From positions 1-64,000 of the forward strand of contig WJLZ01000086.1 of assembly GCA_014728215.1 (NCBI GenBank): a stretch of 64,000 nucleotides of DNA, read 5' to 3'. Below, piece after piece: positions 1-64,000 of this stretch. This stretch comes from Chitinivibrionales bacterium. Lineage in GTDB: Bacteria > Fibrobacterota > Chitinivibrionia > Chitinivibrionales > WJKA01. A model generated the notes under the pieces. That model was not told the DNA's origin and ran no database searches. It saw only the letters and a program-made list of their open reading frames with translations. Position 1 is the first letter of the stretch, and every line of letters begins with the position of its first letter. The position numbers and the translations under genes were made by a program.

Positions 1-66
1 CAGTTCATGGCCCCCAAGTGGCGTGAAGACACCTTATTGAAACTGGCCTATGCATTGGAGTCGTAA
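1..66 (+). CDS. 3' end of an amidase-family gene (partial)
   Basis: The window opens inside a reading frame that starts with QFMAPKWREDTLLKLAYALE and stops at TAA 64-66. This short tail matches the usual C-terminus of amidase-signature enzymes such as GatA, where a 'GP/AP…(S/D)E..LL..A.A.E' helix closes the protein. The catalytic Ser-cisSer-Lys region lies off the window, so whether this is GatA of the tRNA amidotransferase or another amidase cannot be decided. The next gene's candidate start lies inside this frame (17-base overlap), so the two may be cotranscribed. Confidence 0.5.
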   Translation, partial: QFMAPKWREDTLLKLAYALES

Positions 67-622
67 CAGTATTTGCTTTCGGATTTCTATTCGACCTTTC
101 TTTCATATGCTGGCTGTTGCGACGGTAGCAGGTGCCGTTTCAGGATGTTTGAGTCCGAATGTGCGATATACCCGTGGCTCGACCATCCCGCAGAAAGAGT
201 CTCGGAACCGACAGGTTCCCCGGAACTTGGATTACCGGAAGCATTATAAAATTCCGCAGGATAAGCTCAAACGTATTGTCGACTCCTATCTCGGAACGCC
301 CTACCGCCGGGGTGGAATGAGCCGCAAAGGAATGGACTGCTCCGGATTTGTCAATGTTGTTTTCAAGGAGCTGAACAGCGCGAAACTGCCTCGCACCTCC
401 CGCGGACTTCGGAGGAGCGCCAAACCCGTTATTCAGGCCCATGCACGGCCGGGCGACCTTGTTTTCTTCCGCGGGGGAACATTCAATACGATCAATCATG
501 TGGGAATCTATATGGGTAATGGGCAATTTGCTCATGCCAGCCTGAAAAAAGGCGTTGTTTACAGTGATCTCGATAATACCTATTACAAAAAGCACTTTGC
601 GGGAATCAGGAGGTTGTTTTAA
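50..622 (+). CDS. NlpC/P60 family cell-wall peptidase, lipoprotein
   Basis: Predicted 190-residue secreted cysteine peptidase that would cut peptide stems of peptidoglycan. A hydrophobic stretch (about residues 15-32) ends in lipobox VSG-C33, so it should be lipid-anchored. The NlpC/P60 domain fills residues 70-190: catalytic Cys97 in MDCSGF, a PGDLVFF strand, and His150 in NHVGIY, with a further conserved His162. The start is uncertain: ATG 50 overlaps the upstream amidase tail, whereas ATG 107 would give a shorter signal peptide; neither has a clear Shine-Dalgarno sequence. Its stop overlaps the start of the next gene by one base (TAATG), suggesting coupled translation with prephenate dehydratase, a pairing with no obvious functional meaning. 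Confidence 0.88.
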   Translation: MHWSRNSICFRISIRPFFHMLAVATVAGAVSGCLSPNVRYTRGSTIPQKESRNRQVPRNLDYRKHYKIPQDKLKRIVDSYLGTPYRRGGMSRKGMDCSGFVNVVFKELNSAKLPRTSRGLRRSAKPVIQAHARPGDLVFFRGGTFNTINHVGIYMGNGQFAHASLKKGVVYSDLDNTYYKKHFAGIRRLF

Positions 623-1476
623 TGGCCATAGCATTTGCCGGAGAACGGGGTTCTTTCAGCGAACTCGCTGCAGTTGAATTCTTTGGAGGAAAACAGAAAC
701 CGGTTCCTGTTCAGGAATTTCATAATGTCTTTACAGCGGTGGCCAGTGAAGAAATCAAATACGGCATTGTTCCTATTGAAAATTCGATGGCCGGAAGTAT
801 TCATCAGAATTACGATCTTCTCCTCGAAAATGATCTTCACATATGGGGTGAAGTCTATCTCAGGGTTTCACACTGTCTTATTGCCAACAAAGGGGTATCT
901 AAAAAAGATATAAAAACAGTCTATTCTCATCCCCAGGCCCTTGCGCAATGCAAAAAGTATCTGGCATCGATGAAAAAGACGGAACCTTTCCCTGTTTCCA
1001 ACACGGCGCGGGGAGTCCGCAAGATCAAAGAAGAAAAGCTCAACGATGCCGCGGCAATCGCCTCAATGCAGGCCGCAATCGATTACAACATGCAGATACT
1101 CTCAAAGCGGATTGAAGACTATAAATTTAATACAACCCGTTTTTTGATACTTTCAAAAAATTATCGAAAAAAAATACCCGCAAAAGACAACACGAAAACA
1201 TCGATTGTTTTCACCACAAAAGACATTCCCGGCGCGCTGTTCAAATCTCTCAGTGTTTTTGCCCTTCGTGACATCAACCTTTTGAAAATCGAATCCCGTC
1301 CTTTGCAAGGGAAAAATTTCGAATATCTCTTTTATCTGGATTTTGAAGGGAAATCCGACAGTGAGGCTCAGAGGAATGCAATAAATCACCTGCAGGAGAT
1401 AACCTCATTTCTCCGCATTCTGGGCTCCTATCCAACAGGAGAACTGAAACACCCTGAATATCGAAAACGGATATAA
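622..1476 (+). CDS. pheA: prephenate dehydratase
   Basis: Converts prephenate to phenylpyruvate, the committed step of phenylalanine synthesis, in the cytoplasm. The 284-residue length fits the monofunctional bacterial enzyme without a chorismate mutase domain. The N-terminal catalytic part carries GERGSFSE near the start, PIENSMAGSI around residue 52, and the NTTRFLIL motif near residue 172, in which the Thr is catalytic in the family. An ACT domain follows (about residues 190-270) with the ESRP signature that binds phenylalanine for feedback inhibition. ATG 622 overlaps the upstream stop codon by one base, which fixes the start. The gene converges on the repeat lipoprotein gene 27 bases downstream; no terminator hairpin is evident between them. 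Confidence 0.96.
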   Translation: MAIAFAGERGSFSELAAVEFFGGKQKPVPVQEFHNVFTAVASEEIKYGIVPIENSMAGSIHQNYDLLLENDLHIWGEVYLRVSHCLIANKGVSKKDIKTVYSHPQALAQCKKYLASMKKTEPFPVSNTARGVRKIKEEKLNDAAAIASMQAAIDYNMQILSKRIEDYKFNTTRFLILSKNYRKKIPAKDNTKTSIVFTTKDIPGALFKSLSVFALRDINLLKIESRPLQGKNFEYLFYLDFEGKSDSEAQRNAINHLQEITSFLRILGSYPTGELKHPEYRKRI

Positions 1477-1503
1477 ACAGCAGTATTTCGAATAGGTGTT
1501 AGG

Positions 1504-4041
1504 TCAATCTTTTCTGATAACGAAATACTCGCTCCAGCCGTAGAGCCCATTGTTGTCGTATATTTTCAGGCGGAAATCATTTCCCGTGCCCCAGGATACC
1601 GGAATCGCAGCCTGACGGGAGAGCGTCTGCGTAGAATCGTATGGGCTCCATTCGATGACCGTGTCTATAAAGGTATTCCCTTTATAGACCTCGATTAAGA
1701 CGCTGTCGCCGGCAAGAGTGGTGTCCAGATAATCCCATTCAACTTTCCTCAGTGTATCCTCGTGGGCCCATACAGACATGGAATCGGGATAGTGCACCAC
1801 AATTTGCCGCGTGGAGTCTTCTTCGATGGAAAATCGGCCGCTTGTGCCGTAATAATGAAGGCTGCTGGAATTATCGACAACTTTTATGTAGAATCCATCG
1901 CCGGTTCCCCAGAGCGAGGGAATATCATTGGTATCGATATACACCCCGGTATCGGGCATCCAGTCCCCGATCACGGCGACAAGGCTGCTGTCGGCCTTGA
2001 AAAGCTTCAGACGAACGCTGTCTCCAGGTGCATCCTGCCACCGGACAGTGAGACTGTCCTGACCGTGATACATGACAGTTTCGGTATCGGGCGACATCAC
2101 AACGATTCTATCCAGGGAATCTTCTTTGATTTCAAAATAACCCGGACTCCATCCATGATTCCGGTTGTTATCGATCATTCGGATTTTATACCGGTTATCG
2201 GCAGGCCAGAAAGTGGGAATAGCCGAACTCAACACAAAAACTGTTTCGCCACTGTCCAGGACCTGCCAGCCGGCGAATTCATCATAATATTGACCATCCT
2301 TGAACAGTTCGAACCGGGCACTGTCTCCCTCATATCCGCCGAACTGTACATAGGTACTCTCCTGACCGCTGTACCATATTGTCATTGAATCTGGGTGGGT
2401 AATAGTAATGGTGGCGGCAGTATCTGATTCCAGTGTAAATGGCTCACTCCACCCGTAATCACCACTCAGAGCTTCCACACGAACTCGATACGTATCGCCT
2501 TCGCCCCACTGGGCAGGTATCGGAATCGTAACTAAAAAATATTCGTTGCCATAGATCCAGGGGAACAGCTCATTGACCAGTGATCCATTTCTATAGAGAT
2601 CACCCCTGACACTGTCTTCACCGGTTGCTTCCCACTCGATCAGCATTCCGGTTTCGCCGTGAAGCCAGATCGAGGAGTCTTCCGGAAATTCGACTTCAAT
2701 AGTACCACCGCTGTCGACTTTAAAAGAACCGCTCCATCCAAAATCACCCAGCTTGTTTTCAAGCCGTAATTGATATCCGTCGCCGGTATCCCAGTCCACG
2801 GGAATACTGTCGGTGTGGATATACATACTTTCGGCAGTAACCCATGAAAAGAGTTCGGTGACACGCTCATTTTTGTAGTAAACATCGGCTTTGACAGTAT
2901 AGGCATCGGCTGAGGTATCGATACTGGTGTCCATCGACCACTTCACTATCGTCCGCATCTGTCCGCGGTGCCATTCGGTTTGATTATCCGGCATCTCCAC
3001 ATAAATCGACTGTGCGGAATCGTAAACAATGGAAAAAGTGGGACTGTAACCGAAATTATTGTTATTATCGACTATCTTGATATGAAATCCATCGCCTTCG
3101 CCCCACCATTTATGCACGATCTGCTCGGTAGTGAATTCATCAGCGGTATCGACCCACGACTGTATCGTATCAATAAAAAACTGATTGGCGTAAAGAAGAA
3201 ATACGACCGAATCGCCACAGCACATATCCCACCTGGCGGTAAAATCGATATGATCGCCGCTATACCAGGAAACCGATGAATCGGGGTAGGTAACCGTGAT
3301 ATTTTCACACTCTTCAGCCTTGATTTCAAAACCCTTGCTCCATCCGAAATAACCGAGATTATCGACAATTTTCACTTGAAACCCGGAGCCGCTCCCCCAT
3401 GAATATTTAATATAATTACGCAATATATACTGTCCGGTATTGGGAATTTTACCTGCAATGGTATCGACAAAGCCTGTTTTATGATACAGCAGAATATCGA
3501 CCGTATCACCTTCGGCGGCACCAACCGACCACCGGAGAGTATCGTCTGTTTCGAGGCTTCCATGATACCAGAGCGTGGCCGTGTCGGGATAGAGGACAAG
3601 AACAGTAGCCAGTGGATCTTTGGCAATAACAAAAGGATCGCTCCACCCCTCATTGCCTTTCTTATCAATTACCTGTATCTTAAAATTTTCGCCTTCACCC
3701 CAGGCCGAATCGAGAATAAGGTTGGAAGTATATGTTCCGGCATTAGGAACCCAGTGGGGATAAACATCAACAAGTATTCCGTTCTGATACAGCTTGATCT
3801 GGACACTGTCACCATAGGCCCCTTCCCATTCTACCATATTATTAAAATTCCAGTGCTGCCAGACAGTAGAGGAATCGGGCTTTGTAACCGAAATGGCGTC
3901 TTCGGATACCCCCGGACAGGTCGGGCAGGGTTTGGGGTCCTCCGAATCTTCGGTGCAGACAACAACCAGTGAGAGAGTCAGCGCCGCAGTAAAACTGAAA
4001 ACAAACTTGCTTAAGCGATTTTTAACAGGGATTCTTTTCAC
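1504..4041 (-). CDS. lipoprotein with eight Kre9/KNH-like Ig repeats
   Basis: An 845-residue exported protein of unknown function. A signal peptide ends in LVVV-C29, a plausible lipobox, followed by an acidic Cys/Pro linker (EDSEDPKPCPTC). From residue 50 to the end there are eight consecutive repeats of about 98 residues. Each starts 'I.V..PDS…W..G' and continues '..V.W…GDSV…L…G'. The middle has 'I…WG.GD.(F/Y).I.(V/I).DN', and the end is 'GWS..F.I'. This pattern resembles the Ser/Thr-rich Kre9/KNH Ig-like fold (Pfam PF10342), usually found in cell-surface proteins that contact polysaccharide. The repeats are diverged from one another, and some carry internal insertions. No catalytic residues were recognised. 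It is monocistronic between two oppositely oriented genes. Confidence 0.85.
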   Translation of the reverse strand: MKRIPVKNRLSKFVFSFTAALTLSLVVVCTEDSEDPKPCPTCPGVSEDAISVTKPDSSTVWQHWNFNNMVEWEGAYGDSVQIKLYQNGILVDVYPHWVPNAGTYTSNLILDSAWGEGENFKIQVIDKKGNEGWSDPFVIAKDPLATVLVLYPDTATLWYHGSLETDDTLRWSVGAAEGDTVDILLYHKTGFVDTIAGKIPNTGQYILRNYIKYSWGSGSGFQVKIVDNLGYFGWSKGFEIKAEECENITVTYPDSSVSWYSGDHIDFTARWDMCCGDSVVFLLYANQFFIDTIQSWVDTADEFTTEQIVHKWWGEGDGFHIKIVDNNNNFGYSPTFSIVYDSAQSIYVEMPDNQTEWHRGQMRTIVKWSMDTSIDTSADAYTVKADVYYKNERVTELFSWVTAESMYIHTDSIPVDWDTGDGYQLRLENKLGDFGWSGSFKVDSGGTIEVEFPEDSSIWLHGETGMLIEWEATGEDSVRGDLYRNGSLVNELFPWIYGNEYFLVTIPIPAQWGEGDTYRVRVEALSGDYGWSEPFTLESDTAATITITHPDSMTIWYSGQESTYVQFGGYEGDSARFELFKDGQYYDEFAGWQVLDSGETVFVLSSAIPTFWPADNRYKIRMIDNNRNHGWSPGYFEIKEDSLDRIVVMSPDTETVMYHGQDSLTVRWQDAPGDSVRLKLFKADSSLVAVIGDWMPDTGVYIDTNDIPSLWGTGDGFYIKVVDNSSSLHYYGTSGRFSIEEDSTRQIVVHYPDSMSVWAHEDTLRKVEWDYLDTTLAGDSVLIEVYKGNTFIDTVIEWSPYDSTQTLSRQAAIPVSWGTGNDFRLKIYDNNGLYGWSEYFVIRKD
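1507..3894 (-). repeat. eightfold tandem domain repeat (about 290-300 bp per unit)
   Basis: Residues 50-844 of the lipoprotein consist of eight diverged tandem units of roughly 95-105 residues. Each can be recognised by a PDS/PDT/PED-W motif at its start and GWS (or GYS) near its end. Repeats are conserved at protein level rather than nucleotide level, so this is an old duplication, not a recent expansion. Confidence 0.85.
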
Positions 4042-4156
4042 GTCTCGACAGGTCCTTCGTAAAAATAAGAGGCAAACAGTTACTCATACGTTTTTAAAAT
4101 AAGTTATTTTAAGTGCTTAACAACTATCTTCTCATATAAATATAGAAAATTTCAGT

Positions 4157-5005
4157 GTGAAAAAAGTAATCGGGATACTATTTAAAATCATAAAATCGAT
4201 TTTTCTTCTTTATGCAGTCCTGTTTTCTCTTGCAGGAACGGCAGCTATTTTTTATGCCTATAAATTCGTAACCCGTCCTGTCAATGAAGTCAAATCTCTT
4301 GCCCATACCGCTCCCCCAGCAAGTGTGTATATGAAAAAACGGGAAGCGGACCTGAAAAAAGCGGCTAGGGGTGATTCAATACACCACACATTCATTCCCT
4401 TCGACTCGATATCTCCCTACCTTAAAAATGCGGTGATAGCATCGGAAGACGACGGTTTTTATCTACATCCAGGCTTTGACATCCGCGCGATTGCGAAGGC
4501 TTTTGAAAAAAATGTTTCCCGCAACAAGCTTAAATACGGCGGAAGTACTATTACCCAGCAGCTGGCAAAAAACCTCTTTTTAAGCGGTGAAAGAACATTT
4601 GCTCGAAAAATCAAAGAACTGATCTATACCATACTGCTGGAAAGATATCTGACAAAAGACCGGATATTAGAGTTATATTTAAATTACGCCCAGTGGGGAA
4701 AAAATATTTTTGGATGCGAAGCTGCAGCGCAGAAATATTTCAAAAAATCCTGTATTAATCTGACCCTCTGGGAAGCTGCCCGTATGGCGGCAGTACTGGC
4801 AAAACCGGCCACCATGACCCCTCACTACACAAAATCAAAATTCATGTGGAAACGCCTCAGAGTGATTGCTGAAAATCTCTATCAGCGAAAACTGATCGAT
4901 GATTCCGGGTATACCACCCTTACCGGTATCAAACCACCCGAACCGGAAGTGAATTGGCAGGATACGATTACGGCGCCTGACACGGGGGAGAGTTTACAAC
5001 CCTAA
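4157..5005 (+). CDS. mtgA: monofunctional peptidoglycan glycosyltransferase (GT51)
   Basis: Polymerises lipid II into glycan strands at the outer face of the inner membrane. The 282-residue length fits a GT51 domain with no transpeptidase attached. An N-terminal anchor helix (residues 5-36) is followed by the GT51 motifs: VIASEDDGFYLHPGFD with catalytic Glu97, GGSTITQQLAKNLFL, RKIKEL, ILELYLNYAQWG and a closing WEAARMAAVLAKP. All motif positions look intact. Start is GTG 4157. The gene is divergent from the repeat lipoprotein; the 115-base AT-rich gap must hold both promoters, but I could not pick convincing -35/-10 pairs. Confidence 0.93.
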   Translation: MKKVIGILFKIIKSIFLLYAVLFSLAGTAAIFYAYKFVTRPVNEVKSLAHTAPPASVYMKKREADLKKAARGDSIHHTFIPFDSISPYLKNAVIASEDDGFYLHPGFDIRAIAKAFEKNVSRNKLKYGGSTITQQLAKNLFLSGERTFARKIKELIYTILLERYLTKDRILELYLNYAQWGKNIFGCEAAAQKYFKKSCINLTLWEAARMAAVLAKPATMTPHYTKSKFMWKRLRVIAENLYQRKLIDDSGYTTLTGIKPPEPEVNWQDTITAPDTGESLQP

Positions 5006-5058
5006 CCTTACCCTCTTCACCCAATCGGCATCCGGCTTCAGCGGCCCCCTGCCCCTGT

Positions 5059-8000
5059 TTATCCTATTATCTTTTTCATCATTTTCTTGAGCCATAAACC
5101 GAAAACATCGAAATAGAGGTAGGCGACCGGAACAATGAAGAGGGTGAAGAACGTTGCGCTGAACAGGCCGCCGATGACAGTAAGTGCCATTGGTGAACGC
5201 AATTCGGAACCCTCGGAGCGAGAGAGGGCCATGGGAAGCATACCGAAGATTGTGGTTCCTGCGGTGATCAGCACCGGCCGCAACCGGGTCCGCCCAGCCT
5301 CAATCAGCGCATCTTTGATTTCCATGCCTTCCCTTCGAAGCTTGTTTACATAATCGACCAGAACAATACCGTTGTTAACAACGATTCCGGCAAGAATGAC
5401 AATTCCAATGGCGGCTACTACCGACAAACTTTTTCCGGTAATGAGAAGGATTATTACAACCCCGATAATACTGAGCGGCATGGTACTCATTATTACCAGT
5501 GGATGAATCAGACTTTCGAACTGGGAAGCCATCACCATATACACCAGCAGTATCGCCACTAAAAGCCCCAGAAGAAGTTGACCGAATGTCTCTGTCATAT
5601 CTTCAAATTCACCTTTGAATTCAATAGCATACCCTTGGGGTAATGCCTCTTGTATGGATGCCGTCGCCGTCTTAATATCCGCTATTGCCGAGCCGAGATC
5701 GCGATCGGCCAGATTTGCATCCACAACCCCCACCCTCATTTTATTGTCGTGCCTGATAATTGTAGGACCTGCAGTCTCTCTGATATCGACCACATGACTT
5801 AAAGGAACAGTTGTGCCCATGCGTGTTTGTAGGGGGATATTCCGGATTTCGTCGAGATTGTCCCGGTATCGTTTCCCCACCAGTACCCGCACATCGATTT
5901 CATCATCACCGGTCCGCAGTTGTGTAGCGATTTTTCCCAGATTTGCCGCTTCGAGTGTTTGTTGGATTTCGGTGGGGACCAGTCCGAAGGTCAATGCTTT
6001 CTGCCGATTGATCACAAAATGAAACTCAGGCCTTCCCCGGGAGAAAGAGGTTTCGATATCCCTGAGTCCTCTGATCTGCGAAATCGATGCAACCAGATTC
6101 CCGCTGATCTCTTCAATAACATCCAGATCCTTGCCCAGCACGTGAATATTGACCGGTTTTTCGCTCTGGGAGATCATACCAAGCGACATGAATGTGTAGG
6201 AAGTGTTTTTCAGCCTTGGCAGACGGCTTCTGAAAATATCCTGCAGATCCTGTTCCGAATGTTTCCGTTCCTTTGCATCGCAGAGACGAATAAATATCTG
6301 TGCCGAATGGGGGCCGGTAATGACCGCCTGATCTCCCCCCCGCTCCATTTCACTCCGCCCGATGATTTCAAAAACCGTCTCCACCTCATCGTATTCACGA
6401 AGCATTTCCTCTATCTGTCCGCAGAGCCGTGCGGTCTCGTTTAAAGGAGTGCCGATAGGAAGATCGATTTGAAGAACAAACTGATTACCATCGGCAACAG
6501 GCATAAATTCTCTTCCAAGATACCGTCCACCGACAGCACCGAAAAGCAATAAAACAACCGTCACGAGCAGTACCGTTACCCCATGGTGTTTCAATACCCA
6601 CTTCAGTACGGTTGCATAGAGATTCCGGAGGGGGACAAACCATTGGGCCGTTTCCCGGAAACGCCGCTCTTTGAAAATGACCGATGCCAGCATGGGCACA
6701 ATGGTCAATGCCACAAAAAGACTCGAAAGAAGTGAAAATATGATTGTCAGCGCAACACCCCGAAACAGCTGACTGGCCAGTCCTTCGGAAAAAATGATAG
6801 GAAGGAATACCACAATTGTTGTCATCGTGGATGCAATTATCGCCATGGCAACTTCAGACGCACCATGCTTTGCCGCATCTTTACGGGACAGGGATTTCTG
6901 TTCGAGATGACGGTAGATATTTTCAATCACCACAATGGAGTTGTCGATAAGCATGCCTACCCCGAGGGCAAGCCCTCCGAGGGTCATCAAATTGAGTGTA
7001 TAACCTGCAATATACAAGGCAATAAAGGTGGTAATTATCGACAGGGGCATGGCTACGGCAATAGTAAGGGTTGGCCTGATATTCATGAGAAACATGAACA
7101 TAAACGTTATTGCCAGAATGCCTCCTGTAAGGGCGTTCCATGCCGTTGCACCGGTAACTTTCCTGACCGGTCTTCCCTGATCGATTATTTCAACAAACTC
7201 CATATTCGGGAAGAGTTCCCGGACCTTATCGAGTCTTTCCCCTACTCTTTTGGATACACGGAGCGTATTTGCTCCGCTCCGTTTATTAACGACAAGGAAT
7301 GCGCTTTCTCTGCCGTTCATGCGGATTCTGTTCCGCTGTTCCCTGAATGTATCCCTCACCCTGGCGACATCCCTGAGACGAATCGGTGTCCGGTCCGGCG
7401 ACATCCCGATGATCGTATTCTCGATATCTTCGATAGACTCAAACTGGCCGATAGCCCTGAAAAGATAATCGGTGTTGTTATCGATAAAATAGCCTGCCGG
7501 AGTGTTCATATTCTGCAGACGCAGCGCCTGAATAACCGCGGTAATTCCGATGCCACGATGTTTGAGCCTGGTCGGGTTGCAGGCGACCTGTATTTCCCGG
7601 TATTTTTCTCCAACAGCCGCTGCCGCAGCAACACCATCGATACGCTGAAGACGGTCCTGGACATTATCTTCAATAAACCGGGTGATTTTATAGGCATTAT
7701 AGGGGCCCGACACTCCAAAAATCATAATCGGAAACGCAGAGGGATTGAATTTGAAAATCACCGGTTCGGTCATTTCATCGGGAAGGAAATCCCTTAAAAA
7801 ATCGATATTGTCTTTGATATCCTGGGCGGCATAATCGAGATTGGTCCCCCATTCAAACTCGACCAGAATCGTCGAAATCCCCTCCGAAGACTGGGAGGTA
7901 ATTTTTTTAACACTGTTAACTCCCGAAACCACCCCTTCCAGAGGCGCCGTAATCAACTGTTCGATTTCTTCGGGAGCCGCGCCGGGATATTGAGAAACGA

Positions 8001-8151
8001 CACTTACCATAGGAAACGTAATGTCGGGAAGCATGTCGAGACCGAGTTTCGATAAGGCGAGTAATCCGAAAACAACCACGATAAGGATAAACATCGTGAT
8101 TGTCACCCGCTTCTCAACCGAAAATTCCGCGAGAGGATTTACTTTTTTCAT
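5059..8151 (-). CDS. RND-family efflux transporter, inner-membrane pump
   Basis: Proton-driven resistance-nodulation-division pump of 1030 residues, the normal size for the AcrB/SwrC family. It shows the typical N-terminal helix followed by LPDITFPMVSVVSQYPGAAP, two large periplasmic loops and two groups of membrane helices. The helix-4 proton-relay motif reads GVGMLIDNSIVVIEN: one Asp plus Asn, as in SwrC-type pumps, rather than the Asp-Asp of AcrB. Substrate cannot be told from sequence. It is the last gene of a tolC-adaptor-pump operon; its ATG overlaps the adaptor stop by four bases (ATGA), implying translational coupling. The downstream neighbour converges after about 50 bases. Confidence 0.95.
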   Translation of the reverse strand: MKKVNPLAEFSVEKRVTITMFILIVVVFGLLALSKLGLDMLPDITFPMVSVVSQYPGAAPEEIEQLITAPLEGVVSGVNSVKKITSQSSEGISTILVEFEWGTNLDYAAQDIKDNIDFLRDFLPDEMTEPVIFKFNPSAFPIMIFGVSGPYNAYKITRFIEDNVQDRLQRIDGVAAAAAVGEKYREIQVACNPTRLKHRGIGITAVIQALRLQNMNTPAGYFIDNNTDYLFRAIGQFESIEDIENTIIGMSPDRTPIRLRDVARVRDTFREQRNRIRMNGRESAFLVVNKRSGANTLRVSKRVGERLDKVRELFPNMEFVEIIDQGRPVRKVTGATAWNALTGGILAITFMFMFLMNIRPTLTIAVAMPLSIITTFIALYIAGYTLNLMTLGGLALGVGMLIDNSIVVIENIYRHLEQKSLSRKDAAKHGASEVAMAIIASTMTTIVVFLPIIFSEGLASQLFRGVALTIIFSLLSSLFVALTIVPMLASVIFKERRFRETAQWFVPLRNLYATVLKWVLKHHGVTVLLVTVVLLLFGAVGGRYLGREFMPVADGNQFVLQIDLPIGTPLNETARLCGQIEEMLREYDEVETVFEIIGRSEMERGGDQAVITGPHSAQIFIRLCDAKERKHSEQDLQDIFRSRLPRLKNTSYTFMSLGMISQSEKPVNIHVLGKDLDVIEEISGNLVASISQIRGLRDIETSFSRGRPEFHFVINRQKALTFGLVPTEIQQTLEAANLGKIATQLRTGDDEIDVRVLVGKRYRDNLDEIRNIPLQTRMGTTVPLSHVVDIRETAGPTIIRHDNKMRVGVVDANLADRDLGSAIADIKTATASIQEALPQGYAIEFKGEFEDMTETFGQLLLGLLVAILLVYMVMASQFESLIHPLVIMSTMPLSIIGVVIILLITGKSLSVVAAIGIVILAGIVVNNGIVLVDYVNKLRREGMEIKDALIEAGRTRLRPVLITAGTTIFGMLPMALSRSEGSELRSPMALTVIGGLFSATFFTLFIVPVAYLYFDVFGLWLKKMMKKIIG

Positions 8152-9176
8152 TTGCTGCCGACAACCTTGACAATAGCACTGTCCGGAAGAGCCCGGTTAC
8201 CCGATACGACAACCTGATCATTTTCCGAAACCCCCGAAACTATTTCGACATAGGTATCACCGATCCAACCGATTTGCACCTCCCGGGAAAGAGCAACCGA
8301 ATCGGAAACGACAAATAGTTTGTTGTCAATAACCGCATTTTTCGGCACGGCAAGAACATAGTCTTTCTTATCGATCACAATATGGGCCTCCATGAAATAG
8401 CCGGCTTTAAGAAGCTGCTTTTTATTTGGAACGGTCAGGCGTACCTGAAAGGTGTGGCTCGATGAATTCGCCAGTGGATTCACCCATAGTATCGTGCCGG
8501 TTATTGTGGTGTCGAGCAAAACATCGGTGGAAAGCTCAACGTTCATACCTTTCTCAACTTTGGAAACGGTGGTTTCATCGAGATCAAGGTCGAGTTTAAG
8601 CGGATGGAGCTGAGTGATCTGGACCAGTCCGGAAGGGGCACCCGGCAGGCCGCTTACTCCCGGTGAATACAACTCGCCTTCTTCAACAGCAACCGATGTA
8701 ACAAGGCCCGAGAAAGGGGCCTTGATAGTGGTGTTTTCTTCGAGATTATCCACCGTCCTTTTTACGGCAAGATATTCCGCTTCAATCTTTTCATACTCGG
8801 CCTTTGATATAGCCTTGTTTGCAAAGAGATTCTGTGACCGTTCGTACTGTTTTTTCAGGGGTTGAAACCGGGCCACTGCAGCCACAAGACCGGCATCGTT
8901 CATAACAACAAGGGTTTGTCCTCTTCTTACATAGTCACCTATTTGAAAGGGAATCCGCTTGACTCTTCCCGGCTGCAATGGCGCCAGATCCGCTTTTTTG
9001 TAGGCCTCGAGTACCCCTGAAAAGGAGCGTTTTTTATAGAGAGTCCGGTTCTCCACCCGGGCCACCGCGACACTCATCCTGATCGGGTCTGTTTCCTTTT
9101 GGGACAAATCTTTTTTCCGGCTGCAACCGGCTGTCAATATCAGAAGAACACCAATTATACCCACAACGTATTTCAT
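8148..9176 (-). CDS. RND efflux periplasmic adaptor (membrane fusion protein), lipoprotein
   Basis: Joins the RND pump to the outer-membrane channel. I start it at ATG 9176 because a lipoprotein signal peptide begins there (MKYVVGIIGVLLILTAGC) and the position lies 7 bases after the tolC-like stop; an in-frame start 51 bases further upstream would run back into that gene. The 342 residues show the classic layout: a barrel-sandwich/lipoyl half (LAPLQPGRVKRIPFQIGDYVRRGQ), a coiled-coil hairpin (QFERSQ-type helices around residues 110-150), the second lipoyl half (TTIKAPFSGLVTSVAV), then beta-barrel and membrane-proximal domains. It is the middle gene of the operon and overlaps the pump gene by four bases. 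Confidence 0.94.
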   Translation of the reverse strand: MKYVVGIIGVLLILTAGCSRKKDLSQKETDPIRMSVAVARVENRTLYKKRSFSGVLEAYKKADLAPLQPGRVKRIPFQIGDYVRRGQTLVVMNDAGLVAAVARFQPLKKQYERSQNLFANKAISKAEYEKIEAEYLAVKRTVDNLEENTTIKAPFSGLVTSVAVEEGELYSPGVSGLPGAPSGLVQITQLHPLKLDLDLDETTVSKVEKGMNVELSTDVLLDTTITGTILWVNPLANSSSHTFQVRLTVPNKKQLLKAGYFMEAHIVIDKKDYVLAVPKNAVIDNKLFVVSDSVALSREVQIGWIGDTYVEIVSGVSENDQVVVSGNRALPDSAIVKVVGSK

Positions 9177-9183
9177 ATTTATC

Positions 9184-10656
9184 TCATTTCTCAAGCAGAG
9201 GACCAATTTTATATTCTTCGAGAGCAAGCGTCAGTTCAATTCTGGCGGCACTATATGCCATACGGGTGTTGGTAAGGTCTTTCCGGGCATCCAGAATATC
9301 TCTGTTTGTCGCCATTTGCTGATCATACCGTGCCCGGGCGATCTCCAGGGCTCTCCGGGCAACCGACACCGCCTCTTGTGCAATCTCCACTTTTTTGCGG
9401 GTTTCATCTATCGTTCGCACCAGCGCTTTGATTGCCGAAACGACTTGTTGCCGTTGTAAATCGAGCCGCATCTCCGCAGCTTTTTTATGAAGAGTCAATT
9501 TCTGCATCGAACGCCACGATGAGCCCCAGTCGAAAATATTCCAGTTAAGTGATACCCCAACAGTCCATTGATCGTCAAAATCACTCTCATCCATCCCATA
9601 CTGATTAGTATAATCGACTCCGTAAAAGCCGACAATTGAAGGCAGATATGATGCTCGCTGAATGTCTTTCATTCGCTCCATTATTCTCACCTGATATTCC
9701 ATGGCCCGGATATCATACCGTCTGAGAATCCTTTCTTCAAGCGTATCCGCGGTTGGATAAACGAACCGGTCATGCTCTTTCCATAACGCATTTGTATCGA
9801 TCTCGATTGTCAGTTCCGGTGATAAGCCGAGGAGTATCAGAAGCTGTTCACCGATTTCTCTTATCTCATTCTGTGAACTGATTTCATCGATTTTCTTTCT
9901 GGAAAGGGCCAGTTTTGTCTGTAAAAGATCGAGTTCGGTGATCATTCCATTTTCCAGAAGCATGGTCTGATTGTTAACCAGTTCTTCAAGCCACACCCGC
10001 TCGTCGTTGACAGCCTGGTAGGCCTCACGGCCAAGCACATAGTACCAGAAAAGTTTCAGGGTGCCGAAACCGGTTTCCTGAAGTGTTCTTTCATGCTGCA
10101 GCCGCCGTGATTCGTGGGTATACTCGGCGATACGATAGCTGCTCCAGAGTTTCCCTCCCATGAAAAGGGGCTGAGTGAGTTTAAGACCTGCAGATTTGAC
10201 TGTCTGAGGAGCTATCTGCAAGGGGCCTGTCCCAAAAAGTGCATTCATCTGTTCTTCTGCCTGCACGGAAGACAGGCTGTCGAAAAATTCGATCAAACTG
10301 CGCCAATTCTCATATTCGGGAGGAAGAATCAGTGTGTCGGCCGAATCCGGGGACGCTGTCTGTTCTCCGGAACCAAAGCCCGATAATGTGGGGGGTTCAT
10401 CAAGACGGGTATATGATCCGGTGACCGATAATGAAGGAAACAATGCTGCCAGTGCACTTTTACGGGCATACTCTTCCCCTTCAACCTCGAGCTTCGATGC
10501 CCGTATTACGGCACTCTGCGTTGTGACCAGTTCCAAGACTTTTTGCGGGGAAAGAAGGATTTTTTCGGCAGCTAAAACACCCGAAACAAGCAGCAATAAA
10601 ATTATAATAATTCTAAAATGAAAGAAAGTGGCGATATGACGGGGTGCAGAGAGCAT
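9184..10656 (-). CDS. TolC-like outer-membrane efflux channel
   Basis: A 490-residue outer-membrane efflux protein (OEP family) forming the exit duct for the RND system encoded directly downstream. It has a signal peptide (about residues 1-29, ending near LAAEK) and the internal duplication of the family. Long helices are rich in E/R/A/L, for example the LYHKA-to-QQVVSAIKALVRTIDETRKK region and the closing ARARYDQQMATNRDILDARKDL helix. First gene of the operon; its upstream 267 bases are shared with the divergent glycosidase-like gene. The three genes together are a complete tripartite efflux system. Confidence 0.92.
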   Translation of the reverse strand: MLSAPRHIATFFHFRIIIILLLLVSGVLAAEKILLSPQKVLELVTTQSAVIRASKLEVEGEEYARKSALAALFPSLSVTGSYTRLDEPPTLSGFGSGEQTASPDSADTLILPPEYENWRSLIEFFDSLSSVQAEEQMNALFGTGPLQIAPQTVKSAGLKLTQPLFMGGKLWSSYRIAEYTHESRRLQHERTLQETGFGTLKLFWYYVLGREAYQAVNDERVWLEELVNNQTMLLENGMITELDLLQTKLALSRKKIDEISSQNEIREIGEQLLILLGLSPELTIEIDTNALWKEHDRFVYPTADTLEERILRRYDIRAMEYQVRIMERMKDIQRASYLPSIVGFYGVDYTNQYGMDESDFDDQWTVGVSLNWNIFDWGSSWRSMQKLTLHKKAAEMRLDLQRQQVVSAIKALVRTIDETRKKVEIAQEAVSVARRALEIARARYDQQMATNRDILDARKDLTNTRMAYSAARIELTLALEEYKIGPLLEK

Positions 10657-10923
10657 ATGAATTCTATATAACTATGTTTAGCTTAAAATGTATTGTGGCT
10701 CTGTAAAAATAAAGACTGCCCCCAGGTTTGAGGCCGTTTTATTTAAAAGTATTAGACAAAAAATGATAATAAATGCAATAGATTATACCGATTTAACGGG
10801 TTTAAGTGTATTATATTAAGCTAGAGTCGATAACCGTGATCATGCTATGCTTTATATCCTCAGCACCGCCTCAGTTATAATTCGATACCATTATTTCTTG
10901 ATATTATCAGGAAGGCGACGAAG
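10657..10923. other. AT-rich divergent intergenic region
   Basis: 267 bases between the efflux operon (leftward) and the glycosidase-like gene (rightward). It is AT-rich with several TATAAT-like hexamers but no pair with a good -35 at correct spacing, no clear operator palindrome and no RNA gene that I can see. An AGGAAGG Shine-Dalgarno sequence near 10909-10915 serves the GTG at 10924. Confidence 0.5.
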
Positions 10924-12963
10924 GTGAAAAAATATCCGGGCAAGTGGCATGGAAATAAATATTATGTTGGCTTGCATTATGATCTTCACGGTCATCACAA
11001 TGAGCCGGACATGGGGCGGCGTGCCGACCTCAAAACACTTCTTCCTCAGATAAAGCGGCTGGGGGTTGATTTTGTCCAGACCGACTGTAAAGGCCATCCG
11101 GGTTATACCAGCTGGTCCAGCAAAACACCGGGAGCATCCATATGCGACAAAATGAAAAAGGACCCTCTCAAGGGATGGCGTAAAGCGACCCGCGCTCTAT
11201 CATTGCCGCTTCACTGCCACTATTCGGGAATCTGGGATGCAGCCGCAGCCGGAAAGCATCCGTCATGGCGTGTCGTTAACCCCTGTACCACGGTCCCGCA
11301 AGACTCTATGGGCCAGAATATAGGAGGTCCTCCCGGCCAGGCAATCTGCCCCCGAAGCCCCTATCTGGAAAAGTTAATGATCCCCCAGCTTATCGAATTG
11401 ATTGACCGGTATCAGGTTGACGGGTTCTGGATCGACGGCGATCTGTGGGCAGTGGTCCCCTGTTATTGCAAACGATGCTTAAAGGCCTTTAAAGAAAAAA
11501 CCGGCCTTTCCCGGGCACCAAAAGACAATTCGTCACCAAACTGGCCGGTCTGGATCAATTTTGTACGGGAAAGCTTTGAAGAATTTGTTACCCGGTATTG
11601 CGATGCTGTCCATAAGCATAAGCCGGGAGCTATTGTCTGCTCCAACTGGCTCCAGACCCTCCGTCATCCCGGCCCGCCAAAGGTACCCACCGACTGGATA
11701 AGCGGTGACAATACCTGGGTATTCGGCCTTGATGACTGCCGGTGTGAATCACGGTTTATCTCAACGAGAGGAAAGCACTGGGACATAATGATCTGGACAT
11801 TTTATAAAATGCACCGGATGCTCGATAAAACAGTCTCCTGGACTGCCAAACCGGCACAGATGATTCAGCAGGAAGCCGCGGTGGTATGCGCTTTCGGTGG
11901 ATCGGTTCAACTTTACGACAACGGCCATGGGGTGCGGGACGGCCGATTGATATCCTGGCACCAGTATCATATCGGGCCGGTGGTGTCCTTTATCAAAAAA
12001 CGAAAAAAATACTCCCAGAATACCACGACAATCCCCCAGATTGCAGTCCTCCATTCGGAGACCCATGCCCGTGAGCATCCGGGCGCCAATCTCATGTGGG
12101 GTGTCGATGTCACCTCGATCAGGGGGGCAACATTGTCACTCCTGGAAAACCATTATGGCGTCGATATCCTCGATGAGTGGGCGCTCATGCAGCATATCGA
12201 CAAGTTTCCTGTTGTTGTGGTACCTGAACAGGATGATCTCTCATCTAAAATGGTACACCGTCTCAAAGAGTATGCTGATGCCGGTGGCAAGTTGATCATT
12301 TCCGGTGCGCGGGCATACAACCGGTTCGGCTCTTCCTTTCTTGGCGTAAAATCTACACGGAAAATAGCATCACGGAATTTTTATATCAGCACCCATGATA
12401 AAAGCGCTCCGGTCTATAGCTCCGAATGGCGCATGATAAAACCGCAAAAACAGGCCCGTCCATTCGGACGTATCGGTAAAACACCGCTTGTCGATGAAAT
12501 GTTGCTTCCCTACCCCGCAGCGTCGATTCGAAAATACGGCAAAGGAGCGGTTGCTTATATCCCCTCTAATCTGTTCAAAGACTTCGACCACAACCACTAC
12601 ATTCGCATACGTAAATTTATCGGCATACTGACAGCCGCAGTAGCCGGAACACTCGATTATACCGTCAAAGCCCCATCGTGCATTGATATCGTTCTCAGGA
12701 AAAAGAAAAACCTGCGCATCATCCATTGTATCAATCGAAGTTCGGGAATTGCCAACCGACCCAATGATGGGGCGGTTGATGAAATCCCCCCGGTCGGGCC
12801 GATAACAATCAAGGTCCGCTCCCCCAAACGCCCACAAAATGTCAAAATCGTATTTGAAAAACAACCGCTTAATTGGAGCCATAAAGGAAAAACACTCAGC
12901 ATAGAGGTTCCCCGTATCCATATCCATGCCGCGGTAGTGATAGAAGATGGAGTAATGGAGTGA
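10924..12963 (+). CDS. hypothetical glycosidase (GHL6-like TIM barrel plus trimerisation-like domain)
   Basis: A 679-residue protein with no signal peptide, hence probably cytoplasmic. Residues 1-330 look like a TIM-barrel of the hypothetical glycosyl hydrolase (GHL6/alpha-fucosidase-like) group. The region DFVQTDCKGH near residue 50 and VDGFWIDGD (Asp166, Asp171) sit where such families carry their acidic catalytic residue, and a following CYCKRC-LKAF motif is typical of this group. Residues about 370-560 resemble a beta-galactosidase trimerisation (class-I amidotransferase-like) domain, including VVVPEQDDLSSKMVHRLKEYADAGGKLIISG. A beta-sandwich-like tail follows. Substrate unknown. Start is GTG 10924 with AGGAAGG upstream. 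It stands alone and is followed by the YihY-type gene after 83 bases. Confidence 0.72.
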   Translation: MKKYPGKWHGNKYYVGLHYDLHGHHNEPDMGRRADLKTLLPQIKRLGVDFVQTDCKGHPGYTSWSSKTPGASICDKMKKDPLKGWRKATRALSLPLHCHYSGIWDAAAAGKHPSWRVVNPCTTVPQDSMGQNIGGPPGQAICPRSPYLEKLMIPQLIELIDRYQVDGFWIDGDLWAVVPCYCKRCLKAFKEKTGLSRAPKDNSSPNWPVWINFVRESFEEFVTRYCDAVHKHKPGAIVCSNWLQTLRHPGPPKVPTDWISGDNTWVFGLDDCRCESRFISTRGKHWDIMIWTFYKMHRMLDKTVSWTAKPAQMIQQEAAVVCAFGGSVQLYDNGHGVRDGRLISWHQYHIGPVVSFIKKRKKYSQNTTTIPQIAVLHSETHAREHPGANLMWGVDVTSIRGATLSLLENHYGVDILDEWALMQHIDKFPVVVVPEQDDLSSKMVHRLKEYADAGGKLIISGARAYNRFGSSFLGVKSTRKIASRNFYISTHDKSAPVYSSEWRMIKPQKQARPFGRIGKTPLVDEMLLPYPAASIRKYGKGAVAYIPSNLFKDFDHNHYIRIRKFIGILTAAVAGTLDYTVKAPSCIDIVLRKKKNLRIIHCINRSSGIANRPNDGAVDEIPPVGPITIKVRSPKRPQNVKIVFEKQPLNWSHKGKTLSIEVPRIHIHAAVVIEDGVME

Positions 12964-13046
12964 TGATCCACCATCACCCCATTCCACTATCCCCTCTTCC
13001 CCCCACATTAAGCACTGCAACTGGTCCGTGGTTTATTTTTGAGTAA

Positions 13047-13841
13047 ATGAAAAAGAAAAACGGTTCAACGAGAATCCTTAAAGTTTACATAATGCGTCAC
13101 GGCCCATTGCTGGCAAAGGGAATTGCCTACAGTCTTCTGATGGGATGTATGCCCTTTCTTTTCCTTTCTTTTTCTCTTGCGAGTCTGCTGTATCAGGCTC
13201 TTCCGGACCTTCACAACACCGTGCACATGCAGATTGCCGAACTGCTCCCGGCCCAAACCGGGGATTTTATCATCAATACGATCGATTCGGCTGCCAGAGG
13301 ATGGGCCTCGGTGGGCGCCCTGGGTATCGCGATCCTGCTCTTTGTGGCCAAAGGCATTTATGAATCCATGGAAAGCGGCATCTCAGCCATTATGGGAATC
13401 AGCAAGCAAAGAATTATCTGGCGCAATCAGCTCTATGCAATACTCTTTACCCTGATCGGCATACTCTTTCTCCTGACCGCATCGGTGGGTGAAATGCTGA
13501 TCACGGCAAAACTCAAACGATATCCCATCCCGCCGGTTGCCTACACTCTTATGATCAAGGCTTTTTCGGTATTCCTTCTCGGCTTCGTTATTTTCACCAT
13601 GTATCTTATTGCAGGAAGCGGCCGGATCGATCTGCTGTATACATTCTGTGTTTCCCTCTCCATAGCCGTAATCTGGAAACTGATCGGTGTCGCCGGCCAA
13701 TTTGTTATCATCCAGTCCGGGCGACGGGCGGTGATTTACGGTATTTTGGCAAGTACGGTACTCTTCCTCTTCTGGCTCAAAGTATTCGCCCATCTGGTGC
13801 TCTTGGGTGGAGTGCTTATTTCGAGGAAATTTGATGGATGA
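13047..13841 (+). CDS. YihY/BrkB-family inner-membrane protein (UPF0761)
   Basis: Integral membrane protein of 264 residues with about six hydrophobic segments. The family signature is visible: an N-terminal LAKGIAYSLLMGCMPFLFLSF segment, then the amphipathic stretch AELLPAQTGDFI, the GWASVGALGIAILLF helix, and a C-terminal run of helices ending LVLLGGVLISRKF. Family members were once called ribonuclease BN by mistake; the true function is unsettled (membrane transport or envelope role suggested). It converges on the yraN-type gene, from which it is separated by 122 bases with no evident terminator. Confidence 0.88.
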   Translation: MKKKNGSTRILKVYIMRHGPLLAKGIAYSLLMGCMPFLFLSFSLASLLYQALPDLHNTVHMQIAELLPAQTGDFIINTIDSAARGWASVGALGIAILLFVAKGIYESMESGISAIMGISKQRIIWRNQLYAILFTLIGILFLLTASVGEMLITAKLKRYPIPPVAYTLMIKAFSVFLLGFVIFTMYLIAGSGRIDLLYTFCVSLSIAVIWKLIGVAGQFVIIQSGRRAVIYGILASTVLFLFWLKVFAHLVLLGGVLISRKFDG

Positions 13842-13963
13842 GGAGTAAGGGAAAGAAAATCGTGAGTCTTGTATATTTCCCGACAATCACTGCCTTTGAC
13901 TCGAAGAATAGTATGGCCGGTAATTATAAAGCTCGATTTACTTATCTGAAACAGGAGTACCGT

Positions 13964-14317
13964 TCAGGCTAAAAAAGCATTCTTCAGGTGATCGACCTTG
14001 TCTTTCTGAAAAGCGATAACATCAAACCGGCAGGGCTTGTCTTTTATTTCGTGTTCCATCAGATACCATCTGGCCATTCTGATCAGATTTCGTTGTTTTG
14101 CCCGTGAAACCCGGAAGAGTGGATTGCCGTACCCCGGACCAAATGACGCCTTGACTTCAACAAAAACAAGCACTCCCCTGGAGTCTTCTGCAATAATATC
14201 GAGCTCTCCCCCCCGGGTCTGATAATTGCGGGTAACAATCTGATATCCTTCAGAAATCAGATACTCCGCTGCCTGATTTTCGGCGGCCCGTCCTTTTTTT
14301 CGGGTATTTTCCGGCAT
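13964..14317 (-). CDS. YraN/UPF0102 family nuclease-like protein
   Basis: Small (117 residues) protein of the UPF0102 family, which has a restriction-endonuclease-like fold. The conserved motifs are present: AAENQAAEYLISEGYQIVTRNY, RGGELDIIAED with the metal-binding Glu/Asp, and VFVEVKA, the ExK element. Biological role in the family is not established, though DNA processing is suspected. It lies downstream of the kinase gene on the same strand with a 37-base gap and could be the last gene of that transcription unit. Confidence 0.9.
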   Translation of the reverse strand: MPENTRKKGRAAENQAAEYLISEGYQIVTRNYQTRGGELDIIAEDSRGVLVFVEVKASFGPGYGNPLFRVSRAKQRNLIRMARWYLMEHEIKDKPCRFDVIAFQKDKVDHLKNAFLA

Positions 14318-14354
14318 AATTTTTGTTCAGCGTGTCGAGTGGTGAACCCGTAAC

Positions 14355-15473
14355 TCAATGTCCCGATAAGATGTGCAACAGGAAAAGCATGGCCAGGGCA
14401 CCGATAAGGACCAGTGAGAGCCATTGATTATTCCAGGTCTCGATCCAGAATTCGGTATGAAAAGGGACCGCCCACCACGGAACCCCCCACATGGTGCTTC
14501 GATGTCGCCGGCGGTCACCGCTTCTCCGGTCGGTAATCCGCTTGTCGACAACCGTATCGCCCTTATGGTAACTTTTTGCTTTCACCTTGAACCCGGAAAT
14601 CGACAGAGTGGGCCGTTCGATCTTTTCATCGATATCGACCGAGTCCAGGTGTTCGAGCATTTCGGTAATTGAATGGTACCGCTCTTTTTTATCTTTTTTG
14701 AGGGCCTTGAGAATAATAAGCTCAAGCCGCTTGGGGATATCTTTTCGTTTTGCCGAGGGCGGCGGGGGTAATTCATGAACCTGCTTGTAGGCGATGGCAA
14801 CGGCATTGTCTCCGGTAAAAGGCGGGAGCCCGGTCACCATCTCATACATCACAATCCCCAGAGAATAGATATCTGTCTGAACATCGGGAGTTTTCCCCTC
14901 AGCCTGCTCAGGAGACATGTATTCGGGTGTGCCGACAGCGACACCGGTCATGGTTATGGTGTTGTGGGTAAATATTTTAGCGATTCCAAAGTCACTCAAA
15001 AGCACCGTACCGCTTTTATCAATAAGGACATTCTGCGGTTTGATATCACGGTGGATTACATTTTTTTCGTGGGCATACCGCAATGCCCTGCATATCTGCT
15101 TGGAAATGTCGATAATATCCGAATAGGGCATACTCTTTCTCTCGGCGATACGCTGAGCCAGATTTTTGCCGTCCACATATTGCATGGCAAAATAGCGATA
15201 GGTGTTTTCGATGCCATACTCATAAATATTGATAATATTCTGATGCTGGAGCATGGATATCGCTTTTGCTTCAATTTCGAACCGCATCATGGATTCTTCA
15301 CTTTTTGAGGTCACCGGGAGAAGAACTTTCATCGCGACAATACGGTTCAGAGGTTCCTGTTCGGCCTTATAGATGGCGCCCATTCCTCCCATACCGAGCA
15401 TGCCAAGAATTTTATAGTGCCCGATTCGTTCAGGCATCCAGTCGAATTTATCTATCGGGTGCTCTTTACTCAT
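14355..15473 (-). CDS. Hanks-type Ser/Thr protein kinase with C-terminal TM helix
   Basis: A 372-residue eukaryotic-like protein kinase. The glycine-rich loop is GMLGMGGMGAIYKA, the ATP-anchoring lysine is Lys49 in VAMK, the catalytic loop is HRDIKPQN with Asp143, the metal-binding Asp161 is in DFG, and the GTPEYMSPEQ activation/APE segment is intact, so it should be active. After the kinase domain (to about residue 275) comes a basic juxtamembrane segment and one TM helix near residues 345-368, leaving essentially no extracytoplasmic sensor. It lies 31 bases downstream of the FHA-FHA-ABC gene on the same strand; FHA domains bind phosphothreonine, so that transporter is a natural substrate or partner. 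Confidence 0.95.
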   Translation of the reverse strand: MSKEHPIDKFDWMPERIGHYKILGMLGMGGMGAIYKAEQEPLNRIVAMKVLLPVTSKSEESMMRFEIEAKAISMLQHQNIINIYEYGIENTYRYFAMQYVDGKNLAQRIAERKSMPYSDIIDISKQICRALRYAHEKNVIHRDIKPQNVLIDKSGTVLLSDFGIAKIFTHNTITMTGVAVGTPEYMSPEQAEGKTPDVQTDIYSLGIVMYEMVTGLPPFTGDNAVAIAYKQVHELPPPPSAKRKDIPKRLELIILKALKKDKKERYHSITEMLEHLDSVDIDEKIERPTLSISGFKVKAKSYHKGDTVVDKRITDRRSGDRRRHRSTMWGVPWWAVPFHTEFWIETWNNQWLSLVLIGALAMLFLLHILSGH

Positions 15474-15504
15474 GACAAATCACACATTTCGATCAGGTTG
15501 AATA

Positions 15505-17679
15505 TTATATAATCCGTCGCCAACGGATCGAGACTACCATTAAAATAATTAATCCTGCAAAGAGACAGAAGAGTGAGCGCCATTCGGTCCAGAGCCAGAT
15601 CGATTGTTCCAGCATGGCCTGGCGCTTGAAAAGGGTAAATACCGGTTTTGACACGGTTAAGAGTGACAAAAACCGTCCCGGCGCAGTCATTCTGTCGAAA
15701 GGGATCAGAATCCCCGAGTAAAAAATCTGAGGAATCAATATGATCGGAAGCCAGCTGATCGCCTGCCGTACATTACCGGAAAAGGCACTGATACACAAAC
15801 CAAACAACACTCCTCCACAGGAAGCGGTAATGATCAGCAGAACAGTGCTCAATGTTTGATTGATATTTTCAAAAATCAAAAAGAGACAACCACTGAATAC
15901 CAGTGCTTGAATAACGGCAAATAGGCCCAAAACCACTATTTTGGAAAGGATATAGGCGCCAATAGATAAACCAACACTGTATTCCCGATCAAAACAGAGC
16001 CATTCGCCGGCAATTTCACGAACAGAATTCATTCCGCCGAACCAGAGAGCCGAAATAGTAAGACAGAAATAAAAGGAAAGGGGAAGGAAATTCATATCCC
16101 TGGAAAAAACAAAGGCGAGTAAAACAGCAATGAGTGCCGGCTGAAGAAAAAGAAGCCCGAGATTACGGACATCCCGTGCCAGTACTTTGGCATATCTGAT
16201 CACCAGCATTCCCAGCTGTTTTAAAAAGGAGGCCGATTTGGGATGATAAAACCGAACCTCTTTCTGATCTTTTCGAAGCATTTGCTGATCGACCCCTTCG
16301 GAGGTCCTCGTAAGTCGCTTTACCGGCCTGCTTTCCATTGGTGCTGTTGATTTTTTTGTAACTTCGTAGGCCTGGGCAATTGAATCGACTCCCAGCTCAT
16401 CGATAATAGCACCGGGCGATCCGTTGAATTCCAGCGTACCTTTGTTCATAAAGATAATTCGGTCACATTGATCGATCTGCTCCAGAAGATGGGTTGTAAT
16501 AATCAGAGTATGCCCTTTATCTGATATTTTTTTGAATAGAAGCATAAACCGTTTGATCAATGCAGGATCCAGTCCGGCAAGAGGTTCATCAAGAAAAATC
16601 AGGGTTGGTGAAGAAAGAAGCTCTATGCCGAGGTGGACTCGTTTTGCTTCTCCTCCCGAGAGTTTCGAGATACGGCGATTGGCGGCGCTTCGCAGCTCTA
16701 AAAGATCCATTACTTCGTTGATCCTGTCCAGACGCTCGATTTCGGCACTGTCTCTGGGAAGGCGCAGAATGCCCTGCTCTCTGAATGTTTCGAGCACCGT
16801 TAATTCCCGGTGAAGAAGGTTCTCCTGGGCTACATATCCTACGCTGGTACGGAATGCCTTGAAAAAGCGTTTTAAGGGAAGGCCGTTATAAAAAATATTG
16901 CCGTCCTGCAACGGGATCCGGCCGGTAAGGGCCTGAGCAAGGGTGGTTTTTCCCGCACCTGAAGGTCCCAGAACAGCAACAAATTCTCCCGGATATATTT
17001 CAAAGGATACATTATTCAAAAGCACGGATTTTTGAGTGCGAACAGTAATGTTTACCACCTCGAGCTTGACACGGTTAAAGTCATCGGTCTGCATCAAACG
17101 GCCGTCAATAAAAAAGAATCGGTAGGGACCAATCTGAATTATGTCATCTTTGGACAGTACAATATTCTGCGCAGGATTACCATTAACAAAAGTGCCGTTA
17201 TTGCTTCGAAGGTCGGTGATAGAATACTGCCCCTCGTCGTTCATGCTCATCCGTGCATGGAACCGCGATACCAGTGGATGATTTATCTGGATATCGTTGC
17301 TGCCATCCCTGCCGATCGTAATCTGCCGATCTTTTATTTGCCTCACGAATGTACGATCTTCAGGATCTGTCGAATATCGCCGTGCCAGAATGAGTGTCGA
17401 ATCGTTCAGAGAGATATCAAAAACGGCAATTCCTACCGCAAGCACATCGCCGTCACTGATGGTATGCATTCTTACCTGTGAATTATTGACAAAGGTACCA
17501 AAAGAGCTGTCGTGGTCGTTCAATACCGGCACAGGGCCGGTTAAGTCGATTTTTACATGAGTTCGTGAGACACCCATGCCGTCAACGATGATATCACAGG
17601 ATGGATCCCGGCCGATTGTGATGACGCCGCCGGTTAAGGGGAAAGGAAATGTTTGCGGCCTGGTTGATTCTGAAGACAT
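15505..17679 (-). CDS. FHA-FHA-ABC transporter fusion (ABC ATPase plus ABC-2 type permease)
   Basis: 724 residues in one chain. FHA domain 1 (about 17-90: TIGRDPSCDI, VSRTHVKI), FHA domain 2 (about 115-190: TIGRDGSNDI, VSRFHARM, NGTFVNG) and an ABC ATPase (about 205-430) come first. The ATPase has Walker A GPSGAGKT 238-245, signature LSGGE 340-344 and Walker B IFLDEP 361-366. An ABCG/ABC-2-type membrane domain (about 485-724, roughly six helices) follows. Both FHA domains keep the phosphothreonine-binding Arg/Ser/His residues. Such half-transporters should dimerise; cargo is unknown. Control by phosphorylation is likely, given the membrane-anchored kinase encoded immediately downstream. Confidence 0.93.
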   Translation of the reverse strand: MSSESTRPQTFPFPLTGGVITIGRDPSCDIIVDGMGVSRTHVKIDLTGPVPVLNDHDSSFGTFVNNSQVRMHTISDGDVLAVGIAVFDISLNDSTLILARRYSTDPEDRTFVRQIKDRQITIGRDGSNDIQINHPLVSRFHARMSMNDEGQYSITDLRSNNGTFVNGNPAQNIVLSKDDIIQIGPYRFFFIDGRLMQTDDFNRVKLEVVNITVRTQKSVLLNNVSFEIYPGEFVAVLGPSGAGKTTLAQALTGRIPLQDGNIFYNGLPLKRFFKAFRTSVGYVAQENLLHRELTVLETFREQGILRLPRDSAEIERLDRINEVMDLLELRSAANRRISKLSGGEAKRVHLGIELLSSPTLIFLDEPLAGLDPALIKRFMLLFKKISDKGHTLIITTHLLEQIDQCDRIIFMNKGTLEFNGSPGAIIDELGVDSIAQAYEVTKKSTAPMESRPVKRLTRTSEGVDQQMLRKDQKEVRFYHPKSASFLKQLGMLVIRYAKVLARDVRNLGLLFLQPALIAVLLAFVFSRDMNFLPLSFYFCLTISALWFGGMNSVREIAGEWLCFDREYSVGLSIGAYILSKIVVLGLFAVIQALVFSGCLFLIFENINQTLSTVLLIITASCGGVLFGLCISAFSGNVRQAISWLPIILIPQIFYSGILIPFDRMTAPGRFLSLLTVSKPVFTLFKRQAMLEQSIWLWTEWRSLFCLFAGLIILMVVSIRWRRII

Positions 17680-17747
17680 AAACCGTTTTAAAAACCGGGA
17701 TTTACATTAACACACGTTGCCTGGGGCATGGAACCTGCGGGGGGCCT

Positions 17748-18326
17748 CTATTTTCCCTCGATTTCCTTTGTGACTATTTGGATCAACTTCTTTTGTGCAT
17801 CTTCAAGTTTATCGTTATGCACAGTATATTCATATTTGCCCTCTTTTTCGGCAAACTCAATCTCTTTTCTGGCATTATTCAACCTGATACTGATTGTTTC
17901 TTCGCTGTCGGTCCCTCTTTTGTGCAAGCGGCGTTCCAGAACTTCCAGTGAAGGCGGCAAAATGAGTATGCCCACGGCTTCAGGATAGACAACATCAAAT
18001 TTTTTCTTCCCATAAACATCGATGTCCATGATAATATGATCTCCAGAACCGGTAACCCTGTCGACAAACCCCTTTGGTGTCCCATAATAATTGCCGTGAA
18101 CGACCTGCCATTCGGCGAATTCATTGTCTTCGATACGTTTCTTAAATTCCTCATCAGAAAGGAAAAAATAATGAATACCATCGACTTCACCGGCCCGTGG
18201 CTTCCGGGTTGTGGCCGAAATGGAATAGACCATATTTGGTATGGCTGCTTTGAGATAATTGAGAAGCGTTGTTTTCCCCGCACCTGATGGGGCCGAAACA
18301 ACAAATATTTTTCCTTTAGAACTCAA
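17748..18326 (-). CDS. gmk: guanylate kinase
   Basis: Phosphorylates GMP to GDP. At 192 residues it has normal length, with the P-loop SAPSGAGKTT at residues 11-20, the GMP-binding region SATTRKPRAGEVDGIHYFFLSDEEF, and a lid segment followed by ILILPPSLEVLERRLHKRGTDSEE. All functional motifs look complete. The small membrane-protein gene lies 63 bases upstream on the same strand, and the FHA-ABC gene 68 bases downstream; an operon is possible but not demanded. Confidence 0.97.
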   Translation of the reverse strand: MSSKGKIFVVSAPSGAGKTTLLNYLKAAIPNMVYSISATTRKPRAGEVDGIHYFFLSDEEFKKRIEDNEFAEWQVVHGNYYGTPKGFVDRVTGSGDHIIMDIDVYGKKKFDVVYPEAVGILILPPSLEVLERRLHKRGTDSEETISIRLNNARKEIEFAEKEGKYEYTVHNDKLEDAQKKLIQIVTKEIEGK

Positions 18327-18389
18327 TGAGTATCCGCCTTGGTAAATGAAATCATGCCTGTGGATGAAAAAGGTGAGCGAATCCCGGTG

Positions 18390-18647
18390 CTACTCCTCAT
18401 TCGATTCCCCGGAATTATCTTCATCCAGCTTGTCCCGTTCTTCCTGCTTCTTACGGTCTTCTTCAGTCTGCTCTTCGATCATTTTGCGAACTTCAAGCTC
18501 CCGCTGGGCAAAATCTTTCTCCTTTAAGAGCAAATACTGCGATTTGGAGAGGTGATTGATGATATTATTCATTGTCTTGCTGATCACAAGAAACAAAATA
18601 AACATCACCACAAAGGAAGAGAATGCAATTACATAATGTAAGATCAT
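18390..18647 (-). CDS. small single-pass membrane protein with charged coiled-coil tail
   Basis: An 85-residue frame. An N-terminal TM helix (about residues 4-24) is followed by a helical, highly charged tail (KEKDFAQRELEVRKMIEEQTEEDRKKQEERD) ending in acidic residues. I do not recognise a family. It is supported by the TM-plus-coiled-coil design and by its position just upstream of gmk on the same strand. There is no Shine-Dalgarno sequence before ATG 18647, so the start or the gene itself is uncertain. Confidence 0.55.
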   Translation of the reverse strand: MILHYVIAFSSFVVMFILFLVISKTMNNIINHLSKSQYLLLKEKDFAQRELEVRKMIEEQTEEDRKKQEERDKLDEDNSGESNEE

Positions 18648-18800
18648 ATATGTATAAAATAGTTTTATGGCATGTTCGGTGAAGGCTAAATCCGTATTTT
18701 ACCTGCAAAAATATTGAGCAGCTTTTCATTCCGAATTCAAACAGGATAGAGTATATTATATAAATTGAAAGATCAACCACTTTTTTGAAAGGAGTCGGCA

Positions 18801-19343
18801 ATGAAAGGGACTATTGTACTCTGCACTGCGATCCTGGGTGTTTTTATTTTATTGATGAACTGTGGCGATGATGATGGTAACCCGGCAAAAGCATCTCCAA
18901 CCACGACCGATACCGCTATAGTCAACACCGGCGCCTGGACATCTACCACCGATTCGGTATTTCTTCATTCAGAAGTATGTGCTGTCTATGACACAACTTC
19001 CGGGGTCGATTCGCTGGTATACGGTCCCTGTCCGACCGAACCATCCGGCGTGCCGATCAATATTAATGCCACTACCGGTCTCTGGTCAATCAGGATCACC
19101 GACCTTGCGCCGATTGCCGAGGCATTTGGTATAGACGTTTCCGACCCCATGTTCGGCTATATTTCACTGACATTTTCCAAAACCCATACTCCTCAATCCT
19201 CCACCGCACTACCCGAGTTTGTGGGAACATGGCAGGACACCTTTCCCGCAATGGGTGATATCGTCCCCCGGGATGTCTATATGTATGTCAATTTCGAGAT
19301 CGATTCGAGCTATCAGATATACGCATGGTATAAAGGGGAATAA
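18801..19343 (+). CDS. small lipoprotein of unknown function
   Basis: A 180-residue secreted protein: signal peptide ending in LLMN-C21 (lipobox-like), then GDDDGN, a composition seen in other lipoproteins of this window. The body is predicted beta-rich, with Ser/Thr/Asp-rich segments and no recognised domain. Its ATG is preceded by a good GAAAGGAG Shine-Dalgarno sequence. It is transcribed alone toward the TonB-receptor gene, which converges 56 bases on. Confidence 0.75.
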   Translation: MKGTIVLCTAILGVFILLMNCGDDDGNPAKASPTTTDTAIVNTGAWTSTTDSVFLHSEVCAVYDTTSGVDSLVYGPCPTEPSGVPININATTGLWSIRITDLAPIAEAFGIDVSDPMFGYISLTFSKTHTPQSSTALPEFVGTWQDTFPAMGDIVPRDVYMYVNFEIDSSYQIYAWYKGE

Positions 19344-19399
19344 CATTAAAGAAAAGGGAACGAAAGGTTTATGAGAAAAGTGTATAGAAGACGATTTGT

Positions 19400-21655
19400 C
19401 TAAAAGGCAATACCAAATCCGATGGAAGCAAATCGTTTCGGGGAGAGCGTTCCCTTGCTTTCAAGTATGGTTGCATTGAAAAGGTTGGTGGCGACAAAGT
19501 CGATCCGGTATCGTTCTCCGAATTCTGCACTGAGTTTTACATCGGTCCGCCAGTAGGACTTGAGAGTATCGGAGGGGACGTTATCCAGAACAAGCCCATC
19601 GCTGCCAACAACAATCATACTGTCTTCTCCGAGCCATTGTTGTATATCGTTATTTTCCCAGTCGAGATAGTACCGCTCCCCAACATAGCCTTCGGCTACA
19701 GAGCCTTCAATAAAAACATTGCCGAATTGTTTCCTGGTGCGCCATCCGAAATTAATCATGGTTTTGGGGATATAATCGAGGGGATAATCGTATTCTTCAT
19801 CCCACGAGGTTTGGTAAACACCATTCAGAAAAGGCATGAACCAGGGCACCGAAGCCCACGTTAGCTCCCCTTCAATCCCCTTGGACCAGGCTTCGGAGAT
19901 ATTCCGGTGGGTGACCGCGACAACAATATCATTCTTATCCTTGCCCCATGAAAAATTTTCAGGGTCGGGATTGGGAAGTATCAGATCACTCATCCAGTTG
20001 TGAAAAAGACCCAGGCTCAGGGTCAGCGAAGAAATCGGAAAGACACTGATACCGCCGTCGACAGCCCACAGGTTCTCCGGCTTCAGTTCGGGATTGGAAA
20101 TAATCCTGGAATCATCGTTGAGAAGCAATACCGGCATAAAGAGTTCGCTGAATGCAGGCGCCCGGAACGCCCGACCGGCCGAGAGACGAAACCGCAGATG
20201 ATCTACAGGCTTATAATTGATGCCTAGTTTCGGAGAAAAGGCGCTGCCAAAGGATGAGTGATAATCGAAACGTATCCCCGGCACTATATCGATAATTTTT
20301 CCAAAGGATATTTCATCCTGGAGATAGGCGCCGAAATTTACGATCCCCTTATCAACGCTGTATGCCTTATAGGCGAGCCGGCCTGTTTCCCGTTCCCGAG
20401 CGGCGCCGAATGAAACCGTGTTCCAGAGATTTTCAACACCGGCAGTGACAATATGAGACCGCCCAAGGGTAAAAATCCCCTGAGCTTCAACCATCCAGTC
20501 ATCCGAATAAGAGCTCCATACACTTGCAATAGTTCCATCAACCATATCATCGGGGAAACCGCTCCATTCATTAAAGAAATCTCCCTTTGTTTTCCGGTAA
20601 TACCCCCCGATCTTCAGGTCAAGCCAATCGGCAGCCCTGATTTTACACCGGGGACCAACAAGAAATTTTTCGCCCTCAGTGACAACATCATGTGTATCGG
20701 GAATTGCCTTGGTTTTTCCAAAACCCAGGTTGCTGTTGAAATATCTCCCATGGAACTCGAGCCGAACACGGTCGTTGATCCGGTACCCCGCCTTTGTGAA
20801 CAGCCGGAAATCCCGATAATCATAATTTTCGGCAGGAATACGATACTCTTCATAGGGACCTTTACGAAATGCACTGTCATTAACAAGATAATTGCCGGTA
20901 TTGCGGAATCCGCCCGAAACCAGGTAATCGAAGTCCTCGTTTCCGCCGTTACTCTGCGCTTCGATGTTCCAGTAGGTTTCCCGGGCGCTCTTTTTCAGGA
21001 TAGTTTTTGTGGATTGGTGATTATCATCATCGAAAACCTTTTTTGCCACGGTAAAAGGATAGCTGTTTTCAAAATATACCCTGTGAGATGGAGGCCCATC
21101 ACCGGTAACCGTAATCACATTGATACATCCGGCAAAGGCATTGGCTCCATAAAGTGAGGAGTATGGCCCTCTGACAATCTCTATGCGCTTAATAGCATTA
21201 CGGGGGATCTCATTGATAATAAGGAAGGGGGTTCCGGACACATTGGTAGGGATACCATCCACGAGAACCAGCACGCGGGTGGCGGCATAGGAGCCGGGAA
21301 TTGCACGCATGATTATATCCGACGGCACTCCTTCACCAATACCCGCAAGCCGTTTCAGTTGAACACCGGTTTCATGCTGTATCAAATCGTTAACGTCTCT
21401 GGCCGGTGAAAGGTCGATTTCATCTTCAGAAATCGTCGTGACACTCGCCGGCGTCTCCGAAATCTTCCTTTTGGTTCGGGTTGCGGTAACGACAATTTTA
21501 TCCAGATCGGTTATTTTCTGTTCCTGTTCCTGCATAGCCAGAGTATCTTTATGTTCAATGCTGTCGGTATGAATCTCGCCGGATATACAGAGCCCGGGAA
21601 AAGGAAGCAGGACAGCCATAGTCACGAAAAAAGTATTTTTAAGAGAATTGTTCAT
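19400..21655 (-). CDS. TonB-dependent outer-membrane receptor
   Basis: A 751-residue receptor of the BtuB/CirA type. Signal peptide (about 1-26), TonB box DKIVVTATR near residue 51, plug domain (about 60-180) with [33 protein letters not shown] and [28 protein letters not shown], then a 22-strand-type barrel to the terminal aromatic-containing strand ([10 protein letters not shown]). Ligand could be a siderophore, cobalamin or another chelate; the sequence alone does not say. No riboswitch or Fur-box-like palindrome was found in the short upstream region, and no transport partner is encoded next to it. Confidence 0.94.
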   Translation of the reverse strand: [751 protein letters not shown]

Positions 21656-21847
21656 TTTTTCCGGTGATTTTTCTTCTTAAGAGAGGTAATTCATTAACCC
21701 TGCGGCATAATTAAGTGCCCGCTAATTAAAATATAATAGCTTCTTTTACGTTATATATATAAAACAGGATTTTTTTTTAAAAGTGGTTGTTTATCTGAAT
21801 AAATACCGCTAATATTTTGTGATCAGTATTTTTGACGGCAGATTTCT

Positions 21848-21877
21848 TTGACCTGGCAACATTTACGATTGTATATT
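21848..21877 (+). promoter_or_regulatory. sigma-70-type promoter of rpmE
   Basis: TTGACC (21848-21853) and TATATT (21872-21877) are separated by 18 bases, a good match to housekeeping promoter elements. Transcription would begin near 21884, leaving a short leader that contains a GAGGAAGG Shine-Dalgarno sequence before the GTG at 21922. Confidence 0.6.
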
Positions 21878-21921
21878 AGAAGGTTCGAAAAAGCATAATA
21901 AAACGATAGAGGAAGGCCATT

Positions 21922-22134
21922 GTGAAAGCAAAAACTCATCCCAAATATGATCCTACGAAGTTCACCTGTTCTTGCGGCAATGTTATCGAAACCCGATCCA
22001 CATCCAAGAGCATGCATATCGAAATCTGCAACAAGTGTCACCCCTTTTACACCGGGAAGCAGAAACTTGTGGATACAGCCGGACGGGTAGAACGTTTCCG
22101 CAAGCGCTATGAAAAAGCAAAAAAAGAATCATAG
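21922..22134 (+). CDS. rpmE: 50S ribosomal protein L31 (zinc-binding form)
   Basis: A 70-residue ribosomal protein of the large subunit. Four cysteines (Cys16, Cys18, Cys36, Cys39) form the zinc site of the C+ type, and [17 protein letters not shown] is the classic L31 signature. Start is GTG 21922 with GAGGAAGG upstream. It heads the conserved block rpmE-DUF1385-prfA-prmC, an arrangement well known from Firmicutes and other phyla; a hairpin after the stop separates it from the remaining genes. Confidence 0.97.
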
Positions 22135-22155
22135 CTGAACCCAGAAAATAATTAC

Positions 22156-22189
22156 GGGCGGAAAGGGCTGGTGTATGCCTTTTTCGCCC
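22156..22189 (+). terminator. hairpin terminator after rpmE
   Basis: GGGCG…AAAGG pairs with CCTTT…CGCCC around a short loop, starting 22 bases after the rpmE stop. The following tract (ATTCTTTATTA) is T-rich but interrupted, so termination may be partial, allowing some readthrough into the DUF1385 gene. Confidence 0.5.
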
Positions 22190-22303
22190 ATTCTTTATTA
22201 TAATAATTTAAGTGACTACTCAGGTTCCTATGAACGATTTCAGGCGTCATTCCGGCCTGATCGAGTAATGACACATTAATCCGATTTTTTCAAAGGATAT
22301 GGT

Positions 22304-23269
22304 ATGTTCTTAAAAAAGGTTGCCGGATATTTTCATTTGCTGGTATTCGGTACGGTGCAGGCAGTTTCAAAGCCAAAAAAGAGCAAAGTCGGCGGGCAGG
22401 CGATAATCGAAGGTGTTATGATGCGTGGCAAGTCGAAAGTTTCATGGGCGGTTAAAAAGCCGGACAGTGAGATTGTACTTGAAGCTTTTTCCTTTGTTTC
22501 GGTGGCCCGGAAATACAAGTTTTTGAAATTGCCGGTTTTTCGAGGGGCGATAAGCCTTTTCGAATCGCTCAAGCTGGGCTACAAAGCACTCACCCGATCG
22601 GCAGAGATTGCCTATGAAGAAGAAAAAAGCGAAGAAGAGCGGAGCTGGAAAGATACCATGGCATCGATTGGTACATTTGTCTTTGCCTTCGGCCTTTCGA
22701 TATTTCTTTTCATGTACCTTCCCATGCTTGTTCTGACTTTGCTGGGATTCGAAAAAAGCGCTTTTGCTTTTAATTTGGGGGCGGGAACTATTCGAATTAT
22801 TCTTTTTCTCGGTTACCTTCTTGGAATCAGCCTATGGAAAGATATCCGCCGTCTGTTCGAATATCATGGCGCCGAACACAAGGCAATTTTTGCCTTTGAG
22901 GACGGCAAAGAATTGACTATCGAAAACATGGGACCTTACAAAACCTTTCACCCACGGTGTGGAACGAGTTTCATTATTCTCGTCTCGCTGGTCTGCATTC
23001 TGCTCTTTTCGGTAATCGATGCACTCATTCTGAAGTACATTCTCGAATCCAGCTATCCGATCTGGCTTCGTCTGATAGTCCACCTGAGCCTGGTCCCACT
23101 GATTTCGGGGATATCCTATGAAGTGCTGAAACTTTCCGATCGTTTTCGCCACCTATTTCCTTTCAATGTACTGGTATTACCGGGACTGTGGCTGCAGCAT
23201 ATTACCACCCGTGAACCTGATAATCATCAACTGGAAATTGCATCAAGGGCATTAAAGGCAGTTATATGA
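22304..23269 (+). CDS. DUF1385 family membrane protein (YqhQ-like)
   Basis: A 321-residue integral membrane protein of the DUF1385 family. Motifs seen: [14 protein letters not shown] near the N-terminus, [13 protein letters not shown] in the middle and HPRCGTSFI before the last helices; about four or five TM segments. Function is unknown, and the His/Cys-containing motifs suggest metal binding. Its stop overlaps the prfA start (4 bases, ATGA), and the pairing with prfA is conserved across many bacteria. Confidence 0.94.
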
Positions 23270-24336
23270 GAGATAAAGTAAAAAAGACTCTGGCTCGTCA
23301 TAAAGAACTTGAAGAGCTCATGGCATCACCGGAGGTTATCGGTGATACCGGGCTCATGGAAAAGTACGGAAGAGAGTATAATTCGATCGCCAAAAATCTT
23401 CCTGTATTTAACGAATATCTGAAAACTCTCGAGCGGTACCAGGAAGCAAAGGAACTGACTGAAAACGACTCCGACCGGGAGCTTCTTGAACTGGCCCAGG
23501 AAGAACGGGCCCAGATTGAAGAAAACCTTCCCGAGCTGGAACAGAGGGTCCGGTATCTCCTTGTTCCCAAAAATCCAAACGATCTTAAGAATGCGATTAT
23601 GGAAATCAGGGCCGGAACCGGCGGTGTTGAAGCTGGTATTTTCGCATCGGATCTTTATCGCATGTACAGCCATTTTATTGAGCAGAAAGGGTGGAAGCAG
23701 GAGATACTCAGTTCCAGCTACGGCGAAATTGGCAGTATCAAGGAAATCGTTTTTATGGTCAGCGGTGAAGGGGTCTTTGGTTGTTTGAAATACGAATCGG
23801 GTATTCATCGGGTGCAACGGGTTCCTCAGACCGAATCGCAGGGCCGAATTCATACATCGGCGGCCTCGGTTGTTGTTCTTCCCGAGGCTGGTGATTTCGA
23901 GATGCAGATCGATCCCAACGAGCTTCGTATCGATGTCTATCGTTCGAGCGGTCCCGGAGGCCAAAGTGTCAATACCACCGATTCGGCGGTACGGATTGTC
24001 CACGAGCCTACCGGTCTGACGGTGACCTGTCAGGATGAAAAATCACAGCATAAGAACAGAGCCAAGGCACTGAAGGTTCTCAAAACCCGTCTGTACGACA
24101 TGAAATTGAAGGAAAAGGAAGCCAAAGAGAGCGCAACGCGCCGCAATATGGTGGGAACCGGCGACCGGAGTGAAAAAATCCGCACCTACAATTTCCCCCA
24201 GGGACGGGTTACCGACCACCGGATCGGCCTTACTCTTTACAAACTCGACTCAATCATGGGCGGTAACCTCGAAGAAATCACCGACGCTCTCACCAATGCC
24301 GATCTCAACGAACGAATTAAGGTCGTTAAGGTATAG
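23266..24336 (+). CDS. prfA: peptide chain release factor 1
   Basis: Reads UAA and UAG stop codons and triggers peptidyl-tRNA hydrolysis. Length (356) is typical. The GGQ motif lies at residues 231-233 within [17 protein letters not shown], and the [16 protein letters not shown] region agrees with RF1 rather than RF2. No programmed frameshift is present. Gln233 is the expected target of the methyltransferase encoded directly downstream (prmC). Confidence 0.98.
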
Positions 24337-24440
24337 CGATAGAGAAAAAACAATGATAAATGGTTCTGTTCGTTCTGGGCCCTCTGTCCTCTCCCCTCGA
24401 ATTTCGACCTTCCACCTTGAACCTTTATCCCCCTTTCCCC

Positions 24441-25271
24441 ATGACCTTGAACATAATATTACACTCTGTTAACAAAGCGCTCCTTCCGGTGGCGGGTGAA
24501 CGGGCACGGTATGAGACTGAGTTATTGCTCGAGCATGTTCTCTCCTGTTCGCGGTCGGACCTCTATTGTGCGGGAGACTGCACGATCGATAATGCCACCG
24601 AAAAACGAATTAAAAAATATGTCGCAGAACGCCTGAGGGGAACACCGATCGAATATGTGCTGGGAGTTGCATATTTTTACAACCGGGAGTTTACCGTTAC
24701 CTCCGATGTCCTTATCCCCCGCCCCGAGACGGAAGTCATTGTCGAGACGATCCTCGACAATGAGACCGATGAGGGATCGTTTTTTCTGGATACAGGAACG
24801 GGGCCGGGAACCATAATCGGAGCACTTGTCAAAGAACGACCTTCATGGTATGGTATCGGAACCGATATCTCCTTTCCCGCTCTCCGTGTCGCACACAAAA
24901 ACCTTGGTAATCACGCTGCACTCCTCTGCACCGATCTGACCGCCGCGCTCACCCCCGCGGCAACCTTCGATTTCATAGTCTGCAATCCTCCCTATATTGC
25001 GCTTCATGAAGCTCCGGAACTGGATCGAAGTGTGATCGATTATGAGCCCTCTATCGCCCTGTTCGGTGGTAAGGAGGGACTCGATTATTACCGCAGGATG
25101 GCCAACCTAGCCTTACCCCTCCTTAAAGAACATGGATCGATATATTTTGAAATCGGAGCAACACAAAAAGAACAGGTTACAGTGATTTTCACTGATGCAG
25201 GATGGCACGACATACGCTGCGTTCAGGACTTGGCCGGAAGAGACAGAGTTGTTGCCGCAAAGAAAGGTTGA
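24441..25271 (+). CDS. prmC: release-factor glutamine methyltransferase
   Basis: Methylates the Gln of the GGQ motif in RF1/RF2 using S-adenosylmethionine. The SAM-binding motif DTGTGPGTIIGAL and the catalytic NPPY motif (FIVCNPPYI) are intact, and IPRPETE is present. I start it at ATG 24441 because homology-like sequence begins just after it (the frame is open for another 81 bases upstream but reads as Pro-rich junk); no Shine-Dalgarno sequence supports either choice. It directly follows prfA, its substrate gene, in the usual order. Confidence 0.95.
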   Translation: MTLNIILHSVNKALLPVAGERARYETELLLEHVLSCSRSDLYCAGDCTIDNATEKRIKKYVAERLRGTPIEYVLGVAYFYNREFTVTSDVLIPRPETEVIVETILDNETDEGSFFLDTGTGPGTIIGALVKERPSWYGIGTDISFPALRVAHKNLGNHAALLCTDLTAALTPAATFDFIVCNPPYIALHEAPELDRSVIDYEPSIALFGGKEGLDYYRRMANLALPLLKEHGSIYFEIGATQKEQVTVIFTDAGWHDIRCVQDLAGRDRVVAAKKG

Positions 25272-25273
25272 GA

Positions 25274-26305
25274 GTGTCGATACAACCCTTTAAGAAAAAC
25301 TTTCTCACGTTCATTCCCGGGTTACTCTACCGTATCACTGTTCACCTGCGCAACAAAGCATACGACCGGCTCAACGTCATCACTCATATTGTTGACCGGC
25401 CGGTAATCAGTGTGGGATCGGTGACCGCGGGAGGATCGGGGAAAACCCCCTTAGCCCTTCGGATAGGAGAATTCATTCATGCCCAGGGCCATCAGGAGAT
25501 TTTTCTCAGCCGTGGCTATAAACGGAAATATTCGAAGAATGTTATTGTTACCCCCTCCATGGATGCATCATGGGAAGCTATCGGTGATGAACCTTCTTTA
25601 CTTCGCAATCGACTTCCTTCAGCATGGCTTGGTATCGGCAAAGACAGAGTGAAAAATGCCCACGCTCTCTCCGCTATCACTCCAAAAAATTCGGTGTTTA
25701 TCCTCGATGATGGTTTTCAGCACAGAAAGCTCCACCGGGACCTGGATATCATCGCCCTCCCTACAGGGGTGGAAAAGGAAAACATGATCCCCTTTGGTTT
25801 CCTTCGGGAGCCGCTGGAAAACAGCAACCGTGCGCAGGTAATATGTTTGATCGGTACGCCGGAAGAGCGGGAATTACTGCAGCAGACAAGAGATGAAATC
25901 ATAAAAATTACGAAAAACAGCTCTGTTTTTATGCTCTATCAGGCTGCAGAGGAATGGGTTAACTGCCAGACCGGTGAGTCCTCCAAAAAGCTTCCCTGCA
26001 AAAATCCTTCACTTATTTCTGGCATTGCACGGCCAGAAAGGTTTATATTATTAGTAGAAAAGGAGGGGGTTAAGCCTGTTTCAATTTCCAGATTCGACGA
26101 CCACCATATCTTTTCTGCCGAACAGATTAGCGGGGCAATAGCGGACAATTGTGATGGAATTATCACCACCGAAAAAGATTCATGCCGTATAAAAGAGCTA
26201 AATCTTGTAAATTGCCCGGCAATTTGGTATCTTAAAATAGGGCTTGCATTTTTTAATGCAGCTGAAGAAAAAAATTTTAACGACTTGATTCTCACTAATT
26301 TATAA
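25274..26305 (+). CDS. lpxK: tetraacyldisaccharide 4'-kinase
   Basis: Adds the 4'-phosphate to the lipid A precursor at the inner membrane; its presence means the organism makes lipid A. Features: N-terminal amphipathic/hydrophobic helix, P-loop variant SVTAGGSGKTP, LSRGYKRK, and ILDDGFQHRKLHRDLDI, all diagnostic of LpxK. The start is GTG 25274, three bases after the prmC stop; an upstream in-frame ATG inside prmC is less likely. About 343 residues, normal for the family. Confidence 0.95.
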   Translation: MSIQPFKKNFLTFIPGLLYRITVHLRNKAYDRLNVITHIVDRPVISVGSVTAGGSGKTPLALRIGEFIHAQGHQEIFLSRGYKRKYSKNVIVTPSMDASWEAIGDEPSLLRNRLPSAWLGIGKDRVKNAHALSAITPKNSVFILDDGFQHRKLHRDLDIIALPTGVEKENMIPFGFLREPLENSNRAQVICLIGTPEERELLQQTRDEIIKITKNSSVFMLYQAAEEWVNCQTGESSKKLPCKNPSLISGIARPERFILLVEKEGVKPVSISRFDDHHIFSAEQISGAIADNCDGIITTEKDSCRIKELNLVNCPAIWYLKIGLAFFNAAEEKNFNDLILTNL

Positions 26306-26336
26306 GGTTAGTTGCAAAATTAGAGGAGGTTGTTGC

Positions 26337-26711
26337 ATGAAGAAGGGAGCCTTCTTGACGTGCCTAATTTCCATGGCGTTCGCCATAGTTACATCCCTCT
26401 ACGCAGAAGAGGGCCAGTTTGTCCGGGTGACCGAACCCTTTGCGAATGTCTATGAGTTTCTTGATCCCCAATCCAAAATAATTATGCAAGCGAAAAAGGG
26501 CGATCATTTTGAGCTGGTCTATTCCGGAACATCATGGTTCCAGGTCAAAGTCAAGAACAAAGTCGGCTGGATTGAACGCAGGGCCGGCGAAGTTGTGAGC
26601 GATCAGAGTGGATTTCCGGTTCTTTCGATCACCTTGTTGCTCATAATGATTGCCGGAACGTTTGGGGGCGTATTTGTGTTTATTCAAAGGCAAAAAACAG
26701 CAGAGTTTTAA
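26337..26711 (+). CDS. small membrane protein with bacterial SH3 domain
   Basis: 124 residues: cleavable or uncleaved signal (1-23), an SH3_3-type domain (about 28-88, FVRVTEPFANVYEFLDPQSKI…KVGWIERR), then a C-terminal TM helix (about 95-117) with a short basic tail. This is the layout of a periplasmic SH3 module fixed to the membrane; such modules often bind cell wall. GAGGAGG upstream supports ATG 26337. The next gene begins with the same signal-SH3-TM arrangement, so the two look like tandem paralogues, the second having gained cytoplasmic signalling domains. Confidence 0.8.
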   Translation: MKKGAFLTCLISMAFAIVTSLYAEEGQFVRVTEPFANVYEFLDPQSKIIMQAKKGDHFELVYSGTSWFQVKVKNKVGWIERRAGEVVSDQSGFPVLSITLLLIMIAGTFGGVFVFIQRQKTAEF

Positions 26712-26736
26712 GACACCTCAATCAATTGCGGTACTA

Positions 26737-27963
26737 ATGAAACCAGAAGCATCCTGCTTCACTGGGCTTCTTCTAGTTATAACATTTACTCTTTCCGCCC
26801 AGCAAACCGCCCCCCCAAAAACCATCTCGGGACAAAGAGCGGATTCTTCAGCTGTTTCTCCCGAAGATACCGCTCAGTATATAACCATTTCCCAAGGTCC
26901 TGCTCCTGTTCTCAAATCACTGGCTCCGAATTCTCCCATCCTGGGCATGGCACAGCAGGGGAAGATATTCCGGTTAATTAACCGGGGTAAATCATGGCAC
27001 AGGATTGCCTTTAAGGATACTATCGGCTGGATCGAAAAAAGGTATACCAAAAGTGTGGTGAACAACCGATTTTCATCCCTTACCCGCAATCTTCCTGCAT
27101 ACGGTATCGGCGCTCTGTTCGGAGGCGGTCTGATTTTTCTTCTGGTACTGGCCGCGATCTTTTTAGGCGGTCGAATCCTTATTGCCGGCCTGAAAAAGAG
27201 ATCTTCCGTTAATGTGCCTGCAGGAAAAGGCTGCCTGATTATAGCCCGTGAAACAAAAAAAATCGAATATTCTCTGTCATCACGGGTTGCCGCTCTTGAA
27301 ACCTGTTTCACGGAAATCGGTTTTGAGGTTACCAATGCCCATGAACTCAATGTGGCCAGAAATATCCTCTGGCATTACAATCCGGATGTTATCTGTGTTG
27401 ACTGGCAGCTCGAAGACAATATTCATAAAAAGGTTGGAAACCTTCTCCTGGGTAAAGCATCGACAGCAAATATTTTTGTGATTTTTTACAACGTACCCGA
27501 TCCGGCATCGGTGCAGCAAAACAGCGGCATACCCAATGTCAGTTATCTGGGGATATCTTTTACCGACAGGGATATTTTCAAATTTGTCACTCCGCTGATA
27601 ATGACCGACCGTAAATCCAAAGAGGTGCGCAGGAGCGTCGAAAGCCATGCCCTCGAAGGCGACATTTCCAACGGCAGCCTCTCCGAAGTCTTCCAATTTC
27701 TTGAAATCGGCAAGAAAAGCGGGTGCATGCTTATCGATAAAAACGGCCCCTACGGCATGATCTATTTCGAACAGGGCCAGATTACTTCGGCCTCAACACC
27801 ATCTCAAAAGGGCAATGATGCCGTGTACTCAATGTTGAACATTCCGGAGGGAACGTTCCGGTTTCTTTTAGGAAAATCATCACAGGCCAGAAATGTCACT
27901 ATCGGTACCCTCGGTCTTCTTATGGAATGGGCCCGGCTGAACGATGAAGCTTCTCGGCATTGA
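26737..27963 (+). CDS. SH3-TM-receiver-like-DUF4388 membrane signalling protein
   Basis: I place the start at ATG 26737 because it opens a signal peptide; the in-frame extension upstream overlaps the previous gene. The 408 residues comprise an SH3-like domain (about 46-105), a TM helix (about 122-151), a receiver-like domain (about 165-290, with CVDWQ giving Asp222 where the phosphoacceptor would be) and a DUF4388/PATAN domain (about 300-400: LEGDISNGSLSEVFQFLEIGKKSG…FEQGQI). DUF4388 is typical of roadblock/MglA-type signalling in Myxococcota, Deinococcus and similar lineages. It probably carries an envelope signal to the cytoplasm (inference). The gene end overlaps ruvX by 20 bases. Confidence 0.8.
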   Translation: MKPEASCFTGLLLVITFTLSAQQTAPPKTISGQRADSSAVSPEDTAQYITISQGPAPVLKSLAPNSPILGMAQQGKIFRLINRGKSWHRIAFKDTIGWIEKRYTKSVVNNRFSSLTRNLPAYGIGALFGGGLIFLLVLAAIFLGGRILIAGLKKRSSVNVPAGKGCLIIARETKKIEYSLSSRVAALETCFTEIGFEVTNAHELNVARNILWHYNPDVICVDWQLEDNIHKKVGNLLLGKASTANIFVIFYNVPDPASVQQNSGIPNVSYLGISFTDRDIFKFVTPLIMTDRKSKEVRRSVESHALEGDISNGSLSEVFQFLEIGKKSGCMLIDKNGPYGMIYFEQGQITSASTPSQKGNDAVYSMLNIPEGTFRFLLGKSSQARNVTIGTLGLLMEWARLNDEASRH

Positions 27964-28351
27964 TTACGGCAAAAAACGGATCGGTTGTGCGGTCACCGAC
28001 CAAACCGGTACTGTTATTCGAAGCCTCCCTACCATTGTCAGGACCCGAAAAACCAGCCTTCTTGATGAAGTTTGTACATTAATAGAAAACGAAAAACCCC
28101 ATGCTCTTGTTTTCGGCGTGCCCTTAGGGTATAATGAACAGGAAACAGCGATGTCCCGGGAAATCAGGGCCTTTGCCGCTGAAGTGCAAAAAAGAACCGA
28201 GGTTCCCGTGCATTTTATCGATGAAAGCCTGACATCCCAGGCGGCAGAAAAAATGCTTCAATCTCGAAAAAAGAAACATCGGAAAGATAAAAAGAATATC
28301 GACCGGATCGCCGCCTGTCTGATTCTTGATGCATTCAATAAGGAACAGTAA
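27944..28351 (+). CDS. ruvX: RuvX/YqgF family Holliday-junction resolvase-like protein
   Basis: 135-residue RNase H-fold nuclease. The N-terminal LGIDYGKKRIGCAV motif includes the first metal-binding Asp7; VFGVPLGYN and FIDESLTSQAAE follow, and a final ASP-type motif (KNIDRIAACLIL with Asp) is present. Family roles are given as pre-16S rRNA processing and Holliday junction resolution. It overlaps the upstream gene by 20 bases and the downstream one by one base (TAATG). Confidence 0.95.
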   Translation: MKLLGIDYGKKRIGCAVTDQTGTVIRSLPTIVRTRKTSLLDEVCTLIENEKPHALVFGVPLGYNEQETAMSREIRAFAAEVQKRTEVPVHFIDESLTSQAAEKMLQSRKKKHRKDKKNIDRIAACLILDAFNKEQ

Positions 28352-29091
28352 TGCGGTTGCTGAAATCATGTGCAGGCACTTGCATAGCAGGTGCACTTCT
28401 CCTGAGCTCGACCTGCCCCACGCAGGATGACTTTTTTCCACCACCACTCGAAGCGCCTGTGTTTGCCGATATTACCGCAGGAGCAGTACGCCAGGGCGGA
28501 CGGTACCATCCATCACTGTGTATGACCTGGTCACCACCAGCCCAGGATTCAAACCAGGTGGATTATTACTCCATCCTCAGAAACGCAGTTAATTTCAGCG
28601 ACACCCTGTTCAGTATCGCCCGCCACTCGATTCCCGGAAGTATAACATCCTACTGCGACCGGATTGATCAGTTCGGCTTTCCCAAGGAAAGTATCAAAAA
28701 GATTTCTTACCGGATCTGCACCCTCGACACCGCCGGACAAAGCGGCGATACCTCGCAGACCGACACGTTCTTTCTGGCCGTTCCTCCACGTTTGAGGCGC
28801 CCTGCAATCGACGACACCCTGACAGAAAACTATTTCGAATGGTCTATGCGCGGCGTATTCGGGCAATACCGTACATTTATGCTTTTCTGGAACTCATCCG
28901 GACTCCTCTGGCAGAGCACTCCCGATTCTACCTACGGCAATGAAAAAAACGATGTGTTCACCGCCGCACTCCCCGATTCACTCTATAATTCGCTTACCGG
29001 CGACACCTGTTTCTGGGGGGTTAAAATTGAAGCACTCTCATTGCCCTATCAGGAATCCATAGATATCCGGTCGGTGTATGTTTCGAAATAA
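28351..29091 (+). CDS. probable lipoprotein with fibronectin-III-like fold
   Basis: 246 residues with a signal peptide and LLLSST-C22, a possible lipobox. The body contains a pattern typical of FN3-like domains (P…L..TWSPP…VDYYSILRN…SYCDRIDQ…YRICTLDTAGQSGDTS). Not assigned to a known family. It overlaps ruvX by one base and the peptidase gene by 14 bases on the same strand, so it is very likely cotranslated with the C25 peptidase and may act with it at the cell surface. Confidence 0.72.
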   Translation: MRLLKSCAGTCIAGALLLSSTCPTQDDFFPPPLEAPVFADITAGAVRQGGRYHPSLCMTWSPPAQDSNQVDYYSILRNAVNFSDTLFSIARHSIPGSITSYCDRIDQFGFPKESIKKISYRICTLDTAGQSGDTSQTDTFFLAVPPRLRRPAIDDTLTENYFEWSMRGVFGQYRTFMLFWNSSGLLWQSTPDSTYGNEKNDVFTAALPDSLYNSLTGDTCFWGVKIEALSLPYQESIDIRSVYVSK

Positions 29092-32000
29092 ACTTGCTTA
29101 TCCATTCAGTCTGCTCTGGATCTTACCGATTCTGCTCTTTTGTCAAAAAGCAGTATCAGTCGGTTATTCGCTCCAGTCCTTTTCATCCGATCAGGTAAAA
29201 ATCCAGTTCACGGCCACTGGACGGGAACTGCAGGGTTCAGCAGCAAAATCTGAATTTACTCTTGGCATTGCCGGCTACACCCCTCTTGGACCTGATGTGC
29301 GGATATCTCTCCATTCTCCATTGACTCCATCCGTTATGCACCCAGAAGTGGTTTCGATCAGCAAAGGATGGGCTGGGACTGATTTCTATCACTGGATTGT
29401 CTTTTCATTGGGGAGGCCATCCGGCGGCAGTATTCCGGATACAATTCAGGGAATGATAGACCTCAGTTTTTCATCGCCGGTATTTGCCTCCACTCCCCCG
29501 CCTTTTATCCGTAACGGCGTTCTCCATGCAATGCCGCTGCACCGACTGAGCAAGGCCGCAGGCAATACAGTTCTTCCGGACCTTCCCTACACCAGGGGGA
29601 TTCGAATTGAAATCGATGAAGACGGTATTTACGAGATTCCCGGCGCCCGGCTTGAGGAAATGGGGGTGGCGATCGATCGTATTTCCTCACGGTATTACCA
29701 CCTCTTTCAGCAGGGAAAGGAAATTCCGATCTATATCACCAATTCACATCGTGAACACCTGGCCCCACAGGAAAAAATCCTGTTTTACGGCAAACACCTC
29801 AGAGGAACAAAGTCTTTTTACCCTCAGTATTCCAATACCAATGTTTACTGGTTGACCTGGGAGAGCAGTCGTGTAGGTCTTCGTATTGCCGAAGGCTCGG
29901 TGACTCCCCGCATCGATGAAACCGCGTGGACACCCGGCGATACGGCAGAACTTTTTGCCCGGGAATTCAGAGATACCCTTCATTTCGAAGAAGACAATGA
30001 TATCCGCTGGCTGGGCGATATCAACGCACCACAGGATATCGCCGAATCACCGTCCGAAACCGACGTTGTCGATAACTGGTACTGGGGTGGTATCGGCGCC
30101 GAGGAGATCACACAATTCACCATCGATATTCCTTCACCATCAACCAGTGCACAGGTCCGGATGCGATTCTGTTTCATGGGGATTACCAGTGTTGCCGAAG
30201 ATCAGCAGGACCACCGTATTTCGATTCTTGTCAATGGTGATTCGCCCGGCGGTATCAAGCAGACTGCAGTGTGGGACGGCCAGACCGGCCATATTTTCGA
30301 AACCGGTTTTTTCTCTCTCCCCCAGTTGAAACACGGCGCTAATACAATAACATTTATTACCGAGCCGCGTTCCTATGAAGACCGGGTGTCGCTCAACTGG
30401 ATTGAAGTGGAATACAACCGCACATTCTCCGCTCTATACAACAGGATTCTTTTTAAAAACAATCCCTCCGATATCAACGCGTTCAAGCAGTTTACCGTTA
30501 CGGGGTTCACTACCGACAATATCGACGTATGGGACCTGACCAACTCCCGGGTACTGCACGGCTTTACTGTCCGCAATGAGTTTGTTGAAAGAAAAAGTTC
30601 CTTTGCCCTGGTGTTTCAGGACAGCCTTATTGCCCCTACCCGGTTTCTTGCCCAAGCAACCTCGCTCCGCAAAGAACCACTGGCCATGAGTCCCGACGCG
30701 ATCAGAAAGAATTTCGATTTCTCTGAAGGACTCGACTACCTGATGATCACCTCCCGTGACCTGAAGCCCTCACTCGAACCGCTTGCCGCCTTTCATGCTG
30801 CCCGGGGATTGCGAACCGAAATAATCACCATTGAAGACATCTACAACAGGTTTACTTATGGCATTAAAAATCCCGAGAGTATCCGCCTGCTGGTTGCTCA
30901 CATTTTTTCGAAAGCCGGCAGCAATGCACCCCGTTATATACTGCTGGGCGGCGACACATCACACGATCTCGATAAAAATCAGGAGCGAAAGGCCCTCAAT
31001 ATCGTTCCTACCCACCTTTCCCGGATTCCCGGCTGGGGGCCCTGTTCCGATGACAGCTATTTTGCCACGGTGCGGGGTGATGACAATTTTCCCGATTGCT
31101 ATGTCGGCCGGTTTCCTGCACGGAACAGTGAGGACATGGAGACACTGGTAAACAAAGCAATCAAATATCATTCGGGCCTCGAAACCGGTTACTGGCGCGA
31201 TAATCTTCTTTTGATTGGTGGATTTGAAGAACCCTTTTCTTCATTCAATGATGCGGTCACTTCCGATCATGTCGGTCCCGCCATGCATACGGTCCGCCTT
31301 GATGCCTATCCATCATCGAAATACTACCAGACCTCCTACACGGGATCCAATTTCATAATCGATCATCTCAATGCGGGTGTGTATGCCGTCAATTTCAACG
31401 GCCATGGAGGCGGCAACGTATGGTCGGATAATAATTTCCTGGGTATCGATAAACTTTCGAGACTTCATAACGATCAATGGCCAGATGGCGGACGTCTTCC
31501 GTTTATTTTCAGTTTTACCTGTCTAACCGGATTTTTCGAGAGTGTGTTTTACCGTTCTCTGGGCGAAGAATTCATTCGCCGGGGTATGGAGGGAGCGATC
31601 GGTTTTTACGGAGCCTCGGCATATACTTCTCAGAGCGGTAACCTGATCATGAACGGCATTATGCTTCGTGATGCGGTCTCCGGTACATTCGAGAGTATCG
31701 GCGAACTTCTGTGGCTGGCAGAGATGAAAATGCTGGTGCGCGATGATATCAGATATCTTCCGCTGGTGCGACAGTACAATTTGCTGGGCGATCCCTCGAT
31801 CCCTTGGGAGCTGCCGCCCGATTCTCTGGTGCTTTCACTTAAAAACAACTCCCTTGCACCCGGTGATTCACTTTCATTCACCGGTATAACCACTCCCCTC
31901 ACCGGGGGCAAAGTCAAACTACGGGTTATGGGAGACAATATCACCTGGAACGAGCGTCTCCTCGACTTCGGAAATTCGTCTTTTTCCGCTCAGATACCGG

Positions 32001-33829
32001 TTAAGGATTCCTCGGTTGTTGCCGAGGGCATGGTCAGGGCCTATGCCTGGAATGACAGCATGCAAATCACGGGATGGACCGGATTTTCAAAAAGCCTCCT
32101 GAATGTTTCTGATATCACACTCCCCAGAGATAAACCTCATTACGGTGATACGGTTTCTGTCGCCTGCAAAATAGCGATACCTCCGTCAACTTCAACCCCA
32201 ACAGTCATGTGTATGTATGCAATCGATTATCCCTATGCGGAAAATCCGGATTTTAACCGGTTTTCTCCAATTCTCATGCATTCAGACAGCGCGGGCAACT
32301 GGACTACCGAACAACCACTTCGTCTCGAGTACACGGGTAAACCTGACGCCAGACTGCTGGTCAAATTCCGACTCTCGGGATCCTCCAGTGAATCATCGGT
32401 TTACTCCTTCGACATAGCGGGAACACCCGATCTCAGATTTACTACCGATTCACTTGTCCCCCTCTGGATCAACGATTCGCTGGGTTTGAGTTTTGAAATC
32501 GTCAATAGCGGCAATCACAAGGCGCCGCCCTTTACCGTATCGCTGTTCATGGGCACGCCGTTGCAAACACCGTTTCGTGAAATCCCTTTCGGCGATTCAC
32601 TGATGCCCGGAAAGACCGTACGTTTTACCCCAACGCTCCCGGACACTCAGGGCGTGCATCCCCTTTCGGCATGGATTAATTACGATGCAACATTCACCGA
32701 GATTTACCGGGACAACAATGAAATCAACGGCACGCTGTCGGTGCATTACACCACCCTTCACGCACCAACCGATACGCTCTGGTCAAAGGGGAAAGGAGTA
32801 CATATCACCCCTCCGACAATGCTTGCATTACCTCATGTAGTATTTCTTTTCGGTACTGCAATATCCGTACCCTCGCCCTTATCGACAGAATCGTCATGGA
32901 TACCCCTGATCGGTGATTCGGTGAAACATTTTTCAATCGGCACCCGTCCATCCCTGTCCCCCGCCGATTCGCTCCGGTGGACTTTTCATCCCGATTCGGG
33001 ACTCTTCCAGCCAACCCTGGCAAAAAAGTCGGCGCCCAGAGCAATAACGAAAAAGGGTGTGATGTCCTACGATTCAACGGCGGAGCGGTGGCAATATATA
33101 ACCCGCCAGTGGAATTCTTCAACCCACGCCTTAACAATAACCAGTGTTGAGTCGGGTCCCTTTGCTCCGGCCAATTGCAGTGATATGTCCCCGCCGAAAA
33201 TCAGTGTTGCCGTAGCCGGAAGGAAACTCGTTTTCCTCGATTACGCTGCAAAAGACAAACCCTTTGACATCTTTATCACCGACCCCTCGGGTATCGTGCC
33301 CTCATCGGTGGAAATCAGTGTCAACAGCCGTGTGATGGACCAGAATCTCATCTCCCCGATCCCGGAGTCCGGTGACCTGGAAACCGTGCGGATTACCGCA
33401 TACCCGCAAAAGCAGCGAACCACCGATTCTATTTCGATCTATGCGCAGGATTTTGCCGGCAATGATACCTGCGCAGTCTTTGCCTATCTGCCCGGTGAAA
33501 ACCTCTCGATTAAATTCCTCGCCTGTCATCCCAATCCATTTACCGCCCGTCAAAATGCCGACGGCGAAACAGCACAGACAACCCGTCTTGCCTACCTCCT
33601 TACCGATGTTGCCGATAAAGTGAACATAACGATCTTTACGATTGGTGGTAAAAAGGTGCGTACCTGGTCCTTTGAAGATATAATCGGGTACCAGGAGGTC
33701 GAGTGGGACGGCAAATCGCAACACGGGTATCGTATCGCCAACGGGACCTATTACGTAAAATTAACAGCAAGAAATGACAGGAAAAGGGTAAAAAAGTTTT
33801 TAAGAATCGCAAAGTGCGAGGGATATTGA
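29078..33829 (+). CDS. gingipain-type C25 cysteine peptidase (PorU-like), multidomain
   Basis: A 1583-residue exported protein. After the signal peptide (about 1-28) comes a long beta-rich prodomain-like region. The C25 catalytic region (about 545-910) follows, with LDYLMITSRDLKPSL, YILLGGD, NFNGHGGGN (His776) and FSFTCLTGFFE (Cys815): the His-Cys dyad of gingipains and PorU sortases is intact. It closes with YNLLGDPS. Ig-like and CARDB-like domains come next (about 1115-1215), and a FlgD-like/type-IX-style tail (about 1485-1583: CHPNPF, VNITIFTIGGKKV, GTYYVKLTA) ends the protein. PorU homologues remove sorting tails and attach cargo in type IX secretion; an ordinary secreted protease is the alternative. 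ATG 29078 overlaps the upstream lipoprotein frame. Confidence 0.85.
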   Translation: MFRNKLAYPFSLLWILPILLFCQKAVSVGYSLQSFSSDQVKIQFTATGRELQGSAAKSEFTLGIAGYTPLGPDVRISLHSPLTPSVMHPEVVSISKGWAGTDFYHWIVFSLGRPSGGSIPDTIQGMIDLSFSSPVFASTPPPFIRNGVLHAMPLHRLSKAAGNTVLPDLPYTRGIRIEIDEDGIYEIPGARLEEMGVAIDRISSRYYHLFQQGKEIPIYITNSHREHLAPQEKILFYGKHLRGTKSFYPQYSNTNVYWLTWESSRVGLRIAEGSVTPRIDETAWTPGDTAELFAREFRDTLHFEEDNDIRWLGDINAPQDIAESPSETDVVDNWYWGGIGAEEITQFTIDIPSPSTSAQVRMRFCFMGITSVAEDQQDHRISILVNGDSPGGIKQTAVWDGQTGHIFETGFFSLPQLKHGANTITFITEPRSYEDRVSLNWIEVEYNRTFSALYNRILFKNNPSDINAFKQFTVTGFTTDNIDVWDLTNSRVLHGFTVRNEFVERKSSFALVFQDSLIAPTRFLAQATSLRKEPLAMSPDAIRKNFDFSEGLDYLMITSRDLKPSLEPLAAFHAARGLRTEIITIEDIYNRFTYGIKNPESIRLLVAHIFSKAGSNAPRYILLGGDTSHDLDKNQERKALNIVPTHLSRIPGWGPCSDDSYFATVRGDDNFPDCYVGRFPARNSEDMETLVNKAIKYHSGLETGYWRDNLLLIGGFEEPFSSFNDAVTSDHVGPAMHTVRLDAYPSSKYYQTSYTGSNFIIDHLNAGVYAVNFNGHGGGNVWSDNNFLGIDKLSRLHNDQWPDGGRLPFIFSFTCLTGFFESVFYRSLGEEFIRRGMEGAIGFYGASAYTSQSGNLIMNGIMLRDAVSGTFESIGELLWLAEMKMLVRDDIRYLPLVRQYNLLGDPSIPWELPPDSLVLSLKNNSLAPGDSLSFTGITTPLTGGKVKLRVMGDNITWNERLLDFGNSSFSAQIPVKDSSVVAEGMVRAYAWNDSMQITGWTGFSKSLLNVSDITLPRDKPHYGDTVSVACKIAIPPSTSTPTVMCMYAIDYPYAENPDFNRFSPILMHSDSAGNWTTEQPLRLEYTGKPDARLLVKFRLSGSSSESSVYSFDIAGTPDLRFTTDSLVPLWINDSLGLSFEIVNSGNHKAPPFTVSLFMGTPLQTPFREIPFGDSLMPGKTVRFTPTLPDTQGVHPLSAWINYDATFTEIYRDNNEINGTLSVHYTTLHAPTDTLWSKGKGVHITPPTMLALPHVVFLFGTAISVPSPLSTESSWIPLIGDSVKHFSIGTRPSLSPADSLRWTFHPDSGLFQPTLAKKSAPRAITKKGVMSYDSTAERWQYITRQWNSSTHALTITSVESGPFAPANCSDMSPPKISVAVAGRKLVFLDYAAKDKPFDIFITDPSGIVPSSVEISVNSRVMDQNLISPIPESGDLETVRITAYPQKQRTTDSISIYAQDFAGNDTCAVFAYLPGENLSIKFLACHPNPFTARQNADGETAQTTRLAYLLTDVADKVNITIFTIGGKKVRTWSFEDIIGYQEVEWDGKSQHGYRIANGTYYVKLTARNDRKRVKKFLRIAKCEGY

Positions 33830-33862
33830 GGAAGAATAACGACGAGGGTTAAAGCCGGTTTC

Positions 33863-34633
33863 TTACATCATATCTTTTAATTCGATATCGGGATGATGGT
33901 ACCGTGACCGGGAGGCGGTTTTCTTACCGCTCTGGATTGCCGCCTGGGGACACCAGTGGAAGCAGGCCAGGCAGCTTTCGCATTTGTGACGCCACTGAGG
34001 TTTACCATCGATCATTGTGATATTCTGAACAGGACAGATTTTTTCGCAAATACCACAGGAGTTACATTTCTCATCGACAAAAAATGCTTTATCGGTTTCG
34101 TTGATCTTTTTCATCATTACACCGCTGGTGGAAGAAGCCAGTGAACCCAGGATGCCAAGGTTGGTATCTACAGTATGATTGCTTTTGTTTTTAACGGTTG
34201 CAGCAATCTGCTTAATTCTCTCTTGTTCTACTTTATACATGCCTTCCCGTTTTTCCGCTTTCGGAACATCATACACCATCGTGGCATTTCCCGGCATACG
34301 GACTGCAAAGCCGGCATTGAGCGAAAGATTTCGTTTAGCAAGGGTCTTTTTCATTAATTTGCCTGAAGCGGTCAACAGACCACCATAGGAGGCCAACCCG
34401 AAAGTATAGGCATTTTTATGAAATTGCACCTTTTCAATAAAATTGACAACAATATTGGGGAGCCCGAAACAATACACCGGATACGCGATACCGGCAACGT
34501 TGCAATCACTCTGATCAAACTCCATGGTATAGGATATTTTTACCAGTTCAACACCGCCCACTTCCTGTGCCAGATCTTTTGCAAGTTTCAAGGTATTTCC
34601 TGAACCGGTGAAATAAAATATTTTTGAAACCAT
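33863..34633 (-). CDS. EFR1-type flavodoxin/ferredoxin fusion protein
   Basis: 256 residues. A flavodoxin-like domain (about 1-150) has the FMN phosphate loop FTGSGNTLKLA. It is followed by two 4Fe-4S motifs, CNSCGICEKICP and CESCLACFHWCP, near residues 190-235. The family is called EFR1 ferrodoxin; members probably move low-potential electrons, but the partner is not known. I use ATG 34633 because GAGGAGAG stands just upstream and the flavodoxin fold starts there. The DUF1805 gene lies 28 bases upstream on the same strand, which suggests a two-gene operon. Confidence 0.88.
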   Translation of the reverse strand: MVSKIFYFTGSGNTLKLAKDLAQEVGGVELVKISYTMEFDQSDCNVAGIAYPVYCFGLPNIVVNFIEKVQFHKNAYTFGLASYGGLLTASGKLMKKTLAKRNLSLNAGFAVRMPGNATMVYDVPKAEKREGMYKVEQERIKQIAATVKNKSNHTVDTNLGILGSLASSTSGVMMKKINETDKAFFVDEKCNSCGICEKICPVQNITMIDGKPQWRHKCESCLACFHWCPQAAIQSGKKTASRSRYHHPDIELKDMM

Positions 34634-34661
34634 AATTCTCTCCTCGGAATTATCGTGTGAT

Positions 34662-34961
34662 TTACATCTTTTCCAGAGCGGTTTGCCCGTTCTGGCCAAT
34701 TTCAATCCCCTTCTGTTGCGCGGCGACGTTGACTTCTTTGACTGTCCCTTTCAAAAGGTCATCGACCGTAATGATCGATGCACCTTCGGCGCCGGCCATT
34801 TTCACGGCAGGATAGCTGAATTTATCGAGAGCAGCAACATCAAAGGCGCCGCAACCGATCATTCCTGTACCGGTATCGGCAAAAACGACATTGAAAGGAC
34901 CGCAGGGAATGACATAAGCATTGATCGGCCTTCCATTCAACTCCAATTGTTCATGAATCAT
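34662..34961 (-). CDS. DUF1805 family protein (YunC-like)
   Basis: A 99-residue cytoplasmic protein matching the DUF1805 fold: it opens INAYVIPCGPFNVVFADTGTGMIGCGAFDVAALDKF, and the central VKMAGAEG segment is typical of YunC. Function unknown; in other bacteria it is a small stand-alone protein. Here it precedes the flavodoxin/ferredoxin gene, so a redox-related role is possible but only inferred. Confidence 0.85.
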   Translation of the reverse strand: MIHEQLELNGRPINAYVIPCGPFNVVFADTGTGMIGCGAFDVAALDKFSYPAVKMAGAEGASIITVDDLLKGTVKEVNVAAQQKGIEIGQNGQTALEKM

Positions 34962-35063
34962 AGAGGAACTCCTTGTGTGACATACTAATATACGTGTTGG
35001 GTATTGGGGGAAAGAAAGGATTCGGCACCCAGAATCATTTATAATTCACCCATACACTCACCC

Positions 35064-38000
35064 CTATCTCACGATCATCAGTTTTCCCTTAGTCAAAGCA
35101 TCGCCCTCCGCATCATAAATGGCAAAAAAGTAGAGTCCCGAGGCGACGTCCTCCCCTGCCTGATTGCGGGTGTCCCATTTCCATTGGGGTTTACTGTCGG
35201 GATCACCTTCCCTGAAAGTGATAGCGATATTCGCTTTATCGGTATCGAAAACAGGATATCCTTTCATGTTCATAATAACAATCCGGACACTGCCGCTGTT
35301 GGCCCAGGAGTGGAGATTTTTAAACCAGATCCCGCAGGGCGCGTTGGGTAAGCCGCAGTGACGGCTGTTTTTGCCCGATTTATAAGGATTGGGATACACA
35401 TAGAACCCCACTTTTTTCGTAAAGAAATCCCATTCCATTCCTCCCATGATTGCGCCCATTGCCTGCGGAAGATTGCTGCTGCTGTCGTATGAGAAATCAC
35501 GGGAAAAACCGATAAATCTGCAGTGTATGCTGTCGACACTGAAAAAGGAACTTTCGGGCAGAAAGGTAATGCTCATGCTGTCTGAAGCGATATCGATACT
35601 CGAGTAACCGATCGGTTGGCCGGAGCTGTAACGGGTAATCGCGGTAAAGCTCCGGTTGTTATGCAGTGAATCGGTATCGATAGTGCCGGGATAAATCTTG
35701 TTTGAAAAATGTAGTGTAATCGGTGAATGGATATCGGCATTTCTGCTTCCACTATCGGGTTCAATTGAAGCGATTTCGATTTCTTTTACAAAATAGGACC
35801 AGGAAAAATCATCCTCGGTTCGTGATGAATCGATAAAGGTAACCGGTATGCCGTCCTGATCGGTCTCCAGCGGATACCCCAGAGAATCCCGTCCGGTAAC
35901 CGAACGGTACCAGCAATGGACACTGTCGCCGAAATAGAGTGTTCGCGCCAATGTAAAGGTAGCCGAATTGCCGTCGATAGTGACCGAAGAAAAATCGTGC
36001 TGTTGACCCCGGCTGTAGCGTGATGTTACAATCAGGCTCCGGTTACCGGTACTCGACGTGTCGAGTGTGCCGGGATAAAGGGGGCCGGAAAAGGTTATGG
36101 TTATCGATGAATCGGGGCGGATATCACGGGCATCCGCCGCAGGTGAAGTGGAAATAATTCTGAAGGTAATACTGTCAACTTTGAAAGCAATGGTAGTATC
36201 CTCCGAGGTATCCCGCAGGTAATCCCGGTCAACATCGAGGCTGTTTGGTCCTGAGGGAGTTGTTGCCCGATCTGTAAGGTCCGATGCAATTGTAAGGGCA
36301 ATCGAATCGGTAGGGAGAAAGGTCCCCGGCGGGGGGCGCATGCCTGAAAAATGTTCGCTGGGCTGCTGATAGTACGCCGCGCAGAAAAGACGGGTGTAAT
36401 CGTTGTTCCAGGAACGCTGAAGCGTAATCGGCGTAACCCCGCCTGTGGCCGCAGAGTCGAAAATTGAATAGACTGTTATGGCACCTGCGGCCGAAAGGGT
36501 ATCGATCGGTTCCGAAAATCCCAATGCTATCTTCGCATGGGGAGGAAAATTATAGGGCCCCGATTGTTTCTTCGCCAGCCAGTAGGGGCTCGATGAAGCA
36601 AAGTCGAAGGAAATTTCCTGCAGTTGGGGGAGATCATTGTATTCCAGCTGTATCGGAAAGGTATCGTACGGGTGCACCGGATCAGTGGTTTTCAGGATCA
36701 ATGTATCGTAAATGAGACTGTCGCCGGTCAGACCGGAAGGATCAAACCAGGCATAGAATGTATCGGCTGCCCCGGGGCCCAGAGCAACAGGATCGATACT
36801 GTCGCTGAATGCCGCAGAGTCGAAAACAAGCAAACTCTCTGCCTGAGGGACACCGATTGCCAGCCACCCCGGGGAATTTCCAGCAAAAGAGAGCCCGGTA
36901 ACCGACATGGTATCGTTACCGGTATTCCGAAGGGGAATATAAACCGTGTCCTTTGCTCCTCCGCCGAGAATCAAGGAGATATCATCACGAAGTGTATCTT
37001 TGGCTGCGTACAACGCCGGATTGTCGGCCGAATCGGAGCTGAACCAGGGGTATTTGAAATGTGTTTTCATGGTATCAGCCTGACCGAAAATATCGGTGAC
37101 AATGATTCGAAGGGAAGAATCCTGCCGGGAGGGACTAAAAACAAAACGAGATTCTTTCTGTGAGGTATCGAAAGCTTCGGTTGTAAAGCGGTAGATTATC
37201 GAATCCCAGTAGACAACATCACTGTCGTCAACCGTCACATCAATTTCGGCGGAACTCCCGACCAATATCCTGATCGTATCCTCGTCGGGAAGAGAAACAT
37301 CATCGAGAGTGGCGCCGGTGATAATCGGGATATGATTTACCCCTACCATTGCCCGGCGTTCGATTGTCGTGTCAGGATCGTTTGCCCGGAAGCGGATGTC
37401 CTGAAATCCGTAGGTACTCGATGAATCTCCTTTGAGAACATAATGACCTTCCAAACCTGCAGAAGCAAATTCCACTGTCTCGTTATCGAGAACCAGATAT
37501 ACACTTATGGATGGATCGTTGATATCGGAAACCGAATAGAGAAACTCGATGGAATCGCCTTCCAGGACATTGAAATTCATTATGCCACTCGTAAAGTCAG
37601 TCGTATCGATGGTACCATCCTGAGCACTGTCCCACACTGCCCTTACACTTACCTGGGGAAGTGCGTTCTGTGGATTAACAATCAATGTCTCGGGTTCGGC
37701 ATCCCACCCTCTCCTGTCCTCGAGTGTAAAAATGGCATTAACAAAGGTATCGGAGACCGATAGAGGGGAGAATTGCGCAGTGCCGATACCGGTATCGGAG
37801 TGCAGGCCGACCACCGTATCGGATGTCTGGTTCATAATTGCAACGGTGTAGTAAGCACTGTCGGTATCATCGGCATCCTTACTCTTGAAATAGAATGTCA
37901 GCGGATCAAGCCGCGAATAGCAGGTAATAGCGCTGCCGAAAGCGACACTGTTTGACACATGAGCACCGGCTTCTACCGAATCGATGGAGATATATTTCGG

Positions 38001-39641
38001 TTTTACATTCCAGGGAATATCTACCTGCCGTCCGATCGGTGTGCGCAAAGAATCGTCTTCATTGCGATAAAGGGTCATTTTGTACTGAAAATATTGCCAA
38101 GGTCCGGCATTTGCGTCAAGCGAGCTACCATCATCGAGAGCGATCCAGTCATTCCATGCTCCCGCTGTAGCGGCAAAACGGAGTGAATCCTCCGACCTTC
38201 CATTGACCGTGTTGTTTAGGCTTATGGTTCCGGGATAAAAACGGACTGAATCATCGGTATCCACGCCAATCGTCTGCGATTGTGATACCCAGTATCCTGA
38301 AGAATAAAGGATGTCAAGTTCATCCCAGATACAATTCCATACATTATTGACACCCGGCCAGGCGATCGCCATGGCACCGGTTGAATCGACCGCCACGTTC
38401 AAGGCCGAACCATACCGATCGGTAAGGGGAACATCCGATGAAGGGTCTGAGAACAGAATGGTGTCGTACGCGGTGGCAGCTATATCACCACCCGGAGTGA
38501 ACATATACCGGATACCCCGGATTCTGCTGGTGTTATCACTTCCCAGTCCACCTTTCCAGGCCACAACCAGAAAACTGTCATTGCAGGCAAGGGCCGGGAA
38601 TCGTGCCGAATCACCGGTGGCAACACTTTTTATCTGCCTGCTCATTGTGGAACCATCCCATTCGAATGTATGCAACGAAATTTCATCATTGTCCCAGCTT
38701 GCAGCTGCAAATTTATTGTCACCATAGGCGATCACCGGAGCGTCTTCATAATAATAAACCGAGTCCGCTCCAACATCATTCGAAAAAACATCACTATCGA
38801 GTTGTGACATGGACCTGTCCAAAAGCACATATTCCAACTGCTTCTGGCCAACTCCGGCCTGCCGGGTAAAGATAACGAGTATGTTTTTCTGCCCGGATTC
38901 GACTGCAACCGCACTACCGAGCATGGCTTCCAGAAAGTTATTTATCGATGCTGCGGTGACGCTGTCCTTGACATCAATTTCCAATGATGAAGAATGTACT
39001 TTTTTAAGCGATAGTTCCTGATTTCCCTTTCGATGAACAACCAGGAACGTATCTCCTTCAAAATGGCAGAGCGAGCCAAATGGACGCATACCGATAACGC
39101 CGTAGAGCATTTTCTCATGATGCTCGTTTGCCGCGCGGACCGTATCCATCTCGTGATCGACAAAAACGCAAAGGTAGTTATTTTCTCCCATTGCCGCATG
39201 AAGATTCCCTGTCCGGTAATAGGCTCTCCAAAATATTCGAGTGGAATCTTCACGGGTTATATTGGGTCCATAGAACCCGATTTCCCTCACGTAAATATCC
39301 TCATAATCGGGCGCCTGGGTATTGGTATCCGCCCAGAAGAATGAAAAACGGCGAGTATCAACCGTGATAACCTCGGGACATCGGGTGTGACCGATACTTA
39401 CCGCAGGAGCACTATCTCCATAGAGCTTCGCCATTTCAAAGTCTTTGGGGGCAAGGATCAGACTGTCACCGGATTCTACCTGGGATGACGCTGAGGGTGA
39501 AGCAAAGTCGGAACCGGTATAACTTCCGGCATGGAGACTTCCCGCAACCATGCAGATGAGCATGAATGAGAAAATTTTAGTCGTGCCGGAAATCGAGCAT
39601 CCCATGTTTTTTGCGTGAATATCCTTGTTGTGATATATCAT
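35064..39641 (-). CDS. giant exported surface protein with Big_5-like domains and FlgD-like sorting tail
   Basis: 1525 residues. Signal peptide ends near VAGSLHAGS; two starts are possible, ATG 39641 (extended n-region) or ATG 39605 (MGCSISG…, more typical length). The N-terminal third has repeated beta-propeller/beta-sandwich-like strands. Residues about 1020-1400 contain Big_5-type Ig domains (SPAADARDIRPDSSITITFS; EPDSGSRNADIHSPITLHFS). The tail from about 1415 has VYPNPYKSG, IVIMNMKG and ASGLYFFAIYDAEGD…LMIVR, a FlgD-like/type-IX-style module. It is very rich in Asp and Ser. It overlaps the 3' end of fliJ on the same strand, so it may be transcribed with the flagellar operon. No enzyme motif recognised. 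Confidence 0.85.
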   Translation of the reverse strand: MIYHNKDIHAKNMGCSISGTTKIFSFMLICMVAGSLHAGSYTGSDFASPSASSQVESGDSLILAPKDFEMAKLYGDSAPAVSIGHTRCPEVITVDTRRFSFFWADTNTQAPDYEDIYVREIGFYGPNITREDSTRIFWRAYYRTGNLHAAMGENNYLCVFVDHEMDTVRAANEHHEKMLYGVIGMRPFGSLCHFEGDTFLVVHRKGNQELSLKKVHSSSLEIDVKDSVTAASINNFLEAMLGSAVAVESGQKNILVIFTRQAGVGQKQLEYVLLDRSMSQLDSDVFSNDVGADSVYYYEDAPVIAYGDNKFAAASWDNDEISLHTFEWDGSTMSRQIKSVATGDSARFPALACNDSFLVVAWKGGLGSDNTSRIRGIRYMFTPGGDIAATAYDTILFSDPSSDVPLTDRYGSALNVAVDSTGAMAIAWPGVNNVWNCIWDELDILYSSGYWVSQSQTIGVDTDDSVRFYPGTISLNNTVNGRSEDSLRFAATAGAWNDWIALDDGSSLDANAGPWQYFQYKMTLYRNEDDSLRTPIGRQVDIPWNVKPKYISIDSVEAGAHVSNSVAFGSAITCYSRLDPLTFYFKSKDADDTDSAYYTVAIMNQTSDTVVGLHSDTGIGTAQFSPLSVSDTFVNAIFTLEDRRGWDAEPETLIVNPQNALPQVSVRAVWDSAQDGTIDTTDFTSGIMNFNVLEGDSIEFLYSVSDINDPSISVYLVLDNETVEFASAGLEGHYVLKGDSSSTYGFQDIRFRANDPDTTIERRAMVGVNHIPIITGATLDDVSLPDEDTIRILVGSSAEIDVTVDDSDVVYWDSIIYRFTTEAFDTSQKESRFVFSPSRQDSSLRIIVTDIFGQADTMKTHFKYPWFSSDSADNPALYAAKDTLRDDISLILGGGAKDTVYIPLRNTGNDTMSVTGLSFAGNSPGWLAIGVPQAESLLVFDSAAFSDSIDPVALGPGAADTFYAWFDPSGLTGDSLIYDTLILKTTDPVHPYDTFPIQLEYNDLPQLQEISFDFASSSPYWLAKKQSGPYNFPPHAKIALGFSEPIDTLSAAGAITVYSIFDSAATGGVTPITLQRSWNNDYTRLFCAAYYQQPSEHFSGMRPPPGTFLPTDSIALTIASDLTDRATTPSGPNSLDVDRDYLRDTSEDTTIAFKVDSITFRIISTSPAADARDIRPDSSITITFSGPLYPGTLDTSSTGNRSLIVTSRYSRGQQHDFSSVTIDGNSATFTLARTLYFGDSVHCWYRSVTGRDSLGYPLETDQDGIPVTFIDSSRTEDDFSWSYFVKEIEIASIEPDSGSRNADIHSPITLHFSNKIYPGTIDTDSLHNNRSFTAITRYSSGQPIGYSSIDIASDSMSITFLPESSFFSVDSIHCRFIGFSRDFSYDSSSNLPQAMGAIMGGMEWDFFTKKVGFYVYPNPYKSGKNSRHCGLPNAPCGIWFKNLHSWANSGSVRIVIMNMKGYPVFDTDKANIAITFREGDPDSKPQWKWDTRNQAGEDVASGLYFFAIYDAEGDALTKGKLMIVR

Positions 39642-40047
39642 CGGTTATTGCCTGCTCTTCAGCTATGACTTTTTTCCGCCATTCATCAAAACGCCGTTCT
39701 TTCAGAAGTTCGACAGCTTTCTTTTCTTTGGATGCTATCTGGAGAGAGACTTTCAATGTCCTGGCGTCACCCCGCATACGATCGATCTGCCGCCCTTTAC
39801 TCAGCATTTCCTGTTTGAGCTTGTGACGGTACGCTACGGAGTGTTTCAATCCTATAATATTGGAAGTATGGGCACGGGTTCCTTTTTGAGTAGCCTGTAA
39901 ATTGGTAAGTTCATCATGTATGCTCGCCAATTCATTGCGTGCCTGGTTTATTTCCCTGTTTCTTTTTGCCAGTTCGAGTCTAACCTGCTCTTCCTTACGC
40001 ATTCGTAACTGAAGAAGGGTTTCGAGGTTGAATTCAAAGCGTCGCAT
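39577..40047 (-). CDS. fliJ: flagellar export chaperone-like stalk protein FliJ
   Basis: 156 residues, predicted almost entirely as coiled coil, starting with FEFNLETLLQLRMRKEEQVRLELA, the classic FliJ opening. FliJ is the central rotor-like stalk of the FliI ATPase ring in the flagellar export apparatus. Its place directly after fliI fits. Its last codons overlap the start of the large surface-protein gene, an unusual neighbour since fliK or flgD commonly follow here. Confidence 0.88.
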   Translation of the reverse strand: MRRFEFNLETLLQLRMRKEEQVRLELAKRNREINQARNELASIHDELTNLQATQKGTRAHTSNIIGLKHSVAYRHKLKQEMLSKGRQIDRMRGDARTLKVSLQIASKEKKAVELLKERRFDEWRKKVIAEEQAITDDISQQGYSRKKHGMLDFRHD

Positions 40048-40108
40048 GGAAAAGGTGTTTCAGGTTGAAATTTAACGGTCATCCCGATTCAACGAGAGCG
40101 GACATTAT

Positions 40109-41425
40109 TCATTGTCCTGTGATTTGTTTTAAAATAGCCAAGCTCTGTTTAAAGGAGCATTTTTCTTTTCTATCCTGCCGGAGGAATTCATCGACAGGCC
40201 TGAAGAGTTTAATTGCTTTATCGACCCGTTCACTGCTCCCTTCAGCATAGGCGCCGATTTGAATAAGGTCTTCATTCTCCTTATATGCGGCCAGATAATC
40301 TTTGACATATCCGACAAGTTGACGGTGATCGTCGGTAATAACATCAGTCATGCAGCGGGAAATACTTGAGAGTACATCGATAGCAGGAAAATGGTTTCGA
40401 TTTGCCAGTTGACGGGAGAGTAGTATGTGGCCATCAAGAATACTCCGGGCGGCATCCGAAACCGGCTCATCCATGTCATCGGATTCTACCAGAACGGTGA
40501 ACATGCCGGTGATGGTTCCCTTATCTGAAGTCCCTGCCCGTTCGAGCAGTTTTGGCAGGAGTGCAAAGACCGATGGGGTATAGCCCCTGGTTGCCGGGGG
40601 TTCGCCGACAGCGAGGCCGATTTCCCGCTGGGCTGTTGCCAGGCGGGTCAGGGAATCGATCATAAACATGACATCTTTGCCCATGTCGCGGAAATATTCG
40701 GCTATGGTCGCGGCGACGATTGCTCCTTTCAGACGGATCAGTGCCGGCTGATCGGAAGTTGCAACAACAACAACCGACCGCTTCAGGCCCTCCTCACCAA
40801 GATCACGTTCGATAAATTCCCGAACTTCCCTGCCCCGCTCACCAATGAGAGCGATTACATTGATATCAGAACGGCAATTCTGGGCAAGCATGCCCAAAAG
40901 AACACTTTTTCCTACACCGCTTGCGGAAAAGATCCCGATTCGCTGTCCTTTCCCGATAGTGGTAAAGGTATCGATTGCTTTAACGCCGGTTTCGAAGGGT
41001 TCGCTTATTCGCTTGCGCAGCAGTGGATTTGGAGCATTGCTGAATACCGGACGGTAATTTTCCGGCCTTATGAGACCTTTGTTGTCGAGTGGATTTCCCA
41101 GACCATCGAGAACCCTTCCAAGCAGATGAGGACCGACACCAACCATATGGGGACGCTTGGTACCAACAACCGAGAGCCCCGGGTGAATACCTTCAATCGG
41201 CCCGAGGGGCATCAGAAGTGTCTGGTTTTTGCGGAACCCGACCACTTCGGCATGACCGTGGAATGTTCCGTTGCTTTCCAGTATGCAAACATCACCGATT
41301 GATGCCGCCGGTCCGGTGGATTCGATTAAAAGACCGATTACTTCGGTCACTTTTCCATGAATGCGCATGGGTTCGGCATTCGCCAAAGCAGAGAAATAGG
41401 GCTGAAACTGGAGTTCGGTATTCAT
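40109..41425 (-). CDS. fliI: flagellum-specific export ATPase
   Basis: 438 residues, F1-beta-like. Walker A SASGVGKSVLLG, ALIGERGREVREFIE, Walker B region VMFMIDSLTRLATAQREIGLA, and GEPPATRGYTPSVFALLPKLLERAG are all canonical for FliI, with nothing missing. I use ATG 41425; a TTG two codons earlier (41431) is also possible, and neither has a good Shine-Dalgarno sequence. It powers loading of export substrates together with FliH and FliJ, encoded on either side. Confidence 0.97.
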   Translation of the reverse strand: MNTELQFQPYFSALANAEPMRIHGKVTEVIGLLIESTGPAASIGDVCILESNGTFHGHAEVVGFRKNQTLLMPLGPIEGIHPGLSVVGTKRPHMVGVGPHLLGRVLDGLGNPLDNKGLIRPENYRPVFSNAPNPLLRKRISEPFETGVKAIDTFTTIGKGQRIGIFSASGVGKSVLLGMLAQNCRSDINVIALIGERGREVREFIERDLGEEGLKRSVVVVATSDQPALIRLKGAIVAATIAEYFRDMGKDVMFMIDSLTRLATAQREIGLAVGEPPATRGYTPSVFALLPKLLERAGTSDKGTITGMFTVLVESDDMDEPVSDAARSILDGHILLSRQLANRNHFPAIDVLSSISRCMTDVITDDHRQLVGYVKDYLAAYKENEDLIQIGAYAEGSSERVDKAIKLFRPVDEFLRQDRKEKCSFKQSLAILKQITGQ

Positions 41426-41445
41426 TGACAACAGTAATAATCCGG

Positions 41446-42315
41446 TTATTCGGTACTTTGATTATTATTTGGTGTATCCCCCGCCGGTGATACTTGGTCG
41501 GGAGAATTGTATATGCTTTCCCACACCCGCTCCACAAGGCCGGTGAGTTCGTCAAACTGTATCCCCAGCCTGCCGTCGGCAATACCCGAATTCGATTCGA
41601 TTATACACCCGCCTTTATCAACATGATCGTCGGGAATGATCTCGATATCGGCAACTCGCTCCGAAATGGGCATCCAGAAGTCTTTTTTGCCGGTAACCGT
41701 CTCGAGATCGTCCTTTGCCACCCGGACGGTCAATGTCTCTTTGTCGGCAATATAGGAGAGAGCTTTTTTCACTACTCCCAAAACGATATCTTCATTAAGG
41801 GTCAGTTCGGTCTGGATCACTTTTTTTGCCAGCTCAAAGGTGAATTTCAGAAGAACATGCTGGGCATTACCGTAAATCTCTTTTTGGGATTTTTCGAGAT
41901 TGGTAAATATTTCACTTACATTTTTTTCGATTTCCTCGAGGGTGGCTTCATAGGCTTCCTGCGCCCTTTTTTCACCAACTATTTCCCCCTCTTCTTTTCC
42001 TTCCGTGAGCCCCTTATTGAAGGCGACTTTTACGGCATTTTCGGCATTCTTCTTTGTTTTCCCGATTTCAGCTTTCAGAACACCGATCTGTTTTTCGAGT
42101 TCGATGATCCGTTTTTCATTTTCTTCAAATACCGGTTTTGATTTACCTTCAACATAAAAGCTGTCGAAAGCAACTTCACGTAAAGGGAACTGGTTGCCTT
42201 CTTCCTTTTTGGTTTTCAGGATTTTCCGGAGCCCGACAACAGCCGGATCCTTTGATTTGAGGAGATGATCGATCAGATTGGAAACTTCATTTTGAGAGAG
42301 TTCGCGGTCGGCCAT
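41446..42315 (-). CDS. fliH: flagellar assembly protein FliH
   Basis: 289 residues: an N-terminal variable part, a Glu/Lys-rich central coiled coil (about 80-150) and the conserved C-terminal domain (about 165-289: QTELTLNEDIVLGVVKKALSYI; DKGGCIIESNSGIADGRLGIQFDEL) that binds FliI as a negative regulator. A strong AGGAGG precedes ATG 42315. It sits between fliG and fliI with only short gaps. Confidence 0.93.
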   Translation of the reverse strand: MADRELSQNEVSNLIDHLLKSKDPAVVGLRKILKTKKEEGNQFPLREVAFDSFYVEGKSKPVFEENEKRIIELEKQIGVLKAEIGKTKKNAENAVKVAFNKGLTEGKEEGEIVGEKRAQEAYEATLEEIEKNVSEIFTNLEKSQKEIYGNAQHVLLKFTFELAKKVIQTELTLNEDIVLGVVKKALSYIADKETLTVRVAKDDLETVTGKKDFWMPISERVADIEIIPDDHVDKGGCIIESNSGIADGRLGIQFDELTGLVERVWESIYNSPDQVSPAGDTPNNNQSTE

Positions 42316-42326
42316 AAACTATCCTC

Positions 42327-43394
42327 CTAGACAATGACTTCTTCTTCTCCGCCGCGGCCGCTGATAATAATCTCACCATCTTCTTCAAGACGGCGAATTA
42401 CATCAACAATACGCTGCTGGACATCTTCAACATCTTTCAACCGCACCGGTCCCATATATTCCATTTCCTCCCTGATCATCTCGGAGGCACGTGAGGACAT
42501 ATTTCTGAAGAATTTTTCCTGCAGTTCTTCTGATGCGCCTTTGAGAGCCATCGACAGTTCTTTGGTATCGATTTCTTTCAGTACCCGCTGCATGGAACGA
42601 TCGTCAAGAAGCATGACATCTTCGAAGACAAACATGAGGTTTTTGATTTCGGTTGCGAGTTCGGGATTCTCCCGTTCCAGATTCCCGAGAATATTCTTTT
42701 CGGCGCCCCGGTCGACACTGTTGAGCATCTCTGCCACCGCTTTGACGCCGCCGACCCGGGAAACATCGCCGCCAAAAAGCGATCGCACCTGTTCGGCCAG
42801 GACCGACTCCACCTGGGTCAAAGTGTCGGGAGAGATGGATTCCATAGTCGCGATACGGGTGGCCACATCAACCTGAAGTTCCTGGGGAAGGGCCGAAACG
42901 ACCGCCGCGGCATTCCCTGCCTCCATATGGGCAAGAAGAAGCGCGATTGTCTGGGGATGTTCTTTCTGGATAAAATTGACAAGCTGTTTGGGATCGACAT
43001 TTTCCAAAAGATTGAATCCGGTAGTCCGGATTGTCTGCTGCACCTTATCGAGTATCTCCCGTGCTTTGCGCGGCCCCAGAGCCGATTCCAGGATCTCCCG
43101 GGCGTAATCGATACCTCCCTGGGAGATATACTGCTGGGCCATAGCCAGGTTATGGAATTCCTCGAGTACCGCCTCGCGGACTTCGTTTGGAATATTTTCG
43201 AGCTTTGCGATTTCGGTTGAAAGCCCTTCAACCTCTCGCTCGTCAAGATTTTGGAATATATGGGATGAAGCTTCCGAACCGAGAGCCACCATAACAATGG
43301 CCGCTTTAGTCGGTCCCGATAGATTTGCCGTAAGCGAAGAGGGACTGTTCTTTTCGGAATTGCTGTACTTTTCTTTATAAAATCCTTTTGCCAT
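42327..43394 (-). CDS. fliG: flagellar motor switch protein FliG
   Basis: 355 residues, containing all three FliG domains: an N-terminal part binding FliF, the middle EHPQTIAL motif, and the C-terminal torque domain with MFVFEDVMLLDDRSMQRVL and the charged helix (DDRSMQRVLKEIDTKEL). It ends with the RRLEEDGEIII strand typical of the family. GGAAGAA precedes ATG 43394. It transmits stator force to the rotor and helps set rotation sense. Confidence 0.97.
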   Translation of the reverse strand: MAKGFYKEKYSNSEKNSPSSLTANLSGPTKAAIVMVALGSEASSHIFQNLDEREVEGLSTEIAKLENIPNEVREAVLEEFHNLAMAQQYISQGGIDYAREILESALGPRKAREILDKVQQTIRTTGFNLLENVDPKQLVNFIQKEHPQTIALLLAHMEAGNAAAVVSALPQELQVDVATRIATMESISPDTLTQVESVLAEQVRSLFGGDVSRVGGVKAVAEMLNSVDRGAEKNILGNLERENPELATEIKNLMFVFEDVMLLDDRSMQRVLKEIDTKELSMALKGASEELQEKFFRNMSSRASEMIREEMEYMGPVRLKDVEDVQQRIVDVIRRLEEDGEIIISGRGGEEEVIV

Positions 43395-43536
43395 ATAAAA
43401 ATTCTTCCATGATAAGAAAAAGAGCCCTGGTGAGGAACAAACTGTATGCGTCTATGGTTCTTCTCTAATTATATCCTTTTCGCATTAATATGTATAGCAT
43501 CAATACCGATAATTTTATTGATGCAGGATATCACGT

Positions 43537-45069
43537 TCAGGACCGTGACATAGGCGCCGGCTCGTGGAGCCATTGCCTAATTATCGATGCGATATTGGTC
43601 GGCTCTTCTCTCGACAGCATCTCCACCCGTTCCAGAAGTTCAGAGCTTTTCTTGAGGTCTTCGGGAACCTCTTCAGTAACTTCCTCGGGCAGTCCGAAAG
43701 TTTCCACCGACGGCACCGGTGGATTCATTGCCTCAGCGAGTGTCCTGGCCATCGATCGCAGGAACAGGAGAAAGAGGATACCGATAATAAAAAACATCCC
43801 GATTTTGACATACTGGATGATCCGGTCACGCATCTCCTGCTTCCGCATCTCTTCTTGCTGACGACGGAGGTATTCGTTATCGAACTGTAAATTAGTAACG
43901 ACGATTTCATCTCCCCGGGCCAGATCGTAGCCAACGGTGTTTTTCACTATGTCCTCAACCGCCTGAACCTCTTCGGCGGTACGGGCGACATACACGTCCT
44001 CGCCATTTTCATTTTTGTCATATTTACCGTCTACAGCAACCGAAATTGTCAATCGTTTGACATTACCAACTTCGGTAACAATATGCTCGATCGTCTTGTC
44101 GATCTCGTAATTTGTCAAAGAACGCTCCCGCAGACGATCGCCGTCGGGTGCATTTTTAGTATTGTCATCGGTCCGTTCTTCAGAGCGGATAACCCGGCTT
44201 TCCGGATCGTACATTTCCAGGGTCCGTTCGACCATATCGAAGTTCATATCCACGGCTACCTGAGTCTTTGCTTTACCCGGTCCCAGAACGCTGACCAGCA
44301 TGCCCTCGGTCTTTTTTTCGAGATAACGTTCGACTTTCTGCTGTAATTCAAGATTTCGTGACGATGCCAGGGCGGTTTCATCGCCCGCAAAGGGGTCTGA
44401 AAGCAGTTGACCATTATAATCGATAATCGAAATGTGCTCCGGATCGAGCCCTTTGACACTTGCCGATACCAGATAGGAAATGCCCCGGACCTGACCAGGA
44501 GTAAGATTCTGCCCCGGAGTGGTTTTGATTACTACCGAAGCTTTGGCCTCTCTCTGATTATCAAGAAATATCGTGGGTTCGGGAGTAACGATATGAACTC
44601 TGGCCGATTTGACCTCCTCGAGCCCCTCAACGGTACGCTGCAACTCTCCCTCCAACGCACGTTTTGCATTGAGTTTCTGAGCAAAATCGGTCATAGCAAG
44701 ATTAGTCTTATCGAATAGCTCATAACCGATACCGTGAGATTTGGGAAGTCCTTCCTTGGCAAGAGCCATCCGGGCTTCATGGAGCCTTTTCTGTTCGACC
44801 AGAATCGCCTTGCCGTTATCTTCAATCTTATAGTCGTATCCACTCGCTTTGAGCATATCAGTCATGGCGCTCGCCTCATCAACCTCCAGATCGGAATAGA
44901 GAAGCTGATAGCCCGACATTGAAGGTGTTCCTCGCGACCATATTAACAGTCCTGCCAGACCGATAATTGTAAAGGCGATCAGCGATGTAGTGATTATTTT
45001 CTGCTGGAGCGATAACTTCTGCCAGATAGCGGTGAGTTGTGAAATAAGCTGTTTGAAAAACTCAGCCAT
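43537..45069 (-). CDS. fliF: flagellar MS-ring protein FliF
   Basis: 510 residues. One TM helix near the N-terminus (about 24-46) and one near residue 435, flanking the periplasmic YscJ/FliF-type domains. Motifs include YQLLYSDLEVDEASAM, ALEGELQRTVEGLEEVKSARVHIVTPE and ISYLVSASVKGLDPEHISIIDYNGQLLS. The acidic C-terminal tail binds FliG. AAGGGG precedes ATG 45069. Founding component of the basal body. Confidence 0.96.
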   Translation of the reverse strand: MAEFFKQLISQLTAIWQKLSLQQKIITTSLIAFTIIGLAGLLIWSRGTPSMSGYQLLYSDLEVDEASAMTDMLKASGYDYKIEDNGKAILVEQKRLHEARMALAKEGLPKSHGIGYELFDKTNLAMTDFAQKLNAKRALEGELQRTVEGLEEVKSARVHIVTPEPTIFLDNQREAKASVVIKTTPGQNLTPGQVRGISYLVSASVKGLDPEHISIIDYNGQLLSDPFAGDETALASSRNLELQQKVERYLEKKTEGMLVSVLGPGKAKTQVAVDMNFDMVERTLEMYDPESRVIRSEERTDDNTKNAPDGDRLRERSLTNYEIDKTIEHIVTEVGNVKRLTISVAVDGKYDKNENGEDVYVARTAEEVQAVEDIVKNTVGYDLARGDEIVVTNLQFDNEYLRRQQEEMRKQEMRDRIIQYVKIGMFFIIGILFLLFLRSMARTLAEAMNPPVPSVETFGLPEEVTEEVPEDLKKSSELLERVEMLSREEPTNIASIIRQWLHEPAPMSRS

Positions 45070-45186
45070 ACGCTTCCCCTTGACCTCCGTGTATTAAAAA
45101 AATTGAATGCTCCCGATTGCACCCCGGGACAGGTAGAGTAGTGAGATGGCTATGCAATTCTCCCGACTCTCCACGACACTAAATCT

Positions 45187-45492
45187 TTACAATCTCATTC
45201 TCATTACTTCCTGATAAGCATCCATTACTTTGTTCCGAATTTCCATCATCATATTGAATGCTACATTGGCTTCTTCAACTGCGCTCATCACCTGATGAAC
45301 ATCGGTAATTTCGCCGGCAACCATTTTTTCGATCGACTTATCAGCCTTAACCTGCATATCGTTGACATCTTTCATGACGCCTTTGAGAGTATCTTTAAAG
45401 GTTGGCGCATTTTTATCTTTTGCATGGAGCCGTGAAGCCCTGCCGGCTTTTTGGCCGTCATCAACCGGGCCGATCGGATTTATCTGGGCCAT
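45187..45492 (-). CDS. fliE: flagellar hook-basal body protein FliE
   Basis: 101 residues, ending in the conserved VMSAVEEANVAFNMMMEIRNKVMDAYQEVMRMRL helix. FliE joins the MS ring to the proximal rod. AGGAGG lies at good distance before ATG 45492. It sits upstream of fliF as usual. Confidence 0.95.
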   Translation of the reverse strand: MAQINPIGPVDDGQKAGRASRLHAKDKNAPTFKDTLKGVMKDVNDMQVKADKSIEKMVAGEITDVHQVMSAVEEANVAFNMMMEIRNKVMDAYQEVMRMRL

Positions 45493-45609
45493 GTGGTGCC
45501 TCCTGAAAGATTGATTTGCTCTCGGAGAAGTCTCTTTATCATTATATTATTTATATCGTTTGTTGCAGCAATTTTCTATAGATATATTTAAATTACCTTC
45601 ATTTTACAT

Positions 45610-45873
45610 TTATGCGTATCCATCAAAATTGTTTCCCAGTATTTTTGACGGCGTCGTGGACCGCAATTGCCTTCCGTAACCGGCAACTGTCGGGGTTTTC
45701 TGAGGATGTTCTGCCGCCACACTGTTGCTTAACCGCTCAAGTGCACCTTTTAACTGGGTCTGTTTGTTTGCCTGAATTCCGGCCAGTCCGGGATTCCGAG
45801 CCTTCGCTGCGTTCGTTAGCGCCATAAACCGGGCCCACTGGTCGGATCCGCTATTAATCGATTGAATACTCAA
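45610..45873 (-). CDS. small conserved-position ORF in flagellar operon (unknown)
   Basis: 87-residue frame with no recognised domain, hydrophilic and rich in Gln, Ser and Asn, beginning MSIQSINSGSDQWARFMALTNAAKARN. It starts with TTG 45873, yet a strong AAGGGGGAT Shine-Dalgarno sequence stands 7 bases before it and overlaps the flgC stop, so translation is well supported. It fills the space between flgC and fliE, where no gene is normally found. A small rod/export-related accessory protein is possible; this is inference only. Confidence 0.65.
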   Translation of the reverse strand: MSIQSINSGSDQWARFMALTNAAKARNPGLAGIQANKQTQLKGALERLSNSVAAEHPQKTPTVAGYGRQLRSTTPSKILGNNFDGYA

Positions 45874-45878
45874 AAGTC

Positions 45879-45887
45879 ATCCCCCTT
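45879..45887 (-). promoter_or_regulatory. strong Shine-Dalgarno sequence deciding a TTG start
   Basis: On the minus strand AAGGGGGAT precedes TTG 45873 by 7 bases. No ATG in frame lies at comparable distance, so this sequence is the main reason to accept the small flagellar-operon gene and its rare start codon. Confidence 0.6.
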
Positions 45888-46395
45888 ATAACTGTGATGC
45901 CTGCTGGAGCATAGCTTTCATGGAATTGAATGCAGTCACATTGGCTTCATATGCTCTGCTCGCAGCTATCATATCAGTCATCTCTTCAACTACGTTCACA
46001 TTCGGCATCGCTACATAGCCCTTTTCATCGCTGTCCGGATGCGAGGGATCATATACCAGCTTTGCCTCACGACTGTCTTCTCGAATTTCCGCAACCTGAA
46101 CGCCGTTGCCGAAAAACCGTTCATCCCGAGGAAAATTATTTGCGGGAACGGGAAGATGATTTATCAGATTTGAAGTGCCCTTCAATCCCTCTTTTTTGTT
46201 TATCAGCCGTGTTTCTTTGGTGTCGGTCCCCGATTCGAAAACCACATACTGACGCCGGTAGGGTCCCCCCTTTGCAGTACGGGTTGTCTCGATATTGGCC
46301 AGATTCGATGAAATGACATTCTGACGGATTCGCTGGGCCCGAAGCCCCGATGCGCTTATTCTGAGTCCTGAAAATATTCCCCCAATTAACGGCAT
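45886..46395 (-). CDS. flgC: flagellar basal-body rod protein FlgC
   Basis: 169 residues. N-terminal FSGLRISASGLRAQRIRQNVISSNLANIETT is the shared rod/hook signature; the C-terminal PNVNVVEEMTDMIAASRAYEANVTAFNSMK is the FlgC/FlgG-type ending. The middle YVAMPNV is typical. Proximal rod component, exported through the flagellar system; it follows flgB after 67 bases. Confidence 0.96.
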   Translation of the reverse strand: MPLIGGIFSGLRISASGLRAQRIRQNVISSNLANIETTRTAKGGPYRRQYVVFESGTDTKETRLINKKEGLKGTSNLINHLPVPANNFPRDERFFGNGVQVAEIREDSREAKLVYDPSHPDSDEKGYVAMPNVNVVEEMTDMIAASRAYEANVTAFNSMKAMLQQASQL

Positions 46396-46462
46396 ATCAC
46401 ATTCCTTCTCTTAATGACCATCTTCAACATTTCAACTCTTCAACTTTCATTTGACCATCGAC

Positions 46463-46888
46463 CTACTGTATCTGAAGGCTTCTGGCCTGCACCGCTGCAC
46501 TCAATTTTTTCAGTGCTCCTTTGGTAAAACGGATACCAAAATTATATAAAATCTGATTTTCTGCCAATTTAGCCATCTCAGAGTCGATATCGACATTATT
46601 TACTCCACTGGAAAGCGTTGGATCAACCGGCCGTTCTACCAGGGGATTGACCCGGGAAATGTCTTTTCTTCCGATTGCCAGATGTTTTGATTTGGTTTGT
46701 GTACCTTTTAATCGTGTCTTATCCAATGCTTCTCGAAGATGTTCTTCAAAGCTTACTTCGAGGCGCTTGAATCCGGGAGTGGTGGCGTTGGCGATATTAT
46801 TGGCGATAACCCGGGCTCGAAGCATTCCTGCATCAAGACTTTTTTGAACCGATGGGTAGGCTGTTTTTTGAAGAATTCCATTAATCAT
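46463..46888 (-). CDS. flgB: flagellar basal-body rod protein FlgB
   Basis: 141 residues with N-terminal SLDAGMLRARVIANNIANATTPGFKRLEVSFEE and the C-terminal SEMAKLAENQILYNFGIRFTKGALKKL segment, both diagnostic. It is the first gene of the flagellar operon and is preceded by a sigma-54-type promoter 57 bases or more upstream. Confidence 0.96.
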   Translation of the reverse strand: MINGILQKTAYPSVQKSLDAGMLRARVIANNIANATTPGFKRLEVSFEEHLREALDKTRLKGTQTKSKHLAIGRKDISRVNPLVERPVDPTLSSGVNNVDIDSEMAKLAENQILYNFGIRFTKGALKKLSAAVQARSLQIQ

Positions 46889-46944
46889 TTGACAGCTCTT
46901 CTCTGGTTAATTTATAACGACCGTTTGAATATGACGCCCTAAAG

Positions 46945-46964
46945 AAAAGCAATCATAATGCCAA
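46945..46964 (-). promoter_or_regulatory. sigma-54 (RpoN) -24/-12 promoter of the flagellar operon
   Basis: The minus strand reads TTGGCATTATGATTGCTTTT. GG and GC are exactly 12 bases apart, as in the TGGCAC-N5-TTGC consensus, with a T-rich stretch after the -12 element. Transcription would start near 46937 and give a leader of about 49 bases before flgB. This implies an RpoN-dependent activator (FlrC/FleQ-type) elsewhere in the genome. Confidence 0.7.
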
Positions 46965-47183
46965 CGGCGGCGAGATAATTAACCGCATAAAAACCGTTGG
47001 TTTGAATCCCTGTAACCTTTTGAATTAAAGCAAATTAAAAGGATGGTGAATACAACCTGGCCGCAGAAAATATTTTTTTTTCTAAAGTCCCGATAAAATG
47101 TGCCGATAAAGACAGGATCAATTTGCCTAGTCGATGAGGAATATTTTGCTCGGTAGCGGATTGCGTAGAGGGGCAAAATTTTA

Positions 47184-47227
47184 AGACAGGATAACCCAAT
47201 CGCTACATCATAGGGATTACCCTGTCT
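47184..47227 (-). terminator. possible terminator of the lipoprotein gene
   Basis: Imperfect inverted repeat: on the minus strand AGACAGGGTAATCCC and GGGTTATCCTGTCT are separated by about 15 bases, followed by TTAAAATTTT. It lies 77 bases downstream of the lipoprotein stop. The long loop and one bulge lower confidence. Confidence 0.4.
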
Positions 47228-47303
47228 CTCCGGTAAAAACAATCAAGAGGATATAATCCGCACAATCATAAAAGCATATGCGCAGATTCAGATCACAGTT
47301 GGG

Positions 47304-48173
47304 TTATCTTCGATAAAATTTCTTCAGATATTCCCAGGTCATGAATTTATCTTTTTTACCATCGGTATAGGTGGAATCATAGGTTGGCGCTTCAAATTTA
47401 TCCCACACCATTTTGCCGTTCTTTTTTTTATAGTTCCAGTAGAGCTGACGAGGACATTTTTCCTGGGTAACAAACATATAGATTGTATCGCCCTTAAGAT
47501 CATAGGTACCGTAGGAAATAAATTTCCAATCCTCCTTTAGAACCTCGGAACTTTGCCCCTTTTTCTCTTCAACACCCACAAAGCCGCCATTCTTCTTGTA
47601 ACGAAAGGTCTCTTTCCGAATAGCGTTACCTTCCCTGTCGGCCCGTTTCCAGGTTCCAATCAAGCGAGATTTGAGCTTTTGAGCGGTTTTTTCATCTTCC
47701 ATAAGCCCCGGCATGAGCGTATCGAGTTTGTCACACTGCCATTTTGCCTGAAGAAGCCAGTTGACATTCGTAAAAGAATCGATCTTTGCGACATATTCTT
47801 CGATAACTTCACGCTGCATCCCGGTCAGCTCATTCTTTTTCTTCTCGTACTCTTCCTTTTTCGCTGCAATCACCGGTTTCAGCTCTGCCATTGTTTTGTC
47901 ATACCAGACTTCAGCTTCTTCGAGAATGATAAGCATGGAATCATAATGGCTGCTTGCTCCGCTTGCGTTTCCGAGCTTGTTCTTGGTCCGGGCCTCATAG
48001 ATATGAACCTTTGCTTTTGACAATATGCTGTCGGGTACTCCTTTGCTCGCCAATGCCGTTATTCTACTCTCGGCTTCAGCAAGCTTTTTCTCGCTTGGTC
48101 CGCACCCGATCAGAATCAGAGTCCCAACGAGTATAACCGCTCCTGCTATACATCCGCTGCTTAAGCGTTTCAT
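47304..48173 (-). CDS. lipoprotein with helical N-terminal half, function unknown
   Basis: 289 residues starting at ATG 48173, chosen because a perfect AAGGAGG stands just upstream and a lipoprotein signal follows (residues 1-24, LILIG-C). The N-terminal half is charged and helical (EKKLAEAESRI; KKEEYEKKKNEL), resembling DUF4398-like helical lipoproteins. The C-terminal half (about 165-289) looks like a small beta domain of the lipocalin/'LIGTWKRADREGNAIRKE' type with a conserved-looking W-K pattern. No close family recognised. Confidence 0.8.
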   Translation of the reverse strand: MKRLSSGCIAGAVILVGTLILIGCGPSEKKLAEAESRITALASKGVPDSILSKAKVHIYEARTKNKLGNASGASSHYDSMLIILEEAEVWYDKTMAELKPVIAAKKEEYEKKKNELTGMQREVIEEYVAKIDSFTNVNWLLQAKWQCDKLDTLMPGLMEDEKTAQKLKSRLIGTWKRADREGNAIRKETFRYKKNGGFVGVEEKKGQSSEVLKEDWKFISYGTYDLKGDTIYMFVTQEKCPRQLYWNYKKKNGKMVWDKFEAPTYDSTYTDGKKDKFMTWEYLKKFYRR

Positions 48174-48397
48174 CACCAACCTCCTTAAAAAAGTGTGCTT
48201 GCCAGGCCAATTCATTATGAATAAACTAATTCCAGACTGAATTCCAGTCAAGAATTTATTGTCGCTGTCCATTTATGCTTTAAATCCCCAAAATCTTCCA
48301 ATTCTTCAATTTTCAGTTACAGGTATTATTTTACTGATATATGATTGTTTCTGATAAAATGGGTTTAATTATGTTATTTTAAATTAGTAGTGACAAT

Positions 48398-50272
48398 ATG
48401 AATAAACGTAGAAATTTAACAATCGCTCAGACAGCTCCTGCGCTGCTCTTTTTCATTCTCGCCTTTCTCTATATTTATTTCAAAATTGATCCCCGGCTGG
48501 TCTACCACTGGTGGCATGGATTCAATCTTGATTTCTCCCATACACTTCAATACCTGGCACAAAGCCTTCAAAATCCCGGTGGATTTGTCAAATATACTTC
48601 ATCGTTGAGTCTTCTCTATCTCATTTCACGGTTCCAGGGTTCTCTTATTTTAACGGGTTTGGCGGTACTGCTCTATTTATCAACCCGAATGCTGTTCAGA
48701 AATACCCGCAATGGTCTGCAATACTTAGTTACCTTTACACCTTCAGTCGGTTTTATCCTGATACTGAATCAATATAATTACCCTGTATCGATGGCTCTCA
48801 AATGGAGCATTGCCGCACTGAGCGCTTCGGTTTTTATCCACAGCAAAGTGGAGAAAATCTCCATTCGTACGCTTTTCTTTATCCTGGGCGGTTGTGTCAC
48901 GTTTTATCTTGGAAGAAGTGCGCTGGTGCTTTATTCCTTTCTTTGTCTCTTTTTCTCTTTGCGGAAAAAAGAGTGGCAGGCTGCGGTGATGGTCACACTT
49001 GTCGGCCTTATAATACCGGCAATTGTGGGTCATTTTGCCTCCCAGAACACACTTGACGCCTACCGCTATTATTTCGGTTTATGGCACAGGGGAGAAGAAA
49101 TTGTTCCAAGTAACATTCGTACGGTTTCGATAATTCTTCCCCTTACCGCGTTTTTGATTCTGGTTGGGATCATTTTCGACCGACCATTCAAACCGTTAAA
49201 AACCGGTGTGCCGGGCGACGTTTTCAACCGTCCTATTGTAAGGACATCACTGTTTGAAGCAGTACTCTTTTCCTTTTTATTAATTCCCGGTTTTTTTCTG
49301 TTTCGTCCCGATGTAAAACTGGGCCTTCAATTCGATTACGCGGCCTATTATAATGAATGGGATGTGATTACCACCACTGCCCGGCGTATACCGGATTCCG
49401 GCTTTCACCCCTATACATGTGCGGATATCAACCGGGCACTCTATGAATCGGGAAGGCTCCTCGATGAAATGTTCACCTTTCCTCAAAACCCATCGGGGCT
49501 ATTTGTTCCCCTGCGTCATTATACTCAAAAAGATACGGTTCTCGTTCCTCCGCTTATCGGTGTGCGGAATGCGGAGACCTGTCTCAGGCTCGGCCTGGTG
49601 AACCTTGCCGAGCAGATGGCCCATGAACTGCTCTCGGCCTACAGCGATTATCCCTCGCTCTACCTTCTTCTTGCAAAGGTAAATATTATTAAAAAAGAGA
49701 CGAGAGCTGCACGGGTATTTCTCAAGCATCTCCTGAGCCTTGAGAATGACCGTTATCGACGACAGCAGGCTGAAGCCATGCTCACCCGCCTGGACCAGGA
49801 TTCACTTTTTACCGATGACCCCATGATTGACCGCATACGAACAATGTCTCCCGACAGCGATTATGTCCGGATCGAACGATGGCCCGAGGAAATGCTTACA
49901 GACCTGCTCAAGTCGAACCCTGAAAACCGGATGGCTTTTGAGTACCTGATCGCCCACTATCTCCAGACAGGAAAACTGGAAAAGGTGATGAACCACATTA
50001 AAGAATTGAATGTCTTTTTCCCTGAACAATATCCCCGCCATGTCGAAGAAGCACTGGTTGTTTACAGATACGGCACAGACAGAGAATTGCCTCCTGCCGC
50101 AAAGAAACCATCGAGTAACGTTGTTGAACGATACGAAAGGTTCCGCAAGATCCTCGATCACAGCAGACGGCACGGTTTAAGTGCAGTTAACGCAGCAAGA
50201 GCTGCCGCCGAAGAACATCTTGAATCCTATTTCTTCTACTTCTCACTCGGTAATGTAAGAAAAGCGTTATGA
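48398..50272 (+). CDS. multi-TM membrane protein with TPR-like C-terminal half (DUF6057-like)
   Basis: 624 residues. About ten hydrophobic helices fill residues 10-310 (for example ALLFFILAFLYIYF, ILGGCVTFYLGRSALVLYSF). A soluble C-terminal half of TPR-like helical pairs follows (about 350-620: ETCLRLGLVNLAEQMAHELLSAYSDYPSLYLLLAKVNIIKK). The overall design resembles DUF6057 proteins of Bacteroidota, which as far as I recall lie beside PD40-type lipoproteins, as here. Function unknown. The stop overlaps the next start by four bases (ATGA), so the pair is translationally coupled. Confidence 0.75.
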   Translation: MNKRRNLTIAQTAPALLFFILAFLYIYFKIDPRLVYHWWHGFNLDFSHTLQYLAQSLQNPGGFVKYTSSLSLLYLISRFQGSLILTGLAVLLYLSTRMLFRNTRNGLQYLVTFTPSVGFILILNQYNYPVSMALKWSIAALSASVFIHSKVEKISIRTLFFILGGCVTFYLGRSALVLYSFLCLFFSLRKKEWQAAVMVTLVGLIIPAIVGHFASQNTLDAYRYYFGLWHRGEEIVPSNIRTVSIILPLTAFLILVGIIFDRPFKPLKTGVPGDVFNRPIVRTSLFEAVLFSFLLIPGFFLFRPDVKLGLQFDYAAYYNEWDVITTTARRIPDSGFHPYTCADINRALYESGRLLDEMFTFPQNPSGLFVPLRHYTQKDTVLVPPLIGVRNAETCLRLGLVNLAEQMAHELLSAYSDYPSLYLLLAKVNIIKKETRAARVFLKHLLSLENDRYRRQQAEAMLTRLDQDSLFTDDPMIDRIRTMSPDSDYVRIERWPEEMLTDLLKSNPENRMAFEYLIAHYLQTGKLEKVMNHIKELNVFFPEQYPRHVEEALVVYRYGTDRELPPAAKKPSSNVVERYERFRKILDHSRRHGLSAVNAARAAAEEHLESYFFYFSLGNVRKAL

Positions 50273-51819
50273 AAAAAATACTTCTGATAATCCGATTGCT
50301 TACTGTTACAGCGGCCCTGTTTATTTTTATTGCCCTTTCGGGATGCTCAGATCCTGTCGACCGAAGCCGGAAGACCGGCGCGGCTCCTCACATCATGCCC
50401 GACTATACCGATATAACTATCCCGCCGAATATTGCCCCACTCAATTTTACAGTCAAGGAACCGGGCACGAATTTTATGATCCTTTTTTCATCACAAAAGG
50501 GTGAGGGATTTACAATTAAAAGCACAGATAATAAAATCTCTGTTCCAGAGAAAAAGTGGCATTCCTTTTTGAAAAAAAATAAAGGAAACGATTTTGCGGT
50601 CACGGTTTATGCCAAAGATACGATCTGGAAGCAATACACTCCCATAACCAATCATATAGCCCAAGAACCGATCGACCGGTATCTCGCCTATCGCAAACTG
50701 AAACCGGCCTACCATCGGTCGGGTACTCTGATTTTATCTCAGCGCAATCTGGAATCTTTTAGTGTCACCCGCCTGCTTCATAACGATTCGCTGGAAAAAG
50801 GTGCGGGATGTATGAACTGCCATACCTTTCTCAACAACAATCCCGACAAGATGAGCCTTCACATACGTGGTGCCTACGCAGGGACCATGCTTTTAAATAA
50901 TGATTCGCTTTTCAAAGTGGACACCCGTACCGAACGGAACAAGAGGCCCGGCGCCTTTGCGTCATGGCATCCGAGCGGGAGCATGCTTGCCTTTTCCATC
51001 AACAGTGTCCGCCAGCTCTGCCATACCGCCCGTCAAGAAGTCCGTGAGGCTTTTGATGTCGATTCAGATATTTTTCTCTATTTCATCGATAACAAAACCG
51101 CCCTGTCTCCTCCCCTTCTGAGGCAACCCGACCGCCTTGAAACATTTCCGGCCTGGTCTTCAGACGGGAAATGGCTTTATTTCTCCAGCGCACCTAAATT
51201 ATGGGATGATTTTGGGGATGATGAAAGAGAAATTGTTGACTATGTGGAAAAGGTGCAGTACGATTTGATGAGAATCGGATATGATCCCGCGACAAAAGAA
51301 TGGGGTTCGCTCGATACGCTGCTCAGCGCAGACGCCACCGGCATGAGCATTGTCGAACCACGCATATCACCGAGCGGAAAGTTTCTTGTTTTCTGCATGA
51401 CACCCTGGAGCTGGATGCCCTCTTTCTCCTCCCGGTCGGACCTTTATATTATGGACCTGACGAATATGATCTATAAAAAGCTCGAATGCTCCTCGGAAGG
51501 TGCTGAATCATGGCACTCCTGGTCGAGTAATTCCCGATGGCTTGCTTTCAGCTCGAAACGGTATGACGGTCAGATTCTGCGTACCTATTTCAGCTATATC
51601 GACACCGGCGGCACTGCCCGAAAAGCATTCCTTCTCCCCCAGAAAAAACCCGATCATTATGAATCGAGTATCTGGATGTACCATCTTCCCGAACTGATCA
51701 CCGGCGCAATACCGATAACCGAAAAAGAACTGCTCCAGGCCATACGTTCATCCCGCCTGCAGGAAAGCGAAGCCGTCACCGGCGCAACAATAAAAGCGCC
51801 AACCGGACCGAGGCATTGA
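50269..51819 (+). CDS. lipoprotein with c-type heme motif and PD40/TolB-like beta-propeller
   Basis: 516 residues. Lipoprotein signal ALSG-C26; a single CMNCH c-heme motif at residues 181-185; then WD40-like PD40 repeats (SWHPSGSMLAFSIN; PAWSSDGKWLYFSS; EPRISPSGKFLVF; HSWSSNSRWLAFSS), a partial propeller. The heme lies on the periplasmic side and could carry electrons or sense a ligand. The gene ends with AVTGATIKAPTG. It is coupled to the upstream multi-TM protein and probably forms a complex with it. Confidence 0.82.
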   Translation: MKKILLIIRLLTVTAALFIFIALSGCSDPVDRSRKTGAAPHIMPDYTDITIPPNIAPLNFTVKEPGTNFMILFSSQKGEGFTIKSTDNKISVPEKKWHSFLKKNKGNDFAVTVYAKDTIWKQYTPITNHIAQEPIDRYLAYRKLKPAYHRSGTLILSQRNLESFSVTRLLHNDSLEKGAGCMNCHTFLNNNPDKMSLHIRGAYAGTMLLNNDSLFKVDTRTERNKRPGAFASWHPSGSMLAFSINSVRQLCHTARQEVREAFDVDSDIFLYFIDNKTALSPPLLRQPDRLETFPAWSSDGKWLYFSSAPKLWDDFGDDEREIVDYVEKVQYDLMRIGYDPATKEWGSLDTLLSADATGMSIVEPRISPSGKFLVFCMTPWSWMPSFSSRSDLYIMDLTNMIYKKLECSSEGAESWHSWSSNSRWLAFSSKRYDGQILRTYFSYIDTGGTARKAFLLPQKKPDHYESSIWMYHLPELITGAIPITEKELLQAIRSSRLQESEAVTGATIKAPTGPRH

Positions 51820-51955
51820 GGGGGAATCGAAGGTCAAAAGTCACCCCTCACCTTTAACGAGGTGCAATCGCGATTTCTCAATTATTCAAATATTCCATTT
51901 CTCCTTTAAATTAAACTCAATCCTCCGTTCATTTTGATTATATTATAGACCATAA

Positions 51956-53098
51956 CCTTATAAATCCAATATAGTTCTCAGGAATATCGTTTTTATCCAA
52001 ACCTCGTCATGGATAATCAATCATATAAATGGGTCCGATATATGGGGAAATGCTGTTTCAATCACTGCTCCGGGAGATAGCGGGGCTGTCAAGCCCGAAA
52101 ATTTGATTGTAGAAAATTGCAGTTTCTACAATAACAATGCCACGGCCATTAAGATATCTCGATACAAAAATGTCACCTTTCGTAATTGCCCGGTAGAGCG
52201 CAACGGATGGAAAGGTATTGGATTCGGACGGTGCGAGAATAGCCTGATACAAAATTGCACGGCTAAATTCAATGCCTGGCGCCAGGCCTGGGGACACCAT
52301 GCCGGACACGATGCCGCGGGATTTAAAATTATCCCGGAAAACCGGATTATGACCCTTTCCAATGTGGAAGTGGAAGACAATAATGCCGCCTATAGCTTGT
52401 GGATTGACTGGGACAATACCGACATGCTTTTGGAAAACTGTTCGGTGATCAATAACAGCGCCGATCCGGTTCATATTGAAGTCAGCCCGGGACCGATAAC
52501 AATCAGAGGTATGCACCTCAACAACAAGTACGGTTTTAAAATCCGGGGTGTCAAAAATGTCAGGATCGAAGACAGCTATATTCATGTTTATTCGGGCGTA
52601 CTCTGGAACCTTATCGAAGAAGATCGTCAGTTAAACGGAGAAGATCTATTCAATGAACAATGGTTCTTTCGCAACAATACTTTTTCTTCGGTCGGTAACG
52701 GGTTTTTCTCATGGATGAGCAGCAACGACTGGAACCATTTTTTCACCACCCTCGATTCGGATTCCAACACCTGGTATCGCAATGGATTCCCGGCCGGGTC
52801 GGGTAACTTTTCAGATGCCAATGGTGACGGATGCAGTTTTATTGAGTGGCAGGGACTGGGTAAAGATGTCCATTCGGTATGGATAACAGAAAAGCCCTCA
52901 GTGCTCAAGAAACATCACTGCCAATACACGATACATCCTTTGAACAACGTTGTTGAATCGAAAGTATTTATGGTGAATGGAAGGATTCTTAATCGTGGCG
53001 GAAGCAAAAGTCTCCTGTTCAATAATAATCAATACCCCTCATCCGGCATATTGATACGAAAGGGACTCCAGACAGAGAGGTTTCTTGAAATTAAATAG
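51956..53098 (+). pseudogene. 5'-truncated right-handed beta-helix gene with sorting-like tail
   Basis: Beta-helix-like coding sequence starts abruptly after an in-frame TAA (51953-51955). It reads PYKSNIVLRNIVFIQTSSW and continues through repeated Asn/Ile/Val coils (LIVENCSFYNNNATAIKISRYKNVTFRNC). No ATG or GTG exists in frame before a TTG at 52103, which lies inside a beta-helix coil and has no Shine-Dalgarno sequence, so the N-terminus and signal peptide are missing. The C-terminal tail (VNGRILNRGG…SSGILIRKGLQTERFLEIK) resembles a secretion tail. A decayed or recently truncated polysaccharide-lyase-like gene is the simplest reading. The upstream 130 bases are AT-rich and show no continuation in other frames. 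Confidence 0.65.
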
Positions 53099-53391
53099 AT
53101 TTTTCATTCTCTTTTTCCCCTCTCTATTCAAATGCATTTGCCCTTTCATGGCAATTTAATGGACCGGCAAACCCTGTACAATCGTCAGTTTAAACAACAG
53201 AAATGACTGAATACCTTCCTTATATACTCTATTATTATATAATTAAATACAATTAATGTAATTGTTTTAGCTGTTATCTTTCATGGTATTTCTTATATTA
53301 TATCTAATCTTTAATCCGAATTTTTTTAAAATTCAAAAAATTGCGCACTATTTTGCTGCCGCTCTTTACGCATAATGAAAGGAGGAGTGCG
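53099..53391. other. AT-rich intergenic region
   Basis: About 290 bases between the truncated beta-helix gene and the intact one. Very AT-rich with runs such as TTATATTATAT. It presumably holds the promoter of the downstream gene, but I could not single out one -35/-10 pair; no RNA gene or repeat was seen. Confidence 0.5.
53381..53385 (+). promoter_or_regulatory. Shine-Dalgarno sequence choosing GTG 53392
   Basis: AAAGGAGGA precedes GTG 53392 at good distance, whereas TTG 53341 has nothing upstream. The GTG also opens directly into a normal signal peptide. Confidence 0.65.
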
Positions 53392-55983
53392 GTGTTACGA
53401 TTTTTACCCATAACCCGTTTTGTCTTATTTATTCTTCTGGTTGCCCCTTTATCTTTTGCCATCACGGTATATGTTTCACCAACCGGCGGTGATGATGGAA
53501 ACGCCGGTACCGAATCGGCACCTTTTGCAACCCTTCATCATGCCCGGGACCAGATCAGAGCTTCTAATGATTCTCAAAAAGAGGTGATTCTTCTTGAGGG
53601 AGACTATTTCCTCGAAAACACCCTGACCCTGACTGAAGATGATGGTGGAACCGAACAGAATCCGGTGGTATGGAAAGCTCAGGACGGCGCCGAGGTGCGT
53701 ATTTTCGGCGGCCAACGGATCACCGGCTGGACGGAAGTAAGCGGAAGTATTTACAAGGCAAATGTCGGTTCATCAGACACCGAATTCTGGACTCTTTCGG
53801 AAAACGGCAAACGCAGCCTTCCGGCCCGTCACCCCAATCATATGGAAAACGAAATTCATGGTGCGACAAAAAGCACACTCGATTCAAAAGCCCAGGCTGA
53901 TTATCCTGCAGATCTTTTTCCTTCCAACTGGGACTACACCCATGCCCGGGTGAATGTAACCTGTTACGGCTGGTTTTCTCAGTGCCGTCCTGTAGAATCG
54001 GTTGATTTCGGAAACAGGGTAATTACCTTTGACGGTCGAACCAGAGACGAAGTCGGAGTTTACTGGGTCGAAGGCTCAAAGGATTTTATCGATATCCCTA
54101 CCGAATGGGCGCTTGACGGCAACGGCGATGTTTTTTACTGGCCGGCACAGACGCCGATCGAAGACCAGGTTATTGTGGCCGGAACCCTGAAACGGGTGAT
54201 CGAATTTAAAGGAAGCTCTCAATCCGACCCGGTAAAACATATCATTTTCGAAGGGATACTGGTATCAACATCCGATTGTACCCGCCACGGCCTCAGTAAC
54301 AAGGAAGCGGTTGACGGCGACAATATTGTCAACGGTGAAGCCAACTGCGAAAGCGATTACAGTCGTCACGGCCTTATCCACCTGGAAAACGCCGAACATA
54401 TTACAATCCGTAAATGTCGCATTTTCAATGCCGGTATTATGGGCGTACTTTTCAACAACTATGCCCAGTATAACACCCTTACCAACTGCTGGATTGAGGG
54501 GGTCAACTATTGCGCGGTTTATCTTACCTCCTATTGCATCGGCTCCGGTCCATGGGATTATATCAATCATCACAATACCATTACCAACAATTTCATTCAT
54601 GATTTCGGCAAACTCTGGAGTAACGGTTCGGGAGTTCAGATCTACCAGAGCGGCGACAACGATATCGGACACAATCTTATCCGCCGGGGACCGCGCTATG
54701 CAGTATCGATGAAAGGAATGAGCGATACCACGTTTATTAAAAGCAACAACAATAACATCCATCATAATGAAATCTGTCACACCCTCAATTCGACCTGGGA
54801 TACGGGAACGCTTGAAGCCTGGAATGCGGGAACCGGCAACAAATGGGATACCAATCTGTTCCATGACATTTTTCATATAACCATTCCTACCCGTACCTAT
54901 AACGCCAACGGAGATCCTTTTCCGGTGGGCATCGGAATCTCACAACGTCACTGCATGTACCCCGACGCCGGTCCGGCAATCGAAATCACCGACAATGTGG
55001 CATATAATATCATCGATTATATCGACTGGCATCATAATGCGCCGGGTGGTGGGAAAACATTTCCGAACAGCTTTTACCCCCATCCATACACGCGCGCCAA
55101 AGCAAAGGCCATGGCGGAAGATCTCGGTATTGCCTTCGACGATATCGGGCTTTCCGACGACTTTCCTTTTCCGACGCCCCAGGTCAGGGAGTATGAATAT
55201 CCTGTTGAGGCGGAAATCAATCCAATTTACGAAGAGGATATCTATTCCCTCCTTGGTGACGGCGCCGGTTTGACGGGAGTTTACTATTCAGGCGCAGATT
55301 TCGATCAGCAGGTGATCGCCCGGGTTGATCCTCTCCCCGCCAAGCTCTGGTCTACATCACCGGCCGGAACCAACACCTGGTCGGCACGCTGGACAGGAAA
55401 AGTCGTGCCGATTTATTCGGAAGAACACCGTTTTTGTGCCACAACCAACGGCGGTTGCCGTATGTGGGTTAACGGCGCCAAGGTATTCGATGAATGGGAA
55501 ACGTTCTCCCCCGGCGAACCTTGGGAAGCAAAAGATACCCGGCTGATTCTCAGTAGAGAGTTCATTCCTCTTGAAGCAGGTGAGGAATATGAGGTCACCA
55601 TAGAATTTTTCTCTCAGTCGAGTGACGCCAACCTGGCTATCGACTGGTACTCCCACAGCATGCCGACCCAGGTAATCCCCACCAGTCAACTCAAACCCGA
55701 TCCGGCAATTGAAGTTGGAATCGGTGGTCCTGTAGCCGGTAATTACAACGATAAAAACATCCGGCTATCATTAGCAAAAAACAACGCCCTTATTTCGGTT
55801 CCTTTCAAAGGCAAGCACTCGGTTAAGCTTATAGCACCCAATGGTGTTGCAATCAAAACGTTCAAAGGAGCAAAAGCCGGAAATTATTCGGTTAGTACCC
55901 AGCATCTTGCTGCAGGCGTCTATCTTGTTTCGGTACAATCGGATAAAGGATCGTCTGTACAGCGAATGGTAATACGTAAATAA
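53392..55983 (+). CDS. secreted beta-helix protein with PA14 domain and C-terminal sorting tail
   Basis: 863 residues from GTG 53392. Signal peptide (LRFLPITRFVLFILLVAPLSFA), then ITVYVSPTGGDDGNAGTESAPFATLHHARDQI, the standard start of DUF1565/polysaccharide-lyase-like beta-helices, which run to about residue 580 and carry Asn- and His-rich coils (e.g. NHHNTITNNFIHDF). A PA14 domain (about 625-770: GLTGVYYSGADFDQQ…RMWVNGAKVFDEW) may bind carbohydrate. The final 75 residues (VKLIAPNGVAIKTFKG…AGVYLVSVQSDKG…RMVIRK) are a type-IX-style/Fibrobacter-type tail. Likely acts on plant or algal polysaccharide outside the cell. Confidence 0.85.
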   Translation: MLRFLPITRFVLFILLVAPLSFAITVYVSPTGGDDGNAGTESAPFATLHHARDQIRASNDSQKEVILLEGDYFLENTLTLTEDDGGTEQNPVVWKAQDGAEVRIFGGQRITGWTEVSGSIYKANVGSSDTEFWTLSENGKRSLPARHPNHMENEIHGATKSTLDSKAQADYPADLFPSNWDYTHARVNVTCYGWFSQCRPVESVDFGNRVITFDGRTRDEVGVYWVEGSKDFIDIPTEWALDGNGDVFYWPAQTPIEDQVIVAGTLKRVIEFKGSSQSDPVKHIIFEGILVSTSDCTRHGLSNKEAVDGDNIVNGEANCESDYSRHGLIHLENAEHITIRKCRIFNAGIMGVLFNNYAQYNTLTNCWIEGVNYCAVYLTSYCIGSGPWDYINHHNTITNNFIHDFGKLWSNGSGVQIYQSGDNDIGHNLIRRGPRYAVSMKGMSDTTFIKSNNNNIHHNEICHTLNSTWDTGTLEAWNAGTGNKWDTNLFHDIFHITIPTRTYNANGDPFPVGIGISQRHCMYPDAGPAIEITDNVAYNIIDYIDWHHNAPGGGKTFPNSFYPHPYTRAKAKAMAEDLGIAFDDIGLSDDFPFPTPQVREYEYPVEAEINPIYEEDIYSLLGDGAGLTGVYYSGADFDQQVIARVDPLPAKLWSTSPAGTNTWSARWTGKVVPIYSEEHRFCATTNGGCRMWVNGAKVFDEWETFSPGEPWEAKDTRLILSREFIPLEAGEEYEVTIEFFSQSSDANLAIDWYSHSMPTQVIPTSQLKPDPAIEVGIGGPVAGNYNDKNIRLSLAKNNALISVPFKGKHSVKLIAPNGVAIKTFKGAKAGNYSVSTQHLAAGVYLVSVQSDKGSSVQRMVIRK

Positions 55984-56008
55984 ACTCGACTGTCACCGCA
56001 GTACTTAT

Positions 56009-56048
56009 AAAAAACCGGTCAGGTGCGAAAGTACCAGACCGGTTTTTT
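56009..56048. terminator. strong bidirectional terminator
   Basis: AAAAAACCGGTCAGGT and ACCAGACCGGTTTTTT pair around an 8-base loop with one A-A mismatch. A-run and T-run flank both sides, so the hairpin can end transcription of the beta-helix gene (rightward) and of the hydrogenase operon (leftward). Confidence 0.85.
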
Positions 56049-56084
56049 GTTTTTAGATTTGTAATGAAACTTGTCTGCAGATAA

Positions 56085-56570
56085 TCATCGTAATTTCTCG
56101 ACTAACCTCTCGACCAGTTCATCAACAGCCGAATCAATCACCGGACTTAACCCTTCACCCAGATACTCGGGGATTTCGATAGTTACGCCCCATATTTCCC
56201 ACTCCGGGAAGGGCGAGACAATATCGAGTTTGCGAAGGGTTTCCATTACCGAGGCAATATCGGTCTGATGGAGTGAGGGAGCAAAGGCGCGGGAGGCTTT
56301 TTTTACAATGCGAATATGCCCGGGTTTTGCGCCTGCCAGCGCATCAAGAAAAACAAACCGGCCAGCTTTTTCCAGAAGGTCGGCAATCTCATAAATATCA
56401 CCACTTAAAATGTGGAAAAAGATGTCATTTCGCCTGCCTAAACGTTCCTGCAAACGCCGAACCGCAATCACCCCCGCGGCGTCATCACCGACAAGTGTGT
56501 TACCTATTCCGATTATACCCAGAGGGGTATTTTTTTTATCAGGATGAAGGCTTGTAGAGTTTGACCTCAT
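56085..56570 (-). CDS. [NiFe] hydrogenase maturation protease (peptidase M52)
   Basis: 161 residues (ATG 56570; GTG 56576 also possible, with AGGAG upstream of both). It starts GIIGIGNTLVGDDAAGVIAVRRL, the HycI/HyaD/HoxW signature with the nickel-binding residues (the Asp in GDD, Asp of FLDAL, His of SLHQTD). It trims the C-terminal peptide of the large subunit after Ni insertion; the substrate is encoded two genes upstream. It overlaps the ferredoxin gene by 32 bases and is the last gene of the operon. Confidence 0.94.
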   Translation of the reverse strand: MRSNSTSLHPDKKNTPLGIIGIGNTLVGDDAAGVIAVRRLQERLGRRNDIFFHILSGDIYEIADLLEKAGRFVFLDALAGAKPGHIRIVKKASRAFAPSLHQTDIASVMETLRKLDIVSPFPEWEIWGVTIEIPEYLGEGLSPVIDSAVDELVERLVEKLR

Positions 56571-57276
56571 AAACACATTGCTCCTGGCCTCTGCTTGCTT
56601 TTGTTAAACGGGGACGAATTCCGCTGATTTTGTTAAAATACCCCGCAAGATAATTGTAAAAGAGCACGCAGAGATCTCCCCCCAGCGAAATCCCTTCACG
56701 GCCGCAGAGATCACGAATAAAGCATTTGCCCACAGTGAGGGTCAGTTTATCATCGCTCAACTCAGGCTCTATCTCCCATGCTCCGGAGAACATATGTACG
56801 ATCATTGCAAGAACATCCTCTACCGATTCGGGGTGTTGATAGCGGGGTAGCTGCGTTGCCAATGATCTTCCGGCCATTGTTCCAACCGCAGGCAGACTCT
56901 GGCCGAGAGTCTGTTTAAGCACCGAAGCCACCGAAAGCAGACGCATACCAAGGTCTTCTTCAGCCTGTTTCAGGCTTTCCTCTTCTTCGATTACGTTATA
57001 AACAAGAGCAGTTTCACCGGTCTTTTTTGCAAGGGCAAGGGCCTTGGGATCATGATAAAAAACCTGTGACATCCTGATATTGGAATGGGATATTGCCGTG
57101 GCAGGGCATATCTCCGTGCAGCTTAAACAGCCAAAACATTCATGCGCTTTCACTACCCCGGGAACAGCATCGGATTCACTGTATTCAAATACCTTTGTCG
57201 GACAGATATCGGCACACAGGGCACAGCCCACGCATGCCTTTTCATCGATAGTAATCTCTGGAGCACTGTTATTCAT
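56539..57276 (-). CDS. 2x[4Fe-4S] ferredoxin fused to a V4R-like domain
   Basis: 245 residues. Two ferredoxin motifs at the N-terminus (CVGCALCADICP and CFGCLSCTEICP, residues 15-65). The C-terminal part (about 110-245) has the Cys-containing pattern VGKCFIRDLCGREGISLGGDLCVLFYNYLAGYFNKISGI…QCVYEVKL, which resembles V4R (4-vinyl reductase) domains that bind small hydrophobic ligands. The ferredoxin part most likely carries electrons from the hydrogenase small subunit; the V4R part could gate this by ligand binding (inference). Coupled to the large-subunit gene by an ATGA overlap. Confidence 0.8.
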   Translation of the reverse strand: MNNSAPEITIDEKACVGCALCADICPTKVFEYSESDAVPGVVKAHECFGCLSCTEICPATAISHSNIRMSQVFYHDPKALALAKKTGETALVYNVIEEEESLKQAEEDLGMRLLSVASVLKQTLGQSLPAVGTMAGRSLATQLPRYQHPESVEDVLAMIVHMFSGAWEIEPELSDDKLTLTVGKCFIRDLCGREGISLGGDLCVLFYNYLAGYFNKISGIRPRLTKASRGQEQCVYEVKLYKPSS

Positions 57277-58679
57277 TCCATCACTCCCCTTGTCAATGTA
57301 TTAACAATTGTTCCTGCTTTTCGCACCTCCACTGTCATGGGCATTTTTCCCGCTGCATGCGTTGCACAGGCAAGACAGGGATCGAAACACCGTACGGCGA
57401 ATTCGATCCCGTTCATCATGAGCTCATCACCACCCTGCTTTTTCATTTCCCGCGCCGTCAGGGTAAGTGCGGTATTAATAGCATCATAGTTATTCTGTGT
57501 CGCAACAATAAGGTTGGCGCCGGTAACTTTACCCTTACTATCGGCGGTATAGTCGTGTACCAGAATTCCACGGGGGGCCTCAATCGCCGCGATATACCGT
57601 CCCTCCCCTGGAGTAACGTTTTCGAGTAATATATCACCGGAGGGCAACTCCGAAGGGATAGCCGCGATTCGTTCTGCACAATGGACCATTTCAATTATCC
57701 GCGCTTCAATATTGTCCAGGACACAAAGGCGGGGGGTTCCGCTGCTTTTAAACTGTTGCATGAGTTCGGAAGCCCGGGGTGTCGAGAATGAATCATTGAC
57801 ATTCATCCGTGCAAGGGGGCCCACAAAATATTCCTGTTCCCGCTCACCTTTCAGATGCACCGATTTCATATAAGAACCCGACATAACATGCTCGATAAAA
57901 TGATCGGCGTATTTTTCCGCTTCAAAAATCCGGTCCTCATTCCCGGCACTATCACAAACCCGAAGAACGCCTTCACCAAAATCAACTTTACCGTTGCTGG
58001 TAATGGCCAGCGAATAATAATCGAGTATGGTTGCATCCCGAAGAGATTCAAGCCTGGCGATCAGCTCGATTAATGGTGTATGGAGATCCATTAAAATTTT
58101 GAGCGCTTCGCTCCCCCACTCACGGATTTTATCCAGTTCTTCACCGGTTGGTTGGGATGCAATTCCGCCGGGGACAAGGGTTACCGGATGAACGCCCCTT
58201 CCTCCCACAATTTCAACAATCCGTTGACCGATACTTCGAAGGCGCAGTGCTTTTCTGGCCAGCTCGGGATTGGAAGAGAGCAGGTGGAAGATGTTTTTCT
58301 CCTGCGGAGGGGCATCGATTCCCCTCACGATATCCGGCCCTAGCAACACAAAGGTACTCAAGGCATGAGAGTGGAGGATGTGGCCGGCGTACAGGAGTTC
58401 ACGAAGCAATTTCGCTTTAAGCGGAGGAATAATCCCCGCGCCATTTTCGATAGCGACAACTGATGCCAGGTGATGAGCAGCCGGACAAACACCGCAGATA
58501 CGTCCGGTAACAAGGGGCATTTTAACAAGCTCCATGTTTTCGAGCAGTTTTTCGAATCCCCGGATTTCCAGTACCTGCAGTCGACCCGCCGTGATTTCAT
58601 CGTTATCATTCAGGTCCAGAATCACCCTGGCATGGCCTTCAATCCGGGTGATCGGTTCGATTTTTATCTGTTTCGGCAT
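57273..58679 (-). CDS. [NiFe] hydrogenase large subunit (group-3-like)
   Basis: 468 residues carrying the Ni-Fe(CN)2CO site. Proximal ligand pair RICGVC (Cys62, Cys65) and distal pair DPCLACATH (Cys435, Cys438) are intact. Sequence following His441 is a 27-residue C-terminal peptide, as expected for a subunit matured by the M52 protease encoded two genes on. ITRIEGHARV at the start and SHALSTFVLLGPD agree with cytoplasmic group 3 (Mvh/Hox-type) enzymes rather than membrane-bound group 1. Function: reversible H2 activation. No diaphorase or Hdr subunit is encoded here. Confidence 0.96.
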   Translation of the reverse strand: MPKQIKIEPITRIEGHARVILDLNDNDEITAGRLQVLEIRGFEKLLENMELVKMPLVTGRICGVCPAAHHLASVVAIENGAGIIPPLKAKLLRELLYAGHILHSHALSTFVLLGPDIVRGIDAPPQEKNIFHLLSSNPELARKALRLRSIGQRIVEIVGGRGVHPVTLVPGGIASQPTGEELDKIREWGSEALKILMDLHTPLIELIARLESLRDATILDYYSLAITSNGKVDFGEGVLRVCDSAGNEDRIFEAEKYADHFIEHVMSGSYMKSVHLKGEREQEYFVGPLARMNVNDSFSTPRASELMQQFKSSGTPRLCVLDNIEARIIEMVHCAERIAAIPSELPSGDILLENVTPGEGRYIAAIEAPRGILVHDYTADSKGKVTGANLIVATQNNYDAINTALTLTAREMKKQGGDELMMNGIEFAVRCFDPCLACATHAAGKMPMTVEVRKAGTIVNTLTRGVME

Positions 58680-58696
58680 TATGTCTCCTTAATATT

Positions 58697-59605
58697 TTAC
58701 TGTGCCCATTCTCTTATTTTTACTGCAGGCTTTTTGTACATGACCGGTGATGCCATTGCATAGGCGTAATAGGTCCTGGCTTCATCTTCGATATATTGCC
58801 TGATTTCCTGTTCCTCTATACCGGTAAGCATGCTCATTCGCCGTGCGATCATGGTCCGCATATCGAGATGGGGTTCGGTAATAATATCTGTCGACGGTCC
58901 TGCGCAACCGCTGCAGGCCACCCCCTTGTTCGGGCATTGAGCAAGACAGCGTTCCATGGTAACGGATCCCATGCAGACAACCCCCTGGCTCAGAAAACAA
59001 ACAGTGTCATCCGCTGCAGTCACATTTCCTTTTTGTAATGCAACAGGCGAAACCTTTTTCATCGTGCGCTCACATCTGGAGCAAACGGTCTTTTGAACCA
59101 TTGATTTTTTTTCGGGTGATAAAAGACCGGTAATTGCCGAAGCAATCCAGTATGGATGAGGTGGACAACCGGGAAGATACCGGTCGACAGTTACGATTTC
59201 ATCGATTGGAACCACACTCTGTTCAAGCTTTGGAGCATTACTGTCGGGCCATTCCCCCGGGGCATTGGTCATTCCCGCTCCATATGCTTTTTCCAGTACC
59301 GAATCACCCCGGTAAAGCCAGCCCACCCCCGAAGGGCCTCCATACACAGCACAGGTTCCGAATGCGATAAGTGTTTTGACGCTCTCACGCATTTTGATGC
59401 ATGCCGCACGATCATGTTCGCTCCGAATAGCGCCTTCAACAATGCCGACATCGGCCCGGGGATACTCCCTTTCATCCATCAAAACGGGAACCCGGACAAA
59501 TTCCACTGAGTCAGTAAGGTTAATAAGCTTTTCGTGCAAATCCACCACCGCAACATGGCAGCCGGAACATCCCGAAAGCCATTCGGTAGATATCTTAATT
59601 TTCAT
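58697..59605 (-). CDS. [NiFe] hydrogenase small subunit
   Basis: 302 residues, no Tat signal, so cytoplasmic. WLSGCSGCHVAVVDLHEKL holds the first proximal-cluster cysteines (Cys13, Cys16); IAFGTCAVYGG and LPGCPPHP supply the others. The C-terminal half has further cysteines (CSRC; VCFLSQGVVCMGSVTMERCLAQCPNKGVACSGC) giving medial and distal clusters as in MvhG-like subunits. It overlaps the V4R gene by 11 bases and precedes the large subunit. Confidence 0.95.
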   Translation of the reverse strand: MKIKISTEWLSGCSGCHVAVVDLHEKLINLTDSVEFVRVPVLMDEREYPRADVGIVEGAIRSEHDRAACIKMRESVKTLIAFGTCAVYGGPSGVGWLYRGDSVLEKAYGAGMTNAPGEWPDSNAPKLEQSVVPIDEIVTVDRYLPGCPPHPYWIASAITGLLSPEKKSMVQKTVCSRCERTMKKVSPVALQKGNVTAADDTVCFLSQGVVCMGSVTMERCLAQCPNKGVACSGCAGPSTDIITEPHLDMRTMIARRMSMLTGIEEQEIRQYIEDEARTYYAYAMASPVMYKKPAVKIREWAQ

Positions 59606-60089
59606 TTTTCCCCTCCAGTATAAGTTCTTTCAGGCAGGCATTCGGTCCTGCATGAACGATCTCGAGCGTTGCCTTGGTATTGTTCATTACCTTTTCCATG
59701 GCGCCTGCAAATACCCCGTGGGCCATGTAACACAATGACTGTTTCTGCTCGTGGGAATACCGGAAGAGGGCATTTCTCACCATACAGGTATGGAATACCA
59801 GTCGGATTTTTTTCTTTCCTTTTTCTTCGATGATAACATCATCATTTTCTCCCTGAAAAGGCTCGAACTCCCAGACGATGCCCCTTTTCGCAAGTGCTTC
59901 ACGAAGGATACCGATCGCCTGTATCGGATCATTGGTTTTTCCACTGGCTTCCGTGGCTTCACTGCCGAATTTCTTGCCTGCCAGCGAACAGATGGAAAGA
60001 CTTCCTTTACCAAGATTTTTTTCAGATGCGCTGGCCAGGGCACCAACGAAGTACGCTACATTGTGAAGCGTTCCGAGTTCATTTGCCAT
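59595..60089 (-). CDS. stand-alone V4R-like protein
   Basis: 164 residues from ATG 60089 (AAGGAG 10 bases upstream; the open frame extends further but that part overlaps the preceding gene and reads as low-complexity). The C-terminal HTCMVRNALFRYSHEQKQSLCYMAHGVFAGAMEKVMNNTKATLEIVHAGPNACLKELIL matches the V4R/4-vinyl-reductase pattern 'C..…G…G…G…C'. V4R domains bind small molecules in regulators and enzymes. It lies between three roadblock-like genes and the hydrogenase small subunit, so it may link signalling and enzyme (inference). Confidence 0.72.
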   Translation of the reverse strand: MANELGTLHNVAYFVGALASASEKNLGKGSLSICSLAGKKFGSEATEASGKTNDPIQAIGILREALAKRGIVWEFEPFQGENDDVIIEEKGKKKIRLVFHTCMVRNALFRYSHEQKQSLCYMAHGVFAGAMEKVMNNTKATLEIVHAGPNACLKELILEGKNEN

Positions 60090-60106
60090 GATCTCTCTAC
60101 TCCTTT

Positions 60107-60445
60107 TTATTCTTCGTTCTGTTGAATCGACTGAAGTTTCATGAGCACATCCCCGATAACCATATGCCTGTTTCCTGCAACGACGAAAATCATATTTTTT
60201 CTCCGGGAAATAATCATTGTCCCATGCTTGAATTCGAGAAGGATCCACTGTAGTTCTCGGAGTCCCAGCCCCTGCCCCATCCCTTCGGATGCCATTGCAC
60301 AAATGGCGGATACCGCCGCGACATGCTCAGGATCGGTCGTTCCGGCGTTAAGGGCCCCCAGCAGGAAACCATCAGAGCCAACAAGATAAGCCCCGAGCAC
60401 CCCGCGGGTTTCAATGAGTGTTTCGAGGTTCGACAGATTATTCAT
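60107..60445 (-). CDS. roadblock/LC7 domain protein 3
   Basis: 112 residues, one complete roadblock/LC7 fold: LETLIETRGVLGAYLVGSDGFLLGALNAG, a central helix with AVSAICAMASEGMGQGL, then IILLEFKHGTMIISRRKNMIFVVAG and a closing helix. Such proteins usually act as dimers that regulate Ras-like GTPases (MglB type). It lies 17 bases upstream of the V4R-like gene. Confidence 0.85.
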   Translation of the reverse strand: MNNLSNLETLIETRGVLGAYLVGSDGFLLGALNAGTTDPEHVAAVSAICAMASEGMGQGLGLRELQWILLEFKHGTMIISRRKNMIFVVAGNRHMVIGDVLMKLQSIQQNEE

Positions 60446-60485
60446 GGAGAAGAAACATATTCAGCACACATTTACGGACCACAAC

Positions 60486-60839
60486 TTACAGCAATTTGAC
60501 AAGGCCGTCAACACCTTTTTTCACGGCGTACCGTACACTTCCGATTACCGCATTGAGATCGGTGATAACCACCAGAATATCTTCACCGGCTGCGGCAATA
60601 ATTACTTTTCCCATCGCAAATTCGAGCAGATACTGTTCCAGTTTGCCCATTTCAAAATCTTTGCCGATCATTTCCGATGCTCCGATTGCACTGGCAACGA
60701 CCGCACCCAGAGCGTCGGTGTCCAGCGTTGCCGCACTGGCACTCTCAATAACGAAACCATCGCGACCGACAATCGCTACCGCTGTAACACCATCGATCCT
60801 TAAAAATTCACCCAATGCTTCTTTAATCGTTTTGGCCAT
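60486..60839 (-). CDS. roadblock/LC7 domain protein 2
   Basis: 117 residues. GDLEFL-type first helix (IKEALGEFLRIDGVTAVAIVGRDGFVIES), LDTDALGAVVASAIGASEMIGKDFEMGKLEQYLLEFAMGKVIIAAAGEDILVVITD, and a final helix: the clearest roadblock of the three. Good Shine-Dalgarno (AGGAGGG) before ATG 60839. Spaced 40 bases from the next roadblock gene and 17 from the previous one. Confidence 0.92.
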   Translation of the reverse strand: MAKTIKEALGEFLRIDGVTAVAIVGRDGFVIESASAATLDTDALGAVVASAIGASEMIGKDFEMGKLEQYLLEFAMGKVIIAAAGEDILVVITDLNAVIGSVRYAVKKGVDGLVKLL

Positions 60840-60856
60840 GAGCCCTCCTTGTATCT

Positions 60857-61228
60857 TTAAATTTTTGTAATAAGGTCAATGATTGCGTTCTCCCAGGTAC
60901 CGATATCAGCGCCCCGCGCAAAGAGAACCATTATAAACCTACTCTCATTCAGTTCCCGGATATACATCGTTCCGTGATCAGTGGTCACTGAGAGTTTCTT
61001 TTCTCCGGTATCAGGCAGCACATCGAGATTACATCCTGCGGCAAACAATCCTGCGGCAAGTGAAACAATTTCCTCTACCGATGCAGCGCCGCGGACCTGC
61101 CATGCTGTCGGAAGCCCATCTTTGCTTACCTGCGCAACGGCTTCAATGGCTGGTGATAGCTCCATTATTGTCTCCAAAACCCGGGAAACATCACCCGATA
61201 GGCTGTTTTTCTGTTCTCTTTCTTCCAT
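60857..61228 (-). CDS. roadblock/LC7-like protein 1
   Basis: 123 residues of the same fold but more diverged: VLETIMELSPAIEAVAQVSKDGLPTAWQVRGAASVEEIVSLAAGLFAAG, then KKLSVTTDHGTMYIRELNESRFIMVLFARG. It may form heterodimers with the two roadblock proteins encoded downstream. The surrounding gaps are 27 and 17 bases, which fits an operon. Confidence 0.75.
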   Translation of the reverse strand: MEEREQKNSLSGDVSRVLETIMELSPAIEAVAQVSKDGLPTAWQVRGAASVEEIVSLAAGLFAAGCNLDVLPDTGEKKLSVTTDHGTMYIRELNESRFIMVLFARGADIGTWENAIIDLITKI

Positions 61229-61255
61229 AATACTTGGAGTTCTCTATCCTTTCGT

Positions 61256-62332
61256 TCAGGGATTACAGCTCTTGCATGGTGTCAAACTATCCCTTATGGC
61301 ATCGCTCCGTTTATCGAACCACTGCAAATGCTCCACCTTCGTACTCGTCAAGGTCAGGCATGATGGTACATGAAATGTGTTCCGTCCTGCAACACCCACA
61401 TAATTGCCCTGTGCTATAAGACGGGGAGGACTGAACCATGACTCCCTGATTTGAAGCGGTTTTTGTTCTCCGATAACTGATGTGCCCCATATTCCATTAA
61501 AGTTACGGGCGAGTTTGCCGAAGGCACGATGAGCGCAATCGTTTACAAAAGGTGCTATCACCGGCGCATTTCCACCCCGTGCCGACAGAGCGAGAATCAA
61601 ACCGGTGTTTTTTACCGGTCCGGTAATAACCGCGGCCTGGGCATTGGAAAGGGAAACACATTCAACTCTTTTAGCACCGGTTTCGACAATGGCCCGTTTT
61701 GTCCGGTGGTAAAACATACCAAGCTTGCCGGCAATTTCTTCAACGGTATCGGCATTGCCTGAAGATTCGAGGATAAAGCCGTCACTGTCGATGAGTGCAA
61801 CACAGTCGATAGCTTTTGAAAAACCTGCGGTCTTCCTGATTATATTTTTCTCGACCCAATAAATCTCTTCTTCACCGGGCTCCGGCCAGATTCGCATAAG
61901 CTCATTTAAATAATCCTTGAGGACATTCCGGCACCGGAGACTGAAATGATCGAGGATTGTAACCACCTGTTCTCTGATCGAATCATGGATACCTTTGGGC
62001 TTATGCAATTGCACACGGGAATAAAAGGGCAGCCCGCCTACCGTAAAGCAGGATACCGCTTCCCATGAATCGGCAGCGATTGATATACCGAACCGTTTGT
62101 TGGTTTTACTCGAGGGTGTAAAAGAATGAATTGCATTCCGGTCCCATCCGTCGGTAACCGATGTTCCGGGACATATGCCGACCAGGGGACCATAGTTTGA
62201 TTCGAGGGAGAGACCGATTACTCTTTGTGCCTGTGCCTCCCGAAGGGGATGTTTTACTTTTTCCGGAAGCCCGGCCCCATCGGTAACAATGGAAACTGCT
62301 ATTTTGGCAAGAAGACTTTCGGCTGCAGTCAC
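61256..62332 (-). CDS. roadblock-like protein with C-terminal Ada-type zinc-binding tail
   Basis: 358 residues. An N-terminal domain of unknown type (about 1-160); a roadblock-like domain (about 165-255: AIDCVALIDSDGFILESSGNADTVEEIAGKLGMFYHRTKRAIVETG); and an Ada_Zn_binding-like tail (about 310-358: VGVAGRNTFHVPSC…DSLTPCKSCNP) in which His321, Cys325, Cys353 and Cys356 would bind metal. The fusion is, to my knowledge, unusual. The start overlaps the upstream gene stop by four bases (ATGA), indicating coupled translation with the DUF4388/pseudo-GTPase protein. Confidence 0.72.
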   Translation of the reverse strand: MTAAESLLAKIAVSIVTDGAGLPEKVKHPLREAQAQRVIGLSLESNYGPLVGICPGTSVTDGWDRNAIHSFTPSSKTNKRFGISIAADSWEAVSCFTVGGLPFYSRVQLHKPKGIHDSIREQVVTILDHFSLRCRNVLKDYLNELMRIWPEPGEEEIYWVEKNIIRKTAGFSKAIDCVALIDSDGFILESSGNADTVEEIAGKLGMFYHRTKRAIVETGAKRVECVSLSNAQAAVITGPVKNTGLILALSARGGNAPVIAPFVNDCAHRAFGKLARNFNGIWGTSVIGEQKPLQIRESWFSPPRLIAQGNYVGVAGRNTFHVPSCLTLTSTKVEHLQWFDKRSDAIRDSLTPCKSCNP

Positions 62333-63840
62333 TCTGCACCTTTCCCTGGAAAGTCAGAGGTTAATGCCGTGATGTTCTTAAGCACCGGGGCTATATCATC
62401 GATGGAATCGACACGACAGGAAAGGCATTTATAGCGTACATTCACGTTTCCTGAATTTTTTCTAACAGCCTCTTCAACCGCATCCGGCTTCTCACAAAGA
62501 AGAACTGCGACAGGAACCTTCTTTTTGTCTAAATCCTGTACAAATGATGAAGCATTTTTGGTTTCAGTATAGAGAACGGTTGGAGACCCGTTGAGGATTT
62601 CACATTCTTTTTGCATCCCGATTCCCGCCAGATAGTAGCAGACTCCTCCGGTGCGCCCCAGGCGAATAACCGGAAACGAATTGCCGGATAGTTTGTCCGG
62701 TGAAAATTTTTTGGAAAGAACACCAAAGAAGGAAGAAAGCAATGAATCTTCTGCACGAACAGTAAGTATCATATTCCTTGCAGAAAGCATTTTTAAATCT
62801 GCGATATCAGCATTGCTCATCCATCGAAGCGGCAGCGTTCCCGGCTCAATACTTGCTACCATCGATTCGAGAGGATTCCGCGCAGAATGACCTTTTCTGC
62901 CGGAAACGATTTTTGATTGAGCTGCAGAGTGAGATTTTTTATTCTCTGCCGAAGATGAAACGGGCTCCGTGCGCTCAGCTCCAACATGTTCTTCGATGCA
63001 GTTCAATTTATCCAGATTTATGGTGGTCGACCAGCTTTTTGTCTGTGATTGATCGATAGAAAAAGCATAGGAGAGTAGAATCTGCTCCATGGGCCAGTGA
63101 AGGTTCCGGACATCGGGAATCCATGCATGTTTTATGACCCGCAGAATACCATGATTTAAGGAGAGAAGCTCATAGATCGCTTCGATCCCGATATGATGAC
63201 TCGACCATGCCGTTGTCGGGACACCGCTCTGAAAAGAGATACCGCCACGGATTCTCTCCAGACAATTGGTATCGTCAACGTCCTTTTCTACAATGCAGCC
63301 GTCAATTCTGACAACGGCACTCCATCCCCCTATCGCGATCATCTGGAGAACATCACTTACCGGAACATCTTCTATTCGTGAAGCCATTAGTGGGCGATAC
63401 AGGGATGTTCGTATCTTGGTGATATTTTCCCAATTGGATTCCCATCCTTCTTTAATATTAATAATGCCCGACAGGCGAAGACTCGAGGGAAGCTCAAGCG
63501 CTTCATGAGGCAATCTGGTTCCGTTCTTTAATGCCAGAGTAAAAGCATGATTTGGTGCACACTCAAGTGCCCGGGCACCAGCCTCTAGGAAGGAATAACC
63601 GGAGCGGATATCGCATAGTACAACACCACACTTTTGAAGGTTTGATTCCAGTGACTGGAAATCAGACAAATCACCGGAATATTTGACGGTACATTCCGCA
63701 TTGCTGTTTTCGACAAAGGTTGTAAACTGATTATAGAGTGCCTTCTCGGGAGAAAGAAGCAAGATATCGAACTCATTCGACATCGTAAGGGAATCAAATC
63801 CCGGCATGGGTGGAAAATTATCCGGATAACTCGTTTTCAT
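62329..63840 (-). CDS. receiver-like/DUF4388/degenerate Ras-like G-domain protein
   Basis: 503 residues; first gene of the hydrogenase operon. Receiver-like region (about 22-148; Asp77 in VVLCDIRS at the phosphoacceptor position). DUF4388/PATAN-like domain (about 150-240; VSDVLQMIAIGGWSAVVRIDG, ISFQSGVPTTAW, EAIYELLSLNHGILRV). Ser-rich linker (270-330). The C-terminal part (about 355-495) aligns by eye with the MglA/COG2229 GTPase layout: IRLGRTGGVCYYLAGIGMQ at the switch-II position, then VPVAVLLCEKPDAVEEAVR. But it has no P-loop, and GIGMQ and CEKPD replace GTPGQ and NKxD. ATG 63840 is used; ATG 63783 is possible. Confidence 0.6.
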   Translation of the reverse strand: MKTSYPDNFPPMPGFDSLTMSNEFDILLLSPEKALYNQFTTFVENSNAECTVKYSGDLSDFQSLESNLQKCGVVLCDIRSGYSFLEAGARALECAPNHAFTLALKNGTRLPHEALELPSSLRLSGIINIKEGWESNWENITKIRTSLYRPLMASRIEDVPVSDVLQMIAIGGWSAVVRIDGCIVEKDVDDTNCLERIRGGISFQSGVPTTAWSSHHIGIEAIYELLSLNHGILRVIKHAWIPDVRNLHWPMEQILLSYAFSIDQSQTKSWSTTINLDKLNCIEEHVGAERTEPVSSSAENKKSHSAAQSKIVSGRKGHSARNPLESMVASIEPGTLPLRWMSNADIADLKMLSARNMILTVRAEDSLLSSFFGVLSKKFSPDKLSGNSFPVIRLGRTGGVCYYLAGIGMQKECEILNGSPTVLYTETKNASSFVQDLDKKKVPVAVLLCEKPDAVEEAVRKNSGNVNVRYKCLSCRVDSIDDIAPVLKNITALTSDFPGKGAE

Positions 63841-63932
63841 CGTAACAAAAATTCGAAGCTCTCGGTTAGTGATCGCCCCGGGCCTGATACTTTTTTCCTG
63901 TCTTCCCGGAGCAGCCGTCTTTGTTGTAATTC

Positions 63933-63963
63933 AATATACTATACAGCCTTAACTGTTTTGCAA
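63933..63963 (-). promoter_or_regulatory. candidate promoter of the hydrogenase operon
   Basis: On the minus strand TTGCAA (63963-63958) and TATATT (63938-63933) are separated by 19 bases, a suboptimal spacing; TATAGT overlaps upstream. The leader would be about 85 bases. Weak evidence; no clear palindromic operator is present, and no Shine-Dalgarno precedes ATG 63840. Confidence 0.3.
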
Positions 63964-64000
63964 TGAAAAACCATCATTTTTTCCTAACAGGACGGCTTTT

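What the first reader, a model, noticed from the sequence alone, without database searches (positions are those of the whole stretch)
56085..63840. [NiFe] hydrogenase operon fused to a roadblock/pseudo-GTPase/V4R signalling module
Ten tightly packed minus-strand genes (gaps 0-40 bases, several ATGA overlaps) join a group-3-like hydrogenase, its maturation protease and a ferredoxin to three roadblock/LC7-like proteins, a roadblock-zinc protein, a DUF4388/degenerate G-domain protein and two V4R-like domains. Roadblock and DUF4388 proteins normally act with MglA-type GTPases in polarity or gliding control; finding them in the operon of a catalytic hydrogenase suggests either a hydrogenase whose assembly or activity is gated by this module, or an H2-responsive signalling complex. 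I know of no described system of this layout.
Basis: partly seen in the sequence, partly recalled or inferred. Interest (0 to 1): 0.85.

Follow-up and report, generated by a model that had tools for sequence, protein, structure and literature searches.

The report
Candidate hydrogen sensor built from hydrogenase
A bacterial gene cluster encodes an apparently intact hydrogen-processing enzyme with no usual electron-accepting partner, co-encoded instead with small ligand-binding adaptor proteins (V4R) and signalling proteins that differ between lineages, which suggests the enzyme senses hydrogen and reports to the cell's signalling machinery; no such class is described for this branch of hydrogenases.

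Summary
The ten-gene minus-strand block is real. P1-P5 are a protease, a ferredoxin-V4R fusion, a group-3-type [NiFe] large subunit, a VhuG-like small subunit and a V4R protein; P6-P8 are roadblock proteins; P9 is roadblock plus an Ada-like zinc tail; P10 is receiver-like plus DUF4388. The 'pseudo-GTPase' is unsupported. V4R, only a lead from sequence, is confirmed by fold. P5-P1 form a cassette found in seven genomes of two phyla (4 of 168 Fibrobacterota; 3 Bacteroidota). Its large subunits form one clade (99/99), as do its small subunits, apart from the Hdr-linked and NAD-linked enzymes compared. No cassette operon encodes an Hdr, MvhD, FrhB or NAD(P) module, but signalling genes adjoin all seven: roadblock/DUF4388 (window, G039), roadblock plus pseudokinases (G002, G003), and an overlapping or abutting methyl-accepting chemotaxis protein (three Bacteroidota). 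In G027 the G039 locus lacks exactly the hydrogenase cassette, so the roadblock module is separable. Best explanation: a group-3-lineage H2/redox-sensing hydrogenase whose V4R subunits pass its state to interchangeable signalling modules, analogous to [FeFe] groups C1-C3 and [NiFe] group 2b. H2 sensing itself is inferred, untested.

The parts
62329..63840 (-). P10, 503 aa: receiver-like domain (about 24-147), DUF4388/PATAN-like domain (about 150-265), variable C-terminal alpha/beta region (no MglA relationship found)
61256..62332 (-). P9, 358 aa: unknown N-terminal domain, roadblock domain (about 172-247), Ada-like zinc-binding tail with conserved C325, C353, C356
60857..61228 (-). P8, roadblock/LC7-like protein (divergent, below Pfam cut-off)
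60486..60839 (-). P7, roadblock/LC7 protein, 83% identical to its G039 homologue
60107..60445 (-). P6, roadblock/LC7 protein
59595..60089 (-). P5, V4R (Bet3/TRAPPC3-fold) protein, 164 aa; C102, H113, C120, H146 and C152 invariant in six distinct homologues
58697..59605 (-). P4, VhuG/MvhG-like [NiFe] hydrogenase small subunit; 12 cysteines shared with Hdr-type small subunits (three [4Fe-4S] clusters)
57273..58679 (-). P3, [NiFe] hydrogenase large subunit; RICGVC and DPCLACATH nickel motifs and C-terminal extension intact
56539..57276 (-). P2, 2x[4Fe-4S] ferredoxin fused to a second V4R/ATC-hydrolase-like domain; two separate genes in Bacteroidota
56085..56576 (-). P1, hydrogenase maturation protease (HycI/HyaD superfamily)

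Best explanation
The P5-P1 cassette encodes a group-3-lineage [NiFe] hydrogenase that works as an H2/redox sensor. H2 (or the H+/H2 potential) is read at an intact NiFe site; electrons leave through three [4Fe-4S] clusters to the two clusters of the ferredoxin part of P2. The redox state is sensed by the V4R domain of P2 and by P5, which act as adaptor subunits. They hand the signal to a lineage-specific module: here, roadblock proteins P6-P9 and the receiver-like/DUF4388 protein P10 (possibly with a Ser/Thr kinase or the divergent PAS histidine kinase/LuxR pair next door); in Bacteroidota, a methyl-accepting chemotaxis protein. Shown: gene content, clade, cassette behaviour, V4R fold, intact metal-binding motifs, recurrent signalling neighbours. 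Inferred: complex formation, H2 as the signal, electron flow to V4R, and the output (perhaps motility/taxis or hydrogenase expression).
For: Seven loci in two phyla carry V4R-small-large-Fd-V4R (the ferredoxin gene of G665 falls in an unlisted gap). Large subunits are one clade, 99/99, and small subunits too, 99/99. None of the operons has an Hdr, MvhD, FrhB or Hox diaphorase gene, whereas other hydrogenases in the same genomes do (HdrA2 in L024; HoxF/HoxU-like genes in L077, L078, L022). Signalling genes adjoin all seven: roadblock/DUF4388, roadblock + pseudokinases lacking HRD and DFG, HAMP-MCP overlapping or abutting the protease gene, PAS/receiver/histidine-kinase genes upstream. V4R fold matches PoxR/MopR/DmpR sensors. 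The own genome already has two NAD-linked hydrogenases and HypD; in G003 one lies about 3 kb from the cassette. The window operon sits in a contig with a flagellar operon and a CheB/CheD/CheX/CheY cluster.
Against: No biochemistry. The roadblock module persists without the cassette in G027 and G012, so the link between the two halves in this window could be loose. The C-terminal extension and protease are retained, unlike classical group 2b sensors. A small soluble ferredoxin could equally feed metabolism. Signalling genes are common in genomes of 4-6 Mb; no formal enrichment test against random loci was made. The tree has 16 sequences and lacks archaeal 3a/3b references.
Confidence: 0.6

Rival explanations
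1. A metabolic hydrogenase: H2 oxidation reduces the ferredoxin of P2, the V4R domains bind and reduce or hydrolyse an organic substrate (or simply scaffold), and the neighbouring signalling genes only regulate the operon.
For: All catalytic and cluster ligands are intact; protease present; P2's C-terminal domain matches ATC hydrolase weakly (E=1.4e-4) and so does the Bacteroidota V4R2.
Against: No acceptor enzyme in any of the seven operons; the V4R fold has known sensor roles; the co-directional partner in Bacteroidota is an MCP, not an enzyme; patchy distribution alongside other, complete hydrogenases.
Confidence: 0.22
2. Gating in the other direction, the reader's first option: the roadblock/DUF4388 or MCP module controls assembly, localisation or activity of the hydrogenase.
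For: Roadblock proteins are dimeric platforms for other proteins (PMC10933270); they are tightly packed with the hydrogenase genes in the window and G039.
Against: The roadblock module is dispensable for the cassette (absent in Bacteroidota) and the cassette is dispensable for the module (G027, G012).
Confidence: 0.1
3. Two unrelated operons placed head to tail by chance; the association in the window is incidental.
For: The module occurs alone in two genomes, and 139 of 168 Fibrobacterota genomes have at least one roadblock gene.
Against: Same P10-to-P3 order in two families; all four Fibrobacterota cassettes adjoin roadblock genes, although the window genome has only one other roadblock gene at Pfam significance, its MglB.
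Confidence: 0.08

Closest known systems
[NiFe] group 3c (Mvh/Vhu, heterodisulfide reductase-linked) hydrogenase
   Same: Best family matches are VhuA and VhuG; same 12 cluster cysteines in the small subunit.
   Different: Scores are far below the VhuA/VhuG cut-offs (283 of 800; 222 of 450); a separate clade from Hdr-linked enzymes of the same phylum; no Hdr or MvhD gene; two V4R domains instead.
[NiFe] group 2b regulatory hydrogenase (HupUV/HoxBC)
   Same: Proposed role as an H2 sensor coupled to signalling proteins.
   Different: Different lineage: the regulatory large subunit HoxC branches with group 1 outside group 3. The C-terminal extension and protease are kept here, whereas the HoxC used ends at the DPC..C..H motif.
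[FeFe] group C1-C3 putative sensory hydrogenases
   Same: One hydrogenase lineage distributed over different outputs: histidine kinase, MCP, Ser/Thr phosphatase (PMC5037454).
   Different: [FeFe] rather than [NiFe]; the V4R adaptors and roadblock output have no counterpart in that table.
MglA/MglB/DUF4388 polarity modules
   Same: Roadblock proteins related to MglB and a DUF4388 domain.
   Different: No MglA-type GTPase in the operon; the genome's canonical DUF4388-MglA-MglB locus is elsewhere (contig C19).
V4R sensor domains of PoxR/MopR/DmpR; MetOD1 of methanogen two-component systems; Bet3/TRAPPC3
   Same: Fold. DmpR binds zinc through C151, E172, C177 and C185 (PMC7264223); P5 has C120, H146 and C152 at comparable places by sequence inspection only. 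MetOD1 is a V4R/ATC-like signalling output domain with three conserved Cys (PMC5847659).
   Different: Here the V4R proteins are stand-alone or ferredoxin-fused and co-encoded with a hydrogenase.

Membership tests
[NiFe] hydrogenase, group 3 lineage | L1 and L2 nickel-binding motifs and placement with HoxH/Mvh-type rather than group 1/2 large subunits | tested here: met
   RICGVC and DPCLACATH; tree separates the group 3-type sequences from HoxC and HoxG at 100/100
Group 3c, Hdr-linked | HdrABC and MvhD encoded with the hydrogenase | tested here: not met
   no such gene in the cassette operons or the neighbourhoods read
Group 3c, Hdr-linked | Large subunit in the same clade as Hdr-linked enzymes | tested here: not met
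   separate clade 99/99; Hdr-linked set 98/98; only few references
Group 3d, NAD-linked | HoxF/HoxU diaphorase genes in the operon | tested here: not met
   absent from the cassette operons; present beside other hydrogenases of the genome
Group 2b regulatory hydrogenase | Branches with HupV/HoxC | tested here: not met
Group 2b regulatory hydrogenase | H2 binding changes the output of a partner kinase | not testable with these tools
   needs experiment
V4R domain family | Passes the Pfam V4R cut-off | tested here: not met
   12.5 of 31 bits
V4R domain family | V4R/Bet3 fold | tested here: met
   Foldseek probability 1.00 to TRAPPC3 and PoxR, E 1e-4, TM about 0.55-0.6; model pLDDT 77.6
Roadblock/LC7 | Passes Pfam Robl_LC7 cut-off | tested here: met
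   P6 44.9 and P7 60.6 of 23 bits; P8 (16.1) and P9 do not pass on their own
MglAB polarity module | Ras-like MglA GTPase with P-loop encoded with the roadblock proteins | tested here: not met
   no MglA match in the ten proteins
Small GTPase (P10 C-terminus) | Sequence or fold match to a G domain | tested here: inconclusive
   no profile match; alpha/beta topology in a low-confidence model; fold search returned receiver domains

The most novel reading that the evidence does not exclude
A previously unrecognised class of sensory [NiFe] hydrogenase within group 3, defined by a ferredoxin and two V4R transducer domains, that plugs the same H2 sensor into different signalling outputs in different phyla (roadblock/DUF4388, pseudokinase, chemotaxis receptor). 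In Fibrobacterota it joins V4R (Bet3-like) with roadblock proteins, a domain pairing reminiscent of TRAPP.
Probability: 0.55. Interest if true: 0.85.

Novelty: new variant of a known kind. Interest (0 to 1): 0.72.

Why it matters
H2 sensing by hydrogenases is described for [NiFe] group 2b and proposed for [NiFe] 2c and [FeFe] group C; group 3 is treated as purely metabolic, and group 3c calls are read as electron bifurcation (PMC5037454). If V4R-linked group 3 enzymes are sensors, metagenomic H2 budgets that count them as 3c would be wrong for these organisms. The system would also give an experimentally accessible role to bacterial V4R and roadblock proteins outside GTPase polarity control, and a possible route to H2 taxis.

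Tried and rejected
Pseudo-GTPase in P10: MglA profile and profile-profile comparison negative, PDB profile search negative, fold search gave only receiver domains. V4R by sequence alone: too weak, PDB profile search empty; resolved by structure. Saprospiraceae locus L028, the only non-Fibrobacterota hit of the genome-contig scan: its genome has no V4R homologue and its large subunit groups with HoxH/Hyd enzymes. Single clade for the four Fibrobacterota cassettes: not favoured by the tree (window and G039 group with Bacteroidota, 96/92) but not rejected either (AU p=0.072); the small-subunit tree leaves this order open. Terminator and promoter scans: counts no higher than in shuffles. Literature: no paper linking hydrogenase with roadblock or V4R in an operon; one three-term search for NiFe hydrogenase, chemotaxis and H2 sensing returned nothing.
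Full report
1. The observation. The window is bases 1-64000 of contig C86 (141 kb) of a 5.0 Mb assembly; relatives place it in Fibrobacterota, and a same-order relative is a named Chitinispirillaceae MAG (G039 contig C274 and JAFGHA010000172.1 have the same length, 9291 bases, and the same match). Gaps are -4, 27, 17, 40, 17, -11, 17, -4 and -38 bases from P10 to P1. No promoter or terminator signal inside the block exceeds shuffles; this supports one transcription unit but does not show it. The next genes on either side are a convergent beta-helix-like gene (53341-55983) and a divergent PAS histidine kinase and LuxR-type regulator just beyond the window.

2. The parts. P3 and P4 match VhuA and VhuG best but far below the curated cut-offs (283 of 800 bits; 222 of 450). 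The nickel ligands RICGVC and DPCLACATH are intact, followed by a C-terminal extension, and P1 is a hydrogenase protease. Twelve cysteines of P4 are shared with Hdr-type small subunits, enough for three [4Fe-4S] clusters. P2 is a 2x[4Fe-4S] ferredoxin with a C-terminal domain related to P5 (profile-profile 96.5%). P5 gave no usable sequence match, but its model (pLDDT 77.6) matches TRAPPC3 and the V4R sensor domains of PoxR, MopR and DmpR. C102, H113, C120, H146 and C152 are invariant in six distinct P5 homologues; C120, H146 and C152 lie roughly where DmpR has zinc ligands (PMC7264223), by sequence inspection only. P6 and P7 are roadblock proteins; P8 and the middle of P9 are divergent ones. 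The roadblock profile used contains P6-P8, so its E-values for them are not independent; Pfam and the PDB profile search are. P9 ends in an Ada-like zinc motif. P10 has a receiver-like N-terminus and a DUF4388 domain. A G domain is not supported.

3. Where else it occurs. A search of 168 Fibrobacterota genomes with P5 finds four carriers. G039 has the same order P10 to P3 on one contig, and the end of P3 with P2 and P1 at the start of another. G002 and G003 have P5-P4-P3-P2 with a different roadblock protein, a coiled-coil protein ending in a roadblock-like domain (weak LAMTOR5 match in G002) and protein-kinase-like proteins. The kinase-like genes just upstream of V4R in G002 and G003 lack the HRD and DFG motifs, and a third in G002 has HRM and DLG. 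Searches of 396 Bacteroidota genomes, of 391 of one class and of 22 of one family give three carriers, all in one family. Their operon is V4R, small, large, ferredoxin, separate second V4R, protease, then a HAMP/MCP chemotaxis protein, with overlaps or near-zero gaps; G665 repeats L089 at 94-99% identity in these genes, but its short ferredoxin gene was displaced in the listing by a spurious ORF and was not confirmed separately. In G412 a second MCP and PAS/receiver/kinase genes precede the operon.

4. One clade, one cassette. In a 16-row tree the V4R-type large subunits are one side of a branch (99/99), apart from Hdr-linked sequences (98/98; HdrA2 verified beside L024) and from HoxH/Hyd-type sequences (85/91). 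Small subunits agree (99/99). In the large-subunit tree the window and G039 group with the Bacteroidota (96/92), which hints at transfer between phyla; the alternative is not rejected (AU p=0.072). In G027, a genus-mate of G039, the same locus (Ser/Thr kinase 65%, P10 47%, P9 66%, roadblocks, MFS 60%, TolC-like 51%) lacks P5-P1. Hence P5-P1 moves or is lost as a unit and the roadblock module stands without it. G012 likewise has the P10-P9-P8 block without hydrogenase.

5. Mechanism. No cassette operon has a dedicated acceptor (Hdr, MvhD, FrhB, HoxFU), while separate hydrogenases in the same genomes do: two NAD-linked ones in the window's genome (L077, L078), an Hdr-linked one in G039 (L024), and a NAD-linked one about 3 kb from the cassette in G003. 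All seven cassettes adjoin signalling genes, of types that differ by lineage. V4R domains are known effector-binding sensors. The economical reading is a sensor: H2 reacts at the NiFe site, the ferredoxin and V4R domains report, and a module chosen by lineage gives the output. The taxis link is explicit in Bacteroidota (MCP), and G002 has an MCP about 6.5 kb from V4R. The window operon lies between a flagellar operon (about 39-47 kb) and a CheB/CheD/CheX/CheY cluster (about contig bases 72-77 kb), which is suggestive only. H2 as signal, complex formation and electron flow are inferred.

6. Comparison. HydDB lists sensory classes as [NiFe] 2b and 2c and [FeFe] C1 (histidine kinase), C2 (chemotactic) and C3 (phosphatase), and none in [NiFe] group 3 (PMC5037454). 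What is seen here works like group C, one hydrogenase lineage with several outputs, but is not a member of it, nor of 2b or 3c by the tests above. V4R is related to Bet3 of TRAPP (PMC2253512), and Asgard roadblock and TRAPPC3-like proteins form TRAPP/Ragulator-like dimers (PMC10933270); the V4R plus roadblock combination here is therefore notable, but no complex is shown.

7. Limits. Only two phyla could be searched, so breadth is unknown. Tree sampling is small and lacks archaeal 3a/3b enzymes. No enrichment statistic for signalling neighbours was computed. P10's model is weak and P9 was not modelled. All carriers seem to be MAGs or unnamed assemblies.

Noticed in passing
window 39000-47000 (minus strand) and contig C86 about 72-77 kb (L019:10235-15240): Flagellar genes (FliG and the FliI-type ATPase confirmed by Pfam; FliF- and FlgB/FlgC-like by eye) on one side of the hydrogenase operon and a CheB/CheD/CheX/CheY cluster on the other.
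   Followed up: partly
L074 (G027:C77:14000-33000): Same locus as G039 but with the P5-P1 hydrogenase cassette missing and a gene for a 194-aa protein in its place: a natural cassette loss or pre-insertion state.
   Followed up: yes
L021:4878-6482, L021:6858-8657, L022:9089-10915: Kinase-like proteins lacking HRD/DFG residues next to the V4R hydrogenase; two carry weak TPR matches at the C-terminus. Candidate pseudokinase partners.
   Followed up: partly
L021:2540-3814 and L022:3599-4846: Coiled-coil proteins ending in a roadblock-like domain, near the cassette.
   Followed up: partly
L077:5371-10410 and L078:6647-11234: Two NAD-linked (HoxF/HoxU-containing, HydABCSL-like) [NiFe] hydrogenase operons in the window's genome.
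   Followed up: partly
L076:5247-8611 (contig C19): Canonical DUF4388-MglA-MglB locus in the same genome; MglA has a long proline/glutamine-rich C-terminal tail.
   Followed up: no
window 53341-55983: Large secreted right-handed beta-helix-like protein (880 aa), convergent with the operon end.
   Followed up: no

Follow-up and report, generated by a model that had tools for sequence, protein, structure and literature searches.

In a window of 64,000 nucleotides (i.e., the whole stretch of DNA analyzed here), we describe a ferredoxin-V4R fusion protein (Fd-V4R) that is probably the electron-receiving, signal-relaying subunit of an H2- or redox-sensing cytosolic group 3c-like [NiFe]-hydrogenase, although the mechanism is one that we infer. 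Both a complete group 3c-like hydrogenase and signaling genes are consistently found with Fd-V4R. The wider proposal of a new class of H2-sensing [NiFe]-hydrogenase, in which a group 3 core would be combined with an Fd-V4R/V4R relay of the TRAPP-ancestor fold and with interchangeable outputs (i.e., soluble chemoreceptors, Roadblock/DUF4388 proteins, or Ser/Thr kinases), is one that we regard as evenly balanced.

The fusion is encoded in an operon of ten minus-strand genes that runs from 63840 to 56085 with intergenic distances of -38 to +40 nt, in the order DUF4388-like protein, 358-aa protein, three Roadblock-type proteins, V4R-like protein, small subunit, large subunit, Fd-V4R, and protease:

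62329 to 63840, minus strand: 503-aa protein, weakly matching DUF4388 (E 0.004; counterpart at locus L120, E 2.6e-5)
61256 to 62332, minus strand: 358-aa protein, conserved in L120; its C terminus has a weak Ada-type Zn-binding match, with a final CxxC
60857 to 61228, minus strand: weak Roadblock-like protein (E 0.009, under the cutoff), syntenic in L120
60486 to 60839, minus strand: Roadblock/LC7 protein (Pfam E 1.2e-16)
60107 to 60445, minus strand: Roadblock/LC7 protein (Pfam E 9.9e-12)
59595 to 60089, minus strand: stand-alone V4R-like protein, 164 aa, with both GxxxG pairs and Cys 102, 120, and 152
58697 to 59605, minus strand: [NiFe] small subunit, VhuG/MvhG-like, with 12 conserved Cys ligands, sufficient for three [4Fe-4S] clusters
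57273 to 58679, minus strand: [NiFe] large subunit, VhuA/MvhA-like, with motifs L1 (RICGVCPAAH) and L2 (DPCLACATH)
56539 to 57276, minus strand: Fd-V4R fusion, 245 aa, an intact ORF with a ferredoxin, a linker, and a V4R/TRAPPC3-fold domain
56085 to 56576, minus strand: hydrogenase maturation protease of the HycI/HupD type (TIGR00072 E 7e-21, above the cutoff), overlapping the end of the Fd-V4R gene

The gene for the 503-aa DUF4388-like protein is the probable first gene of the operon, and the L120 counterpart of the 358-aa protein gave a marginal Roadblock match. No histidine kinase was found among the ten genes. Of these genes, the one for the second V4R-like protein, those of the Roadblock type, and the one for the DUF4388 protein had been overlooked in a preliminary description of this DNA. 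Elsewhere in the window, we noted a protein that looks secreted and combines a single CxxCH heme motif with a TolB-like region (50269 to 51819, plus strand). By reading only, we also noted a flavodoxin-like protein with two [4Fe-4S] motifs that is EFR1-like (33863 to 34705, minus strand) and a 1583-aa protein that resembles a gingipain-like peptidase (C25 type) and ends in a sorting-type domain (29078 to 33829, plus strand).

The best NCBIfam matches of the hydrogenase subunits were VhuA (large, 283 bits) and VhuG (small, 222 bits), both under the equivalog cutoffs. The nearest characterized enzymes were MvhG/VhuG for the small subunit (MvhG, 227 bits in PDB) and VhuA/MvhA, together with the Acetomicrobium HydL chain, for the large subunit. 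The 12 ligand Cys of the small subunit were kept in 31 aligned sequences (one of them truncated at its start), and the large subunit extends 27 residues past L2 in a C-terminal tail. With its NiFe motifs, its Fe-S ligands, and a tail requiring a protease, the enzyme appears complete for catalysis, and the host genome contains HypD. This catalytically complete appearance, with a tail that requires a protease, counts against a role as a sensor.

Fd-V4R is composed of a 2×[4Fe-4S] ferredoxin (residues 8 to 63, Pfam), a linker (residues about 67 to 98), and a V4R/TRAPPC3-fold domain (residues 99 to 242). As the preliminary description had stated, two intact [4Fe-4S] motifs precede a V4R-like domain: the motifs were read at residues 15 to 26 (CVGCALCADICP) and 47 to 58 (CFGCLSCTEICP), and the fold match covers residues 99 to 242. 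The eight ferredoxin Cys were invariant in 24 of 24 homologs. In one Fd-V4R ORF (L067:10004-10576), only the first ferredoxin cluster and the V4R part were matched, pointing to a possible deletion or assembly error.

Given that the gene lies in the operon, that the ferredoxin and its V4R-like part (V4R-2) always adjoin the large subunit, and that Fe-S ligands are unbroken from the small subunit to the ferredoxin, Fd-V4R very likely serves as an electron acceptor linked to the hydrogenase. The earlier proposal of a hydrogenase electron carrier is retained to this extent, but Fd-V4R is probably not a metabolic carrier, because the neighbors, in every relative with enough flanking sequence, are signaling genes (including soluble chemoreceptor [MCP] genes that overlap or abut the hydrogenase operon) and because its C-terminal domain comes from a sensor/adaptor superfamily. 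We agree that the operon lacks diaphorase and heterodisulfide reductase genes, as none was present among its ten genes. The description of the fusion as the only encoded electron acceptor was an overstatement, since the genome holds other ferredoxin-type proteins.

The host genome (96% complete) was searched family by family. PF02662 (MvhD) and PF02754 (HdrB/CCG) had no match in it, and three other [NiFe] large subunits were detected, two of which have HoxF-type genes nearby. These data bear on an unlikely though serious alternative, in which the enzyme is a metabolic hydrogenase with a built-in carrier; Fd-V4R would then take electrons from H2 or supply H2 production by exchanging with soluble ferredoxins or oxidoreductases, and its V4R-like domain would be a docking or structural module. 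The complete NiFe site, the protease, the Fe-S ligands, the two-cluster ferredoxin, and an operon without diaphorase or Hdr in a genome where MvhD and HdrB were not found are all consistent with this alternative, and proteomic papers regard the Geobacter Mvh hydrogenase as possibly H2 evolving (PMC7894505). However, a metabolic carrier would leave the two V4R-like proteins and the constant signaling neighbors unexplained, in a genome already equipped with the three other [NiFe]-hydrogenases.

The C-terminal domain of Fd-V4R was assessed by structure prediction. The Fd-V4R model (AlphaFold, 41 family sequences; pLDDT, 87.5) matched BcsD, YslB, the V4R sensor domains of MopR/PoxR/DmpR, and TRAPP subunits in the PDB (Foldseek E 2.5e-5 to 1e-3), with H-NOX lower, and the model of the stand-alone V4R-like protein (pLDDT, 79) matched TRAPPC3, PoxR, and MopR. 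TM-scores to V4R structures were moderate and the models were built from shallow alignments, so that the assignment is one at the fold level. The alignment of the two family profiles spans 142 columns (E 1e-13), by which the C-terminal domain of Fd-V4R is judged to be homologous to the stand-alone V4R-like protein of the same operon. On these models, the label "V4R-like" is correct at the superfamily level. The Cys-containing V4R-like domain of the preliminary description was thus upheld by fold and superfamily but not by the Pfam V4R family (PF02830), which had no match in the fusion and gave only 12.4 bits for the stand-alone protein (gathering cutoff, 31). When the V4R profile was searched against PDB sequences, only chance matches were returned.

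Three Cys of the V4R-like domain (C185, C203, and C234) were invariant in 32 of 32 sequences, and C191 was present in 24 of 32; three Cys were likewise kept in the stand-alone family (29 of 29). Of the GxxxG glycine pairs described for V4R/Bet3 in alpha2 and alpha5 (PMC2253512), the first occurs in both families (32 of 32 for the fusion); the stand-alone protein also has the whole alpha5 pair, of which the fusion retains one Gly. Four Cys in comparable regions of PoxR and Thorarchaeal TRAPPC3 bind zinc (PMC10933270). By analogy with these solved relatives, a structural metal site is the simpler reading of the Cys in Fd-V4R and is more likely than a redox or catalytic role, which we also weighed.

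The sole Pfam match in this region was ATC_hydrolase (PF14196; residues 121 to 236; E 1.4e-4, under its cutoff). It was seen, weakly, in 20 of 41 Fd-V4R family members (best E 1e-5), and together with the invariant Cys it might suggest an ATC-hydrolase-family enzyme that uses ferredoxin electrons or a conserved Cys in catalysis. We consider this highly improbable: the match in the window falls under the curated cutoff, ATC hydrolysis is a nonredox reaction, and the Cys of V4R/TRAPPC3 relatives hold structural Zn (PMC10933270).

In public genomes, a scan recovered the conserved order V4R, small subunit, large subunit, ferredoxin, and V4R-2 (here, the cassette) in at least eight phyla. The record labels were Fibrobacterota, Acidobacteriota, Fermentibacterota, Myxococcota, Thermodesulfobacteriota, Pseudomonadota, Ignavibacteriota, and Planctomycetota, most records being MAGs, for which single phylum labels may be wrong. 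The distribution is patchy, and only 4 of 168 genomes of the window's own phylum carry the cassette. The ferredoxin and V4R-2 are fused in most lineages with Roadblock neighbors and are adjacent genes, in unchanged order, in L050 to L066 and L069. In one genome (G039), two contigs together repeat the whole operon of the window, and a Ser/Thr kinase lies upstream. A tree of large subunits placed the cassette enzymes in one clade of 30 members (support, 100/100) apart from the Mvh/Vhu and Hox references (three Mvh/Vhu-type and few Hox), and the large subunits of MCP-linked cassettes formed one subclade within the tree. One row of this tree (L043) is the Hox enzyme of its record, the cassette enzyme of which (same record as L021/G003) was left out. 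In that genome, a Hox-type (group 3d) hydrogenase operon directly adjoins the cassette.

All loci with enough flanking sequence had a Roadblock/LC7, DUF4388, or MCP gene close by, and Ser/Thr kinases were found near some. In a blind Pfam scan, 78 near ORFs (within two places of the cassette) were compared with 78 far ORFs (five or more places away). Listed by the 25 commonest families, the matches for the near ORFs included Robl (12), MCP (9), receiver (4), DUF4388 (4), kinase (3), and CheW (1), whereas those listed for the far ORFs included one MCP and no Robl (a single Robl match could be hidden). In the Geobacter-type clade, a soluble MCP was located beside the cassette in 14 of 14 cases, and none of these 14 proteins had a transmembrane-like segment. 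MCPs are present in L058 and L065. At the ten loci measured, the start of the MCP gene ranged from 56 nt within the protease gene to 6 nt beyond it. In Geomonas paludis, CheW also lies directly upstream. At six loci (L044, L046, L048, L067, L022, and L041; Myxococcota, Magnetococcales, and Fibrobacterota), an OmpA-domain gene was next to Roadblock, often with a long coiled-coil gene, which suggests a link to the cell envelope. Our literature search on Roadblock or V4R with hydrogenases found no paper on this cassette; subscription papers (e.g., older Geobacter hydrogenase reviews) were outside its scope.

The same neighborhood data would fit a metabolic hydrogenase on which the Roadblock, V4R, and MCP/kinase proteins act (i.e., in assembly, clustering, or on/off control) rather than one that they read out, and gene neighborhood cannot separate these two readings. 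We view such control or positioning as rather improbable. Dimers of Roadblock and TRAPPC3-like proteins are known to act as scaffolds for other regulators (PMC10933270), but CheW and MCPs with HAMP and signaling domains belong to the output side of chemotaxis and are not known as regulators of enzymes.

The preferred sensor reading also has a point against it in the window itself, where the operon has no MCP and output would rest on the Roadblock/DUF4388 proteins. Elsewhere, Roadblock-type proteins serve MglA-type small GTPases. A search of the host genome for such a partner (PF00025) gave two weak matches only (512- and 793-aa frames), and none was identified. The window contains a run of flagellar genes (40109 to 46888, minus strand; FliI-, FliH-, FliG-, FliF-, FliE-, FlgC-, and FlgB-like by reading), and CheW-type genes occur on the same contig about 20 kb past the window (C86:84082-85093). 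With these flagellar and CheW-type genes, a taxis output is also possible in this organism, even without an MCP in the operon.

Under the sensor reading, H2 would be split at the NiFe site, for which the operon encodes the catalytic motifs and a dedicated protease. Electrons would pass from the small-subunit clusters to the two ferredoxin clusters of Fd-V4R along a path suggested by the conserved ligands, and the redox state of the ferredoxin would alter the V4R-like domain. This domain may pair with the stand-alone V4R-like protein in a TRAPPC3/C6-like heterodimer, which would signal to neighboring output proteins: Roadblock/LC7 and DUF4388 proteins in the window operon and, elsewhere, soluble MCP/CheW in Geobacter-type clusters or Ser/Thr kinases in others. 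If the sensor reading is true, assigning enzymes to group 3c by the large subunit alone would falsely predict electron bifurcation in many bacterial genomes. H2 taxis would become testable in cultured Geobacteraceae, and V4R and Roadblock domains, which are related to components of TRAPP and Ragulator, would gain a concrete function in bacteria.

Among the closest known systems is the Mvh cluster of Geobacter sulfurreducens (GSU2416-2423), which is named after methyl-viologen-type hydrogenase and includes an MCP termed MvhV (PMC7894505, PMC8691401). Judging from other Geobacteraceae loci (L052, L056, and L066), which have the order V4R, small, large, ferredoxin, V4R2, protease, and MCP, this cluster is very probably of the same cassette type. 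Geobacter-type clusters have separate ferredoxin and V4R2 genes and a soluble MCP as output, whereas the window operon has a fused gene and Roadblock/DUF4388 proteins.

Among other hydrogenases, the subunits are nearest to those of group 3c MvhAG/VhuAG (of MvhADG-HdrABC; i.e., VhuA for the large and VhuG/MvhG for the small subunit), with the small-subunit Cys pattern kept; however, the host genome has no match to MvhD or HdrB, and the cassette large subunits fall outside the Mvh/Vhu clade (three references). Unlike Hox enzymes (group 3d), the window operon lacks the HoxFU diaphorase, and its large subunit lies outside the HoxH clade. The regulatory [NiFe]-hydrogenases linked to a PAS histidine kinase (group 2b) resemble the cassette in the proposed sensing of H2 by a cytosolic [NiFe] enzyme but differ in hydrogenase group and outputs, and the window operon has no histidine kinase and retains the C-terminal tail and protease. 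[FeFe] groups C2 (putative chemotactic) and C3 (phosphatase linked) likewise tie a hydrogenase to MCP or Ser/Thr signaling (PMC5037454), whereas the window enzyme is [NiFe] by its L1/L2 motifs. With the V4R/TRAPPC3 (Bet3) superfamily and the MopR/PoxR/DmpR sensor domains, the Fd-V4R domain shares the fold, the alpha2 GxxxG pair, and Cys on the sheet and helices, but it is too divergent for the Pfam V4R cutoff, is joined to a ferredoxin, and is tied to a hydrogenase.

HydDB places H2 sensors in [NiFe] group 2b (2c, putative) and putative ones in [FeFe] groups C1 to C3, with none in group 3, which it assigns to cofactor-coupled metabolism and in which 3c is defined by the Hdr link (PMC5037454). 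The cassette hydrogenase is thus 3c only as nearest neighbor and is no member of 2b or C2/C3; on the sensor reading, it would work like a regulatory hydrogenase. The cassette is not wholly new, as the Geobacter Mvh cluster with its MCP had already been named; what the present analysis adds is the fusion of Fd to V4R, a second V4R protein, outputs of the Roadblock/DUF4388 type, and the swapping of modules across phyla.
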